Positions 1 through 64,000 of a stretch of DNA of 64,000 nt are shown piece by piece. Numbering within the stretch: position 1 is the stretch's first letter; every line of letters begins with the position of its first letter. This DNA comes from Puniceicoccaceae bacterium 5H. Lineage in GTDB: Bacteria > Verrucomicrobiota > Verrucomicrobiia > Opitutales > Oceanipulchritudinaceae. A program made the position numbers and the translations under genes. A model generated the notes under the pieces. That model worked only from the letters and a program-made list of their open reading frames with translations, was not told where the DNA came from and did not search any database. The stretch lies in assembly GCA_009772895.1 (NCBI GenBank), contig WOUP01000003.1:372001-436000 (forward strand). Reading direction: 5' to 3'.

Positions 1-42
1 TTGCGGACGTATCTGCAGGAAACGCCGTTGTCGTCCGAGTAA
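1..42 (+). CDS. C-terminal end of a gene that starts before the window
   Basis: Frame 1 is open from the first base to a TAA stop at 40-42 and would encode the last 13 residues of an upstream gene (ending ETPLSSE). The stop lies about 50 bases before the next start codon, a normal spacing. Thirteen codons cannot be assigned to a family, and an open frame this short could be chance. Confidence 0.25.
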   Translation: MRTYLQETPLSSE

Positions 43-93
43 CCGCGCCGCAAGGTTGCGTTTCGGCCTACGCGTCCTCTTGTGTAGGGTGAC

Positions 94-936
94 ATGGATT
101 CTGCGCAATCATACCCGCTCGAAGACCTCTACGAAGACATCATCGGCAAGGCCCAGCGCGGCCTGGGCCTGAGCGACCTCCAGTTGATGGAGCGCTCCGG
201 CCTCAGCATGTTCGCCATCCAGGCGGCCAAGGAAGGCGAGTTTCACGAAGATTCCGTCGCGCCCCTGGCTGAGGCGCTGGGGCTCAAGCCGGACGCCCTG
301 GGCGCGATCGGCAGCCAGCAATACAACCCGCGCGTCAGCCCGATCGAGGGCTTCCTGCCGATCAACCAGCCCGCGACGCTCTACCCGGGCGCGACGGTCA
401 ACCTTTACCTCGTCTGGGATGTCGAAACCAAGGCCGCCTGGTTGTTCGACTGCGGGGAAGACGCCACCGATGTGGTCGAGATCGTGCGCCGCCACGACCT
501 GAAGCTCGAGGCGATCTTCCTCACGCACGGTCACCACGACCACATCAAGGCGCTGCCGGGCATTCGCGAAGCCCTCGGCAATCCTCCGGCCTACGCGCAT
601 CCCCAGGAAAACGTGGCCGGGACCGAACCCATCCATGAGGGTGAGATCCACACACTGGGCCGCCTGAAGCTGGAGGCGCGTTCGACGCCCGGTCATTCGC
701 CCGCGGGCCTCACCTATGTCGTCTCGGGTCTGGAGCGCCCGGTCGCCGCAGTAGGCGATGCGATTTTTGCCGGCTCCATGGGGCGGGTCGAGGCGGAGCG
801 CTTCGAGGAAGCGAAGCAAGCGATCCGTGACCATATCCTGAGCATGGGCGAACAGACTATCCTCTGCCCGGGCCATGGGCCGCTCACCACAGTCGCGCTC
901 GAGCGCGAGCACAATCCGTTTTTTGCCACCGAGTAG
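94..936 (+). CDS. MBL-fold hydrolase with N-terminal XRE-like helix-turn-helix
   Basis: A 280-residue protein. Residues about 20-72 look like an XRE-type helix-turn-helix (LSDLQLMERSGLS). Residues about 95-265 form a metallo-beta-lactamase fold of the glyoxalase II type. The di-metal ligands are visible: H145, H147, D149 and H150 in THGHHDH, H201 in GHSPAG, D222 in GDAIF, and H261 in CPGHGP. Such enzymes hydrolyse thioesters such as S-lactoylglutathione or related small molecules in the cytoplasm; the substrate here is unknown. Fusing a DNA-binding-like domain to this hydrolase is less common than the bare enzyme. The ATG start sits after a 50-base gap from the upstream fragment. Confidence 0.85.
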   Translation: MDSAQSYPLEDLYEDIIGKAQRGLGLSDLQLMERSGLSMFAIQAAKEGEFHEDSVAPLAEALGLKPDALGAIGSQQYNPRVSPIEGFLPINQPATLYPGATVNLYLVWDVETKAAWLFDCGEDATDVVEIVRRHDLKLEAIFLTHGHHDHIKALPGIREALGNPPAYAHPQENVAGTEPIHEGEIHTLGRLKLEARSTPGHSPAGLTYVVSGLERPVAAVGDAIFAGSMGRVEAERFEEAKQAIRDHILSMGEQTILCPGHGPLTTVALEREHNPFFATE

Positions 937-946
937 GCGGCACACG

Positions 947-976
947 AAAAAGCCCGCTTCCGAGGTGGAAGCGGGC
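947..976 (-). terminator. Rho-independent terminator of the antiporter gene
   Basis: A 10-bp stem (GCCCGCTTCC / GGAAGCGGGC, 952-961 and 967-976) has a run of A on its left side, which is a T-tract when read on the minus strand. It lies just past the stop codon of the minus-strand antiporter gene. Confidence 0.85.
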
Positions 977-1008
977 CGAAATCGTGGACGTAAAAGGTGT
1001 GTCGTGGC

Positions 1009-2694
1009 CTAGCCGATGCTGGGCAGGAAGAGGAAGCAGATCGCGACGATAATCGTCGGCGGGATGGCTCCCAGGGCGAGATTGAGCGGCGAGATGCCTT
1101 CGCCGAAGTATTTTTGCAGCAGGCTCTGGCCGGCCGGATTCGGCGCATTGGCGATCACGGTCAGACCGCCACCCGTCACGGCACCGGCAACGACTGCGTA
1201 CTGCAGCGCTTCGTTGCTGGCAAAGGCCGGGACCTGCGAAGCGAGGAAGGTGATGGCCGCATTGTCGTTAAAGGCTGTCAGCAGCGTGGCGCCGAGGAAC
1301 AGGGACACCTCGTTCAGCTTGCCGAGCACCGGCGAAATCCACCAGTTTTGCAGCGAGCCGTGGGTCACGAGGGCGGCAAGGAAGACGCCGACCAGCAGCG
1401 GACCCTTGATGCTCACGTCGTCCTGGTGCGTCTTTGTGGCGGCCACAAAGGCGAGGAAGAACAGGAAGCCGGCAATGAAGAGCGGCGGGTGGTGCAGGGT
1501 GAAGACCGTCCAGGCCATGAAGCAGAGAATGACACCCGTGATCCAGAACGGGATCGGCTCTTCGGGCAGTTCGTTGGCATTGTGCTCCTTTTCGGCCTGC
1601 TGGTTGATCTTCACGAACTCCTTCTTGAAAATAAAGAAGTAGAGCAGGGTGGAGAGCACAATGGCGGTGACGGCCTTGTAGCCGAAGTAGTCGAACATGT
1701 GCGCCATACCCCAGCCCCAGGTGCCGGCGACCATCAGGACCGGCGGAGCGGCAAAGTGCGTCAGCGTGCCCCCGACGGAGACGTTGACGAAAAGCAGGCC
1801 GAGCGTGGCATACTTGAACTTGCCCGACACGTCGTAGCGGTAGAACTGGTCGGCGAGCAGCAGGGCCGCAATCGTCATGGCGGCGGGCTCGGTGATGAAC
1901 GAGCCGAGCAGGGGCCCGATGATGAGAATGGACATCCACCAGGCGCTGGGCTTGCGCTTGCCGAAGCCGGCGACGACCCCCAGCACCTTTTCCGAGAACT
2001 TGAGGATGGGCCGGGTGGAGGCGATCGCCATGATGACGATCACGAAGAGCGGCTCCGTGTACTTCATGTTCTTGAAAGCCAACACGTCGAAGTAGCCTGT
2101 GACTGCGTGCCAGCTGAAGTCGTGCATCAGAAAGATAGTGACGACGAGCGGAATGCACCACATGCCGAACACCGCTTCTACTTCGCCGAGAAAGTGAAAG
2201 ACCGTCGCCCGGAAGCTGGTATCGTCCTTCGCGTTCTTGTAGGGCTTGGCTTCGGCCGTGCGCCCTTCGCGCTGGATCTTTTCTTCATGCTCGTGCTCGT
2301 ACTTATGCGCGAGTTTCATGAAGAAGCCGGCCGCAAAGGTGTGGAGGACGGCGAGCAGGAAGATGATTGTGGCCGCGAGGTTGAACGGGTCTTCCTTGAT
2401 GCGGTGCTGTAGTTTACCCATCAGGCTGTCGATGCCTTGGGCCTCCTCCTCGACCTTGTATTTTTCGAGGGAGTAGGGGATGGGAGAAGATATTTCGTGT
2501 CCGTGGCCCCCTCCTCCGTGTCCGGAGTCATGGCTCGCTTCGCCATGTCCTTCATCGGATGCGTGGCCGGAGGCTTGGTGAGTAGCCTCAGAACCGGATT
2601 CCTGCGGGGCTGCCTGGAGAGAAACGGCAGACGCGAATAGCCAGACAAAGCCAACTATAAGCGGTAAACGGCGGAGTAGACGCCCAGAGTTCAT
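1009..2694 (-). CDS. putative Na+/H+ antiporter (PF07399-type)
   Basis: A 561-residue polytopic membrane protein. The N-terminus from the ATG at 2694 has a signal-like hydrophobic stretch (LIVGFVWLFASAVSL). A His/Gly-rich periplasmic-type segment follows (about residues 35-65; several HxxGHG repeats) that could bind metal. The rest is a series of hydrophobic helices with conserved GGTLTHFAAPPVLMVA and NAPNPAGQSL stretches. This pattern matches the family annotated as putative Na+/H+ antiporter, expected to exchange Na+ for protons across the inner membrane. A longer frame begins 38 codons upstream, but that extension is basic and does not look like a signal peptide, so the inner ATG is preferred. 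A terminator follows directly. Confidence 0.8.
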   Translation of the reverse strand: MNSGRLLRRLPLIVGFVWLFASAVSLQAAPQESGSEATHQASGHASDEGHGEASHDSGHGGGGHGHEISSPIPYSLEKYKVEEEAQGIDSLMGKLQHRIKEDPFNLAATIIFLLAVLHTFAAGFFMKLAHKYEHEHEEKIQREGRTAEAKPYKNAKDDTSFRATVFHFLGEVEAVFGMWCIPLVVTIFLMHDFSWHAVTGYFDVLAFKNMKYTEPLFVIVIMAIASTRPILKFSEKVLGVVAGFGKRKPSAWWMSILIIGPLLGSFITEPAAMTIAALLLADQFYRYDVSGKFKYATLGLLFVNVSVGGTLTHFAAPPVLMVAGTWGWGMAHMFDYFGYKAVTAIVLSTLLYFFIFKKEFVKINQQAEKEHNANELPEEPIPFWITGVILCFMAWTVFTLHHPPLFIAGFLFFLAFVAATKTHQDDVSIKGPLLVGVFLAALVTHGSLQNWWISPVLGKLNEVSLFLGATLLTAFNDNAAITFLASQVPAFASNEALQYAVVAGAVTGGGLTVIANAPNPAGQSLLQKYFGEGISPLNLALGAIPPTIIVAICFLFLPSIG

Positions 2695-2783
2695 GTCATA
2701 GGAGCGTCGAAATCCCCATATCCATGGCAAGTAAAACCGGAATCTGACTGAACGATTGTTTAATTTAGATACACTACTTGTAC

Positions 2784-2818
2784 AAAAATAAACACCCCGG
2801 TTTGTCACCGGGGTGTTT
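2784..2818 (-). terminator. terminator after the L36-L31 genes
   Basis: An 11-bp stem (AAACACCCCGG at 2790-2800 and CCGGGGTGTTT at 2808-2818) is followed on the minus strand by a T-rich tract. It also works poorly in the other direction, but its position directly downstream of the L31 gene assigns it to that strand. Confidence 0.8.
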
Positions 2819-2843
2819 CGGTAAAGTAACTGAACCGCAAGAG

Positions 2844-3089
2844 TTAGCGGCGACGGCGGAACTTGTTCTGGAACTTTTCCACGCGACCGGCGGAGTCCAC
2901 GAAGCGCTTTTCGCCGGTGTAGACCGGGTGGCTGTCCATGGTGACGTCGCGGACGATCACGTAATACTCCACACCGTCGATCGTTTCAGTGCGATCGCTC
3001 TTGAGGGGGGAGGTGGTCAGAAAATTCTTGCCGGACGAAACGTCGCGGAAGCAGACGTTGTTGGTCTTGGGGTGGATGTTTTGCTTCAC
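2844..3089 (-). CDS. rpmE2: 50S ribosomal protein L31, type B
   Basis: An 81-residue protein beginning MKQNIHPKTN and ending in a basic NKFRRRR tail, with the conserved VYTGEKRFVD segment near residues 56-65. Length and sequence fit the zinc-free type B (C-minus) form of ribosomal protein L31: no Cys motif is present. It is a structural component of the large ribosomal subunit. It follows rpmJ on the same strand with 28 bases between them, so the two are probably cotranscribed and end at the terminator at about 2790-2818. The type B form is often induced under zinc limitation in bacteria that also have a zinc-binding paralogue; no such operator was recognised here. Confidence 0.95.
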   Translation of the reverse strand: MKQNIHPKTNNVCFRDVSSGKNFLTTSPLKSDRTETIDGVEYYVIVRDVTMDSHPVYTGEKRFVDSAGRVEKFQNKFRRRR

Positions 3090-3117
3090 AACAAATTCCT
3101 TTCTTGGGTGCCGGGAC

Positions 3118-3243
3118 CTAACCTTGGCGCGCCTTGAAACGCGGGTTGGTCTTGTTGATCACGTAAATACGACCACGGCGACGGACCACTTGGCAGTCGG
3201 GGTGGCGGTTTTTCAGGCTCTTGAGGCTGGCGGCAACTTTCAT
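3118..3243 (-). CDS. rpmJ: 50S ribosomal protein L36
   Basis: A 41-residue basic protein starting [20 protein letters not shown] and ending NPRFKARQG, typical of L36. The zinc-ribbon Cys/His set of the standard form is reduced (only one Cys is seen), which fits the zinc-independent variant that usually travels with type B L31. The start was placed at the ATG at 3243 because the 23 extra upstream codons are not part of the family. It is a large-subunit ribosomal protein and is likely cotranscribed with the L31 gene that follows. Pairing the two zinc-free paralogues in one unit suggests joint regulation, although no operator could be identified. Confidence 0.93.
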
Positions 3244-3333
3244 GGGAAAATCAGAAAAAGGATAAAAACACCGTAGAGCGGCTGCCCTGTCAATAACTTT
3301 TCCTGACCGCAATTTCCGCCCGTTGTGCGGGAG

Positions 3334-3924
3334 CTAGCACTCGTGCTTGAGCAGGCAATGGGCGGTGCGGCGGGCTGTGCGCACGGCCGCGACGCGATCG
3401 CCGCAGAGGTCGAGCGAAGAGGCGCCGAGGAAGAGCAGGTAGAGGGCGTTGTTGAGGAATTGCTGCTGGTCCTCGGCCAGCTCGGCATCCAGCCCGGCTT
3501 TGGCTTCGAGCAGCTGATGGATACCGGCGCGCACGTTGCGCTTGTGTTCGCAGGCGATAGCGTTGAGCGGGTGGTCGCTGTCCGGCATCTCGGTCGAAAT
3601 GTTGCAGAAAGGGCAGCCCCGGTATTCCGGATCGGCCATGGTGTGCTCGAGGTGGGCGAACAGCGCGTCGATGCGCTCGGCCCGCGTCGCTTGCTGGCGC
3701 GCGATTTCCTCGATCGCGGCCCCCATGTCGGCCATCTTGCGGCGCAGCCAGTCGGCCCCCAGGTCGTCCTTGCTGGGGTAGTGGTGGTAGAGCGTCGCCT
3801 TGGCCACGCCGGCTTCGGCGATGACCTCGTTGATCCCCGTTGCGCGGTAGCCCTTGGTGTAAAACAGCCGGGTGGCGGCGGAGAGGATCCGCTCTCGCGC
3901 TTCACTGGTGGTGGATGGCGCCAT
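3334..3924 (-). CDS. TetR/AcrR family transcriptional regulator
   Basis: A 196-residue protein. The N-terminal 50 residues form a clear TetR helix-turn-helix (ILSAATRLFYTKGYRATGIN, then IAEAGVAKATLYHHYPSKDD). The C-terminal ligand-binding part contains a CPFCN motif around residue 103, seen in one branch of TetR proteins related to YxaF/LmrA-like regulators. TetR proteins usually repress an adjacent transporter or enzyme and let go on binding a small molecule. The neighbouring MFS transporter lies upstream on the same strand (its stop is 48 bases from this start), so the pair may form one unit in which the regulator controls its own operon. The ligand is unknown. Confidence 0.9.
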   Translation of the reverse strand: MAPSTTSEARERILSAATRLFYTKGYRATGINEVIAEAGVAKATLYHHYPSKDDLGADWLRRKMADMGAAIEEIARQQATRAERIDALFAHLEHTMADPEYRGCPFCNISTEMPDSDHPLNAIACEHKRNVRAGIHQLLEAKAGLDAELAEDQQQFLNNALYLLFLGASSLDLCGDRVAAVRTARRTAHCLLKHEC

Positions 3925-3971
3925 GCGAATTAGACAAGTTGGTCTGCACCCTCTGCGTTGTCAAGGATGCC

Positions 3972-5306
3972 TCAGCCCGCGTAGGAGATTTTCTCCTTCT
4001 GGCGAATAAAGCGTCGACCCGCCAGCAGCAGCACCGCGAGCGCGATGAGGAAGATGAATGGGAAGAAGAAAAACGACCGCGTCAACAGGACGTCATCGGA
4101 GGCATCCGGGTAATAGACGCCCAGCAAAAAGAGGATCAGCGTGTGGGTCAGCCCGATGGTGCCGTAGCCGAGGTTGATCGCCAGCCCTTTGAAGCTGAGC
4201 ACGGTGGCGCGCTGCCGGGAGTCGACCTCGCGGTTGAGGTAGTGACTCTGGAAAAACGCGACCAGCGTCATCATGGAGGTCGCCAGCACGAGGAAGAACA
4301 CGCCGACGTATTGCCAGGCAAAGCCGAGTCCTGCGAGGCCCACCACGAGGATCGCCGCCAGGATCAGGAGGTTCTGGAGCGGCGTGAGGCGGGTGGCCAT
4401 CCATTTGCCGAGCTTGCCGTAGAGCAGCCCCATGAGCGACAGGCTGGCGAAGACCACCCCGAGCAGGCTGGCCGGGTAGCCGATGATGTCGAGATACTCC
4501 GAGGCGAGCACCACCACCTGGCGCCCAAAGGCGTCGAGTAGCAGCCCGGCGATGATGACGAAGAGCACGAACCGGTGGTTGAGCGTCCATTGCCCCGCCT
4601 TCAGCATCTGTTGAAAAGAGCTGCGCACCGCGCTCCAGCGCATCGGTTGGCGCTCAAAGCCCGGCGGTTCTTTCATGCGCGTGGCGGCGATTGTGACGAT
4701 GATGGCGTGCACCAGCGTCAACCACACGGGGATCTTCACGATGTCGGCCCGGGTCAGCTCGCCGTTGCCGCCCAGCCAGTGCCAGGCGTGGTTGGCGAGG
4801 TCGAGGTCGTAGACCATGCCGCCGGTGATCATGGCGAAGAAAAAGCCGACGGCCGTAAAACGCGTCAGGATCTCCAGCACGCGCGGCCACTCCTGCTCCA
4901 GCCCATGTGCCTGCAGGGTATCGTAGGCGACGGCTTCGTCCGCTCCGCTGGCGGCAGCCTCACCCAGGCCGCTGGCAATGCGGTTGACCGCGACGAGCAG
5001 CACCAGTGTCCAGCCGCCGTCTATCGGGGCGATCAACAGCACCGCTAGCTCGAGCAGCATCAGCAGGGCCGCCGTCAGCACCAGGTTGCGCCGCCCCACA
5101 ATGTCGGCCAGCGCGCCGGAAGGGACCTCGGCCAGCACGATGGTGGCGGCCCAGGTCGCATTGAGGATGTTGAACTGGGTGATCGAGAGCCCCAGGTCGA
5201 GGAAGAGCTTGGCGAAGACCGGGTAATAGTAGCGCGCGTTGGCCAGCACTCGGAAGACGAGGAACCAGCGCACGTTGCCCAGAGCGAAAGGAGAGGAAGC
5301 AGTCAT
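3972..5306 (-). CDS. MFS transporter
   Basis: A 444-residue membrane protein with about 12 hydrophobic helices. The loop between helices 2 and 3 carries GALADIVGRRN, the major facilitator signature (G-x-x-x-D-x-x-G-R-R). The ATG at 5306 (MTASSPFALGNVRW) is preferred to the upstream in-frame start because the extra 34 codons overlap the small-RNA terminator region. MFS proteins of this type export or import small solutes driven by the proton gradient. The linked TetR gene suggests a drug- or metabolite-efflux role, but nothing in the sequence names the substrate. Confidence 0.87.
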   Translation of the reverse strand: MTASSPFALGNVRWFLVFRVLANARYYYPVFAKLFLDLGLSITQFNILNATWAATIVLAEVPSGALADIVGRRNLVLTAALLMLLELAVLLIAPIDGGWTLVLLVAVNRIASGLGEAAASGADEAVAYDTLQAHGLEQEWPRVLEILTRFTAVGFFFAMITGGMVYDLDLANHAWHWLGGNGELTRADIVKIPVWLTLVHAIIVTIAATRMKEPPGFERQPMRWSAVRSSFQQMLKAGQWTLNHRFVLFVIIAGLLLDAFGRQVVVLASEYLDIIGYPASLLGVVFASLSLMGLLYGKLGKWMATRLTPLQNLLILAAILVVGLAGLGFAWQYVGVFFLVLATSMMTLVAFFQSHYLNREVDSRQRATVLSFKGLAINLGYGTIGLTHTLILFLLGVYYPDASDDVLLTRSFFFFPFIFLIALAVLLLAGRRFIRQKEKISYAG

Positions 5307-5364
5307 GGCAGCCGTTGCCGCAACGTGCAGGAGATCCCGATCAGGGCAACTTATAAGCGGATGA

Positions 5365-5398
5365 AAAAACGCCGCTCCCTCGGCAGTGAGGGAGCGGC
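5365..5398 (-). terminator. strong terminator of a minus-strand transcript
   Basis: A perfect 11-bp stem (GCCGCTCCCTC at 5371-5381 and GAGGGAGCGGC at 5388-5398) with a 6-base loop is followed by six T on the minus strand. No protein gene ends just before it on that strand: the next coding sequence upstream stops at 5740. It therefore appears to end a non-coding transcript. Confidence 0.85.
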
Positions 5399-5650
5399 CT
5401 GATGTCACTTTGTGTCGCTACGACCTAACAGGAAGGGTCCAAATCGATTGGTTTTGGGGTGGACGTCTTCGTGGGGGTACAGGTTCCCATTGCAGTGAGA
5501 CGGGGGGCTTTATGGGCTCGTACTGGCAAATGGGTGGCGTTACGACATGCGCAGCGCTGTTACGTGGATCTCGGGACTGTGCCTTGCGCCCGGGGTAGAG
5601 GCGCGCAGCAAGGGAAATAGAAAAAGCATTGGCACTCTTCGCCAAAGCCA
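5365..5650 (-). ncRNA. candidate small non-coding RNA (6S-like not excluded)
   Basis: The interval between the HAD gene and the MFS gene has no credible protein. On the minus strand it has a consensus -10 box (TATAAT, around 5657-5662), then about 280 bases, then a textbook terminator. Within it, CCCATT and AATGGG can pair across about 40 bases, and other GC-rich complementary segments are present. These are the marks of a structured small RNA. A 6S-type RNA would fit the setting, but the length is greater than the usual 180-200 bases and I could not match the 6S consensus with confidence. Confidence 0.4.
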
Positions 5651-5739
5651 CGTGAATTATAGGTTCCCGAATCGCGCTTTAATATGAGAATGTTCGGAAG
5701 AAAAATGAGCTTTTTGGGCAGGTCGTCTGACCCGCGCGC

Positions 5740-6759
5740 CTACCCGAACAGGATTTCCTGCTGAGGCCCCTGGGGCGTCTTGCGGGGCTCATCGTCGTGC
5801 AGGTGCCGCGGCGGGCGCCCGACGCGGCGGTTTAGGGCCTGCTCGCTCTCCTCGACGATGCGGTCGCAGATGCGGCGCACGTGGGTCGTCAGCCACATGT
5901 AGGTGTCGCTGCGCTCGCGGAAGTCCGCCCGCCCGAAGTGATCGACCCGGCCGCACTGGCGCAGCTCGTCGTTTTGCACAAATTCGGATTCGCTGCCCGG
6001 CGCATAGACCGCGTAGGCCTTGCCGCCGTTCTTGCGCACGACGGAGAACACCGGCACGTCGGAGGGACCGTCGGCGATGTAGATCATGTTCTTGATCGGC
6101 ACGCGGCGGTCTTCGGGGGCGATCTTGGAGTTGACGTCGATGGAGGCGATCTTGTTGGTGCCCTTGTTGATCTCGAAGATGAAGCGCGTCTTGATCGTGT
6201 TGTCGACAAAGCGGCCGATCTGGCCGATCTCGCAGTCCCCCGGCTCCATCTCCAGCTCCTGCTGCAGGTTATAGTAAGGGGGCAGGGGATTCTCGATGAA
6301 TTCGCAGGCGTAGACGCCGTCCACGTAGGGCGCGATGGCGCTGCCGCGGACCATCTCCGCCAGGCCGGTGGAGATGATGTAGTGCTCCAGCTTGATCTCG
6401 TAGCGCGCGTAGAGCTGCTGCTCCGCCACGAGGCGCTTCAGGTGGTCGAAGAACTCGGGCAGCCCGTCGTAAAACTTCAGCTTTTGGCCGAACTTGCGCA
6501 GCATGGCGTTGTTCAGGCCGCCGGTGATGCCCGCCCGTGTGTAGGTGAGCAGGTGGTTGAGGTAGAGGATCTCGGGCGAGGGATCCTGACCGCGTTGGCG
6601 GTAGACCTCTTCCATGCCGTTGACCTCCTGCCAGAATGCACGCTCGTCGATGCCGAAGTGCTCAAAGATCGGCCACTGCATGTAGCCGGGGATCAGCGTC
6701 TTGTCGAAGTCCCAGAGGCAGGCGACGATGTTTTGGCGGTGCAGGGTGTCCTCAGGCAT
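5740..6759 (-). CDS. HAD superfamily phosphatase-like hydrolase
   Basis: A 339-residue cytoplasmic protein. HAD motif I is visible as WDFDKTL at residues 16-22 (nucleophile Asp17, acid/base Asp19), and motif IV as IADGPSDVPVF around residue 228. The insert between them is helical and contains YNLQQELEMEPGD. HAD enzymes of this kind remove phosphate from small molecules or phosphoserine-like substrates. The substrate cannot be told from sequence. The C-terminal 40 residues are basic and low in complexity (RRVGRPPRHLHDDEPRK). It stands alone on the minus strand and diverges from the sulfotransferase gene, about 190 bases away. Confidence 0.85.
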   Translation of the reverse strand: MPEDTLHRQNIVACLWDFDKTLIPGYMQWPIFEHFGIDERAFWQEVNGMEEVYRQRGQDPSPEILYLNHLLTYTRAGITGGLNNAMLRKFGQKLKFYDGLPEFFDHLKRLVAEQQLYARYEIKLEHYIISTGLAEMVRGSAIAPYVDGVYACEFIENPLPPYYNLQQELEMEPGDCEIGQIGRFVDNTIKTRFIFEINKGTNKIASIDVNSKIAPEDRRVPIKNMIYIADGPSDVPVFSVVRKNGGKAYAVYAPGSESEFVQNDELRQCGRVDHFGRADFRERSDTYMWLTTHVRRICDRIVEESEQALNRRVGRPPRHLHDDEPRKTPQGPQQEILFG

Positions 6760-6950
6760 AAGCGTGCAGTGTGGGCCGTATCCCTGCCGCTGGCAAGCGA
6801 GCGAGCGGCAATAAGTCGGGTGGCGCCCGGACCCGTTACCCCGGGAGGGGGTGGGCGACGGGCTTCGACTCTTGCCATCACGGTGCTCGGTCTGCTCTGC
6901 TATGGCTGGACTGGGGCCGCAATGCAGAAAATTGGCCGAGGATTGATGGT

Positions 6951-7670
6951 ATGGATATTGAGCAATTTCGTCAGATGGCTGCAGCGGAGACCCTGCCGCG
7001 CAAACGGTTCAACAAACTCTTCTGCATCGGGGCGAACAAGACGGGGACCACGACCCTGGAACTGGTTTTCAACGCCTTGGGCTACCGGATGCCGTCTCAG
7101 GTTGAGCAGGAGATGCGCATCAGCCTGCAGCTTTGGCAGGGCAATCTGTTGCCGCTGCAGGAGTTTTGCGCCCGCTACGATGCCTTTCAGGATCTGCCGT
7201 TTGCCATCGGTCAGGCTTATGTTCAGGCTGACGCGCTGTTCCCGGGCAGCAAATTCATCCTGACCCTGCGCGAGCCGGATGCCTGGTTCGACAGCCTGAA
7301 GCGGTTTCACCTGAAGGGCGTCCTGTCGCGGGCCGGCGTGACGGATACGGATCAGGTGGACGAAGAGACGCTGAAGGACAAGAACGTCTACCTCTACCAG
7401 AACTATTTCTACGAGTTCTCGAAGCACTTTACGGCGGTGGTGCGCGACGGCGAAGTCGAATACGATTGGGACCTGCTTTACGACCGCGAGCACCGGATCA
7501 AGCTCTACAATCAGCGTAACGAGGCGATCATCCGCTACTTCAAGGATCGGCCGGACGACTTGCTGGTGATCGATGTGACGCAGGAGCAGGATATCTCGCG
7601 GATTCTCGATTTCCTGGGGTTGCCGCCGAAGCTCAATTTCCAGATGCCGCACCTCAACCGTTCGAAATAG
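6951..7670 (+). CDS. sulfotransferase family protein
   Basis: A 239-residue protein. The 5'-phosphosulfate-binding loop is seen as GANKTGTTTLE at residues 27-37, and the LTLREPDAWFDS segment near residue 105 matches the 3'-phosphate-binding region of PAPS-dependent sulfotransferases. These enzymes transfer sulfate from PAPS to a hydroxyl or amine of a glycan, lipid or small molecule. The start at 6951 (MDIEQFRQMA) was chosen because the frame upstream reads as divergent-promoter sequence, not protein. No sulfate activation genes are near it, although a SulP anion transporter is present at 13.5-15.3 kb. The acceptor substrate is unknown. Confidence 0.85.
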   Translation: MDIEQFRQMAAAETLPRKRFNKLFCIGANKTGTTTLELVFNALGYRMPSQVEQEMRISLQLWQGNLLPLQEFCARYDAFQDLPFAIGQAYVQADALFPGSKFILTLREPDAWFDSLKRFHLKGVLSRAGVTDTDQVDEETLKDKNVYLYQNYFYEFSKHFTAVVRDGEVEYDWDLLYDREHRIKLYNQRNEAIIRYFKDRPDDLLVIDVTQEQDISRILDFLGLPPKLNFQMPHLNRSK

Positions 7671-7803
7671 GGCGGGACGGCGCGTTGACGTGATGTCTGG
7701 CGCCGCGCTCTTCTGAAAACACTTGCGCGTTGGGTGTGCCGGGTGGAATATTAGCGGTTTCCGCTCGGCAGTCAGCCAGGGCGGTTCCCGACTTTTTGTG
7801 TCC

Positions 7804-8907
7804 ATGCCACAGCTTCCCAATCTAGATTCGTTTCGTCAGCGGCTCGCCGAGCTCGATACGCAGATGCAGGCGCCGGATTTCTTCAGTGATTCCCGTCGTG
7901 CCGCCACCGTGTCGCGCGAGCACCAGAAGATCACCCGCCTGTTGGAGCTGGGGGCGAAGTTCGAAGAGACCGAGCACCAGCTGCAGGACAACCGCCAGCT
8001 GATGGAAGATCCCGAGGCCGACGACGAGCTGAAGGAGATGGCGCGCGAGGAAGTGCCGGAGTTGGAGCAATCGCTGGAGCAGCAGTATCAGGACATCCTG
8101 GGTGAAATGATCCCGCCCGACCCGAGCGACTCCCGCAATACCATCCTCGAAATCCGTGCCGGCACCGGTGGGGACGAGGCGGCGCTGTTTGCAGGCGACC
8201 TCTACCGCATGTATGTGCGCTTTGCCGAAGACCGCGGGTGGAAGGTCGAGAACATGAGCTCCAACGAAGCAGGTGTCGGCGGTTTCAAGGAAATCGTCTT
8301 CCTCATCAGCGGCGAAGACGTCTACCGCGATCTGAAGTTCGAGAGCGGCGTGCACCGCGTTCAACGCGTGCCGGAGACCGAGGCCAGTGGCCGCATCCAC
8401 ACCTCTGCCGCGACGGTGGCCGTGCTGCCGGAAGCCGAAGAGGTGGACGTGCAGATCGGGCCGAACGACCTCGAGATCACGACTATGCGCGCCAGTGGCG
8501 CCGGCGGCCAGCACGTCAACACCACCGACTCCGCCGTGCAGATCGTGCACAAGCCAACGGGGGTGACCGTCTATTGCGCGGATGAGCGTTCGCAGCTGAA
8601 GAACAAGCAGAAAGCGCTCAAGGTGCTCTATTCACGCATCCTCGAGGCCAAGCAGCGCGAGGAGCGCGAGAAGTACGCCGCCCACCGCAAGAACCAGATC
8701 GGCAGCGGCGACCGTTCCGAGCGCATCCGCACCTACAACTTCCCGCAAGGCCGCGTGACGGATCACCGCATCAATTTGACCCTCTACAACCTCGTCGAAG
8801 TCATCAACGGCAACCTCAACGACGTCATCACGCCGCTGAAGGATGCCGACCGGGCTCAGCGTATCGAGGACATGCTGGAGAGCCAGGTCAGCAAGAACGG
8901 CCAGTAA
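7804..8907 (+). CDS. prfA: peptide chain release factor 1
   Basis: A 367-residue protein of normal RF1 length. The catalytic GGQ lies at residues 234-236 and the stop-codon-recognition P-x-T motif reads P190-E-T192, which is the RF1 type (UAA and UAG) and not the SPF of RF2. RF1 binds the ribosome at UAA/UAG and triggers release of the finished chain. The ATG at 7804 ([10 protein letters not shown]) gives the family's normal N-terminus. prmC follows with an 18-base gap, the usual arrangement, because PrmC methylates the GGQ glutamine of RF1. Its presence shows that UAG is an ordinary stop codon in this organism. Confidence 0.97.
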
Positions 8908-8925
8908 GGCCGCGCTTTATCAACC

Positions 8926-9771
8926 GTGCAGACGCTGCTCGAAGTCCTGCAGAAGACGGAAGCCTACTTCGCCAAGGCGGGGCTGGAGCGCCCCAAGGCG
9001 GACGCGCAGTGGCTCTTTGCCCACGTGCTGGGCTGCCGGCGGCTCGACCTCTTCCTGCAGTACGACCGCCCGATGACGGACGAACATCTGGAGCGCTTGC
9101 GCCCGCTGGTACGGCGTCGCGCGCAGGATCGTGAACCGATGCAGTATGTTGTCGGTTCGACCGAGTTTTACGGGCTCACGCTCAAGGTGGACCGCCGGGC
9201 GCTCATCCCGCGTCCCGAGACCGAAGAACTGGTCGACCTGCTGGTCCAGCGTTACGGTGACGCGCCGCCGGAGCGGGTCGTCGACCTCGGCACGGGTACG
9301 GGCGCGATTGCGCTGGCCTTGGCCCAGGCGTGGCCGAACGCCCAGGTCCTGGCGATCGACAGCAGCCGTGACGCCTTGGCTCTGGCCAAGGAAAACGCTA
9401 CGGCGCTCGGGCTGGAGCGCGTGGGCTTTCGTCACGGTTCATGGCTGGAACCCCTGCGCGGTCCGGTGGACCTGATCGTCTCGAATCCTCCTTACCTGAC
9501 CGCGGAGGAGATGCAGACTGCGGAGGCGGAGGTGGCGCAACATGAGCCGCATAGCGCCTTGGCCTCCGGGGCGGACGGGCTCGACGACCTGCGGGTGATC
9601 ATCGCCGGTGTCCCGCAATGGTTGAAGCCGGGCGGCCTGCTGGTGCTCGAGACCGGTATCGCCCAACACGAGACTCTGCGCGAGCTGGTCGAGGCGGCCG
9701 GGCTGCAAGGCTTCGAGTCCGTGCCCGATCTCTCCGGCCGCGACCGCTTCGTGCTCGCGCGCCAGGCGTAG
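8926..9771 (+). CDS. prmC: release factor glutamine N5-methyltransferase
   Basis: A 281-residue class I SAM-dependent methyltransferase starting at GTG. The SAM-binding segment VVDLGTGTGAIALALA lies near residues 118-133 and the catalytic NPPY motif near residue 187. The N-terminal helical domain (about residues 1-75) is the one that recognises release factors. PrmC methylates the glutamine of the GGQ motif in RF1 and RF2 and so speeds peptide release. It directly follows prfA and is expected to be cotranscribed with it. The pair ends at a hairpin at about 9782-9803 whose T-tract faces the other strand. Confidence 0.96.
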   Translation: MQTLLEVLQKTEAYFAKAGLERPKADAQWLFAHVLGCRRLDLFLQYDRPMTDEHLERLRPLVRRRAQDREPMQYVVGSTEFYGLTLKVDRRALIPRPETEELVDLLVQRYGDAPPERVVDLGTGTGAIALALAQAWPNAQVLAIDSSRDALALAKENATALGLERVGFRHGSWLEPLRGPVDLIVSNPPYLTAEEMQTAEAEVAQHEPHSALASGADGLDDLRVIIAGVPQWLKPGGLLVLETGIAQHETLRELVEAAGLQGFESVPDLSGRDRFVLARQA

Positions 9772-9775
9772 ACAC

Positions 9776-9803
9776 AAAAAAGCCCGCTCGTTCAGGAGCG
9801 GGC
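9776..9803 (-). terminator. terminator of the tail-specific protease gene
   Basis: An 8-bp stem (GCCCGCTC at 9782-9789 and GAGCGGGC at 9796-9803) has A-rich sequence at 9776-9781, giving a T-tract on the minus strand. It lies just past the protease stop codon and between two convergent genes. Confidence 0.8.
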
Positions 9804-9828
9804 GGAAAAGGTTAGGTGGAAACGTCGC

Positions 9829-12393
9829 CTAGAGAGCGAGGTCGCTTTTTTGTTCCGACGCTTCCTGCTTTTCGCTGTCGGCCGTCATCGTCTTGAACGG
9901 GTGATCTTCGGCGCTCGCGATGGCAATCCAGTCCGAGAGGATGCGCATGCTTTCGCGCAGTTCCACGTCGATGTCGGGGCGGTCTTCGAGCACGTCCGGA
10001 TCGTATTCGACCATGGCGGTGAAGAACGTCGGCATCAGGGCGTCGATCTCTTCGGCGGTGAAGTCCGGCTCCAGCACGGAGAGGAACTTCTTCTCGGGGT
10101 CGAACTCCTCGGAGCGGTCGCGCTGCTTCAGCTCATGCAGGATCTTGTCCATCTGCTCGCTGGATATCTCCTTGCCAGCGGCTTCGCTCAGCGTGGAAGC
10201 GAGTTCGTCCTCGTGGTCCAGCCCCTCCTCGTAGTTGATGTACTCGACCCACACCTCGTGGATTTCGTCATCGCCCTTGGGCACGTAGTAGAAGACCTTC
10301 TGGTAAAATTGGTTGGCGCGATCCTCGCCGTTGGGCAGGGGCGTGGAGTGCAGCTTTTGCTGGTGCTCCTTCTCCTTGGCCTGGGTCAGGGCGAGGTCGA
10401 CTTCTTCCATCGGGTAGCGATGCTTGCGGAACTCGAGGCGCTCGTCCTCAAACTCGTCCTGCTGCTCCTCGTCGACCTCCTTCTGGGCCTCGCGCTCTTC
10501 GAGGTTGAGGCTCACGGCGGTGTGGTCGTTCTTTTCCCGCAGCCAGTCGAGGTTGCGCTTCCAGAAGTCGAACTCCGGCAGGGTTTCCTGGCGCTGGTGA
10601 CTCTTCTCCGCAAGCTCATCGACCAGCGTGTCGTTGACCTGGTTCATGGAGAAGGAGTCGCTGGAGCGCAGGGCAAAGTCGACCGGCTCGATCGTATCCC
10701 AGTCCAGCGCGTGGTCGAGCTGGGCTTCGCCTTCGAGCAGGAACTCCGTGGCGGAGGGCAGCACGATGTCGGCGGTCACACCCTTGTTTTGGGTCGAAGC
10801 ACCATTGGGCAGGTAAAACTTCTGGATGGTGATCTTGACCATGCCCACGTCGGCGAGGCCCATCTCGGGCTGGCGACGCAGCATGTTGCGCAAATCGATC
10901 GGCGCCTGCACGGTGCCTTTGCCGTGCGTCGTCGTATCGCCGACGATGAGGGCGCGGCCATAGGCCTTGAGCGCACCGGCCACGATCTCGCTGGCGGAAG
11001 CGCTCTGCTTGCTCGTCAGCACCACGAGGGGGCCGTCGTAGGCCACATCCGGGTCGCGGTCCCAGTCGGTGTCGACCTGGCCGTCGTAGCTGCGCTTTTG
11101 CACCACCGGGCCAGTCGGGATGAACAGGCCGGCGAGGGCTACGGCCTCTTCAAGACGGCCGCCACCATTGTCGCGCAGGTCGAGCACGAGGCCCTTCACG
11201 CCGTGTTTTTCGAGCTTCTTGATCAGCTCCTTGACGTCGCGGCTGGTGCTCGTGTCGGTTTCTTCAAAAGTGCCTTCGCCATAGAAGGAGGAGAGCTTGA
11301 TCACGCCGATGGGCACGAGCTGGTCGTCGCCGTAGGGCACTTCGTGGATCTCGGCCTTGGCCAGGTTGGCGGTCAGCTCCACCTTGTCGCGGCGCAGGCT
11401 CACGATCTTGCGGCCGGTCTCGTTGGCGGGCTCGACGGTCAGGCGCACTTCGGTGCCTTCCTCGCCGCGGATCATCTTCACGATGTCGCGCAGCTTCATG
11501 CCCATCACATCCACCGGCTCTTCGCTGCCCTGCGCCACGGCGACGATCTTGTCCCCCGGGTGCAGTTCGCTGCTCATTTCAGCCGGGCCGCCGGGCAGGA
11601 GGCGCTCGATCACGCACATTTCCTCGACCTGGCGCAGCTGGGCGCCGATACCGATCAGGCTGTTGCTGATGGCGATGTTGAATTCCTGAGTGCTGTCCCA
11701 GGAGAAAAAGTTGCTGTGGGGATCGTAGAGCTGGGCGAGTGAGGTGAGGAAGGTCTCCTGCACACTGTGCACGTCCATCTCCTTCATCTGTTTTTCGAAG
11801 CGGTCGTAGCGCTTCTGCACCTTTTCGATCGCCTCGTCGTAGGTCAGTTCCTCGAGCATCTCGCTGACGACCTCGTAGGTCAGGCGGCGCTCCCAGAGCG
11901 CGTCGGCCGCGGCCTCGTCGACCGGATAGCTCTTTTCGCTGCGGTCGGTTTCGTAAGTCTGCTCGGTCTCGAGATCCAGCGGAGACTTCAGGCGTTCCTG
12001 GATCCACGCCAGGCGGTCCATGACGCGCGTCTCGTAGGTATCGTAGATCTCGAAGGCGGGAAAGAGGTCGCCCGAAATGAGGTAGACGCGCTTCAGCGAG
12101 TCACCGAAGCGGGCGTGCGCGAAGTCCTGGTCTTCCTGGAGAAAAAACAGGTGCGAGCCGTCGAGATCCTCCATGTAGGAGTCGATCAGCTCCAGCGCGT
12201 CCAGATCCTGAAAAGGTTTCTGCTTGTAGTGGTAGCGCTGGATCATGTCGATCGCGTAGATCGTCTCCTTCTTCAGGCGATCGCGCACATCTCGGCTCAC
12301 ATCGAGGCCGAAGACGGAGGGCGTGCTGATGGAGAAGGCGGCGGCCAACAAACCGGAGGCCACCCAGCGCTTAAGCGGGGTACGAAAATTCAT
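9829..12393 (-). CDS. prc: carboxy-terminal (tail-specific) processing protease
   Basis: An 854-residue exported protease. It has an N-terminal signal sequence (residues about 8-30, LLAAAFSISTPSVFG), a helical N-terminal domain, a PDZ domain (about 235-330, GIGAQLRQVEEMCVIERLLPGGPA region), and an S41 peptidase core. The catalytic serine lies in SKQSASASE and the lysine in HGKGTVQ. A C-terminal helical DUF3340-like domain makes it the long Prc/Tsp type rather than the short CtpA type. Prc degrades periplasmic and tagged proteins and trims lipoproteins and cell-wall enzymes. The ATG at 12393 (MNFRTPLKRW) is preferred over one 12 codons upstream because it gives a clean signal peptide. Confidence 0.92.
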   Translation of the reverse strand: MNFRTPLKRWVASGLLAAAFSISTPSVFGLDVSRDVRDRLKKETIYAIDMIQRYHYKQKPFQDLDALELIDSYMEDLDGSHLFFLQEDQDFAHARFGDSLKRVYLISGDLFPAFEIYDTYETRVMDRLAWIQERLKSPLDLETEQTYETDRSEKSYPVDEAAADALWERRLTYEVVSEMLEELTYDEAIEKVQKRYDRFEKQMKEMDVHSVQETFLTSLAQLYDPHSNFFSWDSTQEFNIAISNSLIGIGAQLRQVEEMCVIERLLPGGPAEMSSELHPGDKIVAVAQGSEEPVDVMGMKLRDIVKMIRGEEGTEVRLTVEPANETGRKIVSLRRDKVELTANLAKAEIHEVPYGDDQLVPIGVIKLSSFYGEGTFEETDTSTSRDVKELIKKLEKHGVKGLVLDLRDNGGGRLEEAVALAGLFIPTGPVVQKRSYDGQVDTDWDRDPDVAYDGPLVVLTSKQSASASEIVAGALKAYGRALIVGDTTTHGKGTVQAPIDLRNMLRRQPEMGLADVGMVKITIQKFYLPNGASTQNKGVTADIVLPSATEFLLEGEAQLDHALDWDTIEPVDFALRSSDSFSMNQVNDTLVDELAEKSHQRQETLPEFDFWKRNLDWLREKNDHTAVSLNLEEREAQKEVDEEQQDEFEDERLEFRKHRYPMEEVDLALTQAKEKEHQQKLHSTPLPNGEDRANQFYQKVFYYVPKGDDEIHEVWVEYINYEEGLDHEDELASTLSEAAGKEISSEQMDKILHELKQRDRSEEFDPEKKFLSVLEPDFTAEEIDALMPTFFTAMVEYDPDVLEDRPDIDVELRESMRILSDWIAIASAEDHPFKTMTADSEKQEASEQKSDLAL

Positions 12394-12542
12394 AAGCTTA
12401 GCTTTGCTTGCTAAAAACGGCACATCCACGACGACAATTAAGACCAGCGCAGCACGGCGCGCGAGGGATGGTGCTTGAAAATAAAGACTGCCACTTGGAA
12501 CGGGTGTTCAAATTTCAGGAATACCAACGTCAGCAAGGCCGG

Positions 12543-12875
12543 TTAAGTTGCATTCTCGGCCGCATATTCGCCCAGACGCCGCAGGTATTCGTAGCTGTAG
12601 AGGCCCGATTGGTGCCGGTCGGAAAAAATGAAGCGCACGGCGTAGGTGCCGACGAATTCGAAGCCGTCTACCCGCACACCGGGGAAGGCATCTCGCGGGT
12701 CTGCGCCGTGGATCCGGCCAAAGATGTCTGGCTCGCCTACATTTTCCGCGCTGGGCGACCAGGCGCGCAGGCGTTCCATGGGAATGTAATCTTCCCGTTC
12801 GTCCGACCACTTGATCGCGACCTCTTCGCCTATCAGCTGGATATCTATCGGCTTGGGACCTGCCACAGAGATCAA
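12543..12875 (-). CDS. DUF971 (GBBH-like N-terminal) domain protein
   Basis: A 110-residue protein starting with TTG (or GTG three codons later). The segments IKWSDEREDYIPMERLRAWSP and FVGTYAVRFIFSDRHQSGLYS match the small DUF971 fold, also found at the N-terminus of gamma-butyrobetaine hydroxylase. Free-standing members occur widely, often near Fe-S cluster carrier genes, and are thought to handle iron or Fe-S clusters. No such partner is adjacent here. The YSYEYLRRLG tail is typical of the family. It diverges from the MazG-like gene with about 75 bases between the starts. Confidence 0.85.
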   Translation of the reverse strand: MISVAGPKPIDIQLIGEEVAIKWSDEREDYIPMERLRAWSPSAENVGEPDIFGRIHGADPRDAFPGVRVDGFEFVGTYAVRFIFSDRHQSGLYSYEYLRRLGEYAAENAT

Positions 12876-12950
12876 TATGCCTGCGCAGGCCGTGCCAGCA
12901 AGCGTTTTCCGTGCTTGTGTTTGGCCTCCGGGCGGCTAGCCTTGGCAGCG

Positions 12951-13316
12951 ATGGCCGACCGCGACACCACCTTGGCCGAGCTGAAACAGGCGGTATTGGC
13001 ATTCGCCCGAGCTCGTGAATGGGAGCAGTTTCACTCCCCCAAAAACCTCTCGATGGCCTTGGCTGCCGAGGCTGGCGAGTTGATGGAGCACTTCCTGTGG
13101 TGCGCCAGCGAGGACAGCCGCGAGCTGGCCAAACAGTCCGCCAAACGCCAGGCGATTCGCGAAGAGCTGGCCGATGTGGTGATTTACGCCCTTGAGTTTG
13201 CCAACATGGCCCAGATCGACCTTGCCGAGGCGATCGAGGAGAAAATCCAGCAGAACGACCGCAAATACCCGGTCGAAAAGGCCCGCGGCAACAGCCGCAA
13301 ATACAGCGAGCTGTAG
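12951..13316 (+). CDS. MazG-like nucleotide pyrophosphohydrolase
   Basis: A 121-residue all-alpha protein. The metal-binding pattern of the MazG/dCTPase family is visible: E-x-x-E in EAGELMEHFLW (about residues 39-49), followed by E-x-x-D in REELADVVIYAL (about 72-83). These enzymes cleave NTPs or dNTPs to the monophosphate and pyrophosphate, usually to clear non-canonical nucleotides; close relatives are dCTP pyrophosphatase-like. A single small domain points to the short MazG-like type rather than full MazG. It is monocistronic and converges with the small membrane protein gene downstream. Confidence 0.88.
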   Translation: MADRDTTLAELKQAVLAFARAREWEQFHSPKNLSMALAAEAGELMEHFLWCASEDSRELAKQSAKRQAIREELADVVIYALEFANMAQIDLAEAIEEKIQQNDRKYPVEKARGNSRKYSEL

Positions 13317-13332
13317 GCGGCCTTCGGGCGCG

Positions 13333-13548
13333 CTATTGCTCGTTGTCCGCCGCTTTCTGGTGAAGGTGCAGGCGTTTCATGCCCCACCAGAGCAAACCTG
13401 CGCCCACCGCGATCATGGCCACGCTGACCGCGATCATGGCGACGGAGTAGATAAAGATCAGCAGCAGGGCCGCGCCGGTGGCGACGAGCACAAAGGAGGC
13501 CGCCAGCGCGAGCAGCACGGCGATGGAAGGACGGGTAGGCAGGCTCAT
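13333..13548 (-). CDS. small two-helix membrane protein
   Basis: A 71-residue protein that is almost all hydrophobic: two membrane segments run from about residue 8 to 55, followed by a short basic tail (MKRLHLHQKAADNEQ). It overlaps the stop codon of the SulP gene by four bases (ATGA arrangement), so translation is probably coupled. No family was recognised. The context suggests an accessory subunit of, or a passenger behind, the anion transporter. Confidence 0.7.
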   Translation of the reverse strand: MSLPTRPSIAVLLALAASFVLVATGAALLLIFIYSVAMIAVSVAMIAVGAGLLWWGMKRLHLHQKAADNEQ

Positions 13549-15347
13549 GATTTTTCCTGGGGGGCTGGTTGCGGCTCATCGTGCCGATGGGAGCCACCCA
13601 CAAAGATTTTGACTTCGGCTTCCTCGCCGTCGAGCAGCTTCATTGCGCGGCGCAGGGCGAGGGACGTGGAAAGCGTGGGGTTGTTGGCGTCGTCGGCAAA
13701 CACATTGTCTTCGCCGATGACTTCCAGCAGTCGGCTGTTGCGGAAAATGCGCATCGCTTCGTCACGCACCTCGCTGATCAGCAGCTGCCGGTTGGTCTCC
13801 TGCATGTAGCGGATCAGTTCTTCCAGGGCCAGCACACTGGTGGCGTCGAGGTGATGGGCGTTGCGCAGCTTCAGGATCACCACCTTCTGGTTCTGCCGTT
13901 CGCAGACGCGGCGCATCTGGTCGCGGAACAGCTCGGCGGCCCCGAAGAACAGGGCGCCCTCGACGTGCACGATCGCGATTTCGGTCGTTGCGGCCTGGCC
14001 TTCTTCCGGGGCGAAGCGTTGTGCCTCCTCCTGGCCGTATTCCATCAGCTCCGGCTGGGCGGCCTTGCGCAGGAAGAGCAGGATCGAGGTGGCCGTGCCG
14101 AGGATGATGGCGAAGTCGAGCCGCAGCGTTAGCGCCGAAAAGACCGTGACGAGGTAGACCGTGCGATCGGAGTTGGTGGTGTTCCAGACGACGCGGATCA
14201 CCTTGCGGTTGATCAGGGAGATGCCGATGGTGATGACGAGCACCCCGAGCACGGGGATCGGGATAAAGCCGGTCAGTTGACCGAGGGTCAGGGCACCTAC
14301 GAGGCAGATCAGCCCGCTGTAGACGTTGGAGAGGCCCGTGCGCGCGCCGCTGCTCCAATTGAGTTGGGAGCGGGTGAGCGAGCCGCCGGCGGGCATCCCC
14401 TGGTAGAGCCCGCAAAAGATGTTGGCAAAGCCGAGCCCGAGGATCTCCTGGTTGCCGTCCAGCCGTTGCCCGCTGCGGGCGGCGATCGTCTTGCCGATCG
14501 AAATGGACTCCAGCGCGATGAGGAAGGAGAGGGTGAGGGCGACCAGCCCGAAGTCCGTCCAGTTGGGGTTGAGCACCGGCCAGGAGAGCGCCCACTTGTC
14601 GGGCTGGATGGCCGAGGCGTGGGCCACCGGGCCGTCCAGCCGCGCGTAAACGCCGCCGTAGTCGAGCCCGGCATGGAGGCACGACAGCACCAGCAGGACC
14701 ACGGCGACCACCGGCCAGTGAGGCCGGAAGCGTTTGATCGCGAGGTAACAGAGCAGGGTCAGCGCACTGATGAGAATGGCGCTCAGCTGAAACGTGCCGA
14801 GCCCGGCCACCGTGTACCATGCGAGCGCGAGGATGTTACTGCCGGGCGGCACGTCGAGCGTCAGCCCCAGGACCTTGGGGACCTGATTGACGATGATGTA
14901 GACGGCCGCCGCCGTGATGTAGCCCGTGACGACCGAGCGGGAGACATACTGGATGAGGTTGGCCACCTGCAGCAGGGCCCCGCAGATGAGAAAGCTGCCG
15001 ACCATGAGCAGGACCAGCGGCATCCCCAATGCGCGCTCGGACTCGGTGATGAGCCCCAGGGTGGGGAAGGTCGCCAGCACCATGGCAGCGGTGGCGTTGG
15101 TCGGGCCGGGTGTGATGAACCGCGACCCGCTGAACCACGGGCTGACCAGCGCCGCCATGATCGAACCGAAGATACCATACTGGATCGGCAGCCCGGCGAT
15201 CGAGGCATAGGCAATGCCTTGGGGGAAGGCGAGCAGCGCCGTATTGAGCCCCGCCTGAAGGTCGCCCTTGACCTCGCCCCGACTGTAGCTTTTGAGCACG
15301 CCAAGGAGCGGCACGGGATCGAGGTGTCTGATAAAGCGGGTGATCAT
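13545..15347 (-). CDS. SulP family inorganic anion transporter
   Basis: A 600-residue protein. About 12-14 hydrophobic segments fill residues 20-430, with typical SulP stretches near the start (LLAFPQGIAYASIAGLPIQYG) and GNQEILGLGFANI in the middle. A cytoplasmic STAS domain occupies about residues 450-560 (AIVHVEGALFFGAAE, then LRNAHHLDATSVLALEEL). SulP proteins carry sulfate, bicarbonate or other anions, usually as symporters. The C-terminal tail is His-rich and charged (GGSHRHDEPQPAPQEKS). The next gene, a small membrane protein, overlaps by four bases. The substrate is not determined. Confidence 0.93.
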   Translation of the reverse strand: MITRFIRHLDPVPLLGVLKSYSRGEVKGDLQAGLNTALLAFPQGIAYASIAGLPIQYGIFGSIMAALVSPWFSGSRFITPGPTNATAAMVLATFPTLGLITESERALGMPLVLLMVGSFLICGALLQVANLIQYVSRSVVTGYITAAAVYIIVNQVPKVLGLTLDVPPGSNILALAWYTVAGLGTFQLSAILISALTLLCYLAIKRFRPHWPVVAVVLLVLSCLHAGLDYGGVYARLDGPVAHASAIQPDKWALSWPVLNPNWTDFGLVALTLSFLIALESISIGKTIAARSGQRLDGNQEILGLGFANIFCGLYQGMPAGGSLTRSQLNWSSGARTGLSNVYSGLICLVGALTLGQLTGFIPIPVLGVLVITIGISLINRKVIRVVWNTTNSDRTVYLVTVFSALTLRLDFAIILGTATSILLFLRKAAQPELMEYGQEEAQRFAPEEGQAATTEIAIVHVEGALFFGAAELFRDQMRRVCERQNQKVVILKLRNAHHLDATSVLALEELIRYMQETNRQLLISEVRDEAMRIFRNSRLLEVIGEDNVFADDANNPTLSTSLALRRAMKLLDGEEAEVKIFVGGSHRHDEPQPAPQEKS

Positions 15348-15456
15348 GTGGCGGCGCCTCTCAGCAAAAATTCCCTGGCTCTGGGAGCAACGCTAATTTT
15401 AGCGATTGCCGCAGTTGCCGTTAGAGAGTAGGCCTAGTCGGTTTTTAACGCCAGCC

Positions 15457-16071
15457 ATGCCCATCCTCGTCTATATCATCGCCGTTTTGACCGCAAACTT
15501 GACGGCGACGTTGTTTATTCCGTTTCCCGTTTTCGGCCAGGTCGCGGTGGGTACGCTGATCTTCGGCGTGACGTTTACGCAGCGCGACCGCATGCACTGC
15601 TACGGGCGCAAGGTCGTCTACGCGGTCATCGCCTTGTCGGCGCTGCTGACGCTGCTGCTGCTGGTCTCCTTCAAATACCTGTGGGGCGCGCCCATGATCG
15701 GGCTGGTCCAGAGCTGGGGCTGGTCGTGGGTCGCCGAAGGGTGGGGCTACCTGCTCGAAAGCGGGGTGCGTGTCTTCGCCGCATCGGTGATGGCGATCCT
15801 CCTGGCGGAGAGTATGGATACGGAGGTTTATCACCGCCTGCGCGAGCGCAGCTGGCTCGTCCGCGTGATGGGTTCCAATGCGGTCAGCATCCCGGTGGAC
15901 TCGATCGTCTTCAACCTGGTGGCCTTTGCGGGCGTCTTCAGCTGGCACATGTGGGTTGCCGTGGTTTTTGGCGAGATCGTAACCAAGACCGTGGTGGGCG
16001 GCATCTACGCGCTGCTGCGCCCGCGCAACGATGACAAGGGTGTCTCCTTTCGCTCGCTCCCCATTGCCTAA
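15457..16071 (+). CDS. VUT family (queuosine precursor-type) transporter
   Basis: A 204-residue membrane protein with about six hydrophobic helices. The segments QVAVGTLIFGVTFTQRDRMH near the N-terminus, SIPVDSIVFN near residue 145, and the GEIVTKTVVGGIYALL end match the vitamin-uptake-transporter family to which the queuosine-precursor carrier YhhQ belongs. The protein is likely to import a 7-deazaguanine or a related precursor across the inner membrane. The start at 15457 (MPILVYIIAV) removes a 17-codon extension that is not hydrophobic. No queuosine synthesis gene or preQ1 riboswitch was seen beside it. Confidence 0.8.
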   Translation: MPILVYIIAVLTANLTATLFIPFPVFGQVAVGTLIFGVTFTQRDRMHCYGRKVVYAVIALSALLTLLLLVSFKYLWGAPMIGLVQSWGWSWVAEGWGYLLESGVRVFAASVMAILLAESMDTEVYHRLRERSWLVRVMGSNAVSIPVDSIVFNLVAFAGVFSWHMWVAVVFGEIVTKTVVGGIYALLRPRNDDKGVSFRSLPIA

Positions 16072-16122
16072 GCGCCTCTGCCTTTTGGACGGTCCCGGCT
16101 GCACCCGCAGGCCAGGTACATA

Positions 16123-16150
16123 AAAAAGCGCGGAGGTGAGGCCTCCGCGC
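16123..16150 (-). terminator. terminator of the RRM-protein gene
   Basis: A 9-bp stem (GCGCGGAGG at 16128-16136 and CCTCCGCGC at 16142-16150) is followed on the minus strand by a T6 tract. It lies 25 bases past the RRM gene stop. Confidence 0.85.
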
Positions 16151-16175
16151 TGCAAAAAGAACCGTCTGGCAAGAC

Positions 16176-16766
16176 TTATTCTTCGTCGTAACGACGGCGG
16201 GGCACGCGGATGCGCACACCTTCGTCGTCACCACTGCGGTTGTAGCCGCCACCCGGGCTGCTACGACGTTCACCGCCGCGGTCGTAGTCACCGCCCCGGC
16301 CACCACGGTCATAGCCGCCGCGATCACCGCCACGGTCATAGCCACCACGGCGTTCGCCGCCGCCGCCGCCATAACCACCGCGACTGCCACGATCGCCACC
16401 GCGGTCGTAACCGCCACGGCCACCGCGATCACCGCCACGATAGCCACCACCGCCGCGCGGGCCGTCGAAGCTGCGACGCGGGCGATCACCACCACGCGGA
16501 CCGCCGCCACCGAGTTCTTCCTTCGGCACGGCTTTGTTTGCTTTGAGCGGACGACCGGCGAATTCGGCACCGTCCAGGGCTTCCAGGGCTGTTTGGGCGT
16601 CGTCTTCGTTGGTGTAGGTGACGAAGCAGAAGCCACGCGGGCGCCCAGTTTCACGGTCTAACGGATAAAAGAAGTCCTCGATCTCACCATACTGACCGAG
16701 GTACGCTTTGATTTCTTCTACGGGAGCGTCCCAATTGACGTTCCCAACAAACAACTTCATACTCAT
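16176..16766 (-). CDS. RRM RNA-binding protein with long Gly/Arg-rich tail
   Basis: A 196-residue protein. Residues about 3-80 form one RNA-recognition motif: RNP2 is KLFVGNVNW and RNP1 is RGFCFVTY. Residues about 85-180 are a low-complexity tail of repeated RGG and YDRGG units (at least eight GGYDRGGDRG-like repeats), ending in VRIRVPRRRYDEE. Bacterial RRM-Gly proteins are RNA chaperones, often induced by cold, and RGG tails support RNA binding and phase separation. A long 5' region (about 150 bases from a candidate promoter) would suit post-transcriptional control. The tail is longer and more regular than in typical cyanobacterial Rbp proteins. Confidence 0.92.
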   Translation of the reverse strand: MSMKLFVGNVNWDAPVEEIKAYLGQYGEIEDFFYPLDRETGRPRGFCFVTYTNEDDAQTALEALDGAEFAGRPLKANKAVPKEELGGGGPRGGDRPRRSFDGPRGGGGYRGGDRGGRGGYDRGGDRGSRGGYGGGGGERRGGYDRGGDRGGYDRGGRGGDYDRGGERRSSPGGGYNRSGDDEGVRIRVPRRRYDEE

Positions 16767-16889
16767 CTAACGCTGTCCTGACTATAGGTCAGATCAAGCC
16801 GTTTCCGCGCACCGGATCTCAAACTGCCCCTGAATCCTCTTCAACCGGCAATTTCCGCCCTTGACCTCGCACCTTAGATTAAACGTAGG

Positions 16890-16919
16890 TTATGATGCGT
16901 GATGGTTGGGACCTGTCAA
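16890..16919 (-). promoter_or_regulatory. candidate promoter for the RRM-protein gene
   Basis: Read on the minus strand, TTGACA (16914-16919) is followed after 18 bases by TCATAA (16890-16895). The predicted start of transcription would leave a 5' leader of about 115 bases before the ATG at 16766. The same leader carries an inverted repeat CTGAC-TATAG-GTCAG at about 16778-16792. Confidence 0.45.
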
Positions 16920-16991
16920 TCTCGACTCATTGGATTTCGCTGAGGACTTTTACCGGCGCGTCGCTTGTGAAAGGGGTTTCTGGTCGGACGC

Positions 16992-17020
16992 TTGACAGGT
17001 TACGCCCAATACCGTCTAAT
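16992..17020 (+). promoter_or_regulatory. candidate promoter of the nusA-infB-rbfA operon
   Basis: TTGACA (16992-16997), a 17-base spacer and TCTAAT (17015-17020) form a near-consensus housekeeping promoter. Transcription would start near 17027 and give a leader of about 85 bases before nusA, holding the hairpin listed next. Confidence 0.6.
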
Positions 17021-17052
17021 AATGCTCTTCCCAACCCGTCACCGTCGTGAAA

Positions 17053-17076
17053 GTGGGCCTTCCGCCCGCTTTTTTT
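17053..17076 (+). terminator. terminator-like attenuator in the nusA leader
   Basis: GTGGGC (17053-17058), a 5-base loop and GCCCGC (17064-17069) form a hairpin followed by seven T (17070-17076). It lies between the candidate promoter and the nusA start codon, on the same strand. No gene ends here, so it is best read as a leader attenuator, possibly linked to NusA autoregulation. Confidence 0.55.
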
Positions 17077-17111
17077 GTCGCTGATGGGCATTACCCGATA
17101 TACGACCACCG

Positions 17112-18365
17112 ATGAGCCAAGAGATTCTTTCCGTCCTCGAATACATGGAAAAGGAAAAGGGGATCCCGCGCGAGGAAATGATCGCGGCGATCTCCAATGC
17201 TATCCGCAGCGCGGCCTCCAAGGGCGTGAACGCCGGGCAAGAGCTCAAGATCGAGATCAATCCCCGCACGGGCGGTTTGAAGGCGTGGGCCATCATGGAA
17301 GTGGTCGATTCAGTGAGCGATCCTCGCCGCGAAATCCATATCGAGAAGGCCCGCACCCTCAATCCCAACGCGGATGTGGGCCTCTTCATCGAGAAGGAGA
17401 TGGACCCGGAAGAGCTGGGACGCATCGCCGCCCAGACCGCTCGCCAGACCATCATGCAGCGCCTCCGCCAATACGAGAAGGAGCGCATTTACGACGATTA
17501 CAAGGACATGGTGGGCGACATCGTGACCGGTGTGGTCCGCCGCCGCGAACGCGGCAACCTCGTCGTCGACATGGGCAAGGCCGAAGCCATCCTGCCGCCG
17601 CGCGAGCGCGTGCGGGGTGAAGACTACGCGCCCGGCGAACGCATCCGCTGCCTCCTTTCCAGCATCGAACCGACCAATCGCGGGCCTGAACTCATCCTCA
17701 GCCGCGCCAGCCCCAAGTTTGTCCGCCGCCTCTTTGAACTGGAGGTAACGGAGATTGCCGACGGCACCGTGATCATCGAGTCCATTGCCCGCGAGCCGGG
17801 CTACCGGACGAAGATCGCCGTGCGCAGCAATGACGACAAGGTAGACCCGGTCGGGGCCTGCGTCGGTGCCCGTGGCGCTCGCGTCAAGAGCATCGTGCGC
17901 GAACTCGGTGGGGAAAAGATCGACATCATCAAATGGGACTCCGACCCGGTCGTGTTCCTGGAGGAAGCGATCAAGCCCGCGCGTCCCAAGAACGTGAAGC
18001 TGGATGAGGCTCACGGACGCATTTATTTCGAGGTCTCCGAAGAAGACCTCTCGATCGCGATCGGCCGCCACGGCCAGAACGCCCGCTTGACTCACCGCCT
18101 TTTGGGGTGGAAATTAGACATTGCAAAGGAAGAGCACCGCGAAGCCGGTTTCGACGACAAACTCGAAGCAGGCATTGCCCGTTGGACTCAGCTCCCCAAC
18201 ATCAATCGCGACGTTGCGATCTTCCTTGTTCAGGCCGGCTTCACCTCGCCCGAAGCCTTCGAAGGCGTCGAAGCCGACGATCTCGAGGAACTCGGCTTTA
18301 CCGCCGACGACGCTCAGGCTCTGGTGCAAATCGTGTCTGATTACCGTAACAGCGCAGGTGCCTGA
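17112..18365 (+). CDS. nusA: transcription termination/antitermination factor NusA
   Basis: A 417-residue protein with the normal domain order: an N-terminal RNA-polymerase-binding domain (1-125), S1 (about 130-200, [21 protein letters not shown]), and two KH domains (about 225-345, including [17 protein letters not shown] and [13 protein letters not shown]). A short helix-hairpin-helix C-terminus ([12 protein letters not shown]) follows. NusA binds RNA polymerase and controls pausing, termination and antitermination. It is the first gene of an operon with infB and rbfA. rimP, which normally precedes nusA, is not found upstream in this window. The hairpin with T-tract just before it suggests attenuation control. 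Confidence 0.96.
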
Positions 18366-18420
18366 GGCAAACCGCGCTGAAATTGACTGAAACGTAGAGC
18401 TGACCTTTTATTTTTATTAC

Positions 18421-21024
18421 ATGGCTGTTCGGATTTACGAGCTTTCCAAAGATATCGGCATGGACAACGCCGAGCTCATTACCCTGCTCAAGAAGCGGGG
18501 CTATAAGGTGAAAAGTGCCTCGAGCACGATCGACAACATTTCCGCAGAAAGCCTGCGCGACGAATTTGGAAAGAGTGATGACGCTGCTGGCGGCGACTCC
18601 GCCGGAGACGATGGCGATCAAGACCAGGCCTCGGCACCCAATGCCCCGAAGCTGCCGGCCGGCGCCGTTGTGCGCTCCAAGGCCGACATCGAGCGTGAGC
18701 GGGCCGAGCGCGAGGCGAAGGAGCAAAGCAACAAGCAGCAGGCTCCCCGCGTCGTCACGCCGCCGCGCCCGCAGGGAGGCAATGCACCTTCCGTCAAGGC
18801 TCCGCCGCCTCTGCCCAAGCGCCCGCCGGTAACGATGCGCCCGCCGCAGCCAGCCGCCAGTCAGGGTGGGGCCAACGCGCCCCGCGCTGTCGTGCCGCCG
18901 CGCCCGGCCCCGAAATCCCCGGTGTTGCGCAGCGATCTGCCCACGCAACAGCCGGAGGCGGAAGCCCCCAAGGCACCGGAGTCCCCCCAACAGAAAGCCC
19001 CGGAAGCGCGTCAACCGCAGCAACCGGAGGCGCGAAAGGGTCCGGCGCCGATCGCTCCCCCGCGGGTCAACGCGCCGCAAAAAATGTCACCGCCGCGCCC
19101 GGCCGCACCGCAGAAGATGGCGCCGCCGCCTGTTTCCCGTCCTTCCGGCCCCAAGCCGATGACGCCGCCGAAGGTGACGCCGCCTCAGGCCGCGCCGGAT
19201 GCCCCGGAGCAGCCCGAAGAGGAGGCCGTGGCCGCCGCGGGTGGCGCGGAGCTGCGCAAGCTGCAGGTCAAGACGCCTGTCGTCGTGCGCGACTTTGCCG
19301 TCCAGATTGGCAAGAAGCCCTTCCAGCTCATTTCCGAGCTGATGGAGCTGGGCATCTTCGCCTCGATGAATACCGCCATCGAGGAAGAGGTCGCGACCAA
19401 GATCGCGCGCAGCCACGGCTTTGAGCTCGAGGTGAAGCACCGCGGCGAGTCGCAGCCCCAGCCGCAGACCAAGGCCAAGAAGAAGGAGTCGGAATCCGAA
19501 GAGATGGAGCCCCGCGCGCCGGTGGTCTGTATCCTCGGTCACGTCGACCACGGCAAGACGACCCTGCTCGACACCATCCGCCACACCAGCGTGGTGAAGG
19601 GCGAAGCCGGCGGCATTACGCAGCACGTGGGCGCCTACCAGGTGGAGCACAACGAAAAGAAGATTACCTTTATCGATACCCCGGGCCACGCCGCGTTCTC
19701 CAACATGCGTGCCCGCGGCGCCAACATCACGGACATCGCGGTGCTCGTGGTCGCGGCGGATGACGGCTTTATGCCGCAGACGGATGAGGCGCTGAGCCAC
19801 GCCCGCAAGGCCGGTGTGCCGGTTGTGATCGCGATCAACAAGATGGATGCACCGGGGGCCAAGCCCGATCGCGTGCGCCAGCAGTTGATCCAGCGCGACC
19901 TCGCGCCGGAAGAACTCGGCGGCGAAACCCTCGCGGTGGAAGTCTCCGCCCTGAAGGGGAAGGGGATCGAGGACCTGCTCGAGGCCATCCTCTTGCAAGC
20001 CGAAGTCACCGAAGGCATCGAGGCCCCCGTCAAGGGCAAGGCCGAAGGTGTGGTGATCGAAGCGCAGAAGGAGTTGGGCCGTGGTTCGACCGCGAGCGTC
20101 ATCATCACCGCCGGGACCCTCAAGACCGGCGCGGCGCTTGTCTGCGGTGAGCACTATTGCCGCGTGCGCCAGCTGATCAACGACCAGGGCAAGCAGATCA
20201 AGTCCGCCACGCCGGGTACTCCGGTGAAGGTGACGGGCTGGTCGAGCCCGCCCGATGCCGGTGACAACTTCGTCGAGGTCAAGAACGAGCGCGAAGCAAA
20301 GTCCATCGCCGAAGACAACGAGCTGGAGCGCAAGAAGCTCGAGGCCGCGCAGAAGGAAGAGGGCCGCGCCAGCGTGGAAGACCTCTTTGCCGCGATCGCC
20401 CGCACGCAGAAGAAGACCTTCAAGTGCGTGGTCAAGTCCGACGTGTATGGCACGGCAGAGGCCCTGGCTGCTGCCCTGCTCGCAATCAAGAGCGACAAGA
20501 TCGACCTCGATGTGATCGATATGGGCGTGGGCGACATCACCAAGAACGACGTGATCATGGCCGACGCGGCCGAAGGTGCGACCATCGTGGCCTTCAACGT
20601 GGGGCTCGAAAACGGCGTCCAGGCGGTGGCGAAACACCACAGCGTCCAGGTCATCAAGCACAACATCATTTACGAGCTGATCGACCAGGTAAAGTCGGCT
20701 ATGGCCGATCTGCTGGATCCCGAGTTCCGCGAGAACAAGATCGGCGCGGCCGAAGTCCGTGCGACCTTCCCGCTGGGCAAGGGCCAGGTGGCTGGTTGCA
20801 TGGTCACGGAAGGCAGCATCAAGCGCGATCACCTCGCCCGTCTGTTCCGCAAGGGCAATCAGGAGGCCGAGGCCAAGGTCGATACGCTCAAGCGCTTCAA
20901 GGAAGACGTCGGCGAAGTCCGCGCGGGCTACGAATGCGGCTTGCAGTTGCGGGATCGCAACGACTACGAAGTCGGCGACATCATCGAGTGCTACGAAATC
21001 TTGAAGATCAAGCCGTCGCTTTAA
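18421..21024 (+). CDS. infB: translation initiation factor IF-2
   Basis: An 867-residue GTPase. Residues 1-55 are the N-terminal IF2 subdomain ([18 protein letters not shown]). Residues about 60-290 are a Pro/Ala-rich linker. The G domain starts near residue 370 with [10 protein letters not shown] (P-loop), then DTPGHAAF and NKMDAPG. Domains II-IV follow to the end. IF-2 brings initiator fMet-tRNA to the 30S subunit and promotes subunit joining. It is 55 bases downstream of nusA and 31 bases upstream of rbfA. The Pro-rich linker is unusually long and repetitive (runs of PPRP and PQKM). Confidence 0.96.
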
Positions 21025-21055
21025 CGCGGCGGCGGGGTCTTTCCTTCTCCAGACC

Positions 21056-21436
21056 ATGTCTCAACGACAGATCAGGGTAAACGAGCTGCTGAAGCGCGAG
21101 ATCAGCTTGGTCATGCACACGCGCTACCGTTCGGCGACCACGGCCATCACCATTCTGGATGTGGACGTCGCGCCGAACCTGCGCTCGGCCAAGGTCTTCT
21201 ATTCGGTCATTGGCGACGAGTCGGACCAGCGGGATGCGGCGCACTTCTTTGCCCGCAAGCACAGTGAGATCCGGCACTACGTGAGCCGGACGGTTACGCT
21301 CAAATACCTCCCGCACCTGGAGTTCGTGCACGACCCGTCTCAAGAGCGCGGAGCGGAGATCAATGCGCTGCTCGACGAGATGGGCTATGAGGGCGATATC
21401 GACTTCAAGCCCGAAGACGAAGATACCCAGCTTTAG
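21056..21436 (+). CDS. rbfA: 30S ribosome-binding factor A
   Basis: A 126-residue KH-type protein. QIRVNELLKREISLVMH at the start and VTLKYLPHLEFVHDPS near residues 81-96 are the family's landmarks. RbfA helps mature the 5' end of 16S rRNA and is needed for growth in the cold. It is the third gene of the nusA operon and is followed by a hairpin at 21469-21493. No truB or rpsO follows, so the operon ends here. Confidence 0.95.
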   Translation: MSQRQIRVNELLKREISLVMHTRYRSATTAITILDVDVAPNLRSAKVFYSVIGDESDQRDAAHFFARKHSEIRHYVSRTVTLKYLPHLEFVHDPSQERGAEINALLDEMGYEGDIDFKPEDEDTQL

Positions 21437-21468
21437 CGCAGCGCGCGCCTTCCACGTTTGTTTTTGCA

Positions 21469-21493
21469 GAAGCGGCCTTTATTCGGCCGCTTC
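21469..21493. terminator. hairpin between convergent genes rbfA and the coiled-coil gene
   Basis: A perfect 9-bp stem (GAAGCGGCC at 21469-21477 and GGCCGCTTC at 21485-21493) overlaps the last codons of the minus-strand gene. It is placed to end both converging transcripts. The T-richness past the stem is modest on the plus strand and poor on the minus strand. Confidence 0.6.
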
Positions 21494-22225
21494 TTCTGTA
21501 TCCGGCAGGTCCAGATGTCCGGCCAAGACCTGCCAATCGGCCCCTAATTGCTCCGCCAAGGCCTTGAGCTGATCGGCCAGATGCGCCAAGTGCGTTTCCT
21601 GTTCCTGCAGCGCCATCGCCTTCTCGAACAGGGCGTTTTCACTCTCCTCGATGAACGCCTCCCGCTCATTCCAGAGCGCCTCGTCGGCCCCCGGTTCATC
21701 GCTTGCGGCGGAACTTTTTTCGCCGGCCTCCGCCAATTGCATTTCCAGCTCACGGTTGCGTTGCTCCAGTTGCTGGCGCACTGCGGTCAACGCCGCAACC
21801 TCTGCCTGCAGATGTTCGCGGTTCTTGTCGGGTCCATCGCTCAGGCGCTCCTCCCGTCGCTGCAGCTGCCGTTCGCGCGCCTGCAGTAACATGCGCTCTT
21901 CATGCAGCTCCCGTTGCTGCTCCGACAGCGCAAATTCACGCTGCCGCAATTCACGCCATCGCTCTTCTCGTTCGTCTGCCGAGCCGCTATCAGCGTCTAG
22001 AGAGGGTGGGGCAGCGGTCGACCAGACGCGCGCGCGACCACGTTGACGCATCAGCGCGTCGATGGACGGTTTTGCTGCGTCGTCGCCTTCGGTGCTACGA
22101 GATACGACAGGTTTGAGCTGCGCCAAATCCCCCGGCGTCATGGTGTCGCCGGGGCGGGTCTCGATAATGGGCCTGAAGCGGATGCGTCCTTTTGGCTCTA
22201 AAGCCATATAAGGCTTATCGGCCAA
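21479..22225 (-). CDS. coiled-coil protein of a ParA operon, unknown function
   Basis: A 248-residue protein. Residues about 85-235 are strongly charged and heptad-like (REERWRELRQREFALSEQQ and on), predicting a long coiled coil. The N-terminal 80 residues are mostly disordered, with a YMALEPKGRIRF start. No family was recognised. It is the last of three minus-strand genes: parA-like, the 316-residue gene, then this one, with an 11-base overlap to its predecessor. A coiled-coil partner would suit an adaptor that links a cargo to a ParA ATPase, but this is inference from context alone. Confidence 0.75.
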   Translation of the reverse strand: MADKPYMALEPKGRIRFRPIIETRPGDTMTPGDLAQLKPVVSRSTEGDDAAKPSIDALMRQRGRARVWSTAAPPSLDADSGSADEREERWRELRQREFALSEQQRELHEERMLLQARERQLQRREERLSDGPDKNREHLQAEVAALTAVRQQLEQRNRELEMQLAEAGEKSSAASDEPGADEALWNEREAFIEESENALFEKAMALQEQETHLAHLADQLKALAEQLGADWQVLAGHLDLPDTEEAAE

Positions 22226-23165
22226 AAACGCGGGCGAAAAAGCCCTTCTTGCGCGCTTTGCCCGCCGAGGCCTGGCCGGTCATGATGGCGGCGACCGCAC
22301 CGGCTACGGTTTCCAGTTGCGGATCGTTCAGCACCATGAAGTAGCGCTCCTTGCGGGCGCCGCCTTCGCGCACGATCTCAGCGAGTTCCACCGTTTCCTG
22401 CTCAAAGAAGCCGAAAAGCTTATGGCTCTGAGACTTGAGGCGCTCCTCCAGGGCCGTGACTTCCGGCTGATTGAGGGCGCGAATCTGCTTCTGTTCATCG
22501 CTTGGCTTGCCGCCGAAGCGTTGAAGAAGGAATACAAATTCTTCCGGGCGGAGGCCGCGGGCGATATGGCCCAGCGCTTCCGGTAGATGCAAGCCACTGA
22601 AGTTGGGGCGATAGGGCAGAAACTGAGCGATCGCACGCTCATCCTGGCTGGTGAAGCTGTTGAGCATCGCGCGGAAATCACCGCCGACGACGACATTTTG
22701 CGCCATATTTTGGGCAAACAGCAGGAAGTCGCCGATCGTCTTGAGATCCTCGTCTTCGCAAAACTTGCGCGTCTCCGCCGTGATGTTGCACAAGTCCATC
22801 GGGTAATCCTTGGGAATGCCGAGATCCTTGAGCACTTTCAGCGGCTTGTCGTCGTGACGCGACGACGAATCGACCTGCTCGGCCATCTCGCCGAACGGAT
22901 CATCAAATGCCATCGTCTCCTCAAAAATATCCACCATCAAGCGGATGCGCTTGGGCTGCTCCGCGATCCCCGGCAGCATATGCAGTTCTTCCAGCGTGAG
23001 CGGCAGGTATTTCAGCGGCACCTCGTCTCGACCCTTGAGGGGCCAGACGCGGTCGACATTGGAAGCCAGTTTGGCCATTTCGGTACCTACCATCATCGAG
23101 CTCTTGAAGCGCTCGCGGATAGCGTCCCACTCCTGCTTGCTCACTCCGCTGGTGCTGTTTTCCAT
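22215..23165 (-). CDS. conserved-looking protein of a ParA operon, unknown function
   Basis: A 316-residue soluble protein, not recognised. The middle part (about residues 108-165) has a helix-hairpin-helix-like alternation (VLKDLGIPKDYPMDLCNIT, then EDLKTIGDFLLFAQ). The C-terminal 20 residues are basic (GKARKKGFFARVFGR), possibly a membrane- or nucleic-acid-contacting tail. The gene starts 30 bases after the ParA-like gene and overlaps the coiled-coil gene by 11 bases, so the three are surely cotranscribed. With ParA-type ATPases, such partners usually are the cargo adaptor or the regulator of the ATPase. Confidence 0.75.
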   Translation of the reverse strand: MENSTSGVSKQEWDAIRERFKSSMMVGTEMAKLASNVDRVWPLKGRDEVPLKYLPLTLEELHMLPGIAEQPKRIRLMVDIFEETMAFDDPFGEMAEQVDSSSRHDDKPLKVLKDLGIPKDYPMDLCNITAETRKFCEDEDLKTIGDFLLFAQNMAQNVVVGGDFRAMLNSFTSQDERAIAQFLPYRPNFSGLHLPEALGHIARGLRPEEFVFLLQRFGGKPSDEQKQIRALNQPEVTALEERLKSQSHKLFGFFEQETVELAEIVREGGARKERYFMVLNDPQLETVAGAVAAIMTGQASAGKARKKGFFARVFGR

Positions 23166-23195
23166 GGCTGTTGAGATCGGGTGCTAAGACGGAAA

Positions 23196-24095
23196 TTAAA
23201 GAGCCGAAGAGGTCGAGCCGTGGCGCATGATCTGGCGGGCGAGCGCCTTGTAATCACTCAAGACCCCGTCCGTGCCGGGTGACTGACCGACACTCACGAC
23301 CGGCAGGCCCAGCGTCACCGCCCGACGCACGACCACCGCATCGCGGATGGAGGCGCCGAAAATCTTGGCGTTGGCAGAAACCTTCTTCTGGTTGCGGAAC
23401 TGGTTCAGGCGGAACTGCATGCGCATCTTGGGCACCTCGATGTCCATGTTCGCCTTGATCCCGTTAAAGAGAATGCCCTGGATCTGGGCCGGTTTGCCCA
23501 TACCGCTGCGACGGAAGGAAGCCGAGCGCTCGTTGAACTGCAGCAGCTTGCCCGTCAGCAAGGTAAACCCGATCAGGCTCAGCGCGTCAGGGTTGGACGG
23601 CACATAGACCTCGTTGGAGCTGAAGAGGCCGCACTGCGAGGCGCGGAGCACGTTTGGAGGGCAGTCGAAGAAGATGAAATCGTAGTCGTTTTCCACCTCC
23701 GCGAGTTGCTCTTGGAACTTCACATAGGGCGGTCGTCCGTCCTTCGGCTGATACTCGTGCTCAACGTCGATCAGGTTGAAGCTCGTGGGCAGCAAATCCA
23801 GATTCGGCAGGATCTGCTTTCCACTTCGATCAATCACCACGTCCTTGACGATGATGTCTTTGATCGTCTCCTGCCCCGGGTCGAAGATCGAGAAGACGGA
23901 TCCCTGACCGTTGAGGTTGAGTTTGTTCCAGCGCTCAAGGCGCATCAGCCAAATGCTGGCGTTGGACTGAGTGTCCAAGTCGACCAGCAGGACGCGCTTG
24001 CCCATCTCAGCGAGGCAGGCCGCGACATTTACGATACAGGAGGTCTTCCCGACCCCACCTTTGTAGTTAATGAAGCTGATCTTACGAGGAGCCAT
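23196..24095 (-). CDS. ParA/MinD-type P-loop ATPase
   Basis: A 299-residue protein. The deviant Walker A KGGVGKT lies at residues 12-18, the switch I-like DLDTQSN near 39-45, and Walker B FIFFDCPPN near residue 145. These place it in the ParA family, whose members form ATP-dependent gradients on DNA or membrane to position plasmids, chromosomes or protein clusters. No parB or parS is near it; the partners are two unknown genes. It is therefore more likely a cargo-positioning ParA (like those for carboxysomes, chemoreceptors or flagella) than the chromosome-segregation ParA. The long insert at residues 60-130 is unusual for short ParA proteins. Confidence 0.88.
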   Translation of the reverse strand: MAPRKISFINYKGGVGKTSCIVNVAACLAEMGKRVLLVDLDTQSNASIWLMRLERWNKLNLNGQGSVFSIFDPGQETIKDIIVKDVVIDRSGKQILPNLDLLPTSFNLIDVEHEYQPKDGRPPYVKFQEQLAEVENDYDFIFFDCPPNVLRASQCGLFSSNEVYVPSNPDALSLIGFTLLTGKLLQFNERSASFRRSGMGKPAQIQGILFNGIKANMDIEVPKMRMQFRLNQFRNQKKVSANAKIFGASIRDAVVVRRAVTLGLPVVSVGQSPGTDGVLSDYKALARQIMRHGSTSSAL

Positions 24096-24230
24096 GGATA
24101 AGCACAGGCAAGGATAGTGTTCAGCGCAGTTTGGCGGTCAGCTGCTGTCAAATCAACAGAATAACAACCCGATGATGAAACCCATCTCCCTTTTCATCTA
24201 TCGGCGTGCGTTCGGCAATGTTTTTTTTAC

Positions 24231-24250
24231 GGTAATCATTGGTAATCATA
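24231..24250. repeat. tandem 10-bp repeat in the parA-ybaB divergent region
   Basis: GGTAATCATT and GGTAATCATA follow one another exactly between the divergent ParA-like and YbaB genes. The spacing (one helical turn) would suit two adjacent operator half-sites. Nothing else links it to a regulator. Confidence 0.4.
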
Positions 24251-24305
24251 ACCTGACACGCGCAGGCTTGACTTGCTCGGTCCGCTGGCGAATTCTGCAG
24301 CGATC

Positions 24306-24614
24306 ATGGTCGGTGTAGGAAAACTGATGAAGCAGGCTGCCAAGATGCAGCAACAACTGCAGACTTTGCAGGAAGAAATGGGCCAAACCGAAATCGAAGT
24401 TTCCGGTGGTGGCGGGGCCGTTCAGATCAAGATCACCCTGCAACAGGAAATCAAGTCGATCTCGCTGGATCCGGACTTCTTGAAGGAAGACAAACAGCTC
24501 GTTGAAGAAACGCTTACGGAGGCGGTGCGCGAAGCCGTCAGCCGCAGCAAGTCCATCAGCGAGGAAAAGATGAACGAAATCACCTCCGGCTTTAACCTGC
24601 CGGGCATGTTCTAG
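24306..24614 (+). CDS. ybaB: YbaB/EbfC family nucleoid-associated protein
   Basis: A 102-residue protein. LMKQAAKMQQQLQTLQEEM near the start, the Gly-rich VSGGGGAVQIKI hairpin and the IKSISLDPDFL segment are typical. It dimerises and binds DNA with loose sequence preference. The classical dnaX-ybaB-recR order is partly kept: recR follows after 11 bases, while dnaX is absent. The ATG at 24306 gives the normal N-terminus; an 11-codon upstream extension is not conserved. Confidence 0.93.
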   Translation: MVGVGKLMKQAAKMQQQLQTLQEEMGQTEIEVSGGGGAVQIKITLQQEIKSISLDPDFLKEDKQLVEETLTEAVREAVSRSKSISEEKMNEITSGFNLPGMF

Positions 24615-24625
24615 CGCCCCGGCGC

Positions 24626-25222
24626 ATGACGCCGAGTTTCGAAAAAGTCCAGCAACTGCTCAAGCGCCTGCCCGGGCTGGGCTATCGCTCGGCGGAGCGT
24701 GTGGCCATGCACCTGTTGATCGAGCGTCCGCAGGATCTGAAGCCGCTGCTCGAAGCGCTGGAGGATGCGAGCCAACACCTGCAGCGCTGTGTGGAGTGCG
24801 GCAACATGGCAGAGGAAGAGCTTTGCCACATTTGCCAGAACCCCCAGCGCGACGCCCGCGTGATTTGCCTCGTCGAGCATGTTCCCGACCTCATGGCGAT
24901 CGAGCGCAGCTCCGCCTTTCGCGGCCGCTATCACGTGCTCTTCGGCAAACTCTCGCCCCTGCATCAAGTCGGCCCCGAAGACCTCAACCTGCAGACGCTC
25001 CCCCAACGCCTTGAGCGCGATCAGGTGGAGGAAGTCGTGCTCGCCCTGAGCAATGACGTCGAGGGCGAGGCAACCTGCCACTACATTCAAGAGGCGATCC
25101 TCGATCCTGCCGGCGTCACCGTGACGCGGATCGGCTTTGGCCTGCCCAGCGGCGGCGGCGTGACCATGGCCGATTCCTCGACCCTGCGCAGCGCCCTCGA
25201 GAGCCGCCGCAGCTATCAATAA
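24626..25222 (+). CDS. recR: recombination mediator RecR
   Basis: A 198-residue protein. It has an N-terminal helix-hairpin-helix (LLKRLPGLGYRSAERVAMHL), a four-Cys zinc site (C55, C58, C67, C70), and a Toprim domain (ICLVEHVPDLMAIERS and on). It closes with the C-terminal conserved IGFGLPSGGGVTMAD. RecR acts with RecF/RecO to load RecA at gaps. It lies 11 bases behind ybaB, as in many bacteria. The tRNA-Gly gene follows about 80 bases downstream. Confidence 0.96.
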   Translation: MTPSFEKVQQLLKRLPGLGYRSAERVAMHLLIERPQDLKPLLEALEDASQHLQRCVECGNMAEEELCHICQNPQRDARVICLVEHVPDLMAIERSSAFRGRYHVLFGKLSPLHQVGPEDLNLQTLPQRLERDQVEEVVLALSNDVEGEATCHYIQEAILDPAGVTVTRIGFGLPSGGGVTMADSSTLRSALESRRSYQ

Positions 25223-25305
25223 AGGAAAGGGGTGGCGGTCTGCTTACGTTCCCACTTGCCAACTCAAGCCGGTTCCTCCAACTTCTCCCTTTACCGCAAG
25301 ATCCT

Positions 25306-25380
25306 GCGGGCGTCGTATAAAGGCTAATACGTGGGCTTCCCAAGCCTGAAATGAGGGTTCGATTCCCTCCGCCCGCACCA
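25306..25380 (+). tRNA. tRNA-Gly, anticodon CCC
   Basis: A 75-base cloverleaf with encoded CCA. The acceptor stem is GCGGGCG/CGCCCGC, the D stem is GTAT/ATAC, and the anticodon loop TTCCCAA gives anticodon CCC. The T arm is GAGGG-TTCGATT-CCCTC, and the discriminator base is A. It reads GGG glycine codons. The 3' end is a common attachment site for tyrosine recombinases, and an integrase remnant lies 150 bases further on. Confidence 0.93.
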
Positions 25381-25524
25381 GTTCTATGTCCTGTGGCAGG
25401 GCGTGACGAGCGAGGATAAACCTTGTCATCCTCAACGGGTTGCGAAACTTTCTCGGGCGGTTTGTCTGTGACAGCCGAAGACACGTTTTGACCGTTAAAG
25501 TCTGATTTTTGTGGACCTGTTTCT

Positions 25525-25917
25525 TCTTCTGGGCTGCACGCCAGCAGATAAAGGCGTCGCTACTGACGTTGCGTGCGAAGGCCCAGCCGCAGGCCTCGAT
25601 TAGGATGTTGACGCGGGTATTCACCTGGCTGAGCGCCCTTTTCACCTGCAAGTCGGCCACGAAGTCCGCCAAATGTTGCCTCAACGGCTGTTCGGCTGCC
25701 ACGCGCTGGCGCTTCGGCGCGATCAGCCCCGCTCGCTCGTGTTCCAGCTCCTTCACCATCTCGCGCAGGCGCTTTTCCCCCACCTGCTTGTCTGGCGTGT
25801 TGAGCGGGACCTTCGGCATCGCGAAATCCCCCTCCAGTCGATAGCGGCCCGGTAATTGCGGTCCGTCACCAGCTTGCCGTTCTTGCGGCGCTTCTTCTTG
25901 TAGACGTGGATGATCAT
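25525..25917 (-). pseudogene. tyrosine recombinase (integrase) remnant, N-terminal part, frameshifted
   Basis: The reading starts at 25917 with a basic segment (MIIHVYKKKRRKNGKLVTDR) typical of phage-type integrases. It then shifts frame near 25840 (RYRLEGDF lies in the second frame) and continues through MPKVPLNTPDKQ and a core-binding-like helical domain (PLRQHLADFVADLQVKRAL, VNILIEACGWAFARN). The frame degenerates after about 25530; no catalytic domain follows. A single missing base in GCCGC explains the shift. It faces the tRNA-Gly gene, the normal orientation for an integrase next to its attachment site, so it marks the edge of an old integrated element. Confidence 0.65.
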
Positions 25918-26376
25918 CGTTCCGGCCTCCGAGATTCTATGATGTAAAACGTTGTACGGCTGGCCTTCGACGATCCCCCGACCTTGATGGGGTGCGGTAG
26001 ATCCCCACTGGCCATCAGTCGATACGAGGCGTTCGGTCGAAGTCGTGGTGTTCATTGTCTTGGTTGGGATTGGATGTTCACCCATCAACACGCGCCATAC
26101 CGGGCCAATTTCTGAAGGAAAATGAAGGTGCCTCCGAAAAGCCGAGCGGCATGAGCAAATAAATCAGGAGGCTTGGTAGGGCTTTCGATGTCTATGACAG
26201 AACCACATCAGATTGGGGTGGAGGCGCTTAACTTCGAAAAAATCGTAGTTTTTGCTCCTTAACTCCGAAAAAGTCGGATATACTCGTCTAAAAGGAATTC
26301 TTAATGCCGCAAAAATCTCTGGAAATCCTGAGAGCACCTGTTCCTCAGCTCGACTGCCCGCACCCTGCTGGAGAAC
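25918..26376. other. about 460 bases without a recognisable gene
   Basis: Open frames exist on both strands, but none shows a domain, a credible start or codon use like the neighbours. The segment holds no tRNA, IS end or terminator that I could see. It lies inside the decayed tRNA-adjacent zone. Confidence 0.5.
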
Positions 26377-27252
26377 ATGCGTGTTTCGCGGGCACGTAGT
26401 AGCGATGTTCCCCATACGCTGACGAAAACTGAGCTGGAGGAACGGCTGGAAAAAATACTCCGTCAGTCGGGTGAGGAAGAGCTGCAAAGGCTTCGGGATG
26501 AAATGCGCCGGCTGTCTGCCCCATTGGAGGCCGAGGATCTTTTTGAAGAGATCCATACGATGATTGGCGCGCTGTTGGGGACGCGCGAATATCCGCTTGA
26601 GACTTCGACCGGCCAAGCTCGGCGCGAAGGCGTTCCCTTCGATCCGAGCCGCATGGAGCTGTTTCATAAGCTACATGCCGCGTTGCGCTCCACCGCCTTA
26701 CCGCCGCCTCGCCTGATGGGGCCAAAGCGAATAAACGCCCCCGCCCTAACCTTCTTTGAGGCCTATTTCTCCAATTTCATCGAGGGCACCGAGTTTGACG
26801 TGGATGATGCCGCCGACATTATCTTCAATGGCAAGATCCCGGTCCAAAGACCGGCCGACGCCCACGACATTCTGGGAACGTTTCGTACCGTCTCTGATCT
26901 GGCTGAGATGCAGCACAGACCGAAGAATGCTGAGGAACTGCTGGAGCTGCTGAAACGTCGCCATGCCACCATCATGTCGGGGCGCCCGGATAAATCGCCC
27001 GGCACCTTCAAAACCGAAAGCAACCGGGCCGGAACCAGCATCTTTGTGAGCCCGGAACTGGTGGTCGGGACGTTCATCAAGGCGTTTCCTCTTTACCAGT
27101 CCTTGGAAGCGGCGTTCCAGTGGGCCGTATTCATGATGTTCCTGATCTCCGAGGTGCATCCTTTTACCGATGGGAACGGCCGGGTTGCCCGGGTGATGAT
27201 GCGTCCGGTGGAAGCATGGAGGTGGATTACGCCAATGCAGCTGCGGAGCTGA
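26377..27252 (+). pseudogene. Fic/DOC family AMP-transferase, truncated after the active site
   Basis: The first 270 residues read as a Fic protein with a helical N-terminal part. The inhibitory-helix-like region is not clear. The active-site loop HPFTDGNGRVAR lies near residues 258-269, with the catalytic His and the phosphate-binding GNGR. Fic proteins transfer AMP or other groups to target hydroxyls, often as toxins. The helices that normally follow the loop are missing: after VMMR the frame runs into unrelated sequence and stops within 15 residues. The gene therefore looks cut by a rearrangement with the RHS fragment that follows. Confidence 0.7.
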
Positions 27253-27257
27253 CACCG

Positions 27258-27648
27258 GAGTGGGGTCTGGAAACGGTGCGGATCTATATTCCCTCACCCG
27301 CCGGGCGGGCGCCGCGGAGTTGGACTCCGGCGGGGGCTTCGCGGACCACCAATTCGAGCTGTATTACTACGATCATTTACTACGATCATTTGGGCAGCAT
27401 CCAAGCCATAACGCATATCGCGGCGGATCCCAATGAAGTGAATGGCGGCTGGGATAACGTTGGTAATCGGATGGTTTACAGTTACGATGCCTAGGGGGCA
27501 GCGTCGGGACGCCTATGATTGGATGGGCTACGCCCGCAACCAGGAGAGCACCCCCGATGGAACCCAATACAGCTTGGGCGGCCAACTTCAGAAGTGCAAT
27601 CTGGAAAAAAAACGTATTAAGGTTCGATATGATGAACTAGAAGAATGA
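27258..27648 (+). pseudogene. RHS/YD-repeat protein remnant with 13-bp duplication and frameshift
   Basis: Pieces of a typical RHS core end are spread over frames: FADHQFELYYYDHLGS, then HIAADPN, VYSYDA, and GQRRDAYDWMGYARNQE. A 13-bp tandem duplication (27364-27376 and 27377-27389) breaks the frame once. A TAG where Trp of YDAWGQ is expected (27492-27494), with an extra base, breaks it again. RHS proteins carry variable C-terminal toxins. Here the tip is a short variable end (CNLEKKRIKVRYDELEE). The next gene, starting within its stop codon, is placed as an immunity gene would be. Confidence 0.65.
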
Positions 27649-28031
27649 TGAAGTTTCGTAAATGGGTTCCAGTTGATAATATACCTCAGCGAATGCACCT
27701 TGAAGGTCTACATGATGACTACGAGGGATTTCGCTTATTGCTGCGTGGAGAATCGCTCTCCAGTCGAATGCTTAGGATTGCTTATTATAATCCTCTGCTT
27801 TATCGCAATACAGACGAAGGTGATAGGCTGAGAATGTTGAGTAACAGTTCTATCTTGGGTGAGTGGCCCTTGTTCAAGGTTAGTAGCAGTGATTCTGAAT
27901 TGGTCAAATGGATACATGAAGAGAGTAGAAAAATACGGTCACCTGATCGTATGCATCACTATGTGATTGCAACACCAAATGACATTGTTGAAGTGGTGTC
28001 TGAATGTTCACCTGAAGTGGTATGGATTTAA
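27645..28031 (+). CDS. hypothetical protein in immunity-gene position
   Basis: A 128-residue soluble protein starting MMKFRKWVPV, not recognised. It overlaps the stop of the RHS remnant (ATGA), and its base composition is clearly lower in GC than the core genes. Both features are usual for the immunity gene of a polymorphic toxin cassette. The protein is intact even though the toxin gene is broken, which fits an orphan immunity gene. An RHS-associated function is inferred from position alone. Confidence 0.55.
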   Translation: MMKFRKWVPVDNIPQRMHLEGLHDDYEGFRLLLRGESLSSRMLRIAYYNPLLYRNTDEGDRLRMLSNSSILGEWPLFKVSSSDSELVKWIHEESRKIRSPDRMHHYVIATPNDIVEVVSECSPEVVWI

Positions 28032-28929
28032 TATGGGAACTCTTGTGCCAAAAAACCTACCTTTTTACGCGCCAACCATGACATGTTCCATGCCAATCAA
28101 GTCGAATACCTACCTTGAATAAAACGCCCAATCAATTAGCGGGACTTGCGCCAGCTATCTAATATAGTAATAGAAAGCCTGAGAAGCTCCTTCGATAGTC
28201 AGCACTTCGTGGTGCTCATACTTATTCCTCAGAACACGCCAAGACAAAGATCACCTTCCCCCACTTGTCCATCGGGGAGACGTCTGGTGACTTGCTTTTT
28301 TGGGGGGGGACTTTCTGGGGCTTGCCTAGATTGGACTTAGATGGGACAGCGTTTTCTGGCGTTGGGGTTTGAGCAGGTGACTGTTCTGGGGACGATGATT
28401 TTGGGGACAGGTTAGAAAAAAGGAGGATTCTGTCTTTATATAACAATTGATGTCATGAATGGAGTAAACCGTTTTCACGGCCCGCTTCGATCGCCTGGAG
28501 ATGCAATTAATGCTAATGTCTATTTTGTTGATAATCGGTCAATCACTTTAATGAACAAGATGGTGGAAAGTAATATCGGTCGATAGGTCAAGTAAATGGG
28601 AGAATCGGTCCGATCCGAATCTAAATCTTGAATAGAAGGATTACAAGCCTCTGCGATCAAGCGTTTTATTACTGACGATTAACAAGATAAAATCAGCAAG
28701 CATATGCCGCCGCTGGCGAAGACGGGGTGGGCACGCTGCGACTTAGTCTTAGGTAAACGGGGACGCCTCGGCAAGTGCGTTCCTCTGGCTAAGCGTATCA
28801 AGCAAAGGCACCGCCGACAGTCCGCACGTCGAGCCGATCCTACACCAGGCGGTCCACCATCCAGTGGCGAAGGGCGAGGCGTGGGCGATCTTCGTTTCAC
28901 CTTTTCGTACGAGCGGCACGTCCGTATCT
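28032..28929. other. about 900 bases without a supported gene; G-rich tract inside
   Basis: Frames of 60-90 codons occur but none has a domain or start signals. The left half is AT-rich like the preceding gene. Around 28295-28400 there are several runs of three to eight G (G8 at about 28302-28309, then GGGG at several points) on the plus strand, which could form a G-quadruplex. The right end borders the cad1 stop codon. Confidence 0.45.
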
Positions 28930-30765
28930 TCACACCGCTGCGAGCTGGCGCTCGAGCTCGCGGTTGAAGGCGATGCGGAGGCGGTGGCGTTCGTCGAAGG
29001 GGGCAAAGGCTGTGTCGAGCGCATTGCGCTGCAGCTGGATGATCTGCGAGCGCGTGATGTCAGGGCAGAGCTTGGCGAGAAAGAGCAGGTTGTCGTTGAG
29101 GCTGGCGGCGCTGATCCCGATGTTGTCGGTATTGACGGTGACCTTGATGCCCGCTTGCAAGTAGCGAAGCAGGGGGTAGTCGTCCGTTTGGCCCGGCATC
29201 GGTCGGAACCCCTTGATCTGGTAATTGGCGTAGGGGCACATCTCCACGCCGATCCCACGCTCGGCAAAGGCCCGCATCAGGTCGCGCGACTGGGTGAGGT
29301 GCAGCGCGTGGCCAATGCGGCGGGCGGAGAGGCGGTAGACGGCCTGCCAGATCGATTCCACGTCATCATTCTCACCTGCGTGGGCGGTCACGGCGAGGCC
29401 GCAGCGGTGCGCGGCATCAAAGTCGTGCTGGAAGTAGAGCGGGCGGGTTTCCTTATTTTCGAAGCCGGCCAGGTCGAGCCCCACCACATTGCAGCACTCG
29501 GAGGCGTAGGTGCGTTGACCAGCGGTGACGGCCAGTGCCACGTGGCGGCTGATGCTCGATAAGTCGCCGGACTGGCGGCGGCTGACGATGATGATCAGAT
29601 TCACCTGGCAACGCTCCCGGGGGTCGCTCTGGGCCATGCATCGCTCGAAGGTGCTCTGGATGTCTTGCAAGACCGACCAGGCATCGCGGTCGCGCGCATA
29701 GTTGTTGGGCGAGCAGCGCACCTCGGCGTAGCGGACCTTCGTTGCGACAAAGTGGGCGTAAAGGCCTTCGATTTGCGCCCGCAGGCAACCGGCATCGCTC
29801 AGGAGAGAAGACCCGTTCGCATCACCCAGCCGCATGTAGGTGTCGAGCGGGCAGGGCTGGTGCGGGCGCGGCCAGCCCTCCGGAGGAAGAGGCACACTCG
29901 CGGTCACGCCAGGCAGGTGGGGGGAGGTCGCAGCGGCACGCACCCGCTCCAGTTCGGGGCCGTGAGTGGCAAAGCCGCCCAGGTGGCAATGCAGCTCCAC
30001 CTTGGGCAGGGCGGCGATCCAGGCGGCATCGGCCGAAGGATCCAAGGGGGCTTCGAGCCAGCGCTGCTGGGACGCGTTGGCCAGCAGCAGGGCGGGGAAG
30101 GCCCGATCGGCCAGCGACTCGCGTTGTTGCCACAGGGCGTCAGTTGCCTCCGCACGCTGGCGCAAATAGTCCGACAATGCGCGGTCGCTGACACTGACGG
30201 TCCGGGCCGGAGGCTCCGTCGAGATGATGTCGAGCGGGAAATCGTTGGGCCTCAGGGCCGCCACCATGGGGCGAGCAGCGCGGGGGCCGAGCGTCACAAA
30301 GTCCAGTCGGCCATCCAGTGCCGCTTGGTGGGCCGCCGCGGGCTCGCGCGGCTCCTCTCCTTCGCGCACCAGGACGTGGTAAAGATCTGCTGCCCCAAAA
30401 GTCTCCGCTGCCTGTTGCAGGGCCGCTGTCATGGTCTTGCGCCCACCGCTCATGCACACCCAAAGCGGGGCCGCCACCGTATGCTGCAGCTCCAGATACC
30501 AACGCATCAACGCCTCGGTATAGCCGGCATGGTCGGCGGCGCTGCGCACGTCTTGCAGGCCTTCCAGCCGCGTCTGATAAAACGGTATCTCCAGTTGCTG
30601 CTCCACATACTGCCGCACCTCATCCAGCCCGTTGACTTGCCCCGACAACGTGAAGCAGTAAAGCGCTGCCGGGCGAGGGCCATCGGCCATGCGAAAGAGC
30701 GCTTCGATTAACACGACCGGAGAGGCGCCCACTGACGCGAGCAAGACTGGCTGTGCAGCATCCAT
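28930..30765 (-). CDS. cad1: CARF-adenosine deaminase fusion (Cad1-type CRISPR effector)
   Basis: A 611-residue protein with two parts. Residues about 5-185 form a CARF domain (VLLASVGASPVVLIEALF; ligand-loop SGGRKT at 106-111). Residues about 250-611 are an adenosine/AMP deaminase-type TIM barrel. Its metal site is visible: H259-C-H261, H462 in HAGE (with general acid E465), H486 in RIGHAL, and D547 in NTDN. Cad1 enzymes are known to be switched on by cyclic oligoadenylate from Cas10 and to deaminate ATP to ITP, halting growth of infected cells. The usual deaminase TDD motif reads TDN here. The gene follows array 1, separated by a terminator. The start could also be GTG at 30768 or 30825. 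Confidence 0.92.
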   Translation of the reverse strand: MDAAQPVLLASVGASPVVLIEALFRMADGPRPAALYCFTLSGQVNGLDEVRQYVEQQLEIPFYQTRLEGLQDVRSAADHAGYTEALMRWYLELQHTVAAPLWVCMSGGRKTMTAALQQAAETFGAADLYHVLVREGEEPREPAAAHQAALDGRLDFVTLGPRAARPMVAALRPNDFPLDIISTEPPARTVSVSDRALSDYLRQRAEATDALWQQRESLADRAFPALLLANASQQRWLEAPLDPSADAAWIAALPKVELHCHLGGFATHGPELERVRAAATSPHLPGVTASVPLPPEGWPRPHQPCPLDTYMRLGDANGSSLLSDAGCLRAQIEGLYAHFVATKVRYAEVRCSPNNYARDRDAWSVLQDIQSTFERCMAQSDPRERCQVNLIIIVSRRQSGDLSSISRHVALAVTAGQRTYASECCNVVGLDLAGFENKETRPLYFQHDFDAAHRCGLAVTAHAGENDDVESIWQAVYRLSARRIGHALHLTQSRDLMRAFAERGIGVEMCPYANYQIKGFRPMPGQTDDYPLLRYLQAGIKVTVNTDNIGISAASLNDNLLFLAKLCPDITRSQIIQLQRNALDTAFAPFDERHRLRIAFNRELERQLAAV

Positions 30766-30778
30766 CACGTTTGCATCA

Positions 30779-30792
30779 TGGGGCGAAGCCCA
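30779..30792 (-). promoter_or_regulatory. small hairpin just upstream of the cad1 start
   Basis: On the minus strand GGGCTTCGCCC forms a tight stem-loop ending about 14 bases before the ATG at 30765. No clear Shine-Dalgarno is seen between it and the start. It could dampen translation, or it may lie inside the coding region if the upstream GTG is used. Confidence 0.35.
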
Positions 30793-30826
30793 CGCCGTCG
30801 GCAAGTCATGACTGAGGGCGTACACT

Positions 30827-30860
30827 AAAAGCGCGCTGCACGAAAAAACGCACAGCGCGC
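30827..30860 (-). terminator. strong terminator between array 1 and cad1
   Basis: On the minus strand a 12-bp stem (GCGCGCTGTGCG pairing with CGTGCAGCGCGC, two wobble pairs) with a T6 loop is followed by TTTTA. It lies between the last decayed repeat of array 1 and the cad1 start. It should end the pre-crRNA transcript, and it supports minus-strand transcription of array 1. Confidence 0.75.
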
Positions 30861-30908
30861 CTGTCCTTGGGGCTGATCTTTCCGCAGCTGCAGGAGAATC
30901 CGGAACGG

Positions 30909-32954
30909 CCAGCTGTTGCCTGTCGGCAGATGGGTCCTTTCGGACAGCTGAGCCCGCACACCCTGTCTGTCCACTCGCAAATCACGTCACCAATGCCTGT
31001 CGGCAGATGAGTCCTTTCGGACGGCGTATGCCCTACCCAATGGGTTGACATCCCAGCCGAGTCACCAATGCCTGTCGGCAGATGAGTCCTTTCGGACTTC
31101 AACATCAACAATGCCATGTCGTTCTTCCACAAGACCAAGTCACCAATGCCTGTCGGCAGATGAGTCCTTTCGGACTCGTCAGCGCTATGAAGATCTGGGG
31201 ATTTTTCCCCGTCACCAATGCCTGTCGGCAGATGAGTCCTTTCGGACCGATTCCGCTAATTCAAGCTCTATATCCGAGCAAAGTCACCAATGCCTGTCGG
31301 CAGATGAGTCCTTTCGGACGCCTAACGACCGTGGGTTCCAGCGATTTTGGTGCGCTGTCACCAATGCCTGTCGGCAGATGAGTCCTTTCGGACCGCGATT
31401 GAAAACGCCGAAACCATTTGCAGTGAATATCTTGTCACCAATGCCTGTCGGCAGATGAGTCCTTTCGGACAATCAACCCTAAGGGTCAATTTATTGTCGG
31501 AGAAAAATGTCACCAATGCCTGTCGGCAGATGAGTCCTTTCGGACGGGCCAGCCCAGCAACCGCATCGAGCACATCCGCTCGTCACCAATGCCTGTCGGC
31601 AGATGAGTCCTTTCGGACTCAAGTTTAACTTTTATCAGCATCTTGAAAATCTTATCCGTCACCAATGCCTGTCGGCAGATGAGTCCTTTCGGACCTTACG
31701 TCATTGTTAACGGCAATGGAGACCAGCAAGTCACCAATGCCTGTCGGCAGATGAGTCCTTTCGGACAGTGCAGGTTAAAGGGTATGGCGTTATTACCCGT
31801 GCTCAAGTCACCAATGCCTGTCGGCAGATGAGTCCTTTCGGACAATCCCTGCAACGACCTTTAAGATTAGCTTTTTCAGCAGTCACCAATGCCTGTCGGC
31901 AGATGAGTCCTTTCGGACGCTTGGCCGTATCGGCCTGCCCGGCGGTAAGGTTGACGTCACCAATGCCTGTCGGCAGATGAGTCCTTTCGGACGAAGGGGG
32001 AAATTGACGCCCTTGGCGAGGGCGAGAAAGCGTCACCAATGCCTGTCGGCAGATGAGTCCTTTCGGACGGGCGACCGCCCCGCCTACTCGCCGAGAGAGG
32101 TTCTGTCACCAATGCCTGTCGGCAGATGAGTCCTTTCGGACGTGAATTCACCGCCTACCACGGCATCAGCACCAGTCACCAATGCCTGTCGGCAGATGAG
32201 TCCTTTCGGACCCATTGAGTTCAAAGAAGAACCACGTTGGCCATACAAGTCACCAATGCCTGTCGGCAGATGAGTCCTTTCGGACACTTGACACCAGTCG
32301 GAACATCGTCAACCGCGACGTCACCAATGCCTGTCGGCAGATGAGTCCTTTCGGACCATTTCAACCGCCTGAAAATAGCTTTGCGTGAATGCGTCACCAA
32401 TGCCTGTCGGCAGATGAGTCCTTTCGGACTTATGACGCTGAAACGGCGCATGATACTGCCTTTGAATCGTCACCAATGCCTGTCGGCAGATGAGTCCTTT
32501 CGGACCTTGCAAATAAGGATAAATGGGTTTTCGCGTAAGTTGTCGTCACCAATGCCTGTCGGCAGATGAGTCCTTTCGGACGAAAATGGCGACCTTTTGG
32601 CCGCCACCACGCGCGCCGTCACCAATGCCTGTCGGCAGATGAGTCCTTTCGGACTTAGTTTACGCCGAGTTTCATCCAGATATTTATCATTAATGTCACC
32701 AATGCCTGTCGGCAGATGAGTCCTTTCGGACATATCATGGAATTCAACTTTATCCGCCCCGAAGATCGTCACCAATGCCTGTCGGCAGATGAGTCCTTTC
32801 GGACAGTATGTTGGGCATGATTGATCTCCTAGAACAAGGAGATCGTCACCAATGCCTGTCGGCAGATGAGTCCTTTCGGACTCTCATGCGAAAATACACC
32901 AATGGAAATGTAACTGTGTCACCAATGCCTGTCGGCAGATGAGTCCTTTCGGAC
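30909..32954 (-). CRISPR. CRISPR array 1: 27 full repeats plus one decayed, 37-bp repeat
   Basis: The 37-bp repeat, read on the minus strand, begins GTCCGAAAGGAC (a 4-bp stem with GAAA loop), has the core CTGCCGAC and ends ATTGGTGAC. Twenty-seven copies run from 30986 to 32954 with essentially no variation. A worn copy at 30909-30945 forms the left end. Spacers are about 33-40 bases. The decayed copy at the left, the terminator beyond it and the leader homology at the right all show that transcription and new-spacer addition start from the right. Repeats differ from array 2 at 2 of 37 positions. Confidence 0.97.
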
Positions 32955-33140
32955 TGCGGCTATGTAAGTCTTTGGCAATGAGGGTGGCAAGTCGTGAATG
33001 TGTCGGCAGGACTGAAAATGCCCACCTGACGCGGAACGTTTTGCTGGCGAGGGACGGCTGATGGTCGTGTAAGGTTTTGATGTCAAGGAACATGGGGAAT
33101 GCGTCGGCAGACGGGCGTTTGGCGGGGTTTTGGGCTGCCG
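32955..33140 (-). promoter_or_regulatory. leader of CRISPR array 1
   Basis: The 186 bases between the TIGR02710-type gene stop and the first repeat are homologous to the leader of array 2. The last 59 bases match at 32 positions without gaps, including the end C-T-T-n-C-A-T-n-n-C-C-G-C. The octamer CTGCCGAC, which is the repeat core, occurs 71 and 172 bases from the same octamer in the first repeat, exactly as in array 2. Confidence 0.75.
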
Positions 33141-34349
33141 TCACATGTGCAGGCCCCGGACCAGCTGGAGGCGTCGGCAGGCCGGCTGCATGACCCAGGG
33201 CTGGGCGTCCAGCTCCTGGCAAAGGTGCTGTAGCGCCCCTTGGACTTCTTCGATTTCAGCCGGCACGGTTCCATGCCCAAAGACGGTCTGGTTGCGGGCC
33301 TCGATCAACGTGCGGAAAGCGTAATGTCCAAAGTAGGCCTCCGCCAACGGCAGCTTCAGCAGCCTGAGGATCTCCCAGATTTCGCGTAGCCCCAGGTGCA
33401 GCTTGCCATCTCGGGCCAGGGCGCGGAAACGTTCGCGCCTGCGTGGCAGCAAATGCGCGAGATCTTCCTCCTGATAAGGCGGCTCGAGCGCGTACGCTTC
33501 CTTGAGTGCCAGTTTGCCGGCCAGTTCGGTCGATCGGTAGAGATAGGCCAGCGCTTCTTCCACTCGATTCCAATGGAGCAGGGTAGCACAGGCGTCGAGC
33601 AAGTCGGCCAATATGGCAGGATCCAGTTCCGGCGCCTGCCGTAGTCCTGAGAGCCACCGGCGCAACGCGGTAAAGGAGGCCATCTCTGGTCTTGCCGCGC
33701 ACTGGCAGGCCGTGCCGTAGTTCAGTCGCTGCCACTCATGCAGCACCTGAGCGAGCGTCTGTATCTGGTCGATCGTCGGATCTTGCCGATCACGCCAAGG
33801 CTTGAGGATTTCCGCCGCGCCGTGAAAGGCTCCTGCCGCCAGTAGCCGCCGCGCCTCTTTTGCGGCCTGCTCGGCGTAAAACTGTGAGGTGTCGAGCTTC
33901 TGGATCTGTTCTTCGCCGGTAATGACTACGCCATTTTCGCGCGGGCCGGTGATGAACACGATTTCATCGGCCTCTGCATCAAGCGCCGCCATCGTGGCCG
34001 CAGCACTCATTTGCTTGGTGCCGCTGGTCGGGTTGACCACCATAGGCTCTCGGCGATTTGCCTCGCGGCGGATCCGCTGTAATGCCTGCTCGAGGTCCAG
34101 GCGGCACTGCTGCAGATCGTCATGATCTTCGAAGGTGAAAAAGCGCGCCTCTGCGGCTGCAGGCTGGAAGCGCGCGCTCACCCGTTCATCTTCGGACACC
34201 AGCTCGGCCAACGCCACGGAGTCCGGATGCGCACTCGGCATCAGAAAAAAGCAGCGCGGCTCCATTAACTGGATCGATCGGATCAAGCCCTCCGCAAGGT
34301 TTGAGCGCGATCCAGCCGTGCCTGTTCCAACTGTCAAGAGTAGTTGCAT
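33141..34349 (-). CDS. CARF-HEPN RNase of the Csm6/Csx1 type (TIGR02710 family)
   Basis: A 402-residue protein. Residues 1-150 form a CARF domain with LLLTVGTGTAGSRSNLAEGL at the start and the ligand-loop NPTSGTKQM at 106-114. The C-terminal part is helical and holds a HEPN active site, R352-x6-H359, in RNQTVFGH. The pattern fits the TIGR02710 CRISPR-associated family, whose relatives are RNases activated by cyclic oligoadenylate. It is the last gene of the cmr operon, with 10 bases between its start and the cmr1 stop. Its stop codon abuts the array 1 leader. The HEPN spacing (six residues) is within the known range. Confidence 0.85.
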   Translation of the reverse strand: MQLLLTVGTGTAGSRSNLAEGLIRSIQLMEPRCFFLMPSAHPDSVALAELVSEDERVSARFQPAAAEARFFTFEDHDDLQQCRLDLEQALQRIRREANRREPMVVNPTSGTKQMSAAATMAALDAEADEIVFITGPRENGVVITGEEQIQKLDTSQFYAEQAAKEARRLLAAGAFHGAAEILKPWRDRQDPTIDQIQTLAQVLHEWQRLNYGTACQCAARPEMASFTALRRWLSGLRQAPELDPAILADLLDACATLLHWNRVEEALAYLYRSTELAGKLALKEAYALEPPYQEEDLAHLLPRRRERFRALARDGKLHLGLREIWEILRLLKLPLAEAYFGHYAFRTLIEARNQTVFGHGTVPAEIEEVQGALQHLCQELDAQPWVMQPACRRLQLVRGLHM

Positions 34350-34359
34350 GGTGGTTAGG

Positions 34360-35214
34360 TTATGATGGTGAGACCCAGCTCATATTGTTGAGAATCTCTC
34401 CGATGGATTTCGGTTGGTAATGCTTTCGGTGACAGTCGATTGCAGCCTGTATGTTTTGATTCGTGACTCCCGTCACTTTGGGGCGGCAATCGACCACGGC
34501 TACGATTCTAAAATCGTTGTCATGCAATTTCGTAACCCGAAGTTTTAGCGGAGATGAGCGGCGGCCGGGATGGATGCAGCCGAATACTTTTCCTACGACG
34601 GGGATGTTGTTGCCATCCAACGTGTCGGATATCGCACATCTTGCCTTTTCTGCCGATGGGAAGAACGCTTTAGAGATTCCGTAGCGCAATTGGCTTTGTG
34701 AACCTACGACGTTCGCCATCATTTGATACCATTCCTCTGTAGTCCGAGGGGATTGATCGAGGCAGCGCAGGGAGCCGCCTCCTCGATTGGCGCGAGTGCC
34801 GAGCGCTCCAGCCAGTAACCAACAATTGAGGGAACGCTCCAGGAGCTGGCGTTGTTTCTCCTCAAGCTGCCGTCGTTCAAACACATGAACCTTGAACTTA
34901 GTCCCGGCAGGAACGGAGGCTGCGAATGCTTTTTTTTGCTTATGATGGGGCAGGCGTGGCTTGTCGATTGGTTCGAAGTTAGGTGTTTCTACTCTGATGA
35001 CAATGCTGCTAGTTCGTTCGACCGATGATTCCTGCCCGGTAAGCTTAATGCCGCCGAATATGGCACGCTCTTGCTCAAAGCTTCCTCCCAAAAGGCGAAA
35101 CCACTGATGAAGTTGCCCCCGAATAGATGCGGCCCGAATCTCCGGCTGGTTCTGATCCGCTCCGTAGCTGAAGATCGGCGTTACTGCTTCTACGTGATGG
35201 ACTCTGTTGTTCAT
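34360..35214 (-). CDS. cmr1: type III-B RAMP protein Cmr1
   Basis: A 284-residue RAMP protein. VTPIFSYGADQNQPEIRAAS followed by IRGQLHQWFRLLGG is the typical Cmr1 N-terminus, and NRGGGSLRCLD near residue 146 gives the Gly-rich loop. Cmr1 caps the Cmr complex at the 3' end of the crRNA and helps select target RNA. It overlaps the stop of cmr6 by four bases (ATGA). It is somewhat short for Cmr1 but contains both RAMP half-motifs. Confidence 0.85.
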   Translation of the reverse strand: MNNRVHHVEAVTPIFSYGADQNQPEIRAASIRGQLHQWFRLLGGSFEQERAIFGGIKLTGQESSVERTSSIVIRVETPNFEPIDKPRLPHHKQKKAFAASVPAGTKFKVHVFERRQLEEKQRQLLERSLNCWLLAGALGTRANRGGGSLRCLDQSPRTTEEWYQMMANVVGSQSQLRYGISKAFFPSAEKARCAISDTLDGNNIPVVGKVFGCIHPGRRSSPLKLRVTKLHDNDFRIVAVVDCRPKVTGVTNQNIQAAIDCHRKHYQPKSIGEILNNMSWVSPS

Positions 35215-36551
35215 GGCAGCTCCACGTTAAGAGTTCGGGCAACTTCTTCGACCGGGTTAAGAATTGCGGCTTTTTTCCGCTTCCGCCATGTCTTCAGTTT
35301 GGATTTGAAGGTTCCTTGCAATAGCCTCAGGTAGGCCGTTTGCTCTTCCACAGATTTTTCCTTCAACTCCTTTCCGAAGTCGGCGAAGGTAGGGTCGTCG
35401 AGCGCACTGATCTCTTCTGTGGCACGCTCAATGGGATCCATTTTTTCCAACCTCTCCTGTTCTCGACGAGCGGCTTCTTCTTTAATGGCTTTCTCCTTGG
35501 CGATTTTGGCCTCCTCCCTCTGTCTTTCTTCGAGCTCACGCTGAATTCTCTCACTGCAATCTATCACTTCCCTAAACCACCCATACCCGGCACCTGTTTT
35601 GGCGCCGACACCATAGACAGTGAGCGCTTGGATCAGCCAATCACGTGCTGCGCTCAGCAACTCACTGCTGTTGGCTCTCTGTTGGCCCACTGGGTTGAGC
35701 ACGAGACAGAAACCGAATTTCGCACCTGCCGCTACCACTGGGAAGTAGTTGGGGCGGGGGTTCTCTTCTCGAAGACTCCGAGGGTCCCCCGCTTTGTTGT
35801 GATTGTCCCCCGTGTAATAGACGGGCGTGTGCACATTGGTGATGTCGACTTCCAAGTGAGCCGCACCCACCGAGTATGCCGGCAGGAACGTCACCGCCCC
35901 CTGCAAATCCGCAGGCATATCTTTGGGGTTGAGGTGCTTCCAGGCCGCGAGCTCGCCGCCTTTCTCGAAGATGTCTGAGGTATAACCAAAGACACGACAG
36001 AATCTCTCCATAAGGCTCGCTTTGTCCGCATCCGGCGCGGCGTGCAGTTCTGCCAACGCCGCGTGGCGAGTGATGCCCTTCACCGCGCTTCCCGGGATAA
36101 AAGGCTGGCCAAAGGTCCGATCGAGACAGATGCCACCGTTTTCAATCACGCCGTCGCTCAGGTTGATCGCCATCCGGGACTTCAGCTCGCCTTCCAGCAC
36201 GCAGGCACCATGGCCATAGCTTTTCTGCACAAGGGCCATCAAGGTTTGCGTGTGGCGCCGTCGGGTTTCTTGCAGAAGGCCAATAGAAGCTTTTGTGGAT
36301 TGAATTTGGGAGAGGACAGTAGAATGTAAATAGTTGCCCTTCGCCTTCGCCAAGTCGGAAGCCAGAGCCTGATGCCCATGTCGGGAGGTTCGTAGCAGTG
36401 ACCACCGGCTAGCATGATTCAGTTTACCCTGCCACTCGGTCGACTGTTTGGGGACCACAAACTTGTCGAGGAGCAGCGATGCATTTTCCACCTCTGAAGC
36501 ACCTGGTCCGATTGCTTCTCTCAGGTCGGCGGTCATAGGTATCGGGTTCAT
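35211..36551 (-). CDS. cmr6: type III-B RAMP protein Cmr6, with long N- and C-terminal extensions
   Basis: A 446-residue protein, well above the usual 230-340. The RAMP core spans about residues 110-335: GHGACVLEGELKSRMAINLS, PFIPGSAVKGITRHAAL, and the Gly-rich GVGAKTGAGYGWF near residue 325. Residues 1-105 are an added helical region. Residues about 340-446 are highly charged and probably a coiled coil (RELEERQREEAKIAKEKA) ending in a basic helix. Cmr6 sits next to Cmr1 in the complex and touches the 3' part of the crRNA. It overlaps cmr5 and cmr1 by four bases each. Confidence 0.9.
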   Translation of the reverse strand: MNPIPMTADLREAIGPGASEVENASLLLDKFVVPKQSTEWQGKLNHASRWSLLRTSRHGHQALASDLAKAKGNYLHSTVLSQIQSTKASIGLLQETRRRHTQTLMALVQKSYGHGACVLEGELKSRMAINLSDGVIENGGICLDRTFGQPFIPGSAVKGITRHAALAELHAAPDADKASLMERFCRVFGYTSDIFEKGGELAAWKHLNPKDMPADLQGAVTFLPAYSVGAAHLEVDITNVHTPVYYTGDNHNKAGDPRSLREENPRPNYFPVVAAGAKFGFCLVLNPVGQQRANSSELLSAARDWLIQALTVYGVGAKTGAGYGWFREVIDCSERIQRELEERQREEAKIAKEKAIKEEAARREQERLEKMDPIERATEEISALDDPTFADFGKELKEKSVEEQTAYLRLLQGTFKSKLKTWRKRKKAAILNPVEEVARTLNVELP

Positions 36552-36922
36552 GCGCCAGCTTTCTCGTCTTTCGATTTGATGAAGCGGCGGGCGTAGTTGA
36601 GCCAGGCCATCGCTTCGTTTGTGGCCGCCCGGAGGCGATCACTGTCCGCATCCTGGGAAAGGAATCGGAGCATTCCCTCCGCAGTGCTTGCCGTGCTAGG
36701 CAAGATACCTACGTCAGGGTCGGAGAGATGTTGGGCCAGTGCATTAAAAGCAGCCTGCCAGCCCTCGCCCTTTTCAAACCCGAAGGCAGCCGCTGCAAGA
36801 AGTCCGTGGTTCATGACCAAAGGCGGAATCTTTTTGATAACTTCGCCGCCGTTCTGGCCTTTAACCTGGATGGATGATGCCTTCAGTGCATTCCGGGCGC
36901 GAATTTGGTCGAGATTCTTCAC
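36548..36922 (-). CDS. cmr5: type III-B small subunit Cmr5
   Basis: A 124-residue all-helical protein. It starts MKNLDQIRARNALKASS, and the IPPLVMNHGLLAAAAFGFEKG segment is typical of Cmr5. Cmr5 forms the inner filament of the Cmr complex, contacting Cmr4 subunits and Cas10. It overlaps both neighbours by four bases, so translation is coupled through cmr4-cmr5-cmr6-cmr1. The C-terminal ARRFIKSKDEKAGA is basic, as in other members. Confidence 0.92.
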   Translation of the reverse strand: MKNLDQIRARNALKASSIQVKGQNGGEVIKKIPPLVMNHGLLAAAAFGFEKGEGWQAAFNALAQHLSDPDVGILPSTASTAEGMLRFLSQDADSDRLRAATNEAMAWLNYARRFIKSKDEKAGA

Positions 36923-37770
36923 GCCGCACCTCCTGCGCGCTGAAGCTTGGAAGTCACAAAGCCAAGGCCGGCGGTATTATTGCCGCCCAGTTGTAAGAGT
37001 CGCTCCTGCTCAAGCTTCGCGCAAAAGGCGTCGAGATGGGGCCGGTCTTGCTCCTCCTTGAGCGGCAATAAAGTCACGCTGCTATAGAAGAGAGCTTCTG
37101 CCGGCACCGTTTCTTCATTGAAGAGGGCTCTAGGCTTCGCTGTTCCCGTTTCGTGGTTGATCGCGACGTGCTGGCTCACTTGGCAGGCGTTCATGGCGAA
37201 GTGTGCAAAATCACCGTCCGTCAGCAGGACAAAGCGCCCCTTGGCTTCCTGCAGCACGGCGTCGTTGAGCAGGCCCGAGAGGTGCGTGGCCCAGTCCGTC
37301 GGGAATTCGCCTTCGCTCTGGAAGACATATTCTTCGAGGGCCACTTTTCCGCCATTGAGTTGCACGGAGGGCCCCGCCAGGCAACAAGAGTCATTTGTCG
37401 GGCCTGAGATGCGCGGGAGGTCTAGGCCGGCGTCTCGCAGGTAACGGTTCAATGCGAGAGGGCAGGTGGCCAAGGCAAAGCCGCCTTTGGCTGAGCGAAG
37501 CGGGAAGAGCAGCAGCTTACCTTCTGCAAATGCAACGATGCCCGAGCGCGAATCGCCATTGTCATCTGCTTTGCCAAACAGCACGGTCGCACTGTCTTCG
37601 TTTTGTGGTTGCTCGGCTGCACGCAGGACGCCCTTAAGGCTGCTTCCCGGTATAATGGGAAACCCAGTATGGCGTTCGCGCTGAATCGGCTGATCGATTG
37701 CTCCGACGGAGCTCCCCGCGCCGATGTGCAGCGGGGTCCGCGTAAAAAGATAGAGAAGGTGCGTTTCCAT
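36919..37770 (-). CDS. cmr4: type III-B backbone RNase Cmr4
   Basis: A 283-residue Cas7-like RAMP. HIGAGSSVGAIDQPIQRERH places the catalytic aspartate at D26, the position known to cut target RNA at 6-base steps. GFPIIPGSSLKGVLR follows, and the C-terminal LGGNNTAGLGFV is the Gly-rich loop. Several copies of Cmr4 build the filament along the crRNA. The intact aspartate predicts active target-RNA cleavage. It is cotranscribed in the cmr operon, starting 10 bases after the cmr3 stop. Confidence 0.94.
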   Translation of the reverse strand: METHLLYLFTRTPLHIGAGSSVGAIDQPIQRERHTGFPIIPGSSLKGVLRAAEQPQNEDSATVLFGKADDNGDSRSGIVAFAEGKLLLFPLRSAKGGFALATCPLALNRYLRDAGLDLPRISGPTNDSCCLAGPSVQLNGGKVALEEYVFQSEGEFPTDWATHLSGLLNDAVLQEAKGRFVLLTDGDFAHFAMNACQVSQHVAINHETGTAKPRALFNEETVPAEALFYSSVTLLPLKEEQDRPHLDAFCAKLEQERLLQLGGNNTAGLGFVTSKLQRAGGAA

Positions 37771-37780
37771 ATAAAACAGG

Positions 37781-39064
37781 TTAGATGTTCAATTCCTCAA
37801 AGTTTTGCCACGTGGTGCACACGCCGAGGCCAAAGCCTTTCTCGCCGAGCAGCCCAGAACGTAGGTTGAGAATTTCGCCGCCCGCAGGTTTCAGTCCGTG
37901 CCAGTTCAAGACACTGACCAGCCTTTGGGCGTCGTCTTCTGATTCGGCCTCGAAGTAGTAAACGGACCCGGCGGGGACCGCTAGGAGGGTTGAGCGGGCG
38001 CCGTGTCTTCCCGACTGACCATCCGATTGAGCCCAACCGCTGACGATCTGGGGGCGGTTGATGGCGGCGGCTACCAGTCGGGCCCGGATCTCTCTTGGCG
38101 CTGCAATGCTCTTTCCCTGGGCGCGCAGTCGTCGCGCTTTGCCGGCACCGGGTCCGTCGACCAGTTTGACCTGCAGCGTTCCGTCTTCCTCCCTCACCCA
38201 GTTGGGCAGCCAGCCCCCCGGATGGCGATTACCGGTGCGCACGGCCTGGAATATGGCCGGTGTCAGCAAGATCCACTTGATCCGGCGGCCGTGACATTTT
38301 GGAGCGCTTGGCAGAGGAAGTTGGGATACAGTGCGGCGCTCGACGGTGCAGACACGCGACTCTCCGCCAAGACGTATTTTGCCTGCACTGGGAAATACCT
38401 CTTCCAGAAAATCCGCTGAATGAGAGCCAACCATGGGAAGTTGAGCGAGGGCGCCTAGACGGGCCGTTTCTCGCAAACGCATTTGAGCCCGCGAGTATAT
38501 CTTTCCTTCCTCTGTCGCGTTGGTGTCACTATCCAGCCCGATCCCAATCGTATGCTCCGCCTCGAAAAAGCGAGAGTCCGTTGGCCGCTCGAGCTTTCGG
38601 TCTTCCTGCCGGAGATACGCTTCGTACTCTTGCTGCGATAGCCATTGAGGCGCCGGATCCTTGCTCGGGGGAATGCGACTGCCCAAGGGAAGAAGTCCAC
38701 TCTTGAGGCTCGTGATCCCCGCGAGCGTTCCCGCTGGTGCGATTGACGCCTGAGTGGATAGTGTCTTCAGGTCTGCCGGCGCTGGAAAGAACCACTGCGA
38801 TTCGTTGCCGCTCGTCTCCACTGGAAACGGACCCACGCTAAATAGGGCGCCGAATTTTTCTTCCTGCACTGAGATCCTCTTGCCCCTGCGGCGGTGGACG
38901 GGGGGATTATTGCTAGGAGATACCCGGTGACAGGCCGCATGCAAGGCACTGTTGAGCGTAGTGGGAAGAGGCCATCGGTCTCCGTGCCCCATAAAAGAGC
39001 CTGTCATGGGGCGGCTGTCCTTGAAGAACAGCACATCATCGGGTCGAAATGTCAGTATTTGCAT
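37781..39064 (-). CDS. cmr3: type III-B RAMP protein Cmr3
   Basis: A 427-residue Cas5-like protein. FRPDDVLFFKDSRPM at residues 5-20 is the Cmr3 signature. The C-terminal GEKGFGLGVCTTW carries the Gly-rich loop. Cmr3 binds the 5' tag of the crRNA and docks Cas10. The start was set at the ATG at 39064, two bases after the cas10 stop. An upstream extension in frame is Arg-rich and overlaps cas10, so it was not used. Confidence 0.9.
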   Translation of the reverse strand: MQILTFRPDDVLFFKDSRPMTGSFMGHGDRWPLPTTLNSALHAACHRVSPSNNPPVHRRRGKRISVQEEKFGALFSVGPFPVETSGNESQWFFPAPADLKTLSTQASIAPAGTLAGITSLKSGLLPLGSRIPPSKDPAPQWLSQQEYEAYLRQEDRKLERPTDSRFFEAEHTIGIGLDSDTNATEEGKIYSRAQMRLRETARLGALAQLPMVGSHSADFLEEVFPSAGKIRLGGESRVCTVERRTVSQLPLPSAPKCHGRRIKWILLTPAIFQAVRTGNRHPGGWLPNWVREEDGTLQVKLVDGPGAGKARRLRAQGKSIAAPREIRARLVAAAINRPQIVSGWAQSDGQSGRHGARSTLLAVPAGSVYYFEAESEDDAQRLVSVLNWHGLKPAGGEILNLRSGLLGEKGFGLGVCTTWQNFEELNI

Positions 39065-39066
39065 GA

Positions 39067-41823
39067 TTACTCGTCTCCTTTCTCGCCTTTGTCCAACCAG
39101 GCGATAGTCTGCATCAGTCCTACTAGATCTCGAATTGCTTCGCTGGCGCTCGCGCCGCATACGGTCACTTGATTCCAGTAAGCATCGAAGAGCTCTCGAA
39201 GTGAGCCCACGCAATCTTTGGGATAGCGTTGGCGGCTCAGGATCTCTGTAATGTCTTTCCAGACTATTTCCTGCGCCATACTCACGAACGCGCTATCTAC
39301 GTTTCTGTCCTGATTCAGGCTGCTCCGCCTTACCGTATAGGCTTCGAGTACCGCAACCGTCGCATAAGGGAAGCGGGCTGAGAGGCTCGAGGCCTTTCGG
39401 TCGATTATCAGGCGCTGAAGAAAGTCGAATGCGGCACTACGACCTTCTTCATTCCAGCGAAGCCCCCATTCAATTGTTTCGCCGGAGCGCTTAAAGATGG
39501 AAATGGCATCAGCGGAGCGTCCAAGCCCGCCCTTTGCTCTGTCTGCCTTCGCTCGTTTTTCGGCCTTCTGGGCGGCGCGTACGAGATCTTGAAGAGGCGA
39601 TTTTACGTGGCCAATTGCGATCCCGCTCGAGACGGTTGCCGCTGGGCCTGGCACCACTGCATAGTAGGAAACGGGCCCCGCAGTGAAGTCATCTTGTTTG
39701 TCCAACGAAAAGGCTTTTCGTAGATCCTCGTGGAGGCGGATAAAGCCTTCTGGCGCTTCTCCGTCAAAGATTTGCACTTCGTCATAGCGCTCGTCTTTCA
39801 GCCAAACCCCACGCAGTTCAGCTAACGTCTTGTTGTCGCCGCGGAAGCCCGCACGGAGGTATCGAGCACAGGCAAGTGCCTTTTGTGCCGGCAAGATGGC
39901 CAAGACGTCATCCCCACCAGAGTAGATGAGACGCCCATTATGTGCTTCCACGATTAGGCGGGTCGTGAAGAGGCTGAAGTTGCCGAGTGCTTCGGAAAAC
40001 TGGAGGTGGTAAGACGGGCTGAGGGGGCGTGCTCCAGCGAAGAAGGTTTTCACATCGAAATCTTCCGTTTTCGCCGCCATCTCACTTTCGAAATACTTCA
40101 CTGCGTCCGGCGCTAGGCGGGAGCCAATGTGAGGGGCCTTTTCGCCCGAGAGCCACTTGCCGATCTGGTCGCCGTCGAGCGCGATGACCGCGTAGTAGCC
40201 CGACTCACGAGTGGAATCGCCCTTTGCAAACGGCTCCCCGCGTGCAAGCTCTGACAAGTCCGGCATGCTGAAGTCGAGGCAGTCTCCAGGGAAATGAGAG
40301 TCGAGCTCATCTTTTAGATAAGCATCGTGCCAGAAACGTTTGATCAGTGTGGACGCGCCCAGGATGTCGCCTTCCTTTAGCAAGTGCCGGTTTACTCTAG
40401 AGGCTTTCTCAATCAGCTTGATGACCTCCGGACTTGCGCGCAGGACCAGCTCTTCCTTGCCGTTGAGGCTATCCTTGTTCTGATCTGTGCCATACGACCA
40501 AGCGGAAGCGTCGTTCCAGGCATCAAAGGTGCGGCACTGCTTGGTGGCATCGAGGCCCCAGGAGCACAGCGCGTAGAGTAGAGGCCAAGCGGTTGCGGCG
40601 TGCTTCATCCCGTATGTGGTCTGGTGACCTGCGGGTATGCTTTCCCACATTTTGGCGATGTTCTCGACTGAAGCGTAGGCTGGGGGTTGCTCGCCGCGTT
40701 TTCGGGGAAGGAATTTGAGGGCGATGCCTTCTGCTTCTTTGAGTGTTTGAGGGATCGGCAGCGCATACCACTGCGTTTCGAGCATTCCTTTCAATTGGGC
40801 ATGGACACGATCCGGATAATAATCGCGTGATCGAGCCTCCAGGCCGGGGATCTTTCGCTGAAGCCAGTCGAGGACTGACTCACCAATTTCTCGAAGCGTC
40901 TGCCGCAGCACATCTCGGCACTTCCCGGCAATGCGCTCGCTTTGGTCCGCCGGGACCAAGGCCAGGAAGCGATTCGGCAGGCTGGGGAGCGTCAGGCGAG
41001 CACGCGAGAGAGGAGTCGTATACATGTTGCTGCTCATCGGATCTGCATCCGGTCCCAACTTGGTGTACGCTTGATCATAGACCGCCTTCTTTAAGGCGAG
41101 ATCGATCAAAGGCTGACCAAGCAGGTTGGGAAAAATGACGTGGTCTGGGCCCAGCTCGTTCGCGATGATACCCAAGGCCTTGGAGGCGAGAAAGCTGAGC
41201 AAATACGAACCGCTCCACAAGTCACGCAAGTTACGTGAGGCAGCGATGAAGGCCTGAACGGGTCCGATGCTGAACATCAGTAGCCCTGCCTGACCGTTCT
41301 TGTCACGCTCCATGCAGCCTTGGAAGGCCGAGGTCAGCGAAAGGTGATTCCATATCGTATGATCCGGAATCCGCGTGTCTGCGGGCAGGAAGGCCAAGTC
41401 CGGATTGTGCTCGGCAGCCCATTCCTTCCAAAACCGCCAACGTGCGATAAACTCCGCCCGGTCGTTCTTCTCGGTTAACACCGGAGCGGTGGTGGAAGAC
41501 ACCTCGTGGGCGGCAGAAACTCCACCCTTAAGCTTCTTGTGAGGATAGGAGACTCCTGCGCTCAAGGGATGTAAAAAGCTGTTCGTACCGTCCCCAAAGT
41601 TTGCCTTCATGTGGCGGTGGTCCGGGAAGGGGATGCGGTCCGCAGCAGCGGCAGCGAAGTCGGCGCCTTTTTCGAACTGCTCGTCTTGCGAAATGAGCAG
41701 CGAGCGCTCAAGGAGCCCGGCTAGCTGGACATGCTGCTTAACATCCAGTGCCTTTTCAGGTGGATCGTGCAGATAGGCGCTCAGTTTCTTGCGCCAGTAG
41801 GTGGAGTCTGGTTCTATAGACAT
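39067..41823 (-). CDS. cas10: Cas10/Cmr2, cyclic oligoadenylate synthase and HD nuclease
   Basis: A 918-residue protein, the signature subunit of the type III complex. The N-terminal HD domain is seen as LHDPPEKAL (H19-D20). The palm domains include LMFSIGPVQAFI near residue 182 and the cyclase motif GGDD at 636-639 (YSGGDDVLA). An intact GGDD predicts synthesis of cyclic oligoadenylate from ATP when target RNA is bound; the HD domain may cut single-stranded DNA. The ATG at 41823 (MSIEPDSTYW) fits the family N-terminus. The gene lies 14 bases after the NE0113-type CARF gene and two bases before cmr3. Confidence 0.95.
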   Translation of the reverse strand: MSIEPDSTYWRKKLSAYLHDPPEKALDVKQHVQLAGLLERSLLISQDEQFEKGADFAAAAADRIPFPDHRHMKANFGDGTNSFLHPLSAGVSYPHKKLKGGVSAAHEVSSTTAPVLTEKNDRAEFIARWRFWKEWAAEHNPDLAFLPADTRIPDHTIWNHLSLTSAFQGCMERDKNGQAGLLMFSIGPVQAFIAASRNLRDLWSGSYLLSFLASKALGIIANELGPDHVIFPNLLGQPLIDLALKKAVYDQAYTKLGPDADPMSSNMYTTPLSRARLTLPSLPNRFLALVPADQSERIAGKCRDVLRQTLREIGESVLDWLQRKIPGLEARSRDYYPDRVHAQLKGMLETQWYALPIPQTLKEAEGIALKFLPRKRGEQPPAYASVENIAKMWESIPAGHQTTYGMKHAATAWPLLYALCSWGLDATKQCRTFDAWNDASAWSYGTDQNKDSLNGKEELVLRASPEVIKLIEKASRVNRHLLKEGDILGASTLIKRFWHDAYLKDELDSHFPGDCLDFSMPDLSELARGEPFAKGDSTRESGYYAVIALDGDQIGKWLSGEKAPHIGSRLAPDAVKYFESEMAAKTEDFDVKTFFAGARPLSPSYHLQFSEALGNFSLFTTRLIVEAHNGRLIYSGGDDVLAILPAQKALACARYLRAGFRGDNKTLAELRGVWLKDERYDEVQIFDGEAPEGFIRLHEDLRKAFSLDKQDDFTAGPVSYYAVVPGPAATVSSGIAIGHVKSPLQDLVRAAQKAEKRAKADRAKGGLGRSADAISIFKRSGETIEWGLRWNEEGRSAAFDFLQRLIIDRKASSLSARFPYATVAVLEAYTVRRSSLNQDRNVDSAFVSMAQEIVWKDITEILSRQRYPKDCVGSLRELFDAYWNQVTVCGASASEAIRDLVGLMQTIAWLDKGEKGDE

Positions 41824-41837
41824 GTTGGCCTGTCGGC

Positions 41838-42968
41838 TTACGGGGTGAATGAAATGTTCTCGGGCGACACCTCGATGGAGATTCGGCCGCGCTGTGGTAC
41901 GAGACGTTGGATGTCCAGTGTGCTGAAGCCTTCGTTCTTGAGACGTTGGCGGATATCTGCCGCCCATTTTCGGAACTGCTCCTTGGGGTCGAGTTCCGCT
42001 TCAAGCACAGCGTGCGACCAGTGAGCAAAATCGTCTGGCTCCAGATACTGCCGTGCCAGCTTGCCAAGCTCTGGAGCTAGATCCAGATACTGCTCCAGGG
42101 GCCCGGTGTTTAGCGCCGCGCGTTTGGCTAGAGCAGCGTAAAAGGCGAAGGGAGCTGGAGGAAGACGCAGCATGGCGTGATTGATCCTCAGTTCTCCACG
42201 CTTCAGGTCGATATTCAGTTCGAGCTCGGAATCGACGTCCAGTGCTCGATTCCGGACAACTTTTACTAAGCTATCATAGCGATTTGCCGCTCGCTTCACT
42301 TCATCAGTGAACAGGTAGCGCAGCGGTACAAAAGGAACGTCGGCCAACGTTAATCGGGCATCGCGACTGTCCAGGCGTCTTGCCGTGAGGGGGCACTGGA
42401 AGGACCCGGGGCAGCTTGGGAAATAGAATTGTGGCAACCGCTCCCAAGGCTCGTCTACCAGGACGTGGACGATGCGGTCGCCAAACCCACCCACCAGGGA
42501 CATGATGCCCACCAAGAGGGCGCCCATACTCTTCCGGCCACCAGCGATGGAGGCGATGATACGATTTCTGCCATCGTCCGACAGACTGCGAACCAGCTGC
42601 AGCATGAAGTCTGCCGCTGCTTCGTTGTCTGCCGCCGTCTGGATGTCCGTCAGGTCGCGCTGTTGGTCGGCTGAGGGAATGACGCGGATGCAGGCTTCAG
42701 CGGGGCCGAACTGGGGAATCTTGATGTGCGCTCCGTAGATGCGCCGCAGCTCGTGGACCAACATAGACCAACCGCCGCCGGTGAAAAGCGCATCGCCAAG
42801 GCGCTTTTTGCCAGTCGTCGTGGTGACGACCACGATGCGGTCCGGGATGTCGGGTTCGCTTTCCGCATAGAGGCCGAATACCGTTTCCGTCAGCACCGCG
42901 GGTGATAATCCAATCAGTGCCACGAGGATGGATTCTTCGGATGAAGCTGATGACGCAGGTGAAGACAT
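41838..42968 (-). CDS. CARF protein of the NE0113/TIGR02584 type
   Basis: A 376-residue protein. Residues about 14-185 form a CARF domain (ILVALIGLSPAVLTETVFGLY; ligand-loop SIAGGRKSMG at 140-149), the same subfamily as the CARF part of Cad1 in this locus. Beyond residue 230 the chain is helical, with a winged-helix-like stretch near 270-300 (LRINHAMLRLPPAPFAF). No HEPN R-x4-6-H or PD-D/E-x-K site was found. Members are annotated as CRISPR-associated ring nucleases or Csm6-like proteins. Here it could degrade cyclic oligoadenylate or act as a cOA-sensing regulator. It is the first gene of the cmr operon. Confidence 0.8.
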   Translation of the reverse strand: MSSPASSASSEESILVALIGLSPAVLTETVFGLYAESEPDIPDRIVVVTTTTGKKRLGDALFTGGGWSMLVHELRRIYGAHIKIPQFGPAEACIRVIPSADQQRDLTDIQTAADNEAAADFMLQLVRSLSDDGRNRIIASIAGGRKSMGALLVGIMSLVGGFGDRIVHVLVDEPWERLPQFYFPSCPGSFQCPLTARRLDSRDARLTLADVPFVPLRYLFTDEVKRAANRYDSLVKVVRNRALDVDSELELNIDLKRGELRINHAMLRLPPAPFAFYAALAKRAALNTGPLEQYLDLAPELGKLARQYLEPDDFAHWSHAVLEAELDPKEQFRKWAADIRQRLKNEGFSTLDIQRLVPQRGRISIEVSPENISFTP

Positions 42969-43012
42969 CGGAGCAAAGGATAGCACACACCCTGAAGACA
43001 TTTGGGGTTGGT

Positions 43013-43149
43013 GACGTCGCCGGACGTCGCTAGTCAGCTCCGCAATTTTGATCGTCCGAGTGGTGCTTTTTGCCTAGAATAGATGCAGGGCAGGCGCAAG
43101 GCAAAAGCGTTTGAAAGTATGGCGTACGAAGCTAACGTCTTACGACGTC
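43013..43149. promoter_or_regulatory. divergent cas promoter region with three GACGTC palindromes
   Basis: Between the divergent CARF gene and cas1 (about 225 bases) the 6-bp palindrome GACGTC occurs at 43013-43018, 43023-43028 and 43144-43149, with a near copy AACGTC at 43134-43139. The two pairs sit near the two gene starts and are each spaced 10 bp apart, one helical turn. This would suit a dimeric regulator. Confidence 0.4.
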
Positions 43150-43192
43150 GGAAAGAGATAGAATAAAGAGTTCTTCTGCTAAACTCCAGTCT

Positions 43193-44197
43193 ATGCCTGT
43201 CGCATATTTAACTTTGCCTGGTATGGTCGCTTCCGTTCGAGGCGAGAGAATTGAGCTGAAGTTTCCACCTGAGGCGAACGGGACGGTGCCCGAGCAGCCG
43301 TGGATTCCGTTGCTTGATGTCGAACACGTGGTGGTGGATGCGAGCGTGCGCTTGAGCTCGAGCAGCATCGCCAGGCTCCTGTACCGAGGCATTCCCATTG
43401 TCTTCCTGGCGCAAGGCCAATTCCCGGCCGGGATCGCCGCCCCTTTTTCCCGGCAGCATCTCTGTCTCGTCCAACAACTCGATGCGGTGCGCGATCCCGG
43501 GTTGCGCCTCGGCTGGGCGAAGGCAATAGTCGACCACAAAATCCGCAACATGCGGCGCGTCTTGCAGCGTCTTTCCAGTAACCGGGGCCAGTCAACCCAC
43601 GCGTCGAGCTGGCTCGGGGCAATGGCGAATCAAGCCAGGGCGGCCGCCAGCATGGATTCGTTGCGGGGCATCGAGGGCGCAGCCTCCGGGCGCTATTTTG
43701 AATGCCTCAGCGAGTTCTTTCCCGCTGGGGTACCGTTTGAGCGTCGGTCGCGCCGGCCTCCACAGAACGCCGCCAACGCGCTGCTTTCATTCCTCTACAC
43801 GCTTTTGAGCAGCGAGGTAGCGCTCCACCTGCGGGCAGCCGGCTTGGAAGTGGGGTGGGGGTGTTACCACGAGGCCGAGAACGGACGTCCGGCGTTGGCG
43901 CTCGACTTGATGGAGCCCTTCCGGGCTCCGGTGGCCGATGCCCTGGCGCTCGATCTGTTGAATCACGGGCGGCTGACGGCGGAGGACTTCGAGCCCGGGG
44001 AGGAAGGCGGCATCATGTTGAAGCGGATCAGTCGTCGCAAAGTATTCGCTGCCTGGGAGGAGCGCCTCCAGCGTCAATTCCTCTATCGGGCAACAGGCAC
44101 CCGCTCTTCGCTGCGCGCTCTGATGATCGAGCAAGCGGCTGGGATTAAAAAGGCGTTCCAGCTCAGGGAGGCCTTCAAACCCTTTCTCATGAACTAG
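43193..44197 (+). CDS. cas1: CRISPR-associated endonuclease Cas1
   Basis: A 334-residue integrase. The metal ligands expected for Cas1 are seen: E161 in GIEGAASGRYF, H226 in GCYHEAENGRPALALDLME, and the acidic pair D238/E241. With Cas2 it inserts new spacers at the leader end of the array. It is transcribed away from the cmr operon and directly before cas2 and array 2. The N-terminal beta-sheet domain (1-80) is complete. No reverse transcriptase or cas4 is linked. Confidence 0.96.
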   Translation: MPVAYLTLPGMVASVRGERIELKFPPEANGTVPEQPWIPLLDVEHVVVDASVRLSSSSIARLLYRGIPIVFLAQGQFPAGIAAPFSRQHLCLVQQLDAVRDPGLRLGWAKAIVDHKIRNMRRVLQRLSSNRGQSTHASSWLGAMANQARAAASMDSLRGIEGAASGRYFECLSEFFPAGVPFERRSRRPPQNAANALLSFLYTLLSSEVALHLRAAGLEVGWGCYHEAENGRPALALDLMEPFRAPVADALALDLLNHGRLTAEDFEPGEEGGIMLKRISRRKVFAAWEERLQRQFLYRATGTRSSLRALMIEQAAGIKKAFQLREAFKPFLMN

Positions 44198-44313
44198 CTC
44201 AAGTGGCCGAAGCTGAACATACCTCCGGTTGGCGAGCAGGTTGGTGGGAAGAGGCCTTCCCGCGTACCCTGAACGCCAGCGAGGTGCGAGGTCATGGCCG
44301 CGGAAATCCCGCT

Positions 44314-44589
44314 ATGCTTGTTATCATCGCCTACGATGTCGCTGATCCCAAGCGGCTGAAACAGATTGCCGACTGTTGCAAGGACTTCGGCTATCGCGTC
44401 CAATACAGCATCTTCGAATGCCGTCTGGAGGCTGGTCAGATGGAGCGCCTCTGGACGCGACTGTGCGCGTTGGCCGATCCCGATGAGGATCGGCTGGTGG
44501 CGTATCCCATCCACGGAAGCTATTGCCAATACGTGCGCACCTATGGGGCCATGTCGACGATCGATGCTGTCGTCAGCTATCAGTTTTAA
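44314..44589 (+). CDS. cas2: CRISPR-associated protein Cas2
   Basis: A 91-residue ferredoxin-like protein starting MLVIIAYDVADPKR, with the conserved aspartate (D8) and the QYSIFECRL strand. It forms the core of the Cas1-Cas2 integrase. A GTG at 44203, six bases after the cas1 stop, would add 37 residues that do not belong to the family; the internal ATG is therefore used. The stop codon abuts the array 2 leader. Confidence 0.94.
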   Translation: MLVIIAYDVADPKRLKQIADCCKDFGYRVQYSIFECRLEAGQMERLWTRLCALADPDEDRLVAYPIHGSYCQYVRTYGAMSTIDAVVSYQF

Positions 44590-44789
44590 CCCGGTAAGTG
44601 TGTCGGCTGCCAAAAACCTCCCAAAACGAGGGGCTGCCGACGCAATTTGTAAGTCTTTGCATATGAGTGAATTGTTGTCTTTTTGTGCGCTAGATCGCAT
44701 CGCGAAAGCGGCCTCACCATGGTGTATTTTGTGCCTGCCGACGCACCTTGACTTTGGGCCACTGATGTACAAGATCTTCCATCACCGCG
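44590..44789 (+). promoter_or_regulatory. leader of CRISPR array 2
   Basis: Two hundred bases separate cas2 from the first repeat. CTGCCGAC, the repeat core, stands at 44634-44641 and 44735-44742, which is 101 and 71 bases apart from the next copy and from the first repeat, as in the leader of array 1. The first copy has an inverted partner, GTCGGCTGCC at 44602-44611, across an A/C-rich loop; array 1 has a similar arrangement. TTTTTGTG and AT-rich stretches lie between. Confidence 0.75.
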
Positions 44790-45344
44790 GTCCGAAAGGA
44801 CACATCTGCCGACAGGCATTGGAGACGCGGTCAACTGCTCGATCACTGAGGCGCGGCCCGCGTGTCCGAAAGGACACATCTGCCGACAGGCATTGGAGAC
44901 AATTGCGACGATACAAAGATGCCGCAAAGCTCCCAACGTTCGTCCGAAAGGACACATCTGCCGACAGGCATTGGAGACATGGGGGGTGAGGTTTTTGATT
45001 TTCATTTGACTGATTTGGTCCGAAAGGACACATCTGCCGACAGGCATTGGAGACTTCGGGACAAAGCCCGAAAACCCAGAAACCTTCCTCTTCGGTCCGA
45101 AAGGACACATCTGCCGACAGGCATTGGAGACATAACCGCGAAAACTGCAAATGCCTTGTTCATGCTTTCGGTCCGAAAGGACACATCTGCCGACAGGCAT
45201 TGGAGACGCGACGGTTGTTTCGCATTCCTCACTGTATACGGTTTGGTCCGAAAGGACACATCTGCCGACAGGCATTGGAGACCGGGCGATGTGATGCGGC
45301 GGATTGTAGGCTGAGTCAGTGTCCGAAAGGACACATCTGCCGAC
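44790..45344 (+). CRISPR. CRISPR array 2: seven full repeats plus one truncated
   Basis: Repeats of 37 bp start at 44790, 44864, 44942, 45018, 45095, 45171 and 45246. They begin GTCCGAAAGGAC, have the core CTGCCGAC and end ATTGGAGAC. A last copy at 45321 keeps only its first 24 bases and then changes to unrelated sequence. Seven spacers of 37-41 bases lie between. The array follows cas1-cas2 directly and is read on the plus strand, opposite to array 1. Its repeat differs from array 1 at two positions. Confidence 0.97.
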
Positions 45345-45345
45345 G

Positions 45346-45395
45346 TGACCACTGCCCCCCCCCTTCGCATCTTGAGGCGAAGGGGGATCTGGTCA
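45346..45395. repeat. nested hairpin at the end of array 2
   Basis: CCCCCTTCGC and GCGAAGGGGG form a 10-bp stem around 45358-45386, and TGACCA (45346-45351) pairs with TGGTCA (45390-45395) outside it. There is no T-tract on the plus strand. It directly follows the truncated last repeat, so it could end array transcription or mark the junction where the repeat was lost. Confidence 0.5.
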
Positions 45396-45466
45396 TGGCA
45401 GCGTCATCCACGATCTCCCGAGGGGGCCGCGGCAGCGGCCGTTCCGTGGGAATGCGCAAGGTCTTG

Positions 45467-45504
45467 CCGCTTCCAATCCTGAATAAGACGCGGATTGGAA
45501 GCGG
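45467..45504. repeat. 13-bp perfect inverted repeat upstream of the sbcD-like gene
   Basis: CCGCTTCCAATCC (45467-45479) and GGATTGGAAGCGG (45492-45504) flank 12 bases. It lies just before the candidate promoter of the downstream operon. It may be an operator, or the terminator of an array 2 transcript without a T-tract. Confidence 0.5.
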
Positions 45505-45510
45505 ATTCTA

Positions 45511-45538
45511 TTGACGTAAGGCATGGCGAATTTATAGG
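45511..45538 (+). promoter_or_regulatory. candidate promoter of the sbcD-sbcC-like operon
   Basis: TTGACG (45511-45516), a 16-base spacer and TATAGG (45533-45538) give a reasonable housekeeping promoter about 125 bases before the sbcD-like start. Confidence 0.45.
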
Positions 45539-45668
45539 TTGTTTACTCTTTTTTAATAGGGGTAATCATCGGATTCTGGGCGTCGGTGAGGACCCCCGTC
45601 CATTTTCCTGAGTTGCACCGGGGTTGGCCGCTTTCATAAACCTTGGCCGCCCGCCATAATCGTTTCCC

Positions 45669-46823
45669 ATGAAATTTCTGCACACCGCTGACTGGCAGCT
45701 GGGCAAGCCCTACGGCCGTATTCAAGATCTGGACAAGCGTGCCCGGGCGCGTCAGGAGCGCGTTGAGGCGGTCCGGCGGATGACAGCGCTGGTGCGGGAG
45801 CACGAGGCGAGCTGTGTCGTGGTCGCCGGTGACCTCTTTGACTCCTCCACTGTCGACAAAAGCACGGTCAGCGCCGGGTTGAGCGCGATCGGTGGACTGG
45901 AGGTGCCCGTGCTGGTCATTCCGGGTAACCACGACCATGGAGGCCCGGGCGGCATCTGGGAGCAGGACTTTTTCAATCGGGAGCGCGCCAGCCTGGCGCC
46001 CAACCTCACCGTATGGCTCGAGGCGAAGCCGGTAGCGGCTCATGGGGCGATCTGGTTCCCTTGTCCCTTGCTGCGCCGCCAGGAGCAGGCAGACGCGACG
46101 GCCTGGTTACGCGATCCGGAGGTTTTTGCTCAGGGCGGGGCGGCGCATCTGCCACGGGTGGTGGTCGCGCATGGCAGCACGATGGACTTCGGCAGCCAGG
46201 CGGAAGCCGAGGACGACGAAGCGGCGGCCACGCACCTGAACCTCGACCGACTTCCCATGGAGGCTTGCGACTACGTCGCGCTCGGCGACTGGCACGGCAC
46301 CAAGCAGGCGGGGCCAAAGGCTTGGTATGCAGGGACACCGGAGCCTGATCGCTTCCCCAAGGGCAGTGACTACGCGCCAGGTCAGGTCTTGCTGGTGGAG
46401 GTCGAGCGGAGGCAGGCGCCGCGGGTGACGGCTCTCTCGACTGGACGCCTTGCATGGCATCAGCGTGAGCATCGTCTGGAGGGTTCGGAAGCGCTGCCAG
46501 AATTGGAGCGCGAGCTGACAACGCAGCTCGGCCAACGAGCACAAGAAGACTGCTTGTGGCTCCGCCTGCGGGGGCATGTCGGGCTCGAGGGGCGGAAGGC
46601 GTTGGATAGCCTGCTGGACACGCTGAAGGCCCGCCTGTTGCGGCTCAAGTTGAGCGACTCGGTAGCCCTGACGCCAACCGATGACGAAATCGCGGCACTC
46701 ACCACGGGTGAAGATCCACTGATTGCCTCGGTCGCGCAGCATTTCATCCAACTGGCTCAAGACCCGGAGCAGGCAGCCGTGGCCCGCGCCGCCCTGCAGG
46801 AACTCCACGCCCAACTTCGCTGA
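45669..46823 (+). CDS. SbcD/Mre11-like metallophosphoesterase nuclease
   Basis: A 384-residue protein. The calcineurin-type metal site is visible: D8 in HTADWQLGK, D55 in AGDLFD, N87-H88-D89 in GNHDHGG, the later VVAHGS, and GDWHG with its His. These motifs are those of SbcD/YhaO exonucleases, which act with an SMC-like ATPase on DNA ends and hairpins. The capping domain (about residues 270-384) is helical and unlike standard SbcD. The partner ATPase starts six bases after the stop. It lies 324 bases beyond array 2. Confidence 0.88.
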   Translation: MKFLHTADWQLGKPYGRIQDLDKRARARQERVEAVRRMTALVREHEASCVVVAGDLFDSSTVDKSTVSAGLSAIGGLEVPVLVIPGNHDHGGPGGIWEQDFFNRERASLAPNLTVWLEAKPVAAHGAIWFPCPLLRRQEQADATAWLRDPEVFAQGGAAHLPRVVVAHGSTMDFGSQAEAEDDEAAATHLNLDRLPMEACDYVALGDWHGTKQAGPKAWYAGTPEPDRFPKGSDYAPGQVLLVEVERRQAPRVTALSTGRLAWHQREHRLEGSEALPELERELTTQLGQRAQEDCLWLRLRGHVGLEGRKALDSLLDTLKARLLRLKLSDSVALTPTDDEIAALTTGEDPLIASVAQHFIQLAQDPEQAAVARAALQELHAQLR

Positions 46824-46829
46824 TTCGCC

Positions 46830-49790
46830 ATGCGTCTGCTTTCCGTCCACGTCAAAAATTACCGCATCCACCGCGATCTGCAGGTCGCGTTCGACCGAGA
46901 CCTGACCCTGCTGGGCGGGCCCAACGAATCGGGCAAGAGCACGCTCGTCGAGGCGATCCACCGCTGCCTCTTCTTGCCCGCCAAGGGCAACACACAGCGG
47001 CATCGCGACCTCGGTTCTACCCTGCATGGCGGCGTTCCGGAGGTGGAGCTCGTTTTTGAGCAGGCAGGCAGGCAGGTTACGCTGCTGAAACGCTTTAGTG
47101 GGAGTAACGGTAGCGCTCAGTTGACCATATCCGGAGAGCCTACGCTGAGCGGCGAGGAGGCCGAAAACCGGCTGGATACGTTGCTCACCATTCAGCAGAA
47201 CCGCACGAAAGAGATCAATGCCAGCTGGAGCCATCTCTGGGTCTGGCAAGGGCAGAGCTGGCAGGATCCAGCCGACGGGATCAAGGGCGAGCACAGTCAG
47301 CTCGTGCAGCGTCTGCAGCGTATGGGCGGGGCGGCGGTCATGCTCTCGCCCGAGGCTACGCGGATTTCGCAGAAGCTGCAGGACCTGAAAGACGAGCTGT
47401 TTACAAGCAAGGGCATTAGAGCCAATAGCGACCTGGCCAAGGCCGAAGCCAAGTTGGCTCAAGCGGAAGCGGCCTGCGAAGACGCGCAGATCCGACTCCG
47501 CCAGCTGCAGGACGCGGCCGATCAAATGCGCCGGGGCCAGGCGGAGCTGAAGCGCTTGGAGAACGAGGTGGAGACGCTCAAGACGGAGCGGGCAGCGCTG
47601 GAGCAGAAAAAAGAAAAGCTGCGTGAGCTGGAAGGCAAACGAGAGCAGCAGCAGGCCGCCGCGCAGTCGGCACTCGATAACTTCAATGCGCAAAAGAAGC
47701 TGCACGACGAGATCCACGAGCTGAGCGAGAGCATTGCCACGCAGGCCCGTGATCTGGCCCCGCGCAATACTGCACTCGATCAGCTCAAGGCCACTGCCGA
47801 CAGCGCACGCCTTTGCGCCGATGAAGCGGCAATCGCCGCAGAACAGGCCCAGGACGCCGCCGATACTGCCAGTGTGGCTTACGACGTGGCAGAGCTGCGA
47901 CTGCAACACTGCGAAACCGCCGCAAAGATCACGGAGCTGGATGAGAAGCTAGCGGAGATTGCCGCCCAGGAGCAGGCTTTGCAGGAGCAACAAGGTGCGC
48001 TGGCCAAGCTTGCCGCCGTGGATGAGGTAGAGCTGAGCAAAGCCCGCCAACTCGACCGCAAGCGGGCGGAGGCGGAAGCGGAACTCAAGGGCATGGCCAC
48101 CGAGGTCGTGGTCGAGCGGGCCGACGGTGCCCTGAAAATCGGTGATGCGGAACGGGGCGCTGGAGAATGTGTGACCATTTCTACTGCCACCGAGTTGCTC
48201 TATGGGGACGGACTCAAGCTCCTCCTGCGGCCCGGCAGTGTCGGGGATCTGGACGAGGCCCAACGTGCGGTGCAGGCCCTCAAGCGCGAGCTGGCGGCGG
48301 TAATGCAGCGCTGGGGCGTGCGCGATCTGGAGCAGGCCGAGAAGATCTTGCGCGAACGTGAGCGACTGGAGGCGGCCATCGCCGAGACGGGCCGAGGGCT
48401 CAAGCGTGAAGAGCCAGCGCAGCTGCGAACGCGTTTCAACGCAGCCAAAGCCGAGCTCAGTCGCATTAGGGCCGAGCTTGAGCGCCGGAACGAAGTTACG
48501 CCGGAGGGCTTATCCGTAGACGCGCTCCGTATGGCCTTGGCTGAAGCCCGCAGCCGGCGGGAAAAGGCGCAGCAGCAGGCCGTGGCAAGCCGCGACCTGG
48601 CGCGCCGGGAAAAGGACCGCGCAAAAGAGTCGGCCGAGAAGCACCGGACGGCAGCCAGTCAGCTGAAGACGGCCCAAGAGGCATTGGATCACGACCGCCA
48701 GAAGTTGAAGTGGATGGAGGAGCAGCACGGCGATGGCGCACAGCGGCTCAAGGTCCTTGAGGCGCGCGAGCAGCAAAAAACGCTGCGGGAACGTGAGCTG
48801 GCGGATACGGTGCAGCAGATCAAGCTGCTGCAGCCGGAAATGGTGGAGGCCGACGAGAAGCGGCTGGAGCGAGCCTTCAAGCGGCATTCTGAAGTCTACG
48901 GCGACACGGTTCAGCAAGTAAACGAAGCTCAGGTCCTCCTGCGGCAGGACGGCACCGCCGATCCCGGCGGCGATCTCGAGCGCGCCAAGGCAAATCTGGA
49001 GCAGACGAAGGCTGAGCACAATCGCATCTCCATTCGTGCCCAGGCGATTGCGCTGCTGGCCGATCGTTTTGCCCAAGAGAAGCAGGAGCTGACCGAGCGA
49101 TTCTCGGCCCCGCTGGCCGACCGCATTACCGGCTATCTGCAGCGGGTTTTCGGGCCGGAAGCGAAGGCCAGCGTTAAACTCGACAACGACGGGCTGACGG
49201 GTATCCACCTGGAGCGCGATGGCCGGGGCACTTTCGAGTTCTCAAGCCTGAGCATCGGCTGTCAGGAGCAGGTTGCCGCCGCAGTCCGCCTTGCCGTCGC
49301 TGAATTGCTTGCCGACGGTCCCGGCAACTGTTTACCCGTCGTTTTCGACGATGCCTTTACGAACTCAGACCCTGAGCGCACGGCTGCTTTGCAGCGCATG
49401 CTCGACTACGCCGCCGGTCGCGGCCTGCAAGTGATCGTCGCCAGCTGCAACCCGAGCGACTACCAGGCCCTGGGTGCCAAAACCGTCTCCCTTACGCCCT
49501 CTTCAGCTTCGCCGCTCTCGGGTGCGCCTGGTGTGACCGATTCAGCCCTTGCCGATCGCGACGTGGATAAAGGCGCCTCCACCACGGCTGCGCTTCATGA
49601 TTTGCCTGAGCTCGAACAAGCGTTCCTGCGGGCCCTGCGAGATAAAGGTGGCAGCGCCGGTAATCAGTCACTCCGCAGCGAGCTTGAGTGGTCGGAGGAA
49701 GTCTATGACCAAATGAAGGGTCGCCTGCTCGCAACAGGCAGCATCACCACCGGCCGTGGCCGCGGTGGCAGCGTTGTCTTGGTTGGGTGA
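46830..49790 (+). CDS. SbcC/Rad50/YhaN-like ATPase with C-terminal winged-helix-like tail
   Basis: A 986-residue protein. Walker A GPNESGKST lies at residues 30-38. A long charged coiled coil fills about 180-780 (no Cys zinc hook was seen at its middle). The ABC signature LSIGCQEQ lies near 807 and the Walker B-type VVFDDAF near 838. The last 75 residues, after a Ser/Ala-rich linker, look like a small winged helix (AFLRALRDKGGSAGNQSL). With the SbcD-like partner it should form a DNA-end-processing complex. The extra DNA-binding-like tail is unusual for SbcC. Confidence 0.88.
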   Translation: MRLLSVHVKNYRIHRDLQVAFDRDLTLLGGPNESGKSTLVEAIHRCLFLPAKGNTQRHRDLGSTLHGGVPEVELVFEQAGRQVTLLKRFSGSNGSAQLTISGEPTLSGEEAENRLDTLLTIQQNRTKEINASWSHLWVWQGQSWQDPADGIKGEHSQLVQRLQRMGGAAVMLSPEATRISQKLQDLKDELFTSKGIRANSDLAKAEAKLAQAEAACEDAQIRLRQLQDAADQMRRGQAELKRLENEVETLKTERAALEQKKEKLRELEGKREQQQAAAQSALDNFNAQKKLHDEIHELSESIATQARDLAPRNTALDQLKATADSARLCADEAAIAAEQAQDAADTASVAYDVAELRLQHCETAAKITELDEKLAEIAAQEQALQEQQGALAKLAAVDEVELSKARQLDRKRAEAEAELKGMATEVVVERADGALKIGDAERGAGECVTISTATELLYGDGLKLLLRPGSVGDLDEAQRAVQALKRELAAVMQRWGVRDLEQAEKILRERERLEAAIAETGRGLKREEPAQLRTRFNAAKAELSRIRAELERRNEVTPEGLSVDALRMALAEARSRREKAQQQAVASRDLARREKDRAKESAEKHRTAASQLKTAQEALDHDRQKLKWMEEQHGDGAQRLKVLEAREQQKTLRERELADTVQQIKLLQPEMVEADEKRLERAFKRHSEVYGDTVQQVNEAQVLLRQDGTADPGGDLERAKANLEQTKAEHNRISIRAQAIALLADRFAQEKQELTERFSAPLADRITGYLQRVFGPEAKASVKLDNDGLTGIHLERDGRGTFEFSSLSIGCQEQVAAAVRLAVAELLADGPGNCLPVVFDDAFTNSDPERTAALQRMLDYAAGRGLQVIVASCNPSDYQALGAKTVSLTPSSASPLSGAPGVTDSALADRDVDKGASTTAALHDLPELEQAFLRALRDKGGSAGNQSLRSELEWSEEVYDQMKGRLLATGSITTGRGRGGSVVLVG

Positions 49791-50026
49791 GGCGCTGTTT
49801 CAGCACATTTTTCCGGCCGAACTAAAGTTCGCCACGCGTGCGCAGATGGCTGTCGATGTAGAGGCCCCGCGTAACTTTTCTTTTCGGCCGTGAAGCAATA
49901 AGTGAAGCTCATGGTGCGAGTTGGCCATTGGGCGGCGGAGCTAAAACGGATTCGTTCCCTCCTGTCAGAATAAGCATGATTATCATTTTCTCTTGGCGTT
50001 ATGCGTAAGCTTGGTAAAGTCACGGG

Positions 50027-51052
50027 ATGGGGAAAAACACGGGCCAGTTCGTCAGGGGCGAAGTCCCCAAGATGCCTCAGCTGCACCGGTTGCACGCTCT
50101 GCTGGAAATGCTGAAGGAGAAGCGTTATCCGAGCAAAAGCCGACTGATGGAGAAACTCGAAATCAGCGGGCGGCAGTTCGACCGAGACCTTGCTTATTTG
50201 CGCGACCAGCGAGGAATTGACGTCCGTTATGACCGCACGCACCGCGGCTACTTCTACGTGGGTCAGCTGTATGATCTCCCGGCGATTCCTCTGACCGAGA
50301 ACGAGCTCTTTGCACTCTTGATCGCTCAGCAGGCGCTCGATCAATACCTCGGCACCGTTTATCACGAGCCTTTGCGCCAGTCGCTGGAAAAGATCGCAAC
50401 TTGCCTCAACGATAGTTTTTCGATGTTCGACAGTGCCAATTCGCCCGTCGTCAGCTTCCGCAATTCCGGAGCTGCGCTGGCCGATGCCGCGCTGTTTCAG
50501 CAGCTCAGCAAAGCGATTATCAAGCGCCAGCTGCTCGAGATCCACTACGAATCGATGGAGCCGCGCAAACGATCGTGGCGTAAGGTCGAGCCCAAGCACC
50601 TCGGATGTATCAATGGACGTTGGTATCTTTTCGCGTTCAGCCGCAAGAGTGGCGAGCACCGCAGCTATGTGGTCAGTCGCATCAAGGAGGTCAAGGAGAC
50701 GGGCGATACTTTTCCGCCCAGCCCCTTCAATATTGACGACTACCTCCAGCACGCGATTGGCGTCTACCGTGGTGAAGACAAGCTTCAGGTGGTGCTCGAA
50801 TTTGATGCCGTCATCGCGCCCTATATCCAGGAAGGTAACTGGCACGCTGGGCAGCAGCTGGAGCGCTTGCCCGATGGGCGGCTCCGGATGGCTTTCGCCG
50901 TCACCGCAACGACTGAGGCTGTAAGCTTCGTCCTGCGCTGGAGTCCCCACGTCGTCGTAATCAAGCCTGCCGAACTGATCGCCGAGGTGCGCGATGCCGC
51001 CCAGCAGATGGTGGAGCGGCATGATGCGGCGGCTGTTGCAGTGGCGGAGTAG
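50027..51052 (+). CDS. WYL-domain transcriptional regulator
   Basis: A 341-residue protein. The N-terminal winged helix covers about residues 15-75 (LHALLEMLKEKRYPSKSRLM, then LEISGRQFDRDLAYL). The WYL domain lies at about 155-240 (GRWYLFAFSRKSGEHRSYVVSRI), and a C-terminal WCX extension follows. WYL regulators often sense nucleotides or single-stranded nucleic acid and control defence or DNA-repair operons. It follows the SbcC-like gene by 236 bases on the same strand, so it may control that operon or the CRISPR locus; no operator was recognised. Confidence 0.92.
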   Translation: MGKNTGQFVRGEVPKMPQLHRLHALLEMLKEKRYPSKSRLMEKLEISGRQFDRDLAYLRDQRGIDVRYDRTHRGYFYVGQLYDLPAIPLTENELFALLIAQQALDQYLGTVYHEPLRQSLEKIATCLNDSFSMFDSANSPVVSFRNSGAALADAALFQQLSKAIIKRQLLEIHYESMEPRKRSWRKVEPKHLGCINGRWYLFAFSRKSGEHRSYVVSRIKEVKETGDTFPPSPFNIDDYLQHAIGVYRGEDKLQVVLEFDAVIAPYIQEGNWHAGQQLERLPDGRLRMAFAVTATTEAVSFVLRWSPHVVVIKPAELIAEVRDAAQQMVERHDAAAVAVAE

Positions 51053-51292
51053 TTACATTGCCCGTCTGACGAGGGTGCGGCCGCGTTGGATGGCGTTGGC
51101 AATAGACATGGTGAGGGGGCATTGCGTCTGCGAAACGGCAGTGCAGGTAATCCGCTGGTCGGCGTCGATGCTACTCCCGGCAGTCCGCCATCCAGCGGCG
51201 GAGGGCGGGATTTTCAACCAAAACACATCCCAGTCGCAGTTTGTTTTTCACTACGCCGCAGATTGGCGGAGTGGTTTGATATCAATAGGGGC

Positions 51293-52051
51293 ATGATTTT
51301 GCATATTCCCCACGCATCCAATTATATCCCCTCGCGGCTGCGCAACCAGTATGTGCTCAGAGACGCCGAGCTTTCGCTTGAGCTGCGCCGTCAGACGGAT
51401 GCCCACACCGACGAGCTTTTCGCGTTGGCGGGGGCGGTGCCCGTGGCGTGCCTCTGGTCGGCGCTGGTGGTCGATGTCGAGCGTGCGCCGCATGACACGG
51501 ACGACGCGGCGGCCGGCGTTGGTATGGGCCGTATCCATACGCACACGACTGATGGTTGGCTGCTGCGCCGCGAGTTGTTCGCTCACGAGGTTGCCGAGCT
51601 GGACCACGCCTATCACCGCCACCACGCAAGCCTCTTTCATGCCGTGCAAGCCGAGTTGGAAAAGGACGGACGCGCACTGTTGGTCGATTGCCACAGCTTT
51701 CCCGCTGAACCTCTGTCCAGCGATCCGTGGCAAGAGTCTCCGCGTCCAGATATCTGCCTCGGCACGGATGACTTTCACACGCCTCCCGAGCTCGTCGAAT
51801 ACGCGGTCGACCTGCTGGAAGGCCTCGGCTATGCCGTCGCCATCAATCGGCCTCAAGCGAGTGCCCCGATTCCGCAGGCGCACTACGGCTTGGAGTGCCG
51901 CGTCAGCTCACTCCGGATTGCCGTCAATCGTCGCCTCTACATGGATGAGGTGACCGGCCTGAAAACGGCTGACTTTCCCCGCGTGCAGGCTCATCTTGTC
52001 GAACTCCTGCAACTGCTCAACTTCCATCACCGGCAGCTCGTCGAATCCTGA
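51293..52051 (+). CDS. N-formylglutamate amidohydrolase-like protein
   Basis: A 252-residue enzyme. ILHIPHASNYIPS at the start, the THTTDGWLL region, DCHSFP with its metal-binding His near residue 140, and GLECRVSSLRIAVNRRLYMDE near the end match the FGase family. Members release formate from N-formylglutamate in histidine degradation or act on related amides. No hut genes are near it. The ATG at 51293 is preferred: the preceding 69 codons have no family character. Its stop overlaps the next small reading frame by one base. Confidence 0.87.
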   Translation: MILHIPHASNYIPSRLRNQYVLRDAELSLELRRQTDAHTDELFALAGAVPVACLWSALVVDVERAPHDTDDAAAGVGMGRIHTHTTDGWLLRRELFAHEVAELDHAYHRHHASLFHAVQAELEKDGRALLVDCHSFPAEPLSSDPWQESPRPDICLGTDDFHTPPELVEYAVDLLEGLGYAVAINRPQASAPIPQAHYGLECRVSSLRIAVNRRLYMDEVTGLKTADFPRVQAHLVELLQLLNFHHRQLVES

Positions 52052-52194
52052 TGCGTTTCCTTCTGCTCATCACCTTTGTCTCCGCATCGGCCGTGTCGCT
52101 GACGGCCGAGGCTTATCCCGTCGAGCCGCATGTCGCTATCTCGTCCACGCTCCAGTTGCTCGGCACCGATTCCGGGTCTCAGTTCACGGCGTGA
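52051..52194 (+). CDS. short signal-peptide peptide, probably a gene fragment
   Basis: Forty-seven codons start at the stop of the preceding gene. The first 22 residues are a good signal peptide (FLLLITFVSASAVSLTAEA). The rest is short and stops at a TGA next to the start of the RHS-type fragment. It may be the 5' remainder of a secreted protein gene cut by insertion of the RHS cassette. Confidence 0.45.
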   Translation: MRFLLLITFVSASAVSLTAEAYPVEPHVAISSTLQLLGTDSGSQFTA

Positions 52195-52904
52195 GTCAGG
52201 GGACCCTCCAGCTCGCCTCCGGTGGAGGGGAACGCGGCTTTCTCGCGGCCTTCGCCAGTTCTTTCGCGACCAAGGGTGGCTGGCTGCCACAGGACAGACT
52301 CGTTCAAGGCATCGTGGGGGCGATTGTGGGCGGCACCTCCTCCGAAATCGGCGGCGGCAAGTTTGAGAACGGCGCCTTTACAGGCGCGATGGTCGGGCTG
52401 TATAATGGAGGAGGGAAGCAAGGGTCGTTGATCGCGATAGACGAAGACGTTGCCTATGAATACGTAGAAGACGGAGATGGGAAGGTAATTCTAAAGGATG
52501 GGAAGCCGCTTAGGTTTCTGGACCTTGTGAGATCAAGGGCTGAAAAATTGAACGAAAAATATGGTTCCGAAAATGATCAGATCTATGTTGCGGTATTTGA
52601 TTCTAAGAATACCTTACAAATTGTGCTTGATGTGAATAATGATCGATATACGATTGTTGACGGTGATATTATGCTGCATGGAAACACTGCGGCTTTTGAA
52701 TCAAGGTTTGCAGATGGCAGTATTATTGACAGGATCGATTTGAACGCTATTGCGAAAAAGTATAATATGGACGTTTGGTCCTGTTCGCCCAGGATGCGTC
52801 TGGATGGGATCTATGGTATTAAGGATGTAGAGGACGCATTTATAGAGCGAGTTCAAAGAAGTCGACAAAACCAGCAAATTAAAGAAAAAAATGAAAACGA
52901 CTAA
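52191..52904 (+). CDS. RHS-type polymorphic toxin C-terminal cassette
   Basis: From a possible GTG at 52191, about 237 residues are open. Residues 1-80 show the tip region that ends RHS shells: WLPQDRLVQGIVGAIVGGTS and GGGKFENGAFTGAMVGLYN. After residue about 85 the sequence turns AT-richer and encodes a unique domain (VDGDIMLHGNTAAFESRFAD) that I do not recognise and that would be the toxin. The RHS repeat core is missing, so this is an orphan tip as left by cassette exchange. It overlaps the next secreted-protein gene by 14 bases. Confidence 0.65.
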   Translation: MSQGTLQLASGGGERGFLAAFASSFATKGGWLPQDRLVQGIVGAIVGGTSSEIGGGKFENGAFTGAMVGLYNGGGKQGSLIAIDEDVAYEYVEDGDGKVILKDGKPLRFLDLVRSRAEKLNEKYGSENDQIYVAVFDSKNTLQIVLDVNNDRYTIVDGDIMLHGNTAAFESRFADGSIIDRIDLNAIAKKYNMDVWSCSPRMRLDGIYGIKDVEDAFIERVQRSRQNQQIKEKNEND

Positions 52905-53397
52905 ATGCATGATGAGCGGAGTGCTTTTTGCCTTTATGATTGCCAGTGTGCATGGGCAAAGAGATTGGGTGGAGTTGCTTGGGTTGGACCGTATTACGTT
53001 GGTGCACAATCCAGATCCCAATATCGAATGTACCGAGGGTTTGGTAGATGCAATGGGCTTTTTTGGTTTTACGGTTGATCAGGATCAGCCCTTTTCTCTC
53101 GACTACTATGAGGAGGCAATCGCCCGCCAATGGCTACCATGCGCAGACAGATAGGCACTCGTTCATAAGGTTGAAACCGCATCGCGCTCTAGATCGATAA
53201 AGCCGTCCTTGGATTTTGCTAAGAATGGGGGAGCTTTGTTAGTATTCGCATATCCGGATGGGGATATTCACGATACCGTCCAGCTGTGTTTTATGCCTAA
53301 CGAAAGTGGCGTGTACGAAACGGTGAGTATTGGGCAGGGGTTCTTTACGGGAGAGAACCCGTTCAAGGCTCGAGAAAAGGAGTCGCCCATTGAGTGA
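52891..53397 (+). pseudogene. secreted small protein behind the RHS tip, interrupted by TAG
   Basis: One frame reads 168 residues with a single TAG at 53152-53154. The first part has a signal peptide (MSGVLFAFMIASVHG) and the second part includes GALLVFAYPDGDIHDT. Base composition is the same across the stop, and no frameshift is needed, so this is one gene with a point nonsense change. Its place after a toxin tip suggests an immunity protein for a periplasm-acting toxin. Confidence 0.55.
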
Positions 53398-53399
53398 TG

Positions 53400-53674
53400 A
53401 TTACCCTGAGCTTCGTTTATTGCGCCTACGATCGGAAGCCCTGGGAAAGACTCCTCCATGCATTGTGTTGTCCGGTTGCGGTTCGGGCACCTTCAGCCAA
53501 AAATACGGCGGGTTTCAGCGTGCGGCTAATACTTTGGGCGGACGTATTTAGCAAACACCAAACCAACTAGTGCCGTTCATGATTTAAAAGAAGCTTCTTA
53601 TCTAAAGGATGCGGCTCCAGCAGGTAGTCCCGAAGCCGATAAAGCTAGGTGGCTCTACTGGGACCCAGAATAGT
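53400..53674 (+). pseudogene. broken gene fragment with a frameshift
   Basis: Two open pieces join if one base is added near 53550: the first ends SQKYGGFQRAANTLGGRI and the second runs NTKPTSAVHDLKEA to KARWLYWDPE and a TAG at 53672-53674. The polar, Gly-rich character resembles toxin-tip sequence, but I recognise no family. Confidence 0.35.
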
Positions 53675-53704
53675 AAATACAAACCGTCCAGGGAAAGGTA
53701 TCAT

Positions 53705-54298
53705 ATGCGTTCGATATTTAGTTTTTTGTTTTTTGAACTGATGTTGATAGTATCGACATTCGGGAAAGTCATTGAGTGCGCTGTCAATGAGGACTTAGCT
53801 GTCGTTGTTGACTATGTTTAAATTTTCGACGATGATTTCCCAGACGAACAAATACGGGTAGCAATAAGGAACGACAGTAGTTCCCCAATTGTGATAGCAA
53901 GGCGCGATCCGTTGATCGGCCAATCCGTAAATTCCCGGGGGATTCATATAAGTTACATTATGGAGGCGTTCGGAGATGGACGGATACCTAAACGTTCACC
54001 TGCCGAATTAAACGTGATCGAATTGAAGCCCGATGAGTTCGCGGTAATTGCGTCAGATTATAACCACGTAAATAAGCCGTTGGGCGGCACGTTTAAGATA
54101 CTATACGAAGTGGGAGAGTCACCTAGAGAGAACCTCGGCGTCTTATCAGTCGTTATGCTCATAGAGGTAAGCCTTGACGAAGAGACTCCATGCGACGTGC
54201 TCTATAGTGAGCTAAAATGGGTGCCAGAAGGGAAGAGGATAAGTAAAGGCGAAGCGAATCGCATGGGTTCATCGAACGACGGACCAAATGGCAATTAG
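53705..54298 (+). pseudogene. secreted protein gene interrupted by an in-frame TAA
   Basis: From ATG 53705 the frame encodes a signal-like start (SIFSFLFFELMLIVSTFG), meets TAA at 53819-53821, and then stays open in the same frame to 54298. The downstream part includes RVAIRNDSSSPIVIARRDP and DEFAVIASDYNHV. A single base change accounts for the break. The unbroken protein would have about 197 residues. Like its neighbours it is AT-richer than the core genes. No family was recognised; an immunity role is possible from position. Confidence 0.5.
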
Positions 54299-54353
54299 CC
54301 GAAGTGGTATACCTTTTGGGGTCTATCCGACTATCAGGTTGTTATTGCACTTA

Positions 54354-54385
54354 AAAAGTCCCCCGACGCCTTGGCATACGGGGGA
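54354..54385 (-). terminator. terminator of the TonB-receptor/PEP-CTERM cluster
   Basis: TCCCCCG (54359-54365) pairs with CGGGGGA (54379-54385), and five A at 54354-54358 give a T-tract on the minus strand. It lies just after the stop of the last gene of the cluster. Confidence 0.75.
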
Positions 54386-54411
54386 TGAGGTGGCCTACGA
54401 TGGCAAAAGGG

Positions 54412-55377
54412 TCAGGCGTTGCGAGCGCGACGTCGGTAAAACGTGACGCCTAGCAGGGAGAGTGCGCCTAGAAGCGAGGCGTAAGCTGCGGGTTCCGGCA
54501 CCTGATTGATTACGCCGAGAGCTTCGAAGTCGACGCCGCCGGAGCCAAAGGTGTGCCAGGCATCGTAAATGGGATTGCCTTCGCTATCGAGAAAGGTCCC
54601 GTCTCCCGGAATATCGACAATGCGCACGTAGTTGATCTCGTTCAGGTCGACGACTCCATCGAGCACGAGTGTATCGTCGAGCAGGTCGTCGAGGTCGAAC
54701 GGGGTGCCGAACGAGTTGTTGTAAGCATTGACGTGCTTGCCGACGAGATTGTAGACGCCGGTCGGGTCGATGGTGCCGTATCCTCCGACGGGCGACTCTG
54801 TTAGCGAAATACTGGGAAAACGTGCAAAATCGGTGCCGTTGGTGGAGACTTCGACGTAGCCGAGTTCGGCAAACACGCCACCGCCGGAGGCGAAGCTATT
54901 CTCGAAGGTAGCGAAATCGGCTCCGGCTCCATTGTAGATCGGATTGTTAAACGTCAGGGTCAGCTCACCCGGGCCATTGCTGTTGTCCGGATCATCCAGC
55001 CAAGCCGCGATTTCGTCTGCGTTCATGTCGTCCAGGCTGACGATGTCGCCATTGCTGCCGGTGACGGGGCCCAATGCTTTTTCGGGATGACTGTAGGCGC
55101 CGCCCACGTAGTTCTGGACTTCTTCCAGATCGTGGGGGACGTAGCTGGAATATCCCGTGGCCCAGCCTTTGAAGATCGGGTTGATGTAGTTTCCGTTGGT
55201 TTCGGTTGCGACCACTCCGTCTCCGGCCACTCCGACAAACCCCGGGATCCCCGCATCGACGGCGCCGGCGTTGGTATTTGAGCCGCCGCTGGAGTAGGGG
55301 CCGGCCAAAAGCGTGGAGGCCGCCAATGTTGAGGCGAACCATACGATGGAGCGTGGAAGAGTTTTTGTCGTTATCAT
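54412..55377 (-). CDS. PEP-CTERM surface protein, shares a domain with the 56.5-58.2 kb protein
   Basis: A 321-residue exported protein with a signal peptide (VWFASTLAASTLLAG) and a C-terminal sorting signal: VPEP, a hydrophobic helix and RRRARNA. The middle domain (about 75-285) shares motifs with the 569-residue protein of the cluster: GADFATFENSF, YVEVSTNGTDFARFPS, and VRIVDIPGDG. PEP-CTERM proteins are exported, cut by exosortase and placed at the cell surface. Last gene of a likely four-gene operon led by a TonB-dependent receptor; it starts 24 bases after the preceding stop. Confidence 0.85.
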   Translation of the reverse strand: MITTKTLPRSIVWFASTLAASTLLAGPYSSGGSNTNAGAVDAGIPGFVGVAGDGVVATETNGNYINPIFKGWATGYSSYVPHDLEEVQNYVGGAYSHPEKALGPVTGSNGDIVSLDDMNADEIAAWLDDPDNSNGPGELTLTFNNPIYNGAGADFATFENSFASGGGVFAELGYVEVSTNGTDFARFPSISLTESPVGGYGTIDPTGVYNLVGKHVNAYNNSFGTPFDLDDLLDDTLVLDGVVDLNEINYVRIVDIPGDGTFLDSEGNPIYDAWHTFGSGGVDFEALGVINQVPEPAAYASLLGALSLLGVTFYRRRARNA

Positions 55378-55401
55378 TGTATATAGAGAGCTGTTGAAGG
55401 G

Positions 55402-56418
55402 TCAGGCCTTGCGTCTGCGAGAGAGCACCAGACAACCGGCGGCAGCAGCCATGGCCAATGCGCCTACAGAGGGTTCGGGTACGATCTGGAGGATTTGGTT
55501 GCCTGCCGCGACATAGAGCTCCCCGTCGTAAAAACGCACATCCCCCAGACGATCGGTGGAGGTCAACAACGTCTCGTAGCCGGCGAAGCTGCCGGTCACA
55601 TCGTCGACCAGAAATTCGACCAAGGCAGATGGGTTCGTGAAATCCGTGAGGCTGAGCACCAGATTGCCATCGTCGTCTATCGCCATGCCGGTGCCGCCAC
55701 TGACGCTAAAATCGGAGGAATAGTCATACCACAGTACACCCGTGGTCGGTAGCGGGGAATGGGTCGGGTCGGCGATGGCGGCCGTGATTTGGGCCGCGCT
55801 CCAGCGGTAGATGGAGGTATCGCCAAAACCGGGCGCGTAGTACATGTTGCCTGCAGCGTCGAAGGCCAGTGGTCCGGAGGAGCCAAAGGTGGTCCCGAGG
55901 TCCGTGGCAGGATCGTTCAGAAGGCCGCCATTGCTTCCGAGCGGACTATAAAAAACCTGATTCGTCCCGAAACCGACGGCGCCTGTCATATAGAGGGCCC
56001 CTCCGTTTTTATAGAGGCCCCAGTTATGGGTGGTCGAAGCCAGTTGAGCCGAGGCGGAGCCTCCCGATGTCGGGCCGTATTTCCAGATATTCTGGGTGTT
56101 GGAAGTCGTGCTGTCGTTGAAATAGACATAGTCACCGACCGCTACGACACTGGCCCCGGCATAGTTGTTGGCGTTGGCGTAGATATTGGAAGTCGTGCCC
56201 CCGCTTGTCTTCCACACATCGACATCCGGGTATCCGCCGGAGGTCATGTAGTAAAGATCGCCGGATGCACCCCAGTCGTAACTGATGACGGTGTCGGTAT
56301 CACTGTGGGTAAGGTAGGCGTAGCCAGTATGGCCGCCTTCATAAAAAATGGCAGCCTGCAGGATCGGGCTAGCGGCTAGACAGAGCGATAGGGGAAAGAG
56401 TCGTCGATTCGGTTTCAT
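55402..56418 (-). CDS. PEP-CTERM surface protein with propeller-like repeats
   Basis: A 338-residue protein with a signal peptide (LFPLSLCLAASPILQA) and a C-terminal VPEP-helix-RRRKA sorting signal. The body has repeated short motifs with W/Y-rich turns (SYDWGASGDLYYMTSGG, VAVGDYVYFND, LAFDAAGNMYYAPG, MAIDDDGNLVLSL), which suggests a beta-propeller like YncE or BtuG. In gut Bacteroidetes, surface propellers of this kind catch cobalamin for the BtuB receptor. That parallel is drawn from gene neighbourhood and is not proven. Confidence 0.82.
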   Translation of the reverse strand: MKPNRRLFPLSLCLAASPILQAAIFYEGGHTGYAYLTHSDTDTVISYDWGASGDLYYMTSGGYPDVDVWKTSGGTTSNIYANANNYAGASVVAVGDYVYFNDSTTSNTQNIWKYGPTSGGSASAQLASTTHNWGLYKNGGALYMTGAVGFGTNQVFYSPLGSNGGLLNDPATDLGTTFGSSGPLAFDAAGNMYYAPGFGDTSIYRWSAAQITAAIADPTHSPLPTTGVLWYDYSSDFSVSGGTGMAIDDDGNLVLSLTDFTNPSALVEFLVDDVTGSFAGYETLLTSTDRLGDVRFYDGELYVAAGNQILQIVPEPSVGALAMAAAAGCLVLSRRRKA

Positions 56419-56534
56419 ATATGGGTTAAAGGCGATTTAAATGACATCATTTTGTCATTAAAGAGAGGTAGTTGATCGTGTGTCAACCTAAGTGACAGTC
56501 GTATGCCTATAATGGGCTGTTTTGTGTGACTTGG

Positions 56535-58244
56535 TTAGGGGCTCACGACCTGTCGAACCAGCATGGGCTGACCTTTGATCGGCACTGCGACCTCCATCTG
56601 GATTCGGTCGCCCGCATGTTGATACGAGAGGATCTCGGGGCAGAGGCGCTGCCATTGGCCCGAACCATCTGCGCGCTCCAATTGCATAGAGGCCGCGGCT
56701 CGGGTAGCTGCGTTGATGGTTAGGATCAGTGTCGGCCTGCCGTTATGTTGATCCAGTCGATGTTCCAACGATACGGTGTCATCGTGGTCGAGCGGATCAC
56801 TACCGGTTGCGAATTCGATCAGGTCGGAAACTCCGTCGGCATCCGTGTCGGTATTGGGGTCGCCACTGATCCCACTCGTGGCCTGGGCAAAATCATGAAA
56901 GCTTTGAGGGGCTTCGACACTTCCTGCTTCTGTCAGACGTAGGGGAATGAGCAGATCTGGGGCCGGCGCGTAGGTGGCGTCCCCGGCTTGATAGAGTCGC
57001 AGCATGACATCTCCGGGAGCATTCCCTACCGAAAGCACGTGCGTCTCAGGGTTGACCACCACGGCGTCAGGCCCGCTGGTGACTTCGATTCCTACCGGTA
57101 AACCACTACTGGATGAGACCGAGAGCTGCACCGTCCCCCCATCGGCTACGGCATTGCGAACGGGGGCGATGTAGAGGTGCTGCAATTCCTCTGCAATGTA
57201 AAACGACCGGGTAACCGGCGTGGCGGGGGCGAAGGTCTCATCACCGGCTTGGCTCGCTTGCACCACGACTTGCCCTTTGCCGGTAAAGGAAAGCACGTTC
57301 TCGTCTATCGTGGCGGGTCCTTCCACGACGGTATAAGTGACAGGTAAACTGCTATCGGCCGTAGCGGCCAGGGTCAAGCGACCACGGCTGAGGGGCTGGT
57401 TTGCAATCTCGGCGAAAGATATGGTTTGGGCCGTGCCAGTTGGCTGCTGGATATTCAGAGCCGCGACCGCATCGAGGTCGAAACCGGCGGAAATGACCGT
57501 TCGGTACGGATCGTAGACCACAAACCCTTCGCAATCGAAGGCGGAGCCATCTCCCGGAATGTCAATCAGTCGGATGTGCGTTATATTGTGGAGGTCCAGA
57601 TAGGGAAAGTTTTCCACCAAGGCATTGCGGTATGCTTGCGAAAATTCGGCTGTCTCAGGCCCGGTCCAAACCTCCTTGGTCAACGCTGTATCGTAGGCAT
57701 CCTGCAGGACCGAAAGATCAAATGGGGTCCCATAGCCCACGTGATATTTGCCGGCGAGGCCGTTGATCAAGGTGGGATCGACAGCCCCGAAGGCGCTCAC
57801 GGGGTCCGCTGTCAGCGAATAGTTGGGAAAGCGGACGAAGTGCTCGCCATCACTCGAAACTTCCACGTAGGCAAGTTCGAGAAACGTGTCGTTGAAGCTG
57901 TTTTCGTAGACGGCGAGGTCGGCTCCCGATCCGTCTACGATGGGAGTCGTAAAGCTGAGGGTGATTTCGCCTCCACGCCCGAGTACCACGACATCGTAGA
58001 CGCTGGTCCCGGCGGGGCCCAGCGCTTCCGCCGGTTGCTGCCAGGACAGATCGACATCGTCCCCGGGCAGATAGGCTTCGTAGCTCGCGGCCCAGGCCTC
58101 AATTGTCTCATCGGTGTAGACAACGGCGGTGGATTCGGGTTGACCGGCGGGGGGCGCAAAAGGCGGTGTGGGACGCACATACTGGGCGTGCCCCCAGGCC
58201 GGCAGCAAGGCGATGGCGAGTATGTATGGGTAAAGCTCTTTCAT
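56535..58244 (-). CDS. large secreted/surface protein of the receptor cluster
   Basis: A 569-residue exported protein with a signal peptide (YILAIALLPAWGHAQ). Residues about 45-270 carry the same domain as the 321-residue PEP-CTERM protein (GADLAVYENSF, YVEVSSDGEHFVRFPN, IRLIDIPGDG). Two immunoglobulin-like or MBG-type stretches follow (about 270-440). A calcium-binding thrombospondin-type repeat DTDADGVSDLIEFATGSDP lies near residue 465. No PEP-CTERM tail was found. It begins 12 bases after the receptor stop and is surely cotranscribed with it. Confidence 0.82.
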   Translation of the reverse strand: MKELYPYILAIALLPAWGHAQYVRPTPPFAPPAGQPESTAVVYTDETIEAWAASYEAYLPGDDVDLSWQQPAEALGPAGTSVYDVVVLGRGGEITLSFTTPIVDGSGADLAVYENSFNDTFLELAYVEVSSDGEHFVRFPNYSLTADPVSAFGAVDPTLINGLAGKYHVGYGTPFDLSVLQDAYDTALTKEVWTGPETAEFSQAYRNALVENFPYLDLHNITHIRLIDIPGDGSAFDCEGFVVYDPYRTVISAGFDLDAVAALNIQQPTGTAQTISFAEIANQPLSRGRLTLAATADSSLPVTYTVVEGPATIDENVLSFTGKGQVVVQASQAGDETFAPATPVTRSFYIAEELQHLYIAPVRNAVADGGTVQLSVSSSSGLPVGIEVTSGPDAVVVNPETHVLSVGNAPGDVMLRLYQAGDATYAPAPDLLIPLRLTEAGSVEAPQSFHDFAQATSGISGDPNTDTDADGVSDLIEFATGSDPLDHDDTVSLEHRLDQHNGRPTLILTINAATRAAASMQLERADGSGQWQRLCPEILSYQHAGDRIQMEVAVPIKGQPMLVRQVVSP

Positions 58245-58256
58245 CGAATAGATATG

Positions 58257-60317
58257 TTAGAATTGGTAGCGAAGGCCGGCGCGCCATTGACGCCCAGGCG
58301 CTGGGTAATAGGCACCGCGGTAGACCAGCGGTGCGTAGGCTCGATCAAGGAGATTATCGATACGGAGGGTGAAGGTGAGGTCTGCCACCTCAAGCGACAT
58401 GCGAACGTCGAAGCGGTGGAAGGGATCGACTTTGGGCAGTGTGCCGTCGAAGTCGTTGCCTTGGTAACGAGAGGAAGACCAGGTGTAGAAGAGGGCACCT
58501 TCGAGCCACTTCCACGGGCGCCCCCATACACTGGAGACGCCGTGGGCGTAGGGCACGAGCGGTACGGTTTCGCCGGTGAAGGGCCCGCTGGTAAAGGCTG
58601 CGTCCACAAACGACCAGCGGGTGGACGCGCCCCATTTCTTGCGATCGTATTCCAGGCTGAGATCGCCTCCCCAGCGCCGTGAATCCGCAAGGTTGACGTT
58701 CAAGTTTGCATCGTTGTCGTAGACGATTTCGCCGTCCAGTTGCAGATAATAGATGCTGGCGGAGGCGGACCACGAACTCTGCCGCATCTTGATGCCTACA
58801 TCGACCTGATGTCCGGTTTCCGGATTGAGATCGACGTTCACGGGTTCGGACAATTCAAAGCCTTGATAGGCGGCGGTTTCGTCGAGCACGGGGTAGCGAT
58901 AGACGCGGTCGTAGCCTGACCATACGCTCCAGGTGTCCGTAAATCGCCAAACTGCGGAAACTTCTCCCGCTACGCCCGATTTGGTGATCTGTTCGTCATA
59001 GGACTTGCTCGGATCGACGTCCGGAGGGTTTTTGTAGTTGGGGTTGGGGATTTCGCCGCGGTTGGTCTGACGGTAGGGGCGCAACTGATCTTCTACGAAA
59101 GCCTGGTAGACGTAGTCGCCGATGGCAGTTTCGTACCGCACTCCGCCGCTCAGAGTCAGGCGATCCGTCAGGTCTTTCAGGCCGAAGAGATAGGGCCCGG
59201 CCGTGAAGCGTGAAAGCTCGGCCTCGGCGCGGACGATTTCACGGTCGGCGGAAAGGAAATCGTCGAAGTCGATGCCATCCTGGATGAGGTCGATGCCTCC
59301 GATCAGGAACTGCCCGTCTTCTCCCCACTTGGCCCGGGGCGACAGCGTGGCGGTCCATTGATCGTTCGCGGCGAAAATGCCTCCCAAAGACCACTCGAGT
59401 TCACGAAAGTTGATCGAGGCATTGAGTTGGGTATCGCCCCATGGATAGTCGCCCTGCCAGAGGGCGGTAACCAGGCCGGTCAGGTATTCGGTTTCCTCGT
59501 CTCCCTTGCTGGTCGATTGCCGCGGGCTTTCCAGAAACTGTTCGTAGAGGATCGGCCCGGGAAATTGCATGTAGCCTTCAGTCAACGTCGCGCTGATCGC
59601 AAGACTGTGTTGCTGCTCCGCGCCAAAGAGTCGACCCAAGGTGCCGCTCAGGCCGCGGTTCCACGTGGTGGAGTTCTCGCGGTAACCAGTATCCCACAGG
59701 TAAGTGGCGTTGGCATCCCAAAACCAGCGCCCTTTCCCGCCCGCATGATCCAGAGATTCGCGCGTATAGCCGTCGCTACCGTGCTGTGCCTCGACGCGCG
59801 TCCGCATCTTGCCGCCCCGGCGGGTCGTGATCTGGATGACTCCAGCCAGGGCATAATTGCCGTAGAGCACGTTTTGCCCGCCTCGGATCACTTCAATCGA
59901 TTCGATATCGTCGAGCGGGATCATCTGCCACTCGATCCCGCCCATGTCGGGGCGGTTGATGCGCTGTCCGTCTACGATCACCAACACGCGCAGCCCGCTG
60001 TTTTCGCCGAAACCGCGCAGCGAAACCTCCGCCTGGGAAGACTTGCCGTTGTAGGACGCGAAGCGCACGTTCGCCTCCCGTTGCAACAAGTCGGGCAGGG
60101 TGACGGACCCGGAATCTTCGATGGTCTGACGGTCGATAACCGCTACGTCACCCGGAAACTCCAGATCAAGGCTGTCGAAGTGCCACGCGTGCACATAAAA
60201 AGGCGCGAGTTCGACAACCTTCTCGTCTGAAGGCGCTTCCTGGGCCGCTAGGCAACTTGTGGCCAGAAGGTTGACCGCATACACTTTAGTCCGCAAATGC
60301 ACCCCAAGACATTGCAT
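58257..60317 (-). CDS. TonB-dependent outer-membrane receptor
   Basis: A 686-residue protein with a signal peptide (VYAVNLLATSCLAAQ) and a plug domain at about 50-165 (AVIDRQTIEDSGSVTLPDLL, then IESIEVIRGGQNVLYGNYALAGVI). A 22-strand-type barrel ends in the aromatic terminus LRYQF. The BtuB-like size and plug suggest uptake of a scarce ligand such as a corrinoid or metal chelate. No cobalamin riboswitch could be seen in the 100 bases upstream. It heads the four-gene cluster whose other products are surface proteins. Confidence 0.92.
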   Translation of the reverse strand: MQCLGVHLRTKVYAVNLLATSCLAAQEAPSDEKVVELAPFYVHAWHFDSLDLEFPGDVAVIDRQTIEDSGSVTLPDLLQREANVRFASYNGKSSQAEVSLRGFGENSGLRVLVIVDGQRINRPDMGGIEWQMIPLDDIESIEVIRGGQNVLYGNYALAGVIQITTRRGGKMRTRVEAQHGSDGYTRESLDHAGGKGRWFWDANATYLWDTGYRENSTTWNRGLSGTLGRLFGAEQQHSLAISATLTEGYMQFPGPILYEQFLESPRQSTSKGDEETEYLTGLVTALWQGDYPWGDTQLNASINFRELEWSLGGIFAANDQWTATLSPRAKWGEDGQFLIGGIDLIQDGIDFDDFLSADREIVRAEAELSRFTAGPYLFGLKDLTDRLTLSGGVRYETAIGDYVYQAFVEDQLRPYRQTNRGEIPNPNYKNPPDVDPSKSYDEQITKSGVAGEVSAVWRFTDTWSVWSGYDRVYRYPVLDETAAYQGFELSEPVNVDLNPETGHQVDVGIKMRQSSWSASASIYYLQLDGEIVYDNDANLNVNLADSRRWGGDLSLEYDRKKWGASTRWSFVDAAFTSGPFTGETVPLVPYAHGVSSVWGRPWKWLEGALFYTWSSSRYQGNDFDGTLPKVDPFHRFDVRMSLEVADLTFTLRIDNLLDRAYAPLVYRGAYYPAPGRQWRAGLRYQF

Positions 60318-60653
60318 TTATTGGCAGTACAATGTCAATAGCGCGGCTTTGGGCATTGGGTTATGAGGTTAGCTTACCGTCTCAATCATGGAGATGAGGG
60401 TCTCCGCACTTGCGATGGACGTCTGGCGGCAAATGGGAGCAGGGGTTGAGCCGACGGTGTATCACATTCTGCAGCCGTTTTGAGCAGCACGGTGACTTCG
60501 CCATGTACCGCCGAGGCGGCTACGTGAAGCCGTTGCTCGACCCGCACGAACCACGACTAGAAAGCTGGACGCTACCAGGGCAGCTCATGCTCGCAAGATG
60601 CAGGATCTTCAACTGCGCCCGCGTAAACGCGCACCCAAGCGAAATACCGAGTT
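60318..60653. other. 336 bases upstream of the receptor gene without a supported gene
   Basis: On the minus strand TTGACA occurs near 60333-60338 but lies very close to the receptor start. On the plus strand a frame ends LRPRKRAPKRNTEL and TGA, overlapping the ATG at 60654 (ATGA), which may be the tail of a lost gene. Nothing else is recognisable. Confidence 0.4.
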
Positions 60654-61146
60654 ATGAACCAGTCCGATCCCATTGACGTTTACGCGGACTGGCAGGGTCG
60701 TCGCCACCTTGGCGGTCTTCCTGCAGCTGCGCTACCTCGTGCGCCAGATGCGCTTCGACGCGTTTCTGGAAATCCAGGAGGCCACGCGCGAACTGATCCA
60801 GCTGGGCTTCGACCACCCGGACCTTTTGGCGGTGCTCGAGCAGTCAAAGACTAGGCGCAAGGCTCGGGAACGCAAATACGCCCAACTCTGGCTCAACCAG
60901 CTCAATCTCGCCTTTGCCGCCTACCGGCAAAAACACGTGCCCCGGGACTTGTGGCGCAGTTTCGAGACCAACATTCGCGCCTTCGTCCAAGCCGATTTGC
61001 TACGCAGTCACTGGCCCAGTCTCAAGCCCTTCTATCCCTCCGCGTTCCAGGCATTCCTCGACAAGGCCGTGGCCGAAGGCGCCACGAACTCCTCTGGAAC
61101 CGCCCCCAGCACCGCCGGGCGCTGCGGTAAGACGAAGCCCTCGTAG
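60654..61146 (+). pseudogene. hypothetical membrane-anchored protein, frame broken near its start
   Basis: The ATG at 60654 gives NQSDPIDVYADWQGR, then a one-base shift near 60690 leads into VVATLAVFLQLRYLVRQMR, a membrane helix, and a helical soluble part (FLEIQEATRELIQLGFDHPD, LRSHWPSLKPFYPSAFQAFL). The whole resembles small bacterial proteins with one helix and a cytoplasmic domain. I recognise no function. The last 35 codons overlap the integrase remnant on the other strand, so the native end may be lost. Confidence 0.45.
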
Positions 61147-61471
61147 CTCACCTTCGAGATTTCCTCATGCAGGGCGCTTGAGTGAAAAACCAGGCCCCGT
61201 AACGCTCACCGACCTGGCCGGAAGCATGCCCCAGCAGGGCCTCCTGAACACGGCCTGGGATTTCGGCTTCGCGGCAGGCATCCTTGAAGGTGTGCCGGAA
61301 GCTTTGAAAGACCTTCGGATCATCTACCCCGCGCTTGGAGATGTGTCGATTGACCCACTTGGAAAAAGCGGCCGTGCATTTGCTTTGGTGGTGTTGGAGT
61401 AGGGGAAAGAGATAGGTGGAACCTGCATGAAGCTGGCGTTCGACTTCGCGCTCGAACCCGAGCTCAATCAC
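61110..61471 (-). pseudogene. tyrosine recombinase remnant, C-terminal catalytic part, frameshifted
   Basis: The frame keeps the catalytic half of an integrase: FQSFRHTFKDACREAEIPG holds the Arg/His pair, then LLGHASGQVGERYG with the second His and a Tyr region. After this the frame shifts near 61180; the expected tail (LHEEISKVSYEGF) is found in another frame. The N-terminal half is missing. It is a different integrase type from the remnant at 25.5-25.9 kb. It shows that this end of the accessory region also has mobile-element origin. Confidence 0.65.
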
Positions 61472-61585
61472 AAACGTTGCGGAATAACTGCATCTACCAG
61501 AAAGGTCTTGATCGTAAGTAACTTGTCCTTTCGCCTAAAGAAATAGCTTGCGCTTTACGTTGGGGGTTAGGCTTTATCATCTACA

Positions 61586-62065
61586 TGAAGCTTATCCTCT
61601 TCCTGTCTTCGCGCTGGGTGGCTGCCGTTTTTGCTGCTTGGTAACCCGCTGTCGGCTCAAGTTCAACCAACGGCTAATGCGTCGGTAGCGGCTTCTTCCG
61701 CGACACCGTTGACTTACCGCCAGCGTCTGTAGGTAGAGTTCAAGGCGCAAAAAGCCCAGCTAGCATCTGATCGAGCCGAGCTCGACGCATTGCTGAAGGC
61801 TTACTTGGCCACCGTGCCCGATGCCAGTTACGATGAAGCTGCGGCGATGCAGGCGGCTTTCATGCGTGAGAATTTTGAGCAGTATGTAGCGCTGGAGGCC
61901 CAAGAGGAAAAGCTCGCATCGCTGGGCAGGTTACTGACTCGCGCCACTGTGCGGGAAAACGCGAAGCTCATTGAGCAAAGCGCGCAATCGCAGGGATTGG
62001 GAGAACAGGAGCGGGCCTTCGAGAAAGCTTCCCAGAAACTGCTGCGCCTCGAGGCCCAACAATAA
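61586..62065 (+). pseudogene. small secreted helical protein, broken by a frameshift and a TAG
   Basis: A signal peptide starts at 61586 (KLILFLSSRWVAAVFA) but loses frame within 20 codons. The rest continues in another frame (LLGNPLSAQVQ), meets TAG at 61730-61732, and then stays open as a charged helical stretch (VEFKAQKAQLASDRAELDALL to KLLRLEAQQ). It lies 15 bases before the next secreted-protein gene. No family was recognised. Confidence 0.5.
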
Positions 62066-62080
62066 ACAGATCAAGGGCGT

Positions 62081-63736
62081 ATGAAAATCAAGCTGCTGCT
62101 TTGCGCTTATGGGCTTCTTTCCCTTTTTCAGCCGGTCTACTCCGCCACGGTAGGCGCAGCCGGGGAAGATACTCAGATTCTCGGCGATACGATCAAGTTG
62201 GATGGTGTCGCCGAGCTGGAAAATATTGAAACGCGCCCTCTTGTTGCAGTGGGTGGCTTTAGATATCGGGGGTGGAATAATTTCAACCAGACGATCGTTT
62301 CGTATAATGGCCGCCTCTATACATCCAATAATGCCAGTGGTGAAAGAGTGAATATAGGGCCAGGGACGACTCGCGATTTTGGCAATTACCCGAAGGCCAT
62401 GATGCATATGGTAATTGATCGAGCGACAGGGGATGTTGTGCCTATTGACGGATATCCCATTCAGGTGCACAACGATGAGGCGGAGCTGCTGGGAGCCATC
62501 GAAAGCCATTTTGATGAGCAGTATATTCACATTATACTATCATGGGCCGAGTGCTTCAACTTTACAACTTCCGATGCGGCTGAGTTGGAGGAGAAAATGC
62601 TTTCCTTGGGCGCGAGTCGGGAAGCACTGGAGATGACTCGGCATGAACTCCCCGCTGAAATGGGATCACCGGTGGGATCTACTTACGGCGATGAATTTAC
62701 CTATAGCTATGTTTTGATCGGGATCCCTGGCATTGGTGCAGGTAATGGCATGGAGGCTACTCAAGAAGTCTACGATCTCAACGTCTATAAATGGAGTTCA
62801 CCTGTGGTCTCAACTATGCTCCTGAAGGCGACGGTTGGAATGAAGGATAACCAAGTTCCCCGTTTCACGCCGGTCGGGTTGCTTAATAACAGCCTGATTC
62901 AGGATGACGGAGACTTATGGGCAGCCAAAGGCATCGAAGGTGGGGCTAGTAGTCATACCAACAACAATGGGGGCATCGCAGTAGGAGCTGCGGCCATTGC
63001 CAGTGGCCCTTATGCGGCCGCTTTCGGCTCAAATACTGAGGCAGGAATTGATATGTCCTTGGTTGCCGGCAAGAATGTTAGGCTGGAGGCTGGCTATGCA
63101 GGTGTAGGCGCGGTTGCGTTTGGGCAGTTTAATCTGGCTGGGACTGAGGGGCAGGGGGATGCGCGTAAGCCAATATTTGTGGTTGGATCAGGAACTCAAG
63201 ATGAGCGCAAGGATACCTTTGTTATTTATGAAGATGGCAGTTATCAATTAGGTAAAGAGACGGAGGCGTTTTTCCGGCAAGACTGGGTTTATGGTGGCGA
63301 CCTTCCTGGCAATAGCGGAACCTATGGCATTCGCGCTACTGCCTTTGAAGGCACCATATCGTTGGGAAACCTTACCAATGATTCGATGTACCTGGATAAA
63401 GAATATAATCCTACTCGAGGGGTCTACTTTAATGTCGCAGGGATTTACGATGATATTTTGTCTCCCGGAGCGCGTATTTATGCAGATGCTCTGACACCGG
63501 GTTTCTATCAAACGGCCCTCAAGCTAGAAGCTGCGACTGGTTATGGGGGCAGTGATGGCGCAAGCCACGTCTAGGACCAGTTGGTGTTGCGGGAAAACGG
63601 CAACGTAGGAATCGGCACAGATGATCCGCAGGCGAGGTTGCACGTGGAAGGGGATGTTTTAATTAACGGCAATTTGCGATTCGAAGCAGGCGGAGCTCAT
63701 GGGGATGTATCCATGGGGCAGTTTACTGCCGAATAG
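62081..63736 (+). pseudogene. secreted tail-fibre/adhesin-like protein with internal TAG
   Basis: The frame from ATG 62081 has a signal peptide (LLLCAYGLLSLFQPVYS), a 490-residue body with repeats typical of trimeric adhesins or fibres (GGIAVGAAAIASGPYAAAFG, MSLVAGKNVRLEAG), and a TAG at 63572-63574. It then stays open for 53 more codons to 63736. That end carries NGNVGIGTDDPQARLHVEGD, the usual motif before the C-terminus of such fibres. A Trp codon (TGG) changed to TAG would explain it. Whether the shortened 497-residue form is still secreted is unknown. Confidence 0.65.
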
Positions 63737-63783
63737 TGACAAGGCCGTCGTATTGCATCTGCATGGTTATTGGTTAAGGAATT

Positions 63784-64000
63784 ATGAAGCTTTTAAGTCT
63801 GCTTACGCTGTCTTTTCTGGGTCTGTCGTCACCTCTGCTGGGGATGACACTCTTCGTTGTTGGAGGCTTAGGGAATGAGCGTTCTAGTTGTTCGGAGTTG
63901 GTTAAGGTTGGTAGTAATAACTGCTTAAATTCGACTGGTAGAGGGCTGACGCTTGCTACCCTTTCGAGGGTAGATAATTGCAGAATCGCGCCTTCACCTT
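63784..64000 (+). CDS. start of a secreted protein running off the window
   Basis: From ATG 63784 the frame is open to the end of the window (72 codons). It begins with a signal peptide (LLSLLTLSFLGLSSPLLG). The part visible has three Cys and is polar, with no known motif. It lies 47 bases after the fibre-like gene on the same strand, so it may belong to the same operon and could be its partner. Confidence 0.55.
   Translation, partial: MKLLSLLTLSFLGLSSPLLGMTLFVVGGLGNERSSCSELVKVGSNNCLNSTGRGLTLATLSRVDNCRIAPSP

Follow-up and report, generated by a model that had tools for sequence, protein, structure and literature searches.

A recurrent leader motif as a putative Cas1-Cas2 docking site in a type III-B CRISPR-Cas locus of Puniceicoccaceae bacterium 5H

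The leaders of both CRISPR arrays in a type III-B CRISPR-Cas locus of Puniceicoccaceae bacterium 5H contain a short motif, here called M, which, judging from sequence comparison, is probably a docking site for the Cas1-Cas2 integrase in a leader folded by a protein of the IHF/HU type. The core of M would be the octamer CTGCCGAC, which occurs twice in direct orientation, at -55 and -156 from the start of the first repeat, and once inverted, at about -190. The same layout recurs with different letters in related leaders and in cyanobacteria, which makes a docking site the most likely explanation and argues against a relic.

The window, i.e., the whole 64,000-nucleotide stretch of DNA that was analyzed (GCA_009772895.1, WOUP01000003.1:372001-436000), holds a type III-B locus in which Cas10/Cmr2 and Cmr1, 3, 4, 5, and 6 are all present. 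By Cas1, the nearest named relatives are Opitutales MAGs, and the host belongs to the Verrucomicrobiota, close to the Opitutales. The minus strand encodes the Cmr proteins, Cas10/Cmr2, and the CARF proteins, and the plus strand encodes Cas1 and Cas2. The effector operon (34360..43001, minus strand) comprises Cmr1, Cmr6, Cmr5, Cmr4, Cmr3, Cas10/Cmr2, and an NE0113-type CARF protein, while cas1 (43193..44197, plus strand) and cas2 (44203..44589, plus strand) encode separate proteins of 334 and 128 aa, which as Cas1-Cas2 are the proposed reader of M. Array 1 (30909..32954, minus strand) has 28 repeats of GTCCGAAAGGACTCATCTGCCGACAGGCATTGGTGAC, with its leader-proximal repeat at 32918-32954; array 2 (44790..45344, plus strand) has seven full repeats of GTCCGAAAGGACACATCTGCCGACAGGCATTGGAGAC and a last, truncated one. 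The 37-bp repeat is common to both arrays, with two differences between them. Degenerate terminal repeats end both arrays (30909-30945 and 45321-45344), and that of array 2 is cut directly after the CTGCCGAC octamer. A CARF-HEPN gene (33141-34349) adjoins the array 1 leader. Just past the trailer end of array 1, a minus-strand gene (28930-30825) encodes a Cas_NE0113 CARF-like domain fused to an adenosine deaminase domain; its product is a CRISPR-associated adenosine deaminase (Cad1-like), with possible relatives in several related loci. The region directly downstream of array 2 (45669-49790, plus strand) encodes a metallophosphoesterase resembling SbcD and an SbcC/SMC-like ATPase. No Cas6 was found in the ORF scan around the arrays, which covered part of the window.

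The octamer CTGCCGAC occurs 43 times in the window (3.85 expected), and outside of the arrays and leaders there are only two copies, at 14995 and 47794. In array 1, the octamers start at 32931 (first repeat), 33002, 33103, and 33173 in plus-strand coordinates, with spacings of 71, 101, and 70 bp; in array 2, they start at 44806 (repeat), 44735, and 44634, with spacings of 71 and 101 bp. All of the coordinates behind the shared spacings reported in the first-pass annotation were reproduced, and in both leaders the octamer starts at -55 and -156. Proximal and distal M of array 1 (33002..33009, extended form CTGCCGACACA, and 33103..33110, CTGCCGACGCA, both minus strand) are accompanied by an inverted M at about -189 (33135..33143; CTGCCGTCA on the plus strand, TGACGGCAG on the leader strand), 33 bp upstream of distal M and overlapping the stop codon of the CARF-HEPN gene. 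Proximal and distal M of array 2 (44735..44742 and 44634..44641, both plus strand) each read CTGCCGACGCA, and the inverted M, at about -191 (44599..44607; TGTGTCGGC on the plus strand, GCCGACACA on the minus strand), lies 37 bp upstream of distal M; these distances bear out the inverted partner that had been placed about 30 bases from the distal shared copy. A further array 1 copy, 70 bases out, had also been counted. Its position holds (33173..33180, minus strand, -226), but it lies within the CARF-HEPN coding sequence, has no counterpart in the array 2 leader or in relatives, and is probably outside of the element; being coding and unique to one leader, it was ruled out as a member of the set.

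The two window leaders are identical at 97/200 positions in register over an ungapped 200 bp, vs. about 50 at other offsets, and as judged by sequence they are diverged homologues (duplicates). Shared ancestry would by itself account for equal spacing in this pair. Constraint within the window is indicated instead by the uneven divergence of the two leaders: the block from -140 to -60 is at background identity (24/80), whereas the motif blocks are retained, with 12/17 positions identical at -157 to -140 and 29/43 further upstream. The layout gains its weight from distant leaders, which keep it while the motif letters change.

Such leaders were gathered by Cas1 searches of genomes from the order, the phylum, and several families, and the 27 relatives with a readable leader beside related Cas1-Cas2 genes were combined with the two window leaders into a set of 29. 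A scan with a three-row Cas1 alignment gave three loci in genome contigs and none in viral contigs. The relatives' repeats have the form N18-GCCGAMAGGC-N9 or a close variant, and Cmr genes are present at many of the loci. In most of the leaders, M lies at about -55 (-53 to -58), followed at 77–115 bp upstream by a direct copy and then, after about 33 bp more, by an inverted one. When the cyanobacterial leaders described below are counted in, distances of 90–93 or 100–103 bp predominate between the direct copies. The direct-copy spacing across the 29 leaders is mostly 98–103 bp, with 90–93 bp in one group, 111–115 bp in a few, and 77 bp once. The comparison of related leaders, which the first-pass annotation had proposed, gave a divided answer: the octamer itself is usually not retained, but most leaders have a motif of their own in the same spacing layout. 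The letters of M vary by lineage, and the copies inside one leader match each other. For instance, leader G287 has CCTGCCGTC at -56 and -158 along with the inverted form, G600 has CTCACGACC/CTCATGACC, the distal one with a perfect inverted copy, and G886 has GTCTGCCGCC at all three places; elsewhere, M reads TCCCGACCT (G872), CAATACC (G437), or GTCCCACGC (G471).

A direct copy matching at 8/9 positions or better was found in 22/29 leaders (shuffles 2.9, maximum 6) and an inverted copy of the same quality in 19/29 (shuffles 2.1, maximum 5), and proximal and distal M match at 8.07/9 on average. The direct copy falls below 8/9 in seven leaders (G232, G308, G499, G497, G437, G880, and G901), so that the layout there is weaker or uncertain. 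When a 14-mer from each leader was matched against its own and against the other leaders' upstream regions, probes at -58/-54 scored 8.14 vs. 6.90 for direct copies and 7.83 vs. 6.71 for inverted copies (own vs. others, p 0.0002 for each). Only probes at -58 and -54 gave a large self-excess; some other probe positions gave small p values with differences of about 0.4–0.5, which probably reflect relatedness and overlap with M. The spacing of the copies is only loosely helical (mean resultant 0.65–0.76 for periods of 10–11), and as related leaders share spacings, this phasing is suggestive only; strict phasing was rejected on both grounds.

Twelve leaders from cyanobacterial type III loci, which lie on plasmids and encode RT-Cas1-sized fusions of about 670 aa, follow this layout, with letters unrelated to those of the Verrucomicrobiota; several of the 12 are paralogues in one genome, so they represent fewer independent lineages. 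M is CCCCGCGAAA in Nostoc (-56, -148, inverted -195), CCCCCCCATA in Allocoleopsis (-57, -148, inverted -192), TATCCCACG in Gloeothece (-56 and -147), and ACCCCCAAGA in Pseudanabaena (-59 and -150). Copies at 8/9 or better were found in 12/12 leaders for the direct (shuffles 1.4) and 11/12 for the inverted orientation (shuffles 0.8). At -60, self exceeded cross for both (8.75 vs. 6.5 direct; 8.17 vs. 6.47 inverted), and the probe scan has a peak at -60/-54 and is flat elsewhere. Over the Verrucomicrobiota and cyanobacteria together, every recognized proximal M falls between about -53 and -59. Cyanobacterial M is partly like the repeat in some arrays (leaders L122 and L126) and unlike it in others; in Pseudanabaena, the best match of TTACCCCCAAGAA to the repeat TTTACCCCGCAAGG is 7/8. 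Among RT-Cas1 loci, those examined in Alphaproteobacteria and Actinobacteria (Tistrella, Azospirillum, and Rhodococcus) have no motif above chance. The RT-Cas1 locus of Thiodictyon has a candidate motif at -57/-147, and the plasmid loci of Thermus and Rhodothermus, which gave no usable leader, were left out.

These data bear on whether the layout could be due to chance or to passive inheritance by two duplicated leaders. The homology of the window leaders fits the latter, and their equal spacing, which had been taken to exclude chance, proves little by itself. However, passive inheritance does not agree with middle segments that have diverged to background beside motif blocks that were kept, nor chance with a layout that persists in the 41 examined leaders although the letters are unrelated. 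The self vs. cross tests and the copy counts against shuffles refute both, and we give them practically no credence. The distant leaders thus supply what the two homologous ones could not, and the earlier argument from precise spacing to a functional element is supported by recurrence in the Verrucomicrobiota and Cyanobacteriota of unrelated letters that agree within each leader.

The first-pass annotation had made it central that the octamer is identical to the repeat core and had listed fossil repeats among the possible explanations. According to this idea, the leader octamers are degenerate repeats left by array shrinkage, which would suit both their exact match to the repeat core (8/8) and the distance of 71 bp, near one repeat-spacer unit; 101 bp, on the other hand, is no unit length. 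Beyond the octamer, the agreement of the window leader copies with the repeat amounts to 6, 6, 6, 7, and 10 of 29 positions, where about 7 are expected by chance, and on account of these chance-level flanks fossil repeats were rejected. Moreover, M keeps its place yet departs from the repeat in G600 (M CTCATGACC, repeat AAGCCGAAAGG), G287 (M CTGCCGTC, repeat TTGCCGAC), and Nostoc (M CCCCCGCAAA, repeat unrelated). Over the whole set, M matches its own repeat at 5.83/8 and other repeats at 5.69/8, and a narrower core test gave 5.90 vs. 5.65 (p 0.013); there is a weak general resemblance between M and repeat, with GCCGA common to several clades. For the layout as a whole, the fossil explanation is already refuted, and we regard it as very improbable. 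With M unlike the repeat core in most relatives, the identity of octamer and core is, on these alignments, a local coincidence of a small lineage and incidental to the element.

Sites resembling the IHF consensus (WATCAANNNNTTR, scored at nine positions, with circular shifts as the null) peak in the 29 leaders exactly at -23 on the leader strand, between M and the repeat (mean 5.14/9; null mean 3.45, maximum 4.14), with a second, lesser peak at -128 (mean 4.48/9; null mean 3.56, maximum 4.00). When one leader per clade was used, the -23 peak remained above the null maximum (4.68 vs. 4.05), and the -128 value merely equaled it (3.95 for both). Array 1 has TGCCAAAGACTTA at -23 (32965..32977, 7/9) and CATCAAAACCTTA at -128 (33070..33082, 8/9), both on the minus strand; array 2, on the plus strand, has the weak GTACAAGATCTTC at -23 (44767..44779, 5/9) and TATGAGTGAATTG at -128 (44662..44674, 7/9). 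The -23 site is unrecognizable in about half of the leaders. Four of those without it (G880, G471, G570, and G886) have a minus-strand IHF-like match at -36, which in G570 is AATCAAGGGCTTA (9/9); this match overlaps a TTGAC promoter-like box and is possibly an alternative bend position. The genome encodes two PF00216 proteins, one HU-like and one IHF-like, and the latter scores best to IHF alpha/beta, below the NCBIfam cut-off. Cyanobacteria are not known to encode IHF, so HU or another bending protein would be needed there.

We propose that the Cas1-Cas2 integrase docks on M. An IHF/HU-type protein would bend the leader at -23 and so fold proximal M back onto Cas1-Cas2 at the leader-repeat junction, as in the type I-E system of E. 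coli. With a second bend near -128, distal M and its inverted partner could also reach this complex, which is two-fold symmetric, comparable to the recruitment of upstream motifs in type I-F, and new spacers would thereby be restricted to the leader end of both arrays. We infer that Cas1-Cas2 is the reader from the fixed register of M with the integration site across two phyla, from letters that change together inside a leader, and from Cas1 and Cas2 being the most regularly shared products of the loci; the bending by IHF/HU and the effect on integration are part of the same inference. Docking is weakened by the proximal IHF-like site, of which array 2 has only a poor match and about half of the leaders none, and the variation in direct-copy spacing, from 77 to 115 bp, also counts against it. 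The same is true of the -128 signal with one leader per clade, of the need for a bending protein other than IHF in cyanobacteria, and of the alphaproteobacterial and actinobacterial loci without M.

Multi-motif, IHF-folded leaders are already known for types I-E and I-F. A survey by Santiago-Frangos et al. in Curr Biol in 2021 reportedly found them in some I-C, I-E, I-F, and II-C systems. The freely readable literature that was searched gave no account of such a leader layout for type III. Leaders of the I-E and I-F kind have a conserved motif about 50–60 bp before the first repeat, which is where M lies. In type I-E of E. coli, the IHF site spans -9 to -35 and Cas1-Cas2 contacts -50 to -55 (PMC10011333). 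The window has a comparable upstream element in M at -55 and a candidate IHF site between M and the repeat; it differs in its type III-B Cas1, in the third, inverted copy, in the second IHF-like site near -128, and in its unrelated motif letters. The E. coli K-12 CRISPR-I leader (L121) also contains an exact 12-bp direct duplication, TTAAGGTTGGTG, at -62 and -135, 73 bp apart, the proximal copy of which (-62 to -51) extends into the zone where Cas1-Cas2 is known to make contact. In type I-F, the leader is folded by IHF and Cas2 contacts inverted repeat motifs (PMC12259127); the likeness to the window is in having several upstream motifs, including inverted ones, and leaves motif positions and letters aside. 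Unlike type I-F, the window has Cmr effector genes and no Cas2-Cas3 fusion, and with Cas1 and Cas2 separate its leaders were not assigned to the type I-F class. Type I-A of Sulfolobus has a proximal Cas1 site and a distal Csa3a site, both of which affect adaptation (PMC9456107), but these two sites differ in sequence and bind different proteins, whereas the M copies agree with each other, and Csa3 was not among the matches for the genes tested at the locus. The type II-A leader-anchoring sequence is similar in that leader DNA specifies the integration site; it is found no more than about 10 bp from the junction, whereas M is 45–190 bp away.

Two further explanations give M a different reader. 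M might be the operator of a regulator of array transcription, two or three copies of which permit DNA looping, as in lac and gal. Spacings of 77–115 bp, as found between the M copies, fall in the range of looping operators, and many leaders have promoter-like boxes close to M, with M overlapping the promoter spacer in several cyanobacterial ones. Against an operator, M is fixed with respect to the repeat (about -53 to -59, two phyla), while the predicted -10 boxes scatter, with medians of -26 vs. -39 from noisy promoter predictions. The genome has 13 other exact CTGCCGACRCA sites, every one of them within a long ORF and none in the cas promoter region, and a genome-wide regulon of M was rejected on that basis; nor did a non-exhaustive survey of gene content find a regulator gene common to the loci. 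As the promoter boxes are close and a locus-specific regulator is possible, we keep the operator as an unlikely alternative. M could also bind a dedicated host or accessory factor, distinct from Cas1-Cas2, that then recruits the integrase. In S. islandicus, Cas1 is modulated by an accessory factor bound to the distal leader motif (PMC9456107), and three copies, one of them inverted, would suit a small dimeric protein. Against this, the letters change by lineage while Cas1-Cas2 stay commonly shared, and Csa3, as mentioned, did not appear among the matches; an accessory factor of this kind therefore seems improbable.

Little has been worked out about how type III systems direct new spacers to the leader end, and a review of type III adaptation treats the need for a leader and for IHF only broadly, drawing on studies of other types (PMC9048733). 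Two papers on RT-Cas1 biochemistry describe linear targets with 20–49 bp of leader, which would be too short to hold a proximal motif at -55 (PMC11014452; PMC8102632). A target with a 49-bp leader was attacked mainly at the spacer side, and on a plasmid with a 163-bp leader full-site integration occurred mostly at the leader-repeat junction (PMC8102632). Should Cas1-Cas2 indeed dock on M, the identity of M would predict which arrays are served by a given Cas1-Cas2, and spacer-recording tools should carry about 200 bp of leader. More tentatively, and at a little under even chances, the type III Cas1-Cas2 of at least two phyla may use an ancient leader code of three lineage-specific M copies and two bends, the letters diverging in step with Cas1, with the result that an integrase recognizes no arrays but its own. 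If true, type III adaptation would have in this code its first defined element for recognition of the integration site.

Follow-up and report, generated by a model that had tools for sequence, protein, structure and literature searches.

The gene described here, which its sequence identifies as cmr6 of a complete type III-B operon, encodes a protein with a helical C-terminal tail that is so far uncatalogued and typical of its clade. The tail is homologous between relatives, is restricted to cmr6 and has been replaced in one clade by a fusion to Cmr1; in other respects the protein is almost certainly an ordinary Cmr6, so we regard the gene as mildly unusual and not as a new system. Because the known Cmr structures were solved with tail-less Cmr6, a large group of bacteria may have a differently built complex head, although the overall picture of type III-B immunity would stay unchanged. 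We did not find a published description of the Cmr6 tail in the literature searched, which is weak evidence of novelty, most subscription journals being outside reach.

The cmr6 gene and its operon

The window, that is, the whole stretch of DNA analysed, consists of 64,000 nt of Puniceicoccaceae bacterium 5H (contig WOUP01000003.1, positions 372,001 to 436,000). Its operon runs in the order NE0113-type CARF gene, cmr2, cmr3, cmr4, cmr5, cmr6, cmr1 and TIGR02710/Csm6-like CARF gene, beyond which lie a CRISPR array and then a gene for a CARF-adenosine deaminase (Table 1). cas1 and cas2, named from their sequence, are located upstream of the operon on the opposite strand. Cmr3 scored above the Pfam and below the NCBIfam cut-off, and Cmr5 was recognized through Pfam only. 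The cmr6 frame shares 4 bases with cmr5 upstream and 4 bases with cmr1 downstream according to the ORF coordinates, and the C-terminal stretch therefore belongs to the translated frame. cmr1 has a separate frame, and Cmr6 is not fused to Cmr1 in the window.

Table 1. Features of the cmr operon and of the Cmr6 protein in the window
Feature	Coordinates	Strand	Basis and remarks
cmr1	34360..35214	-	TIGR01894 and PF03787; own separate frame
cmr6	35211..36551	-	Open frame, 446 aa plus stop, no inner stop; TIGR01898
cmr5	36548..36922	-	PF09701
cmr4	36919..37770	-	TIGR02580
cmr3	37781..39214	-	PF09700 from residue 56; longest frame, true start probably further inside
cmr2/cas10	39067..41967	-	TIGR02577
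Cmr6 N-terminal region, residues 1-110	36222..36551	-	Ordinary Cmr6 part by sequence; motif [S/G]-L-x-[L]-[D/E]-K-[F/Y]
Cmr6 RAMP (Cas7-like) core, residues 111-327	35571..36221	-	TIGR01898, PF03787, VIA Z 14.2 with 3x1l_H
Cmr6 charged helical arm, residues 330-370	35442..35564	-	Predicted helix; salt-pair pattern
Cmr6 C-terminal five-helix domain, residues 373-443	35223..35435	-	Predicted helices; homologous in 69 of 85 other tails
Basic stretch KSKLKTWRKRKKAA, residues 416-429, inside the domain	35265..35306	-

Three side observations concern the locus as a whole. Cas10 keeps the GGDD motif and Pfam reported no HD domain in it, as expected for a cOA-making complex without a DNase domain. Two CRISPR arrays, at 30917-32964 and 44788-45344, contain 28 and 8 copies of closely similar, but not identical, repeats. 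Finally, the surroundings of the operon showed no cas6, and PF10040, the only Cas6 model used, matched nothing in the 98.64% complete genome G000.

The assignment of the protein is supported by TIGR01898 (Cmr6), which matched residues 124-326 with 84.8 bits (cut-off 51.1), and by PF03787, which matched residues 141-327. Moreover, the top structural matches of the predicted model were Cmr6 chains (9l7c_I at E 4.3e-11), and VIA aligned residues 8 to 327 with 3x1l_H over 214 residues at 3.3 Å. The window protein thus shares with solved type III-B Cmr6 the RAMP core, the place in the cmr operon and a long region before the core. However, the solved chains of Cmr6 type, six distinct ones, stop at most 6 residues past the core, where the tail would begin: in 3x1l_H, 9l7c_I, 9arw_H, 4w8v_A and 6s6b_I the match ends at most 6 residues from the chain end, and 9lq5_I (listed as a RAMP superfamily protein) is aligned through to its end, which leaves no room for a tail.

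A sequence-only reading had proposed that about 105 residues were added at each end of the core. The lengths were roughly right (about 110-123 residues in front and about 119 behind), but the front 110 residues are, judged from sequence comparison, the normal N-terminal region of Cmr6 and no addition. With starts picked by hand beside the end of the upstream gene, 58-118 residues precede the core in all 31 Cmr6 measured (window included), among which the 110 residues of the window protein rank third. A motif S-L-x-L-[DE]-K-F/Y around L26, present in the Verrucomicrobiota-type rows and found as GLWLDKY in Thermus, has a leucine that is invariant in 18 rows, Thermus and Aureispira among them. 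The sequence match starts at residue 103 of A. fulgidus 3x1l_H and at residue 175 of 9arw_H, and a profile of 20 relatives aligns with the A. fulgidus Cmr6 from residue 66 on. Residues 1-110 are poorly modelled (pLDDT 41-76) and a profile of this region alone gave no match in the PDB at E up to 10; the kinship to solved Cmr6 N-termini is argued from position, from the whole-model alignment and from the presence of the motif in other phyla. By its own account, the same reading would be wrong if both regions were usual for Cmr6 of the clade and brought no extra fold. This holds for the front region; the tail is likewise ordinary in the clade, yet an added fold is predicted for it.

Predicted fold, distribution and divergence of the tail

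The tail is predicted to form a long charged helix (about 40-46 residues) bearing a five-helix domain. In the model of Cmr6 alone (mean pLDDT 75.4), a helix at residues 330-370 is followed by five helices up to residue 440, with the domain helices predicted at 373-382, 386-394, 401-414, 416-424 and 428-440. A tail-only model based on 43 sequences (mean pLDDT 95.8, pTM 0.69) consists of one 46-residue helix and five further helices.

None of the Pfam, NCBIfam and PADLOC models reached the five-helix domain, NCBIfam having been compared with the whole window protein only, and some Cmr6/Csm3 library models extend a few residues into the arm. When 43 tails were compared with Pfam, each family matched a single tail with a best E of 4.6e-4 (among the matches listed, 25 of 28 families), and no PADLOC model matched the tail alone. 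Foldseek returned 35 matches of the tail fold in the PDB, with a best E of 2.7, and the best of 116 chains compared with VIA, beta-catenin repeats aligned over 71 residues at 2.7 Å, had a Z of 6.0, which lies under the tool's own meaningful level for helical folds. When the tail profile was run against all PDB sequences, the best match was 5h79_D (E 0.0023); in this repeat protein no separate match was significant, and we attribute the result to chance. The matches after it were at E 0.12 and worse. An origin of the tail domain from a Cmr5-like subunit was also considered but gained no support from a profile comparison with the Cmr5/Cas11 small subunit (probability 0.2).

To measure how common the tail is, we used a sample selected with the Cmr6 family model, irrespective of any tail. 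This model matched 44 of 387 Verrucomicrobiota genomes (41 over the cut-off), and the best 29 other Cmr6 places from the 44 genomes were measured; one of them (L022), cut by the contig end, was left out. Among the 28 relatives with a complete 3' end, 22 are tailed (one of them across a frame break), 3 are tail-less and 3 are fused to Cmr1. In 21 of the tailed relatives, 98-188 residues follow the core. The other one, L016, continues for 55 residues past the core, with the remainder of the tail directly behind in another frame (E 5.7e-10). Merely 3-6 residues follow the core in L007, L018 and L029, whereas in L011, L023 and L024 Cmr6 continues into Cmr1 in one chain. The proposed C-terminal extension is thus a real extra arm, but it is not special to this gene.

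A larger set of 94 distinct Cmr6 is tail-biased, the alignment used in its scan having consisted of tailed sequences only and 80 of its loci being the best of 190 relatives from that scan. It shows the same picture: 85 proteins have 80-240 residues behind the core, 2 have 15-80, 4 have under 15 and 3 have over 300. The 85 tails include a piece of a broken second copy (L121) and one lengthened by masked letters (L094). In all, L007, L018, L029 and L090 have neither tail nor fusion. An initial contig scan with the window protein alone gave 95 stretches, none of which was confirmed.

Some individual loci deserve mention. In genome G149 (L016 and L121), a run very rich in lysine closes the Cmr6 frame, and the tail domain is in another frame, a break that may reflect error, decay or slippage. 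Cmr6 of L126 (genome G114) is split into two frames of 262 and 261 codons, with the tail in the second. The tail-less L090 is filed under Candidatus Peregrinibacteria and falls inside the Verrucomicrobiota-type group of the tree, which suggests transfer or mis-binning.

Judged from these sequences, the tail constitutes one main domain family that is sometimes swapped for unrelated sequence. At E<0.01, an iterated profile started from the window tail recovered 69 of the 85 other tails but just 1 of 1700 shuffled ones; this profile was built on the same tails that it was scored against. A 43-row alignment of the main group was also compared with two sets that had been left out of it, with profile comparison probabilities of 97.5 and 93.3. 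In contrast, the tails of two other sets show no detectable relation to the main group (L043, L044 and L048, probability 0.7; L017, L032, L076, L085 and L107, probability 0.2). L032 comes from the window's own taxonomic family, in which 2 of 17 genomes (window included) gave a match.

The tail profile matched 19 places in 288 genomes of the phylum. By comparison with the coordinates of the family-model matches, 18 belong to a cmr6 or adjoin it directly (the window itself is among them, and one is in another frame), and the profile is therefore not a general helical match; the remaining one, in G172, is partial, contains a stop and has an E of 2.6e-4. Where the tail is missing from Cmr6, no frame encoding it elsewhere was matched, except directly behind cmr6 of L016. 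Divergence is much faster in the tails (mean identity 0.19) than in the cores (0.43), and core and tail distances correlate with an r of 0.28 over 83 sequences, a value reached by none of 2000 permutations.

Outside this group, five plasmid Cmr6 matches have 68 (Azospirillum), 97 (Thermus), 3, 0 and 2 residues behind the core. The Cmr6 of Thermus brockianus (L134) resembles the window protein in having about 97 residues at this place, but they show no detectable relation to the window tail (profile comparison probability 1.2). Of 29 frames examined in loci from two additional phyla, the tail profile matched 2. Both were starting loci, L042 (filed under Planctomycetota) and L092 (filed under Hydrogenedentes); the tree places them within the group of the window, likely as a result of transfer or mis-binning. 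The other loci of these phyla have no tail, a short tail, another stretch or a Cmr1 fusion (L149, L151, L153 and L171). Some tails or fusions (L011, L023, L143, L153 and L171) end in a common stretch around KTKKGGWKA...GPIQN that is OB-like by eye; Pfam reported no domain in it (L011, L023 and L143 scanned).

Possible roles at the head of the complex

Cmr1 and Cmr6 have been described as capping the complex at the crRNA 3' end in Thermus and Pyrococcus (PMC8376896, PMC5965380). Most of the crRNA 3' end is described as exposed at this cap, with target pairing starting from this side (PMC8376896), and the crRNA 3' end as sandwiched between the two proteins (PMC5965380). A fusion of both proteins is already in print as Cmr1-6 of Microcystis aeruginosa (PMC11855584). 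Like the window protein, the fusions have extra sequence behind Cmr6, and L011, L023 and L024 also have operon partners alike to those in the window. However, the fusions add Cmr1 itself, whereas the window protein adds a helical domain and cmr1 is a separate gene. In L011, L023 and L024, Cmr1 starts about 10 residues after the Cmr6 core, and the C-terminus of Cmr6 can therefore adjoin Cmr1. The tail thus very likely starts beside Cmr1. In a quick tree with a weak root, the fused proteins and two tail-less Cmr6 form one clade inside the tailed group (5 rows, SH-aLRT 97), as if the covalent Cmr6-Cmr1 link had replaced the tail.

These observations suggest a mainly structural role for the tail at Cmr1 or at the crRNA 3' end, a reading to which we would give a little less than an even chance. 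The tail would depart from the core at the crRNA 3' end, at the junction with Cmr1; its domain could then turn back and clamp Cmr1, and perhaps also the exposed 3' end of the crRNA, in place. It would then be a structural part of the complex head where target RNA first pairs, and not the docking site of one effector. We favour such a clamp because of the position of the crRNA-3' cap, the short linker of the fusions and the fusion clade. Both structure predictions covered Cmr6 alone, and we infer the tail's position, partner and role. Against the clamp stand the relatives that live without tail or fusion, and Cmr1, in which a comparison of 4 tail-less and 3 fused loci with 79 tailed ones revealed no clear compensating block. 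Moreover, the fast divergence of the tail and its replacement by unrelated sequence argue against a tightly conserved interface. If the tail does hold Cmr1, this would explain a tuning of Cmr1 retention and why some lineages fuse both proteins. The fullest form of the proposal is tentative and, taken as a whole, rather doubtful: an undescribed helical domain on a rigid charged arm would be standard in Verrucomicrobiota-type III-B Cmr6, would clamp Cmr1 and the exposed crRNA 3' end, would gate the first target pairing and would be exchangeable for a covalent Cmr6-Cmr1 link.

The main rival of the structural clamp is that the domain is an RNA-binding add-on, gripping the crRNA 3' end or the incoming target RNA through a basic face. 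Of 82 tails, 79 carry a net positive charge over their final 72 residues (mean +5.0), which fits both the structural clamp and RNA binding. The most basic 14-mer has a constant location within the domain in 74 of 83 tails (KSKLKTWRKRKK in the window). Some relatives from Planctomycetota and Hydrogenedentota also hold other C-terminal stretches at this place, some of them OB-like by eye though unconfirmed by Pfam. However, only 8 of 83 tails have a basic stretch beyond what composition predicts, in the window tail the corresponding 72 residues amount to just +1, and neither Foldseek nor VIA found a likeness to a known RNA-binding fold. We consider RNA binding somewhat improbable as the main role.

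Less probable again is a tail that has no selected role and is just a tolerated linker or appendage, drifting fast. The low mean identity of the tails and the absence or replacement of the tail in several relatives would fit such drift, but the tail is kept in most relatives picked by the family model, and it contains a recognisable common domain with a confidently predicted fold.

The C-terminal extension was also proposed to be coiled-coil-like. It is indeed strongly charged, but a coiled coil fits poorly: opposite-charge pairs at i/i+3,4 exceed the arm's own shuffles (p<0.05) in 38 of 76 arms, whereas a heptad pattern reaches p<0.05 in 7 of 76, so that the arm looks like a single charged helix. 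Both signals are marginal in the window arm (salt pairs p 0.027, heptad p 0.023), and the latter is what speaks for a coiled coil that would pair two Cmr complexes, an arrangement we regard as very unlikely.

Finally, the arm had been suggested to recruit a CARF effector to the complex, and three CARF proteins are indeed encoded beside the window operon. After removal of duplicates, 41 tailed loci had 4 kb or more of sequence on either side; these were scanned for three CARF kinds only, NE0113-type, TIGR02710-type and CARF-deaminase. Thirteen loci have the NE0113-type only, 8 the NE0113-type and the TIGR02710-type, 5 the CARF-deaminase and the NE0113-type, 2 the TIGR02710-type only, 2 the CARF-deaminase only and 2 all three, and 9 have none. 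The tail is not tied to any of the three effector kinds. Since it occurs with each kind, in varied combinations and also where none is present, and since the cOA made by Cas10 diffuses, so that docking would not be needed, recruitment is unsupported and the least probable of these roles. The CARF-adenosine deaminase of the window (28930-30825, minus strand) combines a CARF domain (PF09623, E 5.8e-8) with an adenosine deaminase domain (PF00962, E 3.4e-41), and a protein of this kind has been described as Cad1 (PMC11645235).
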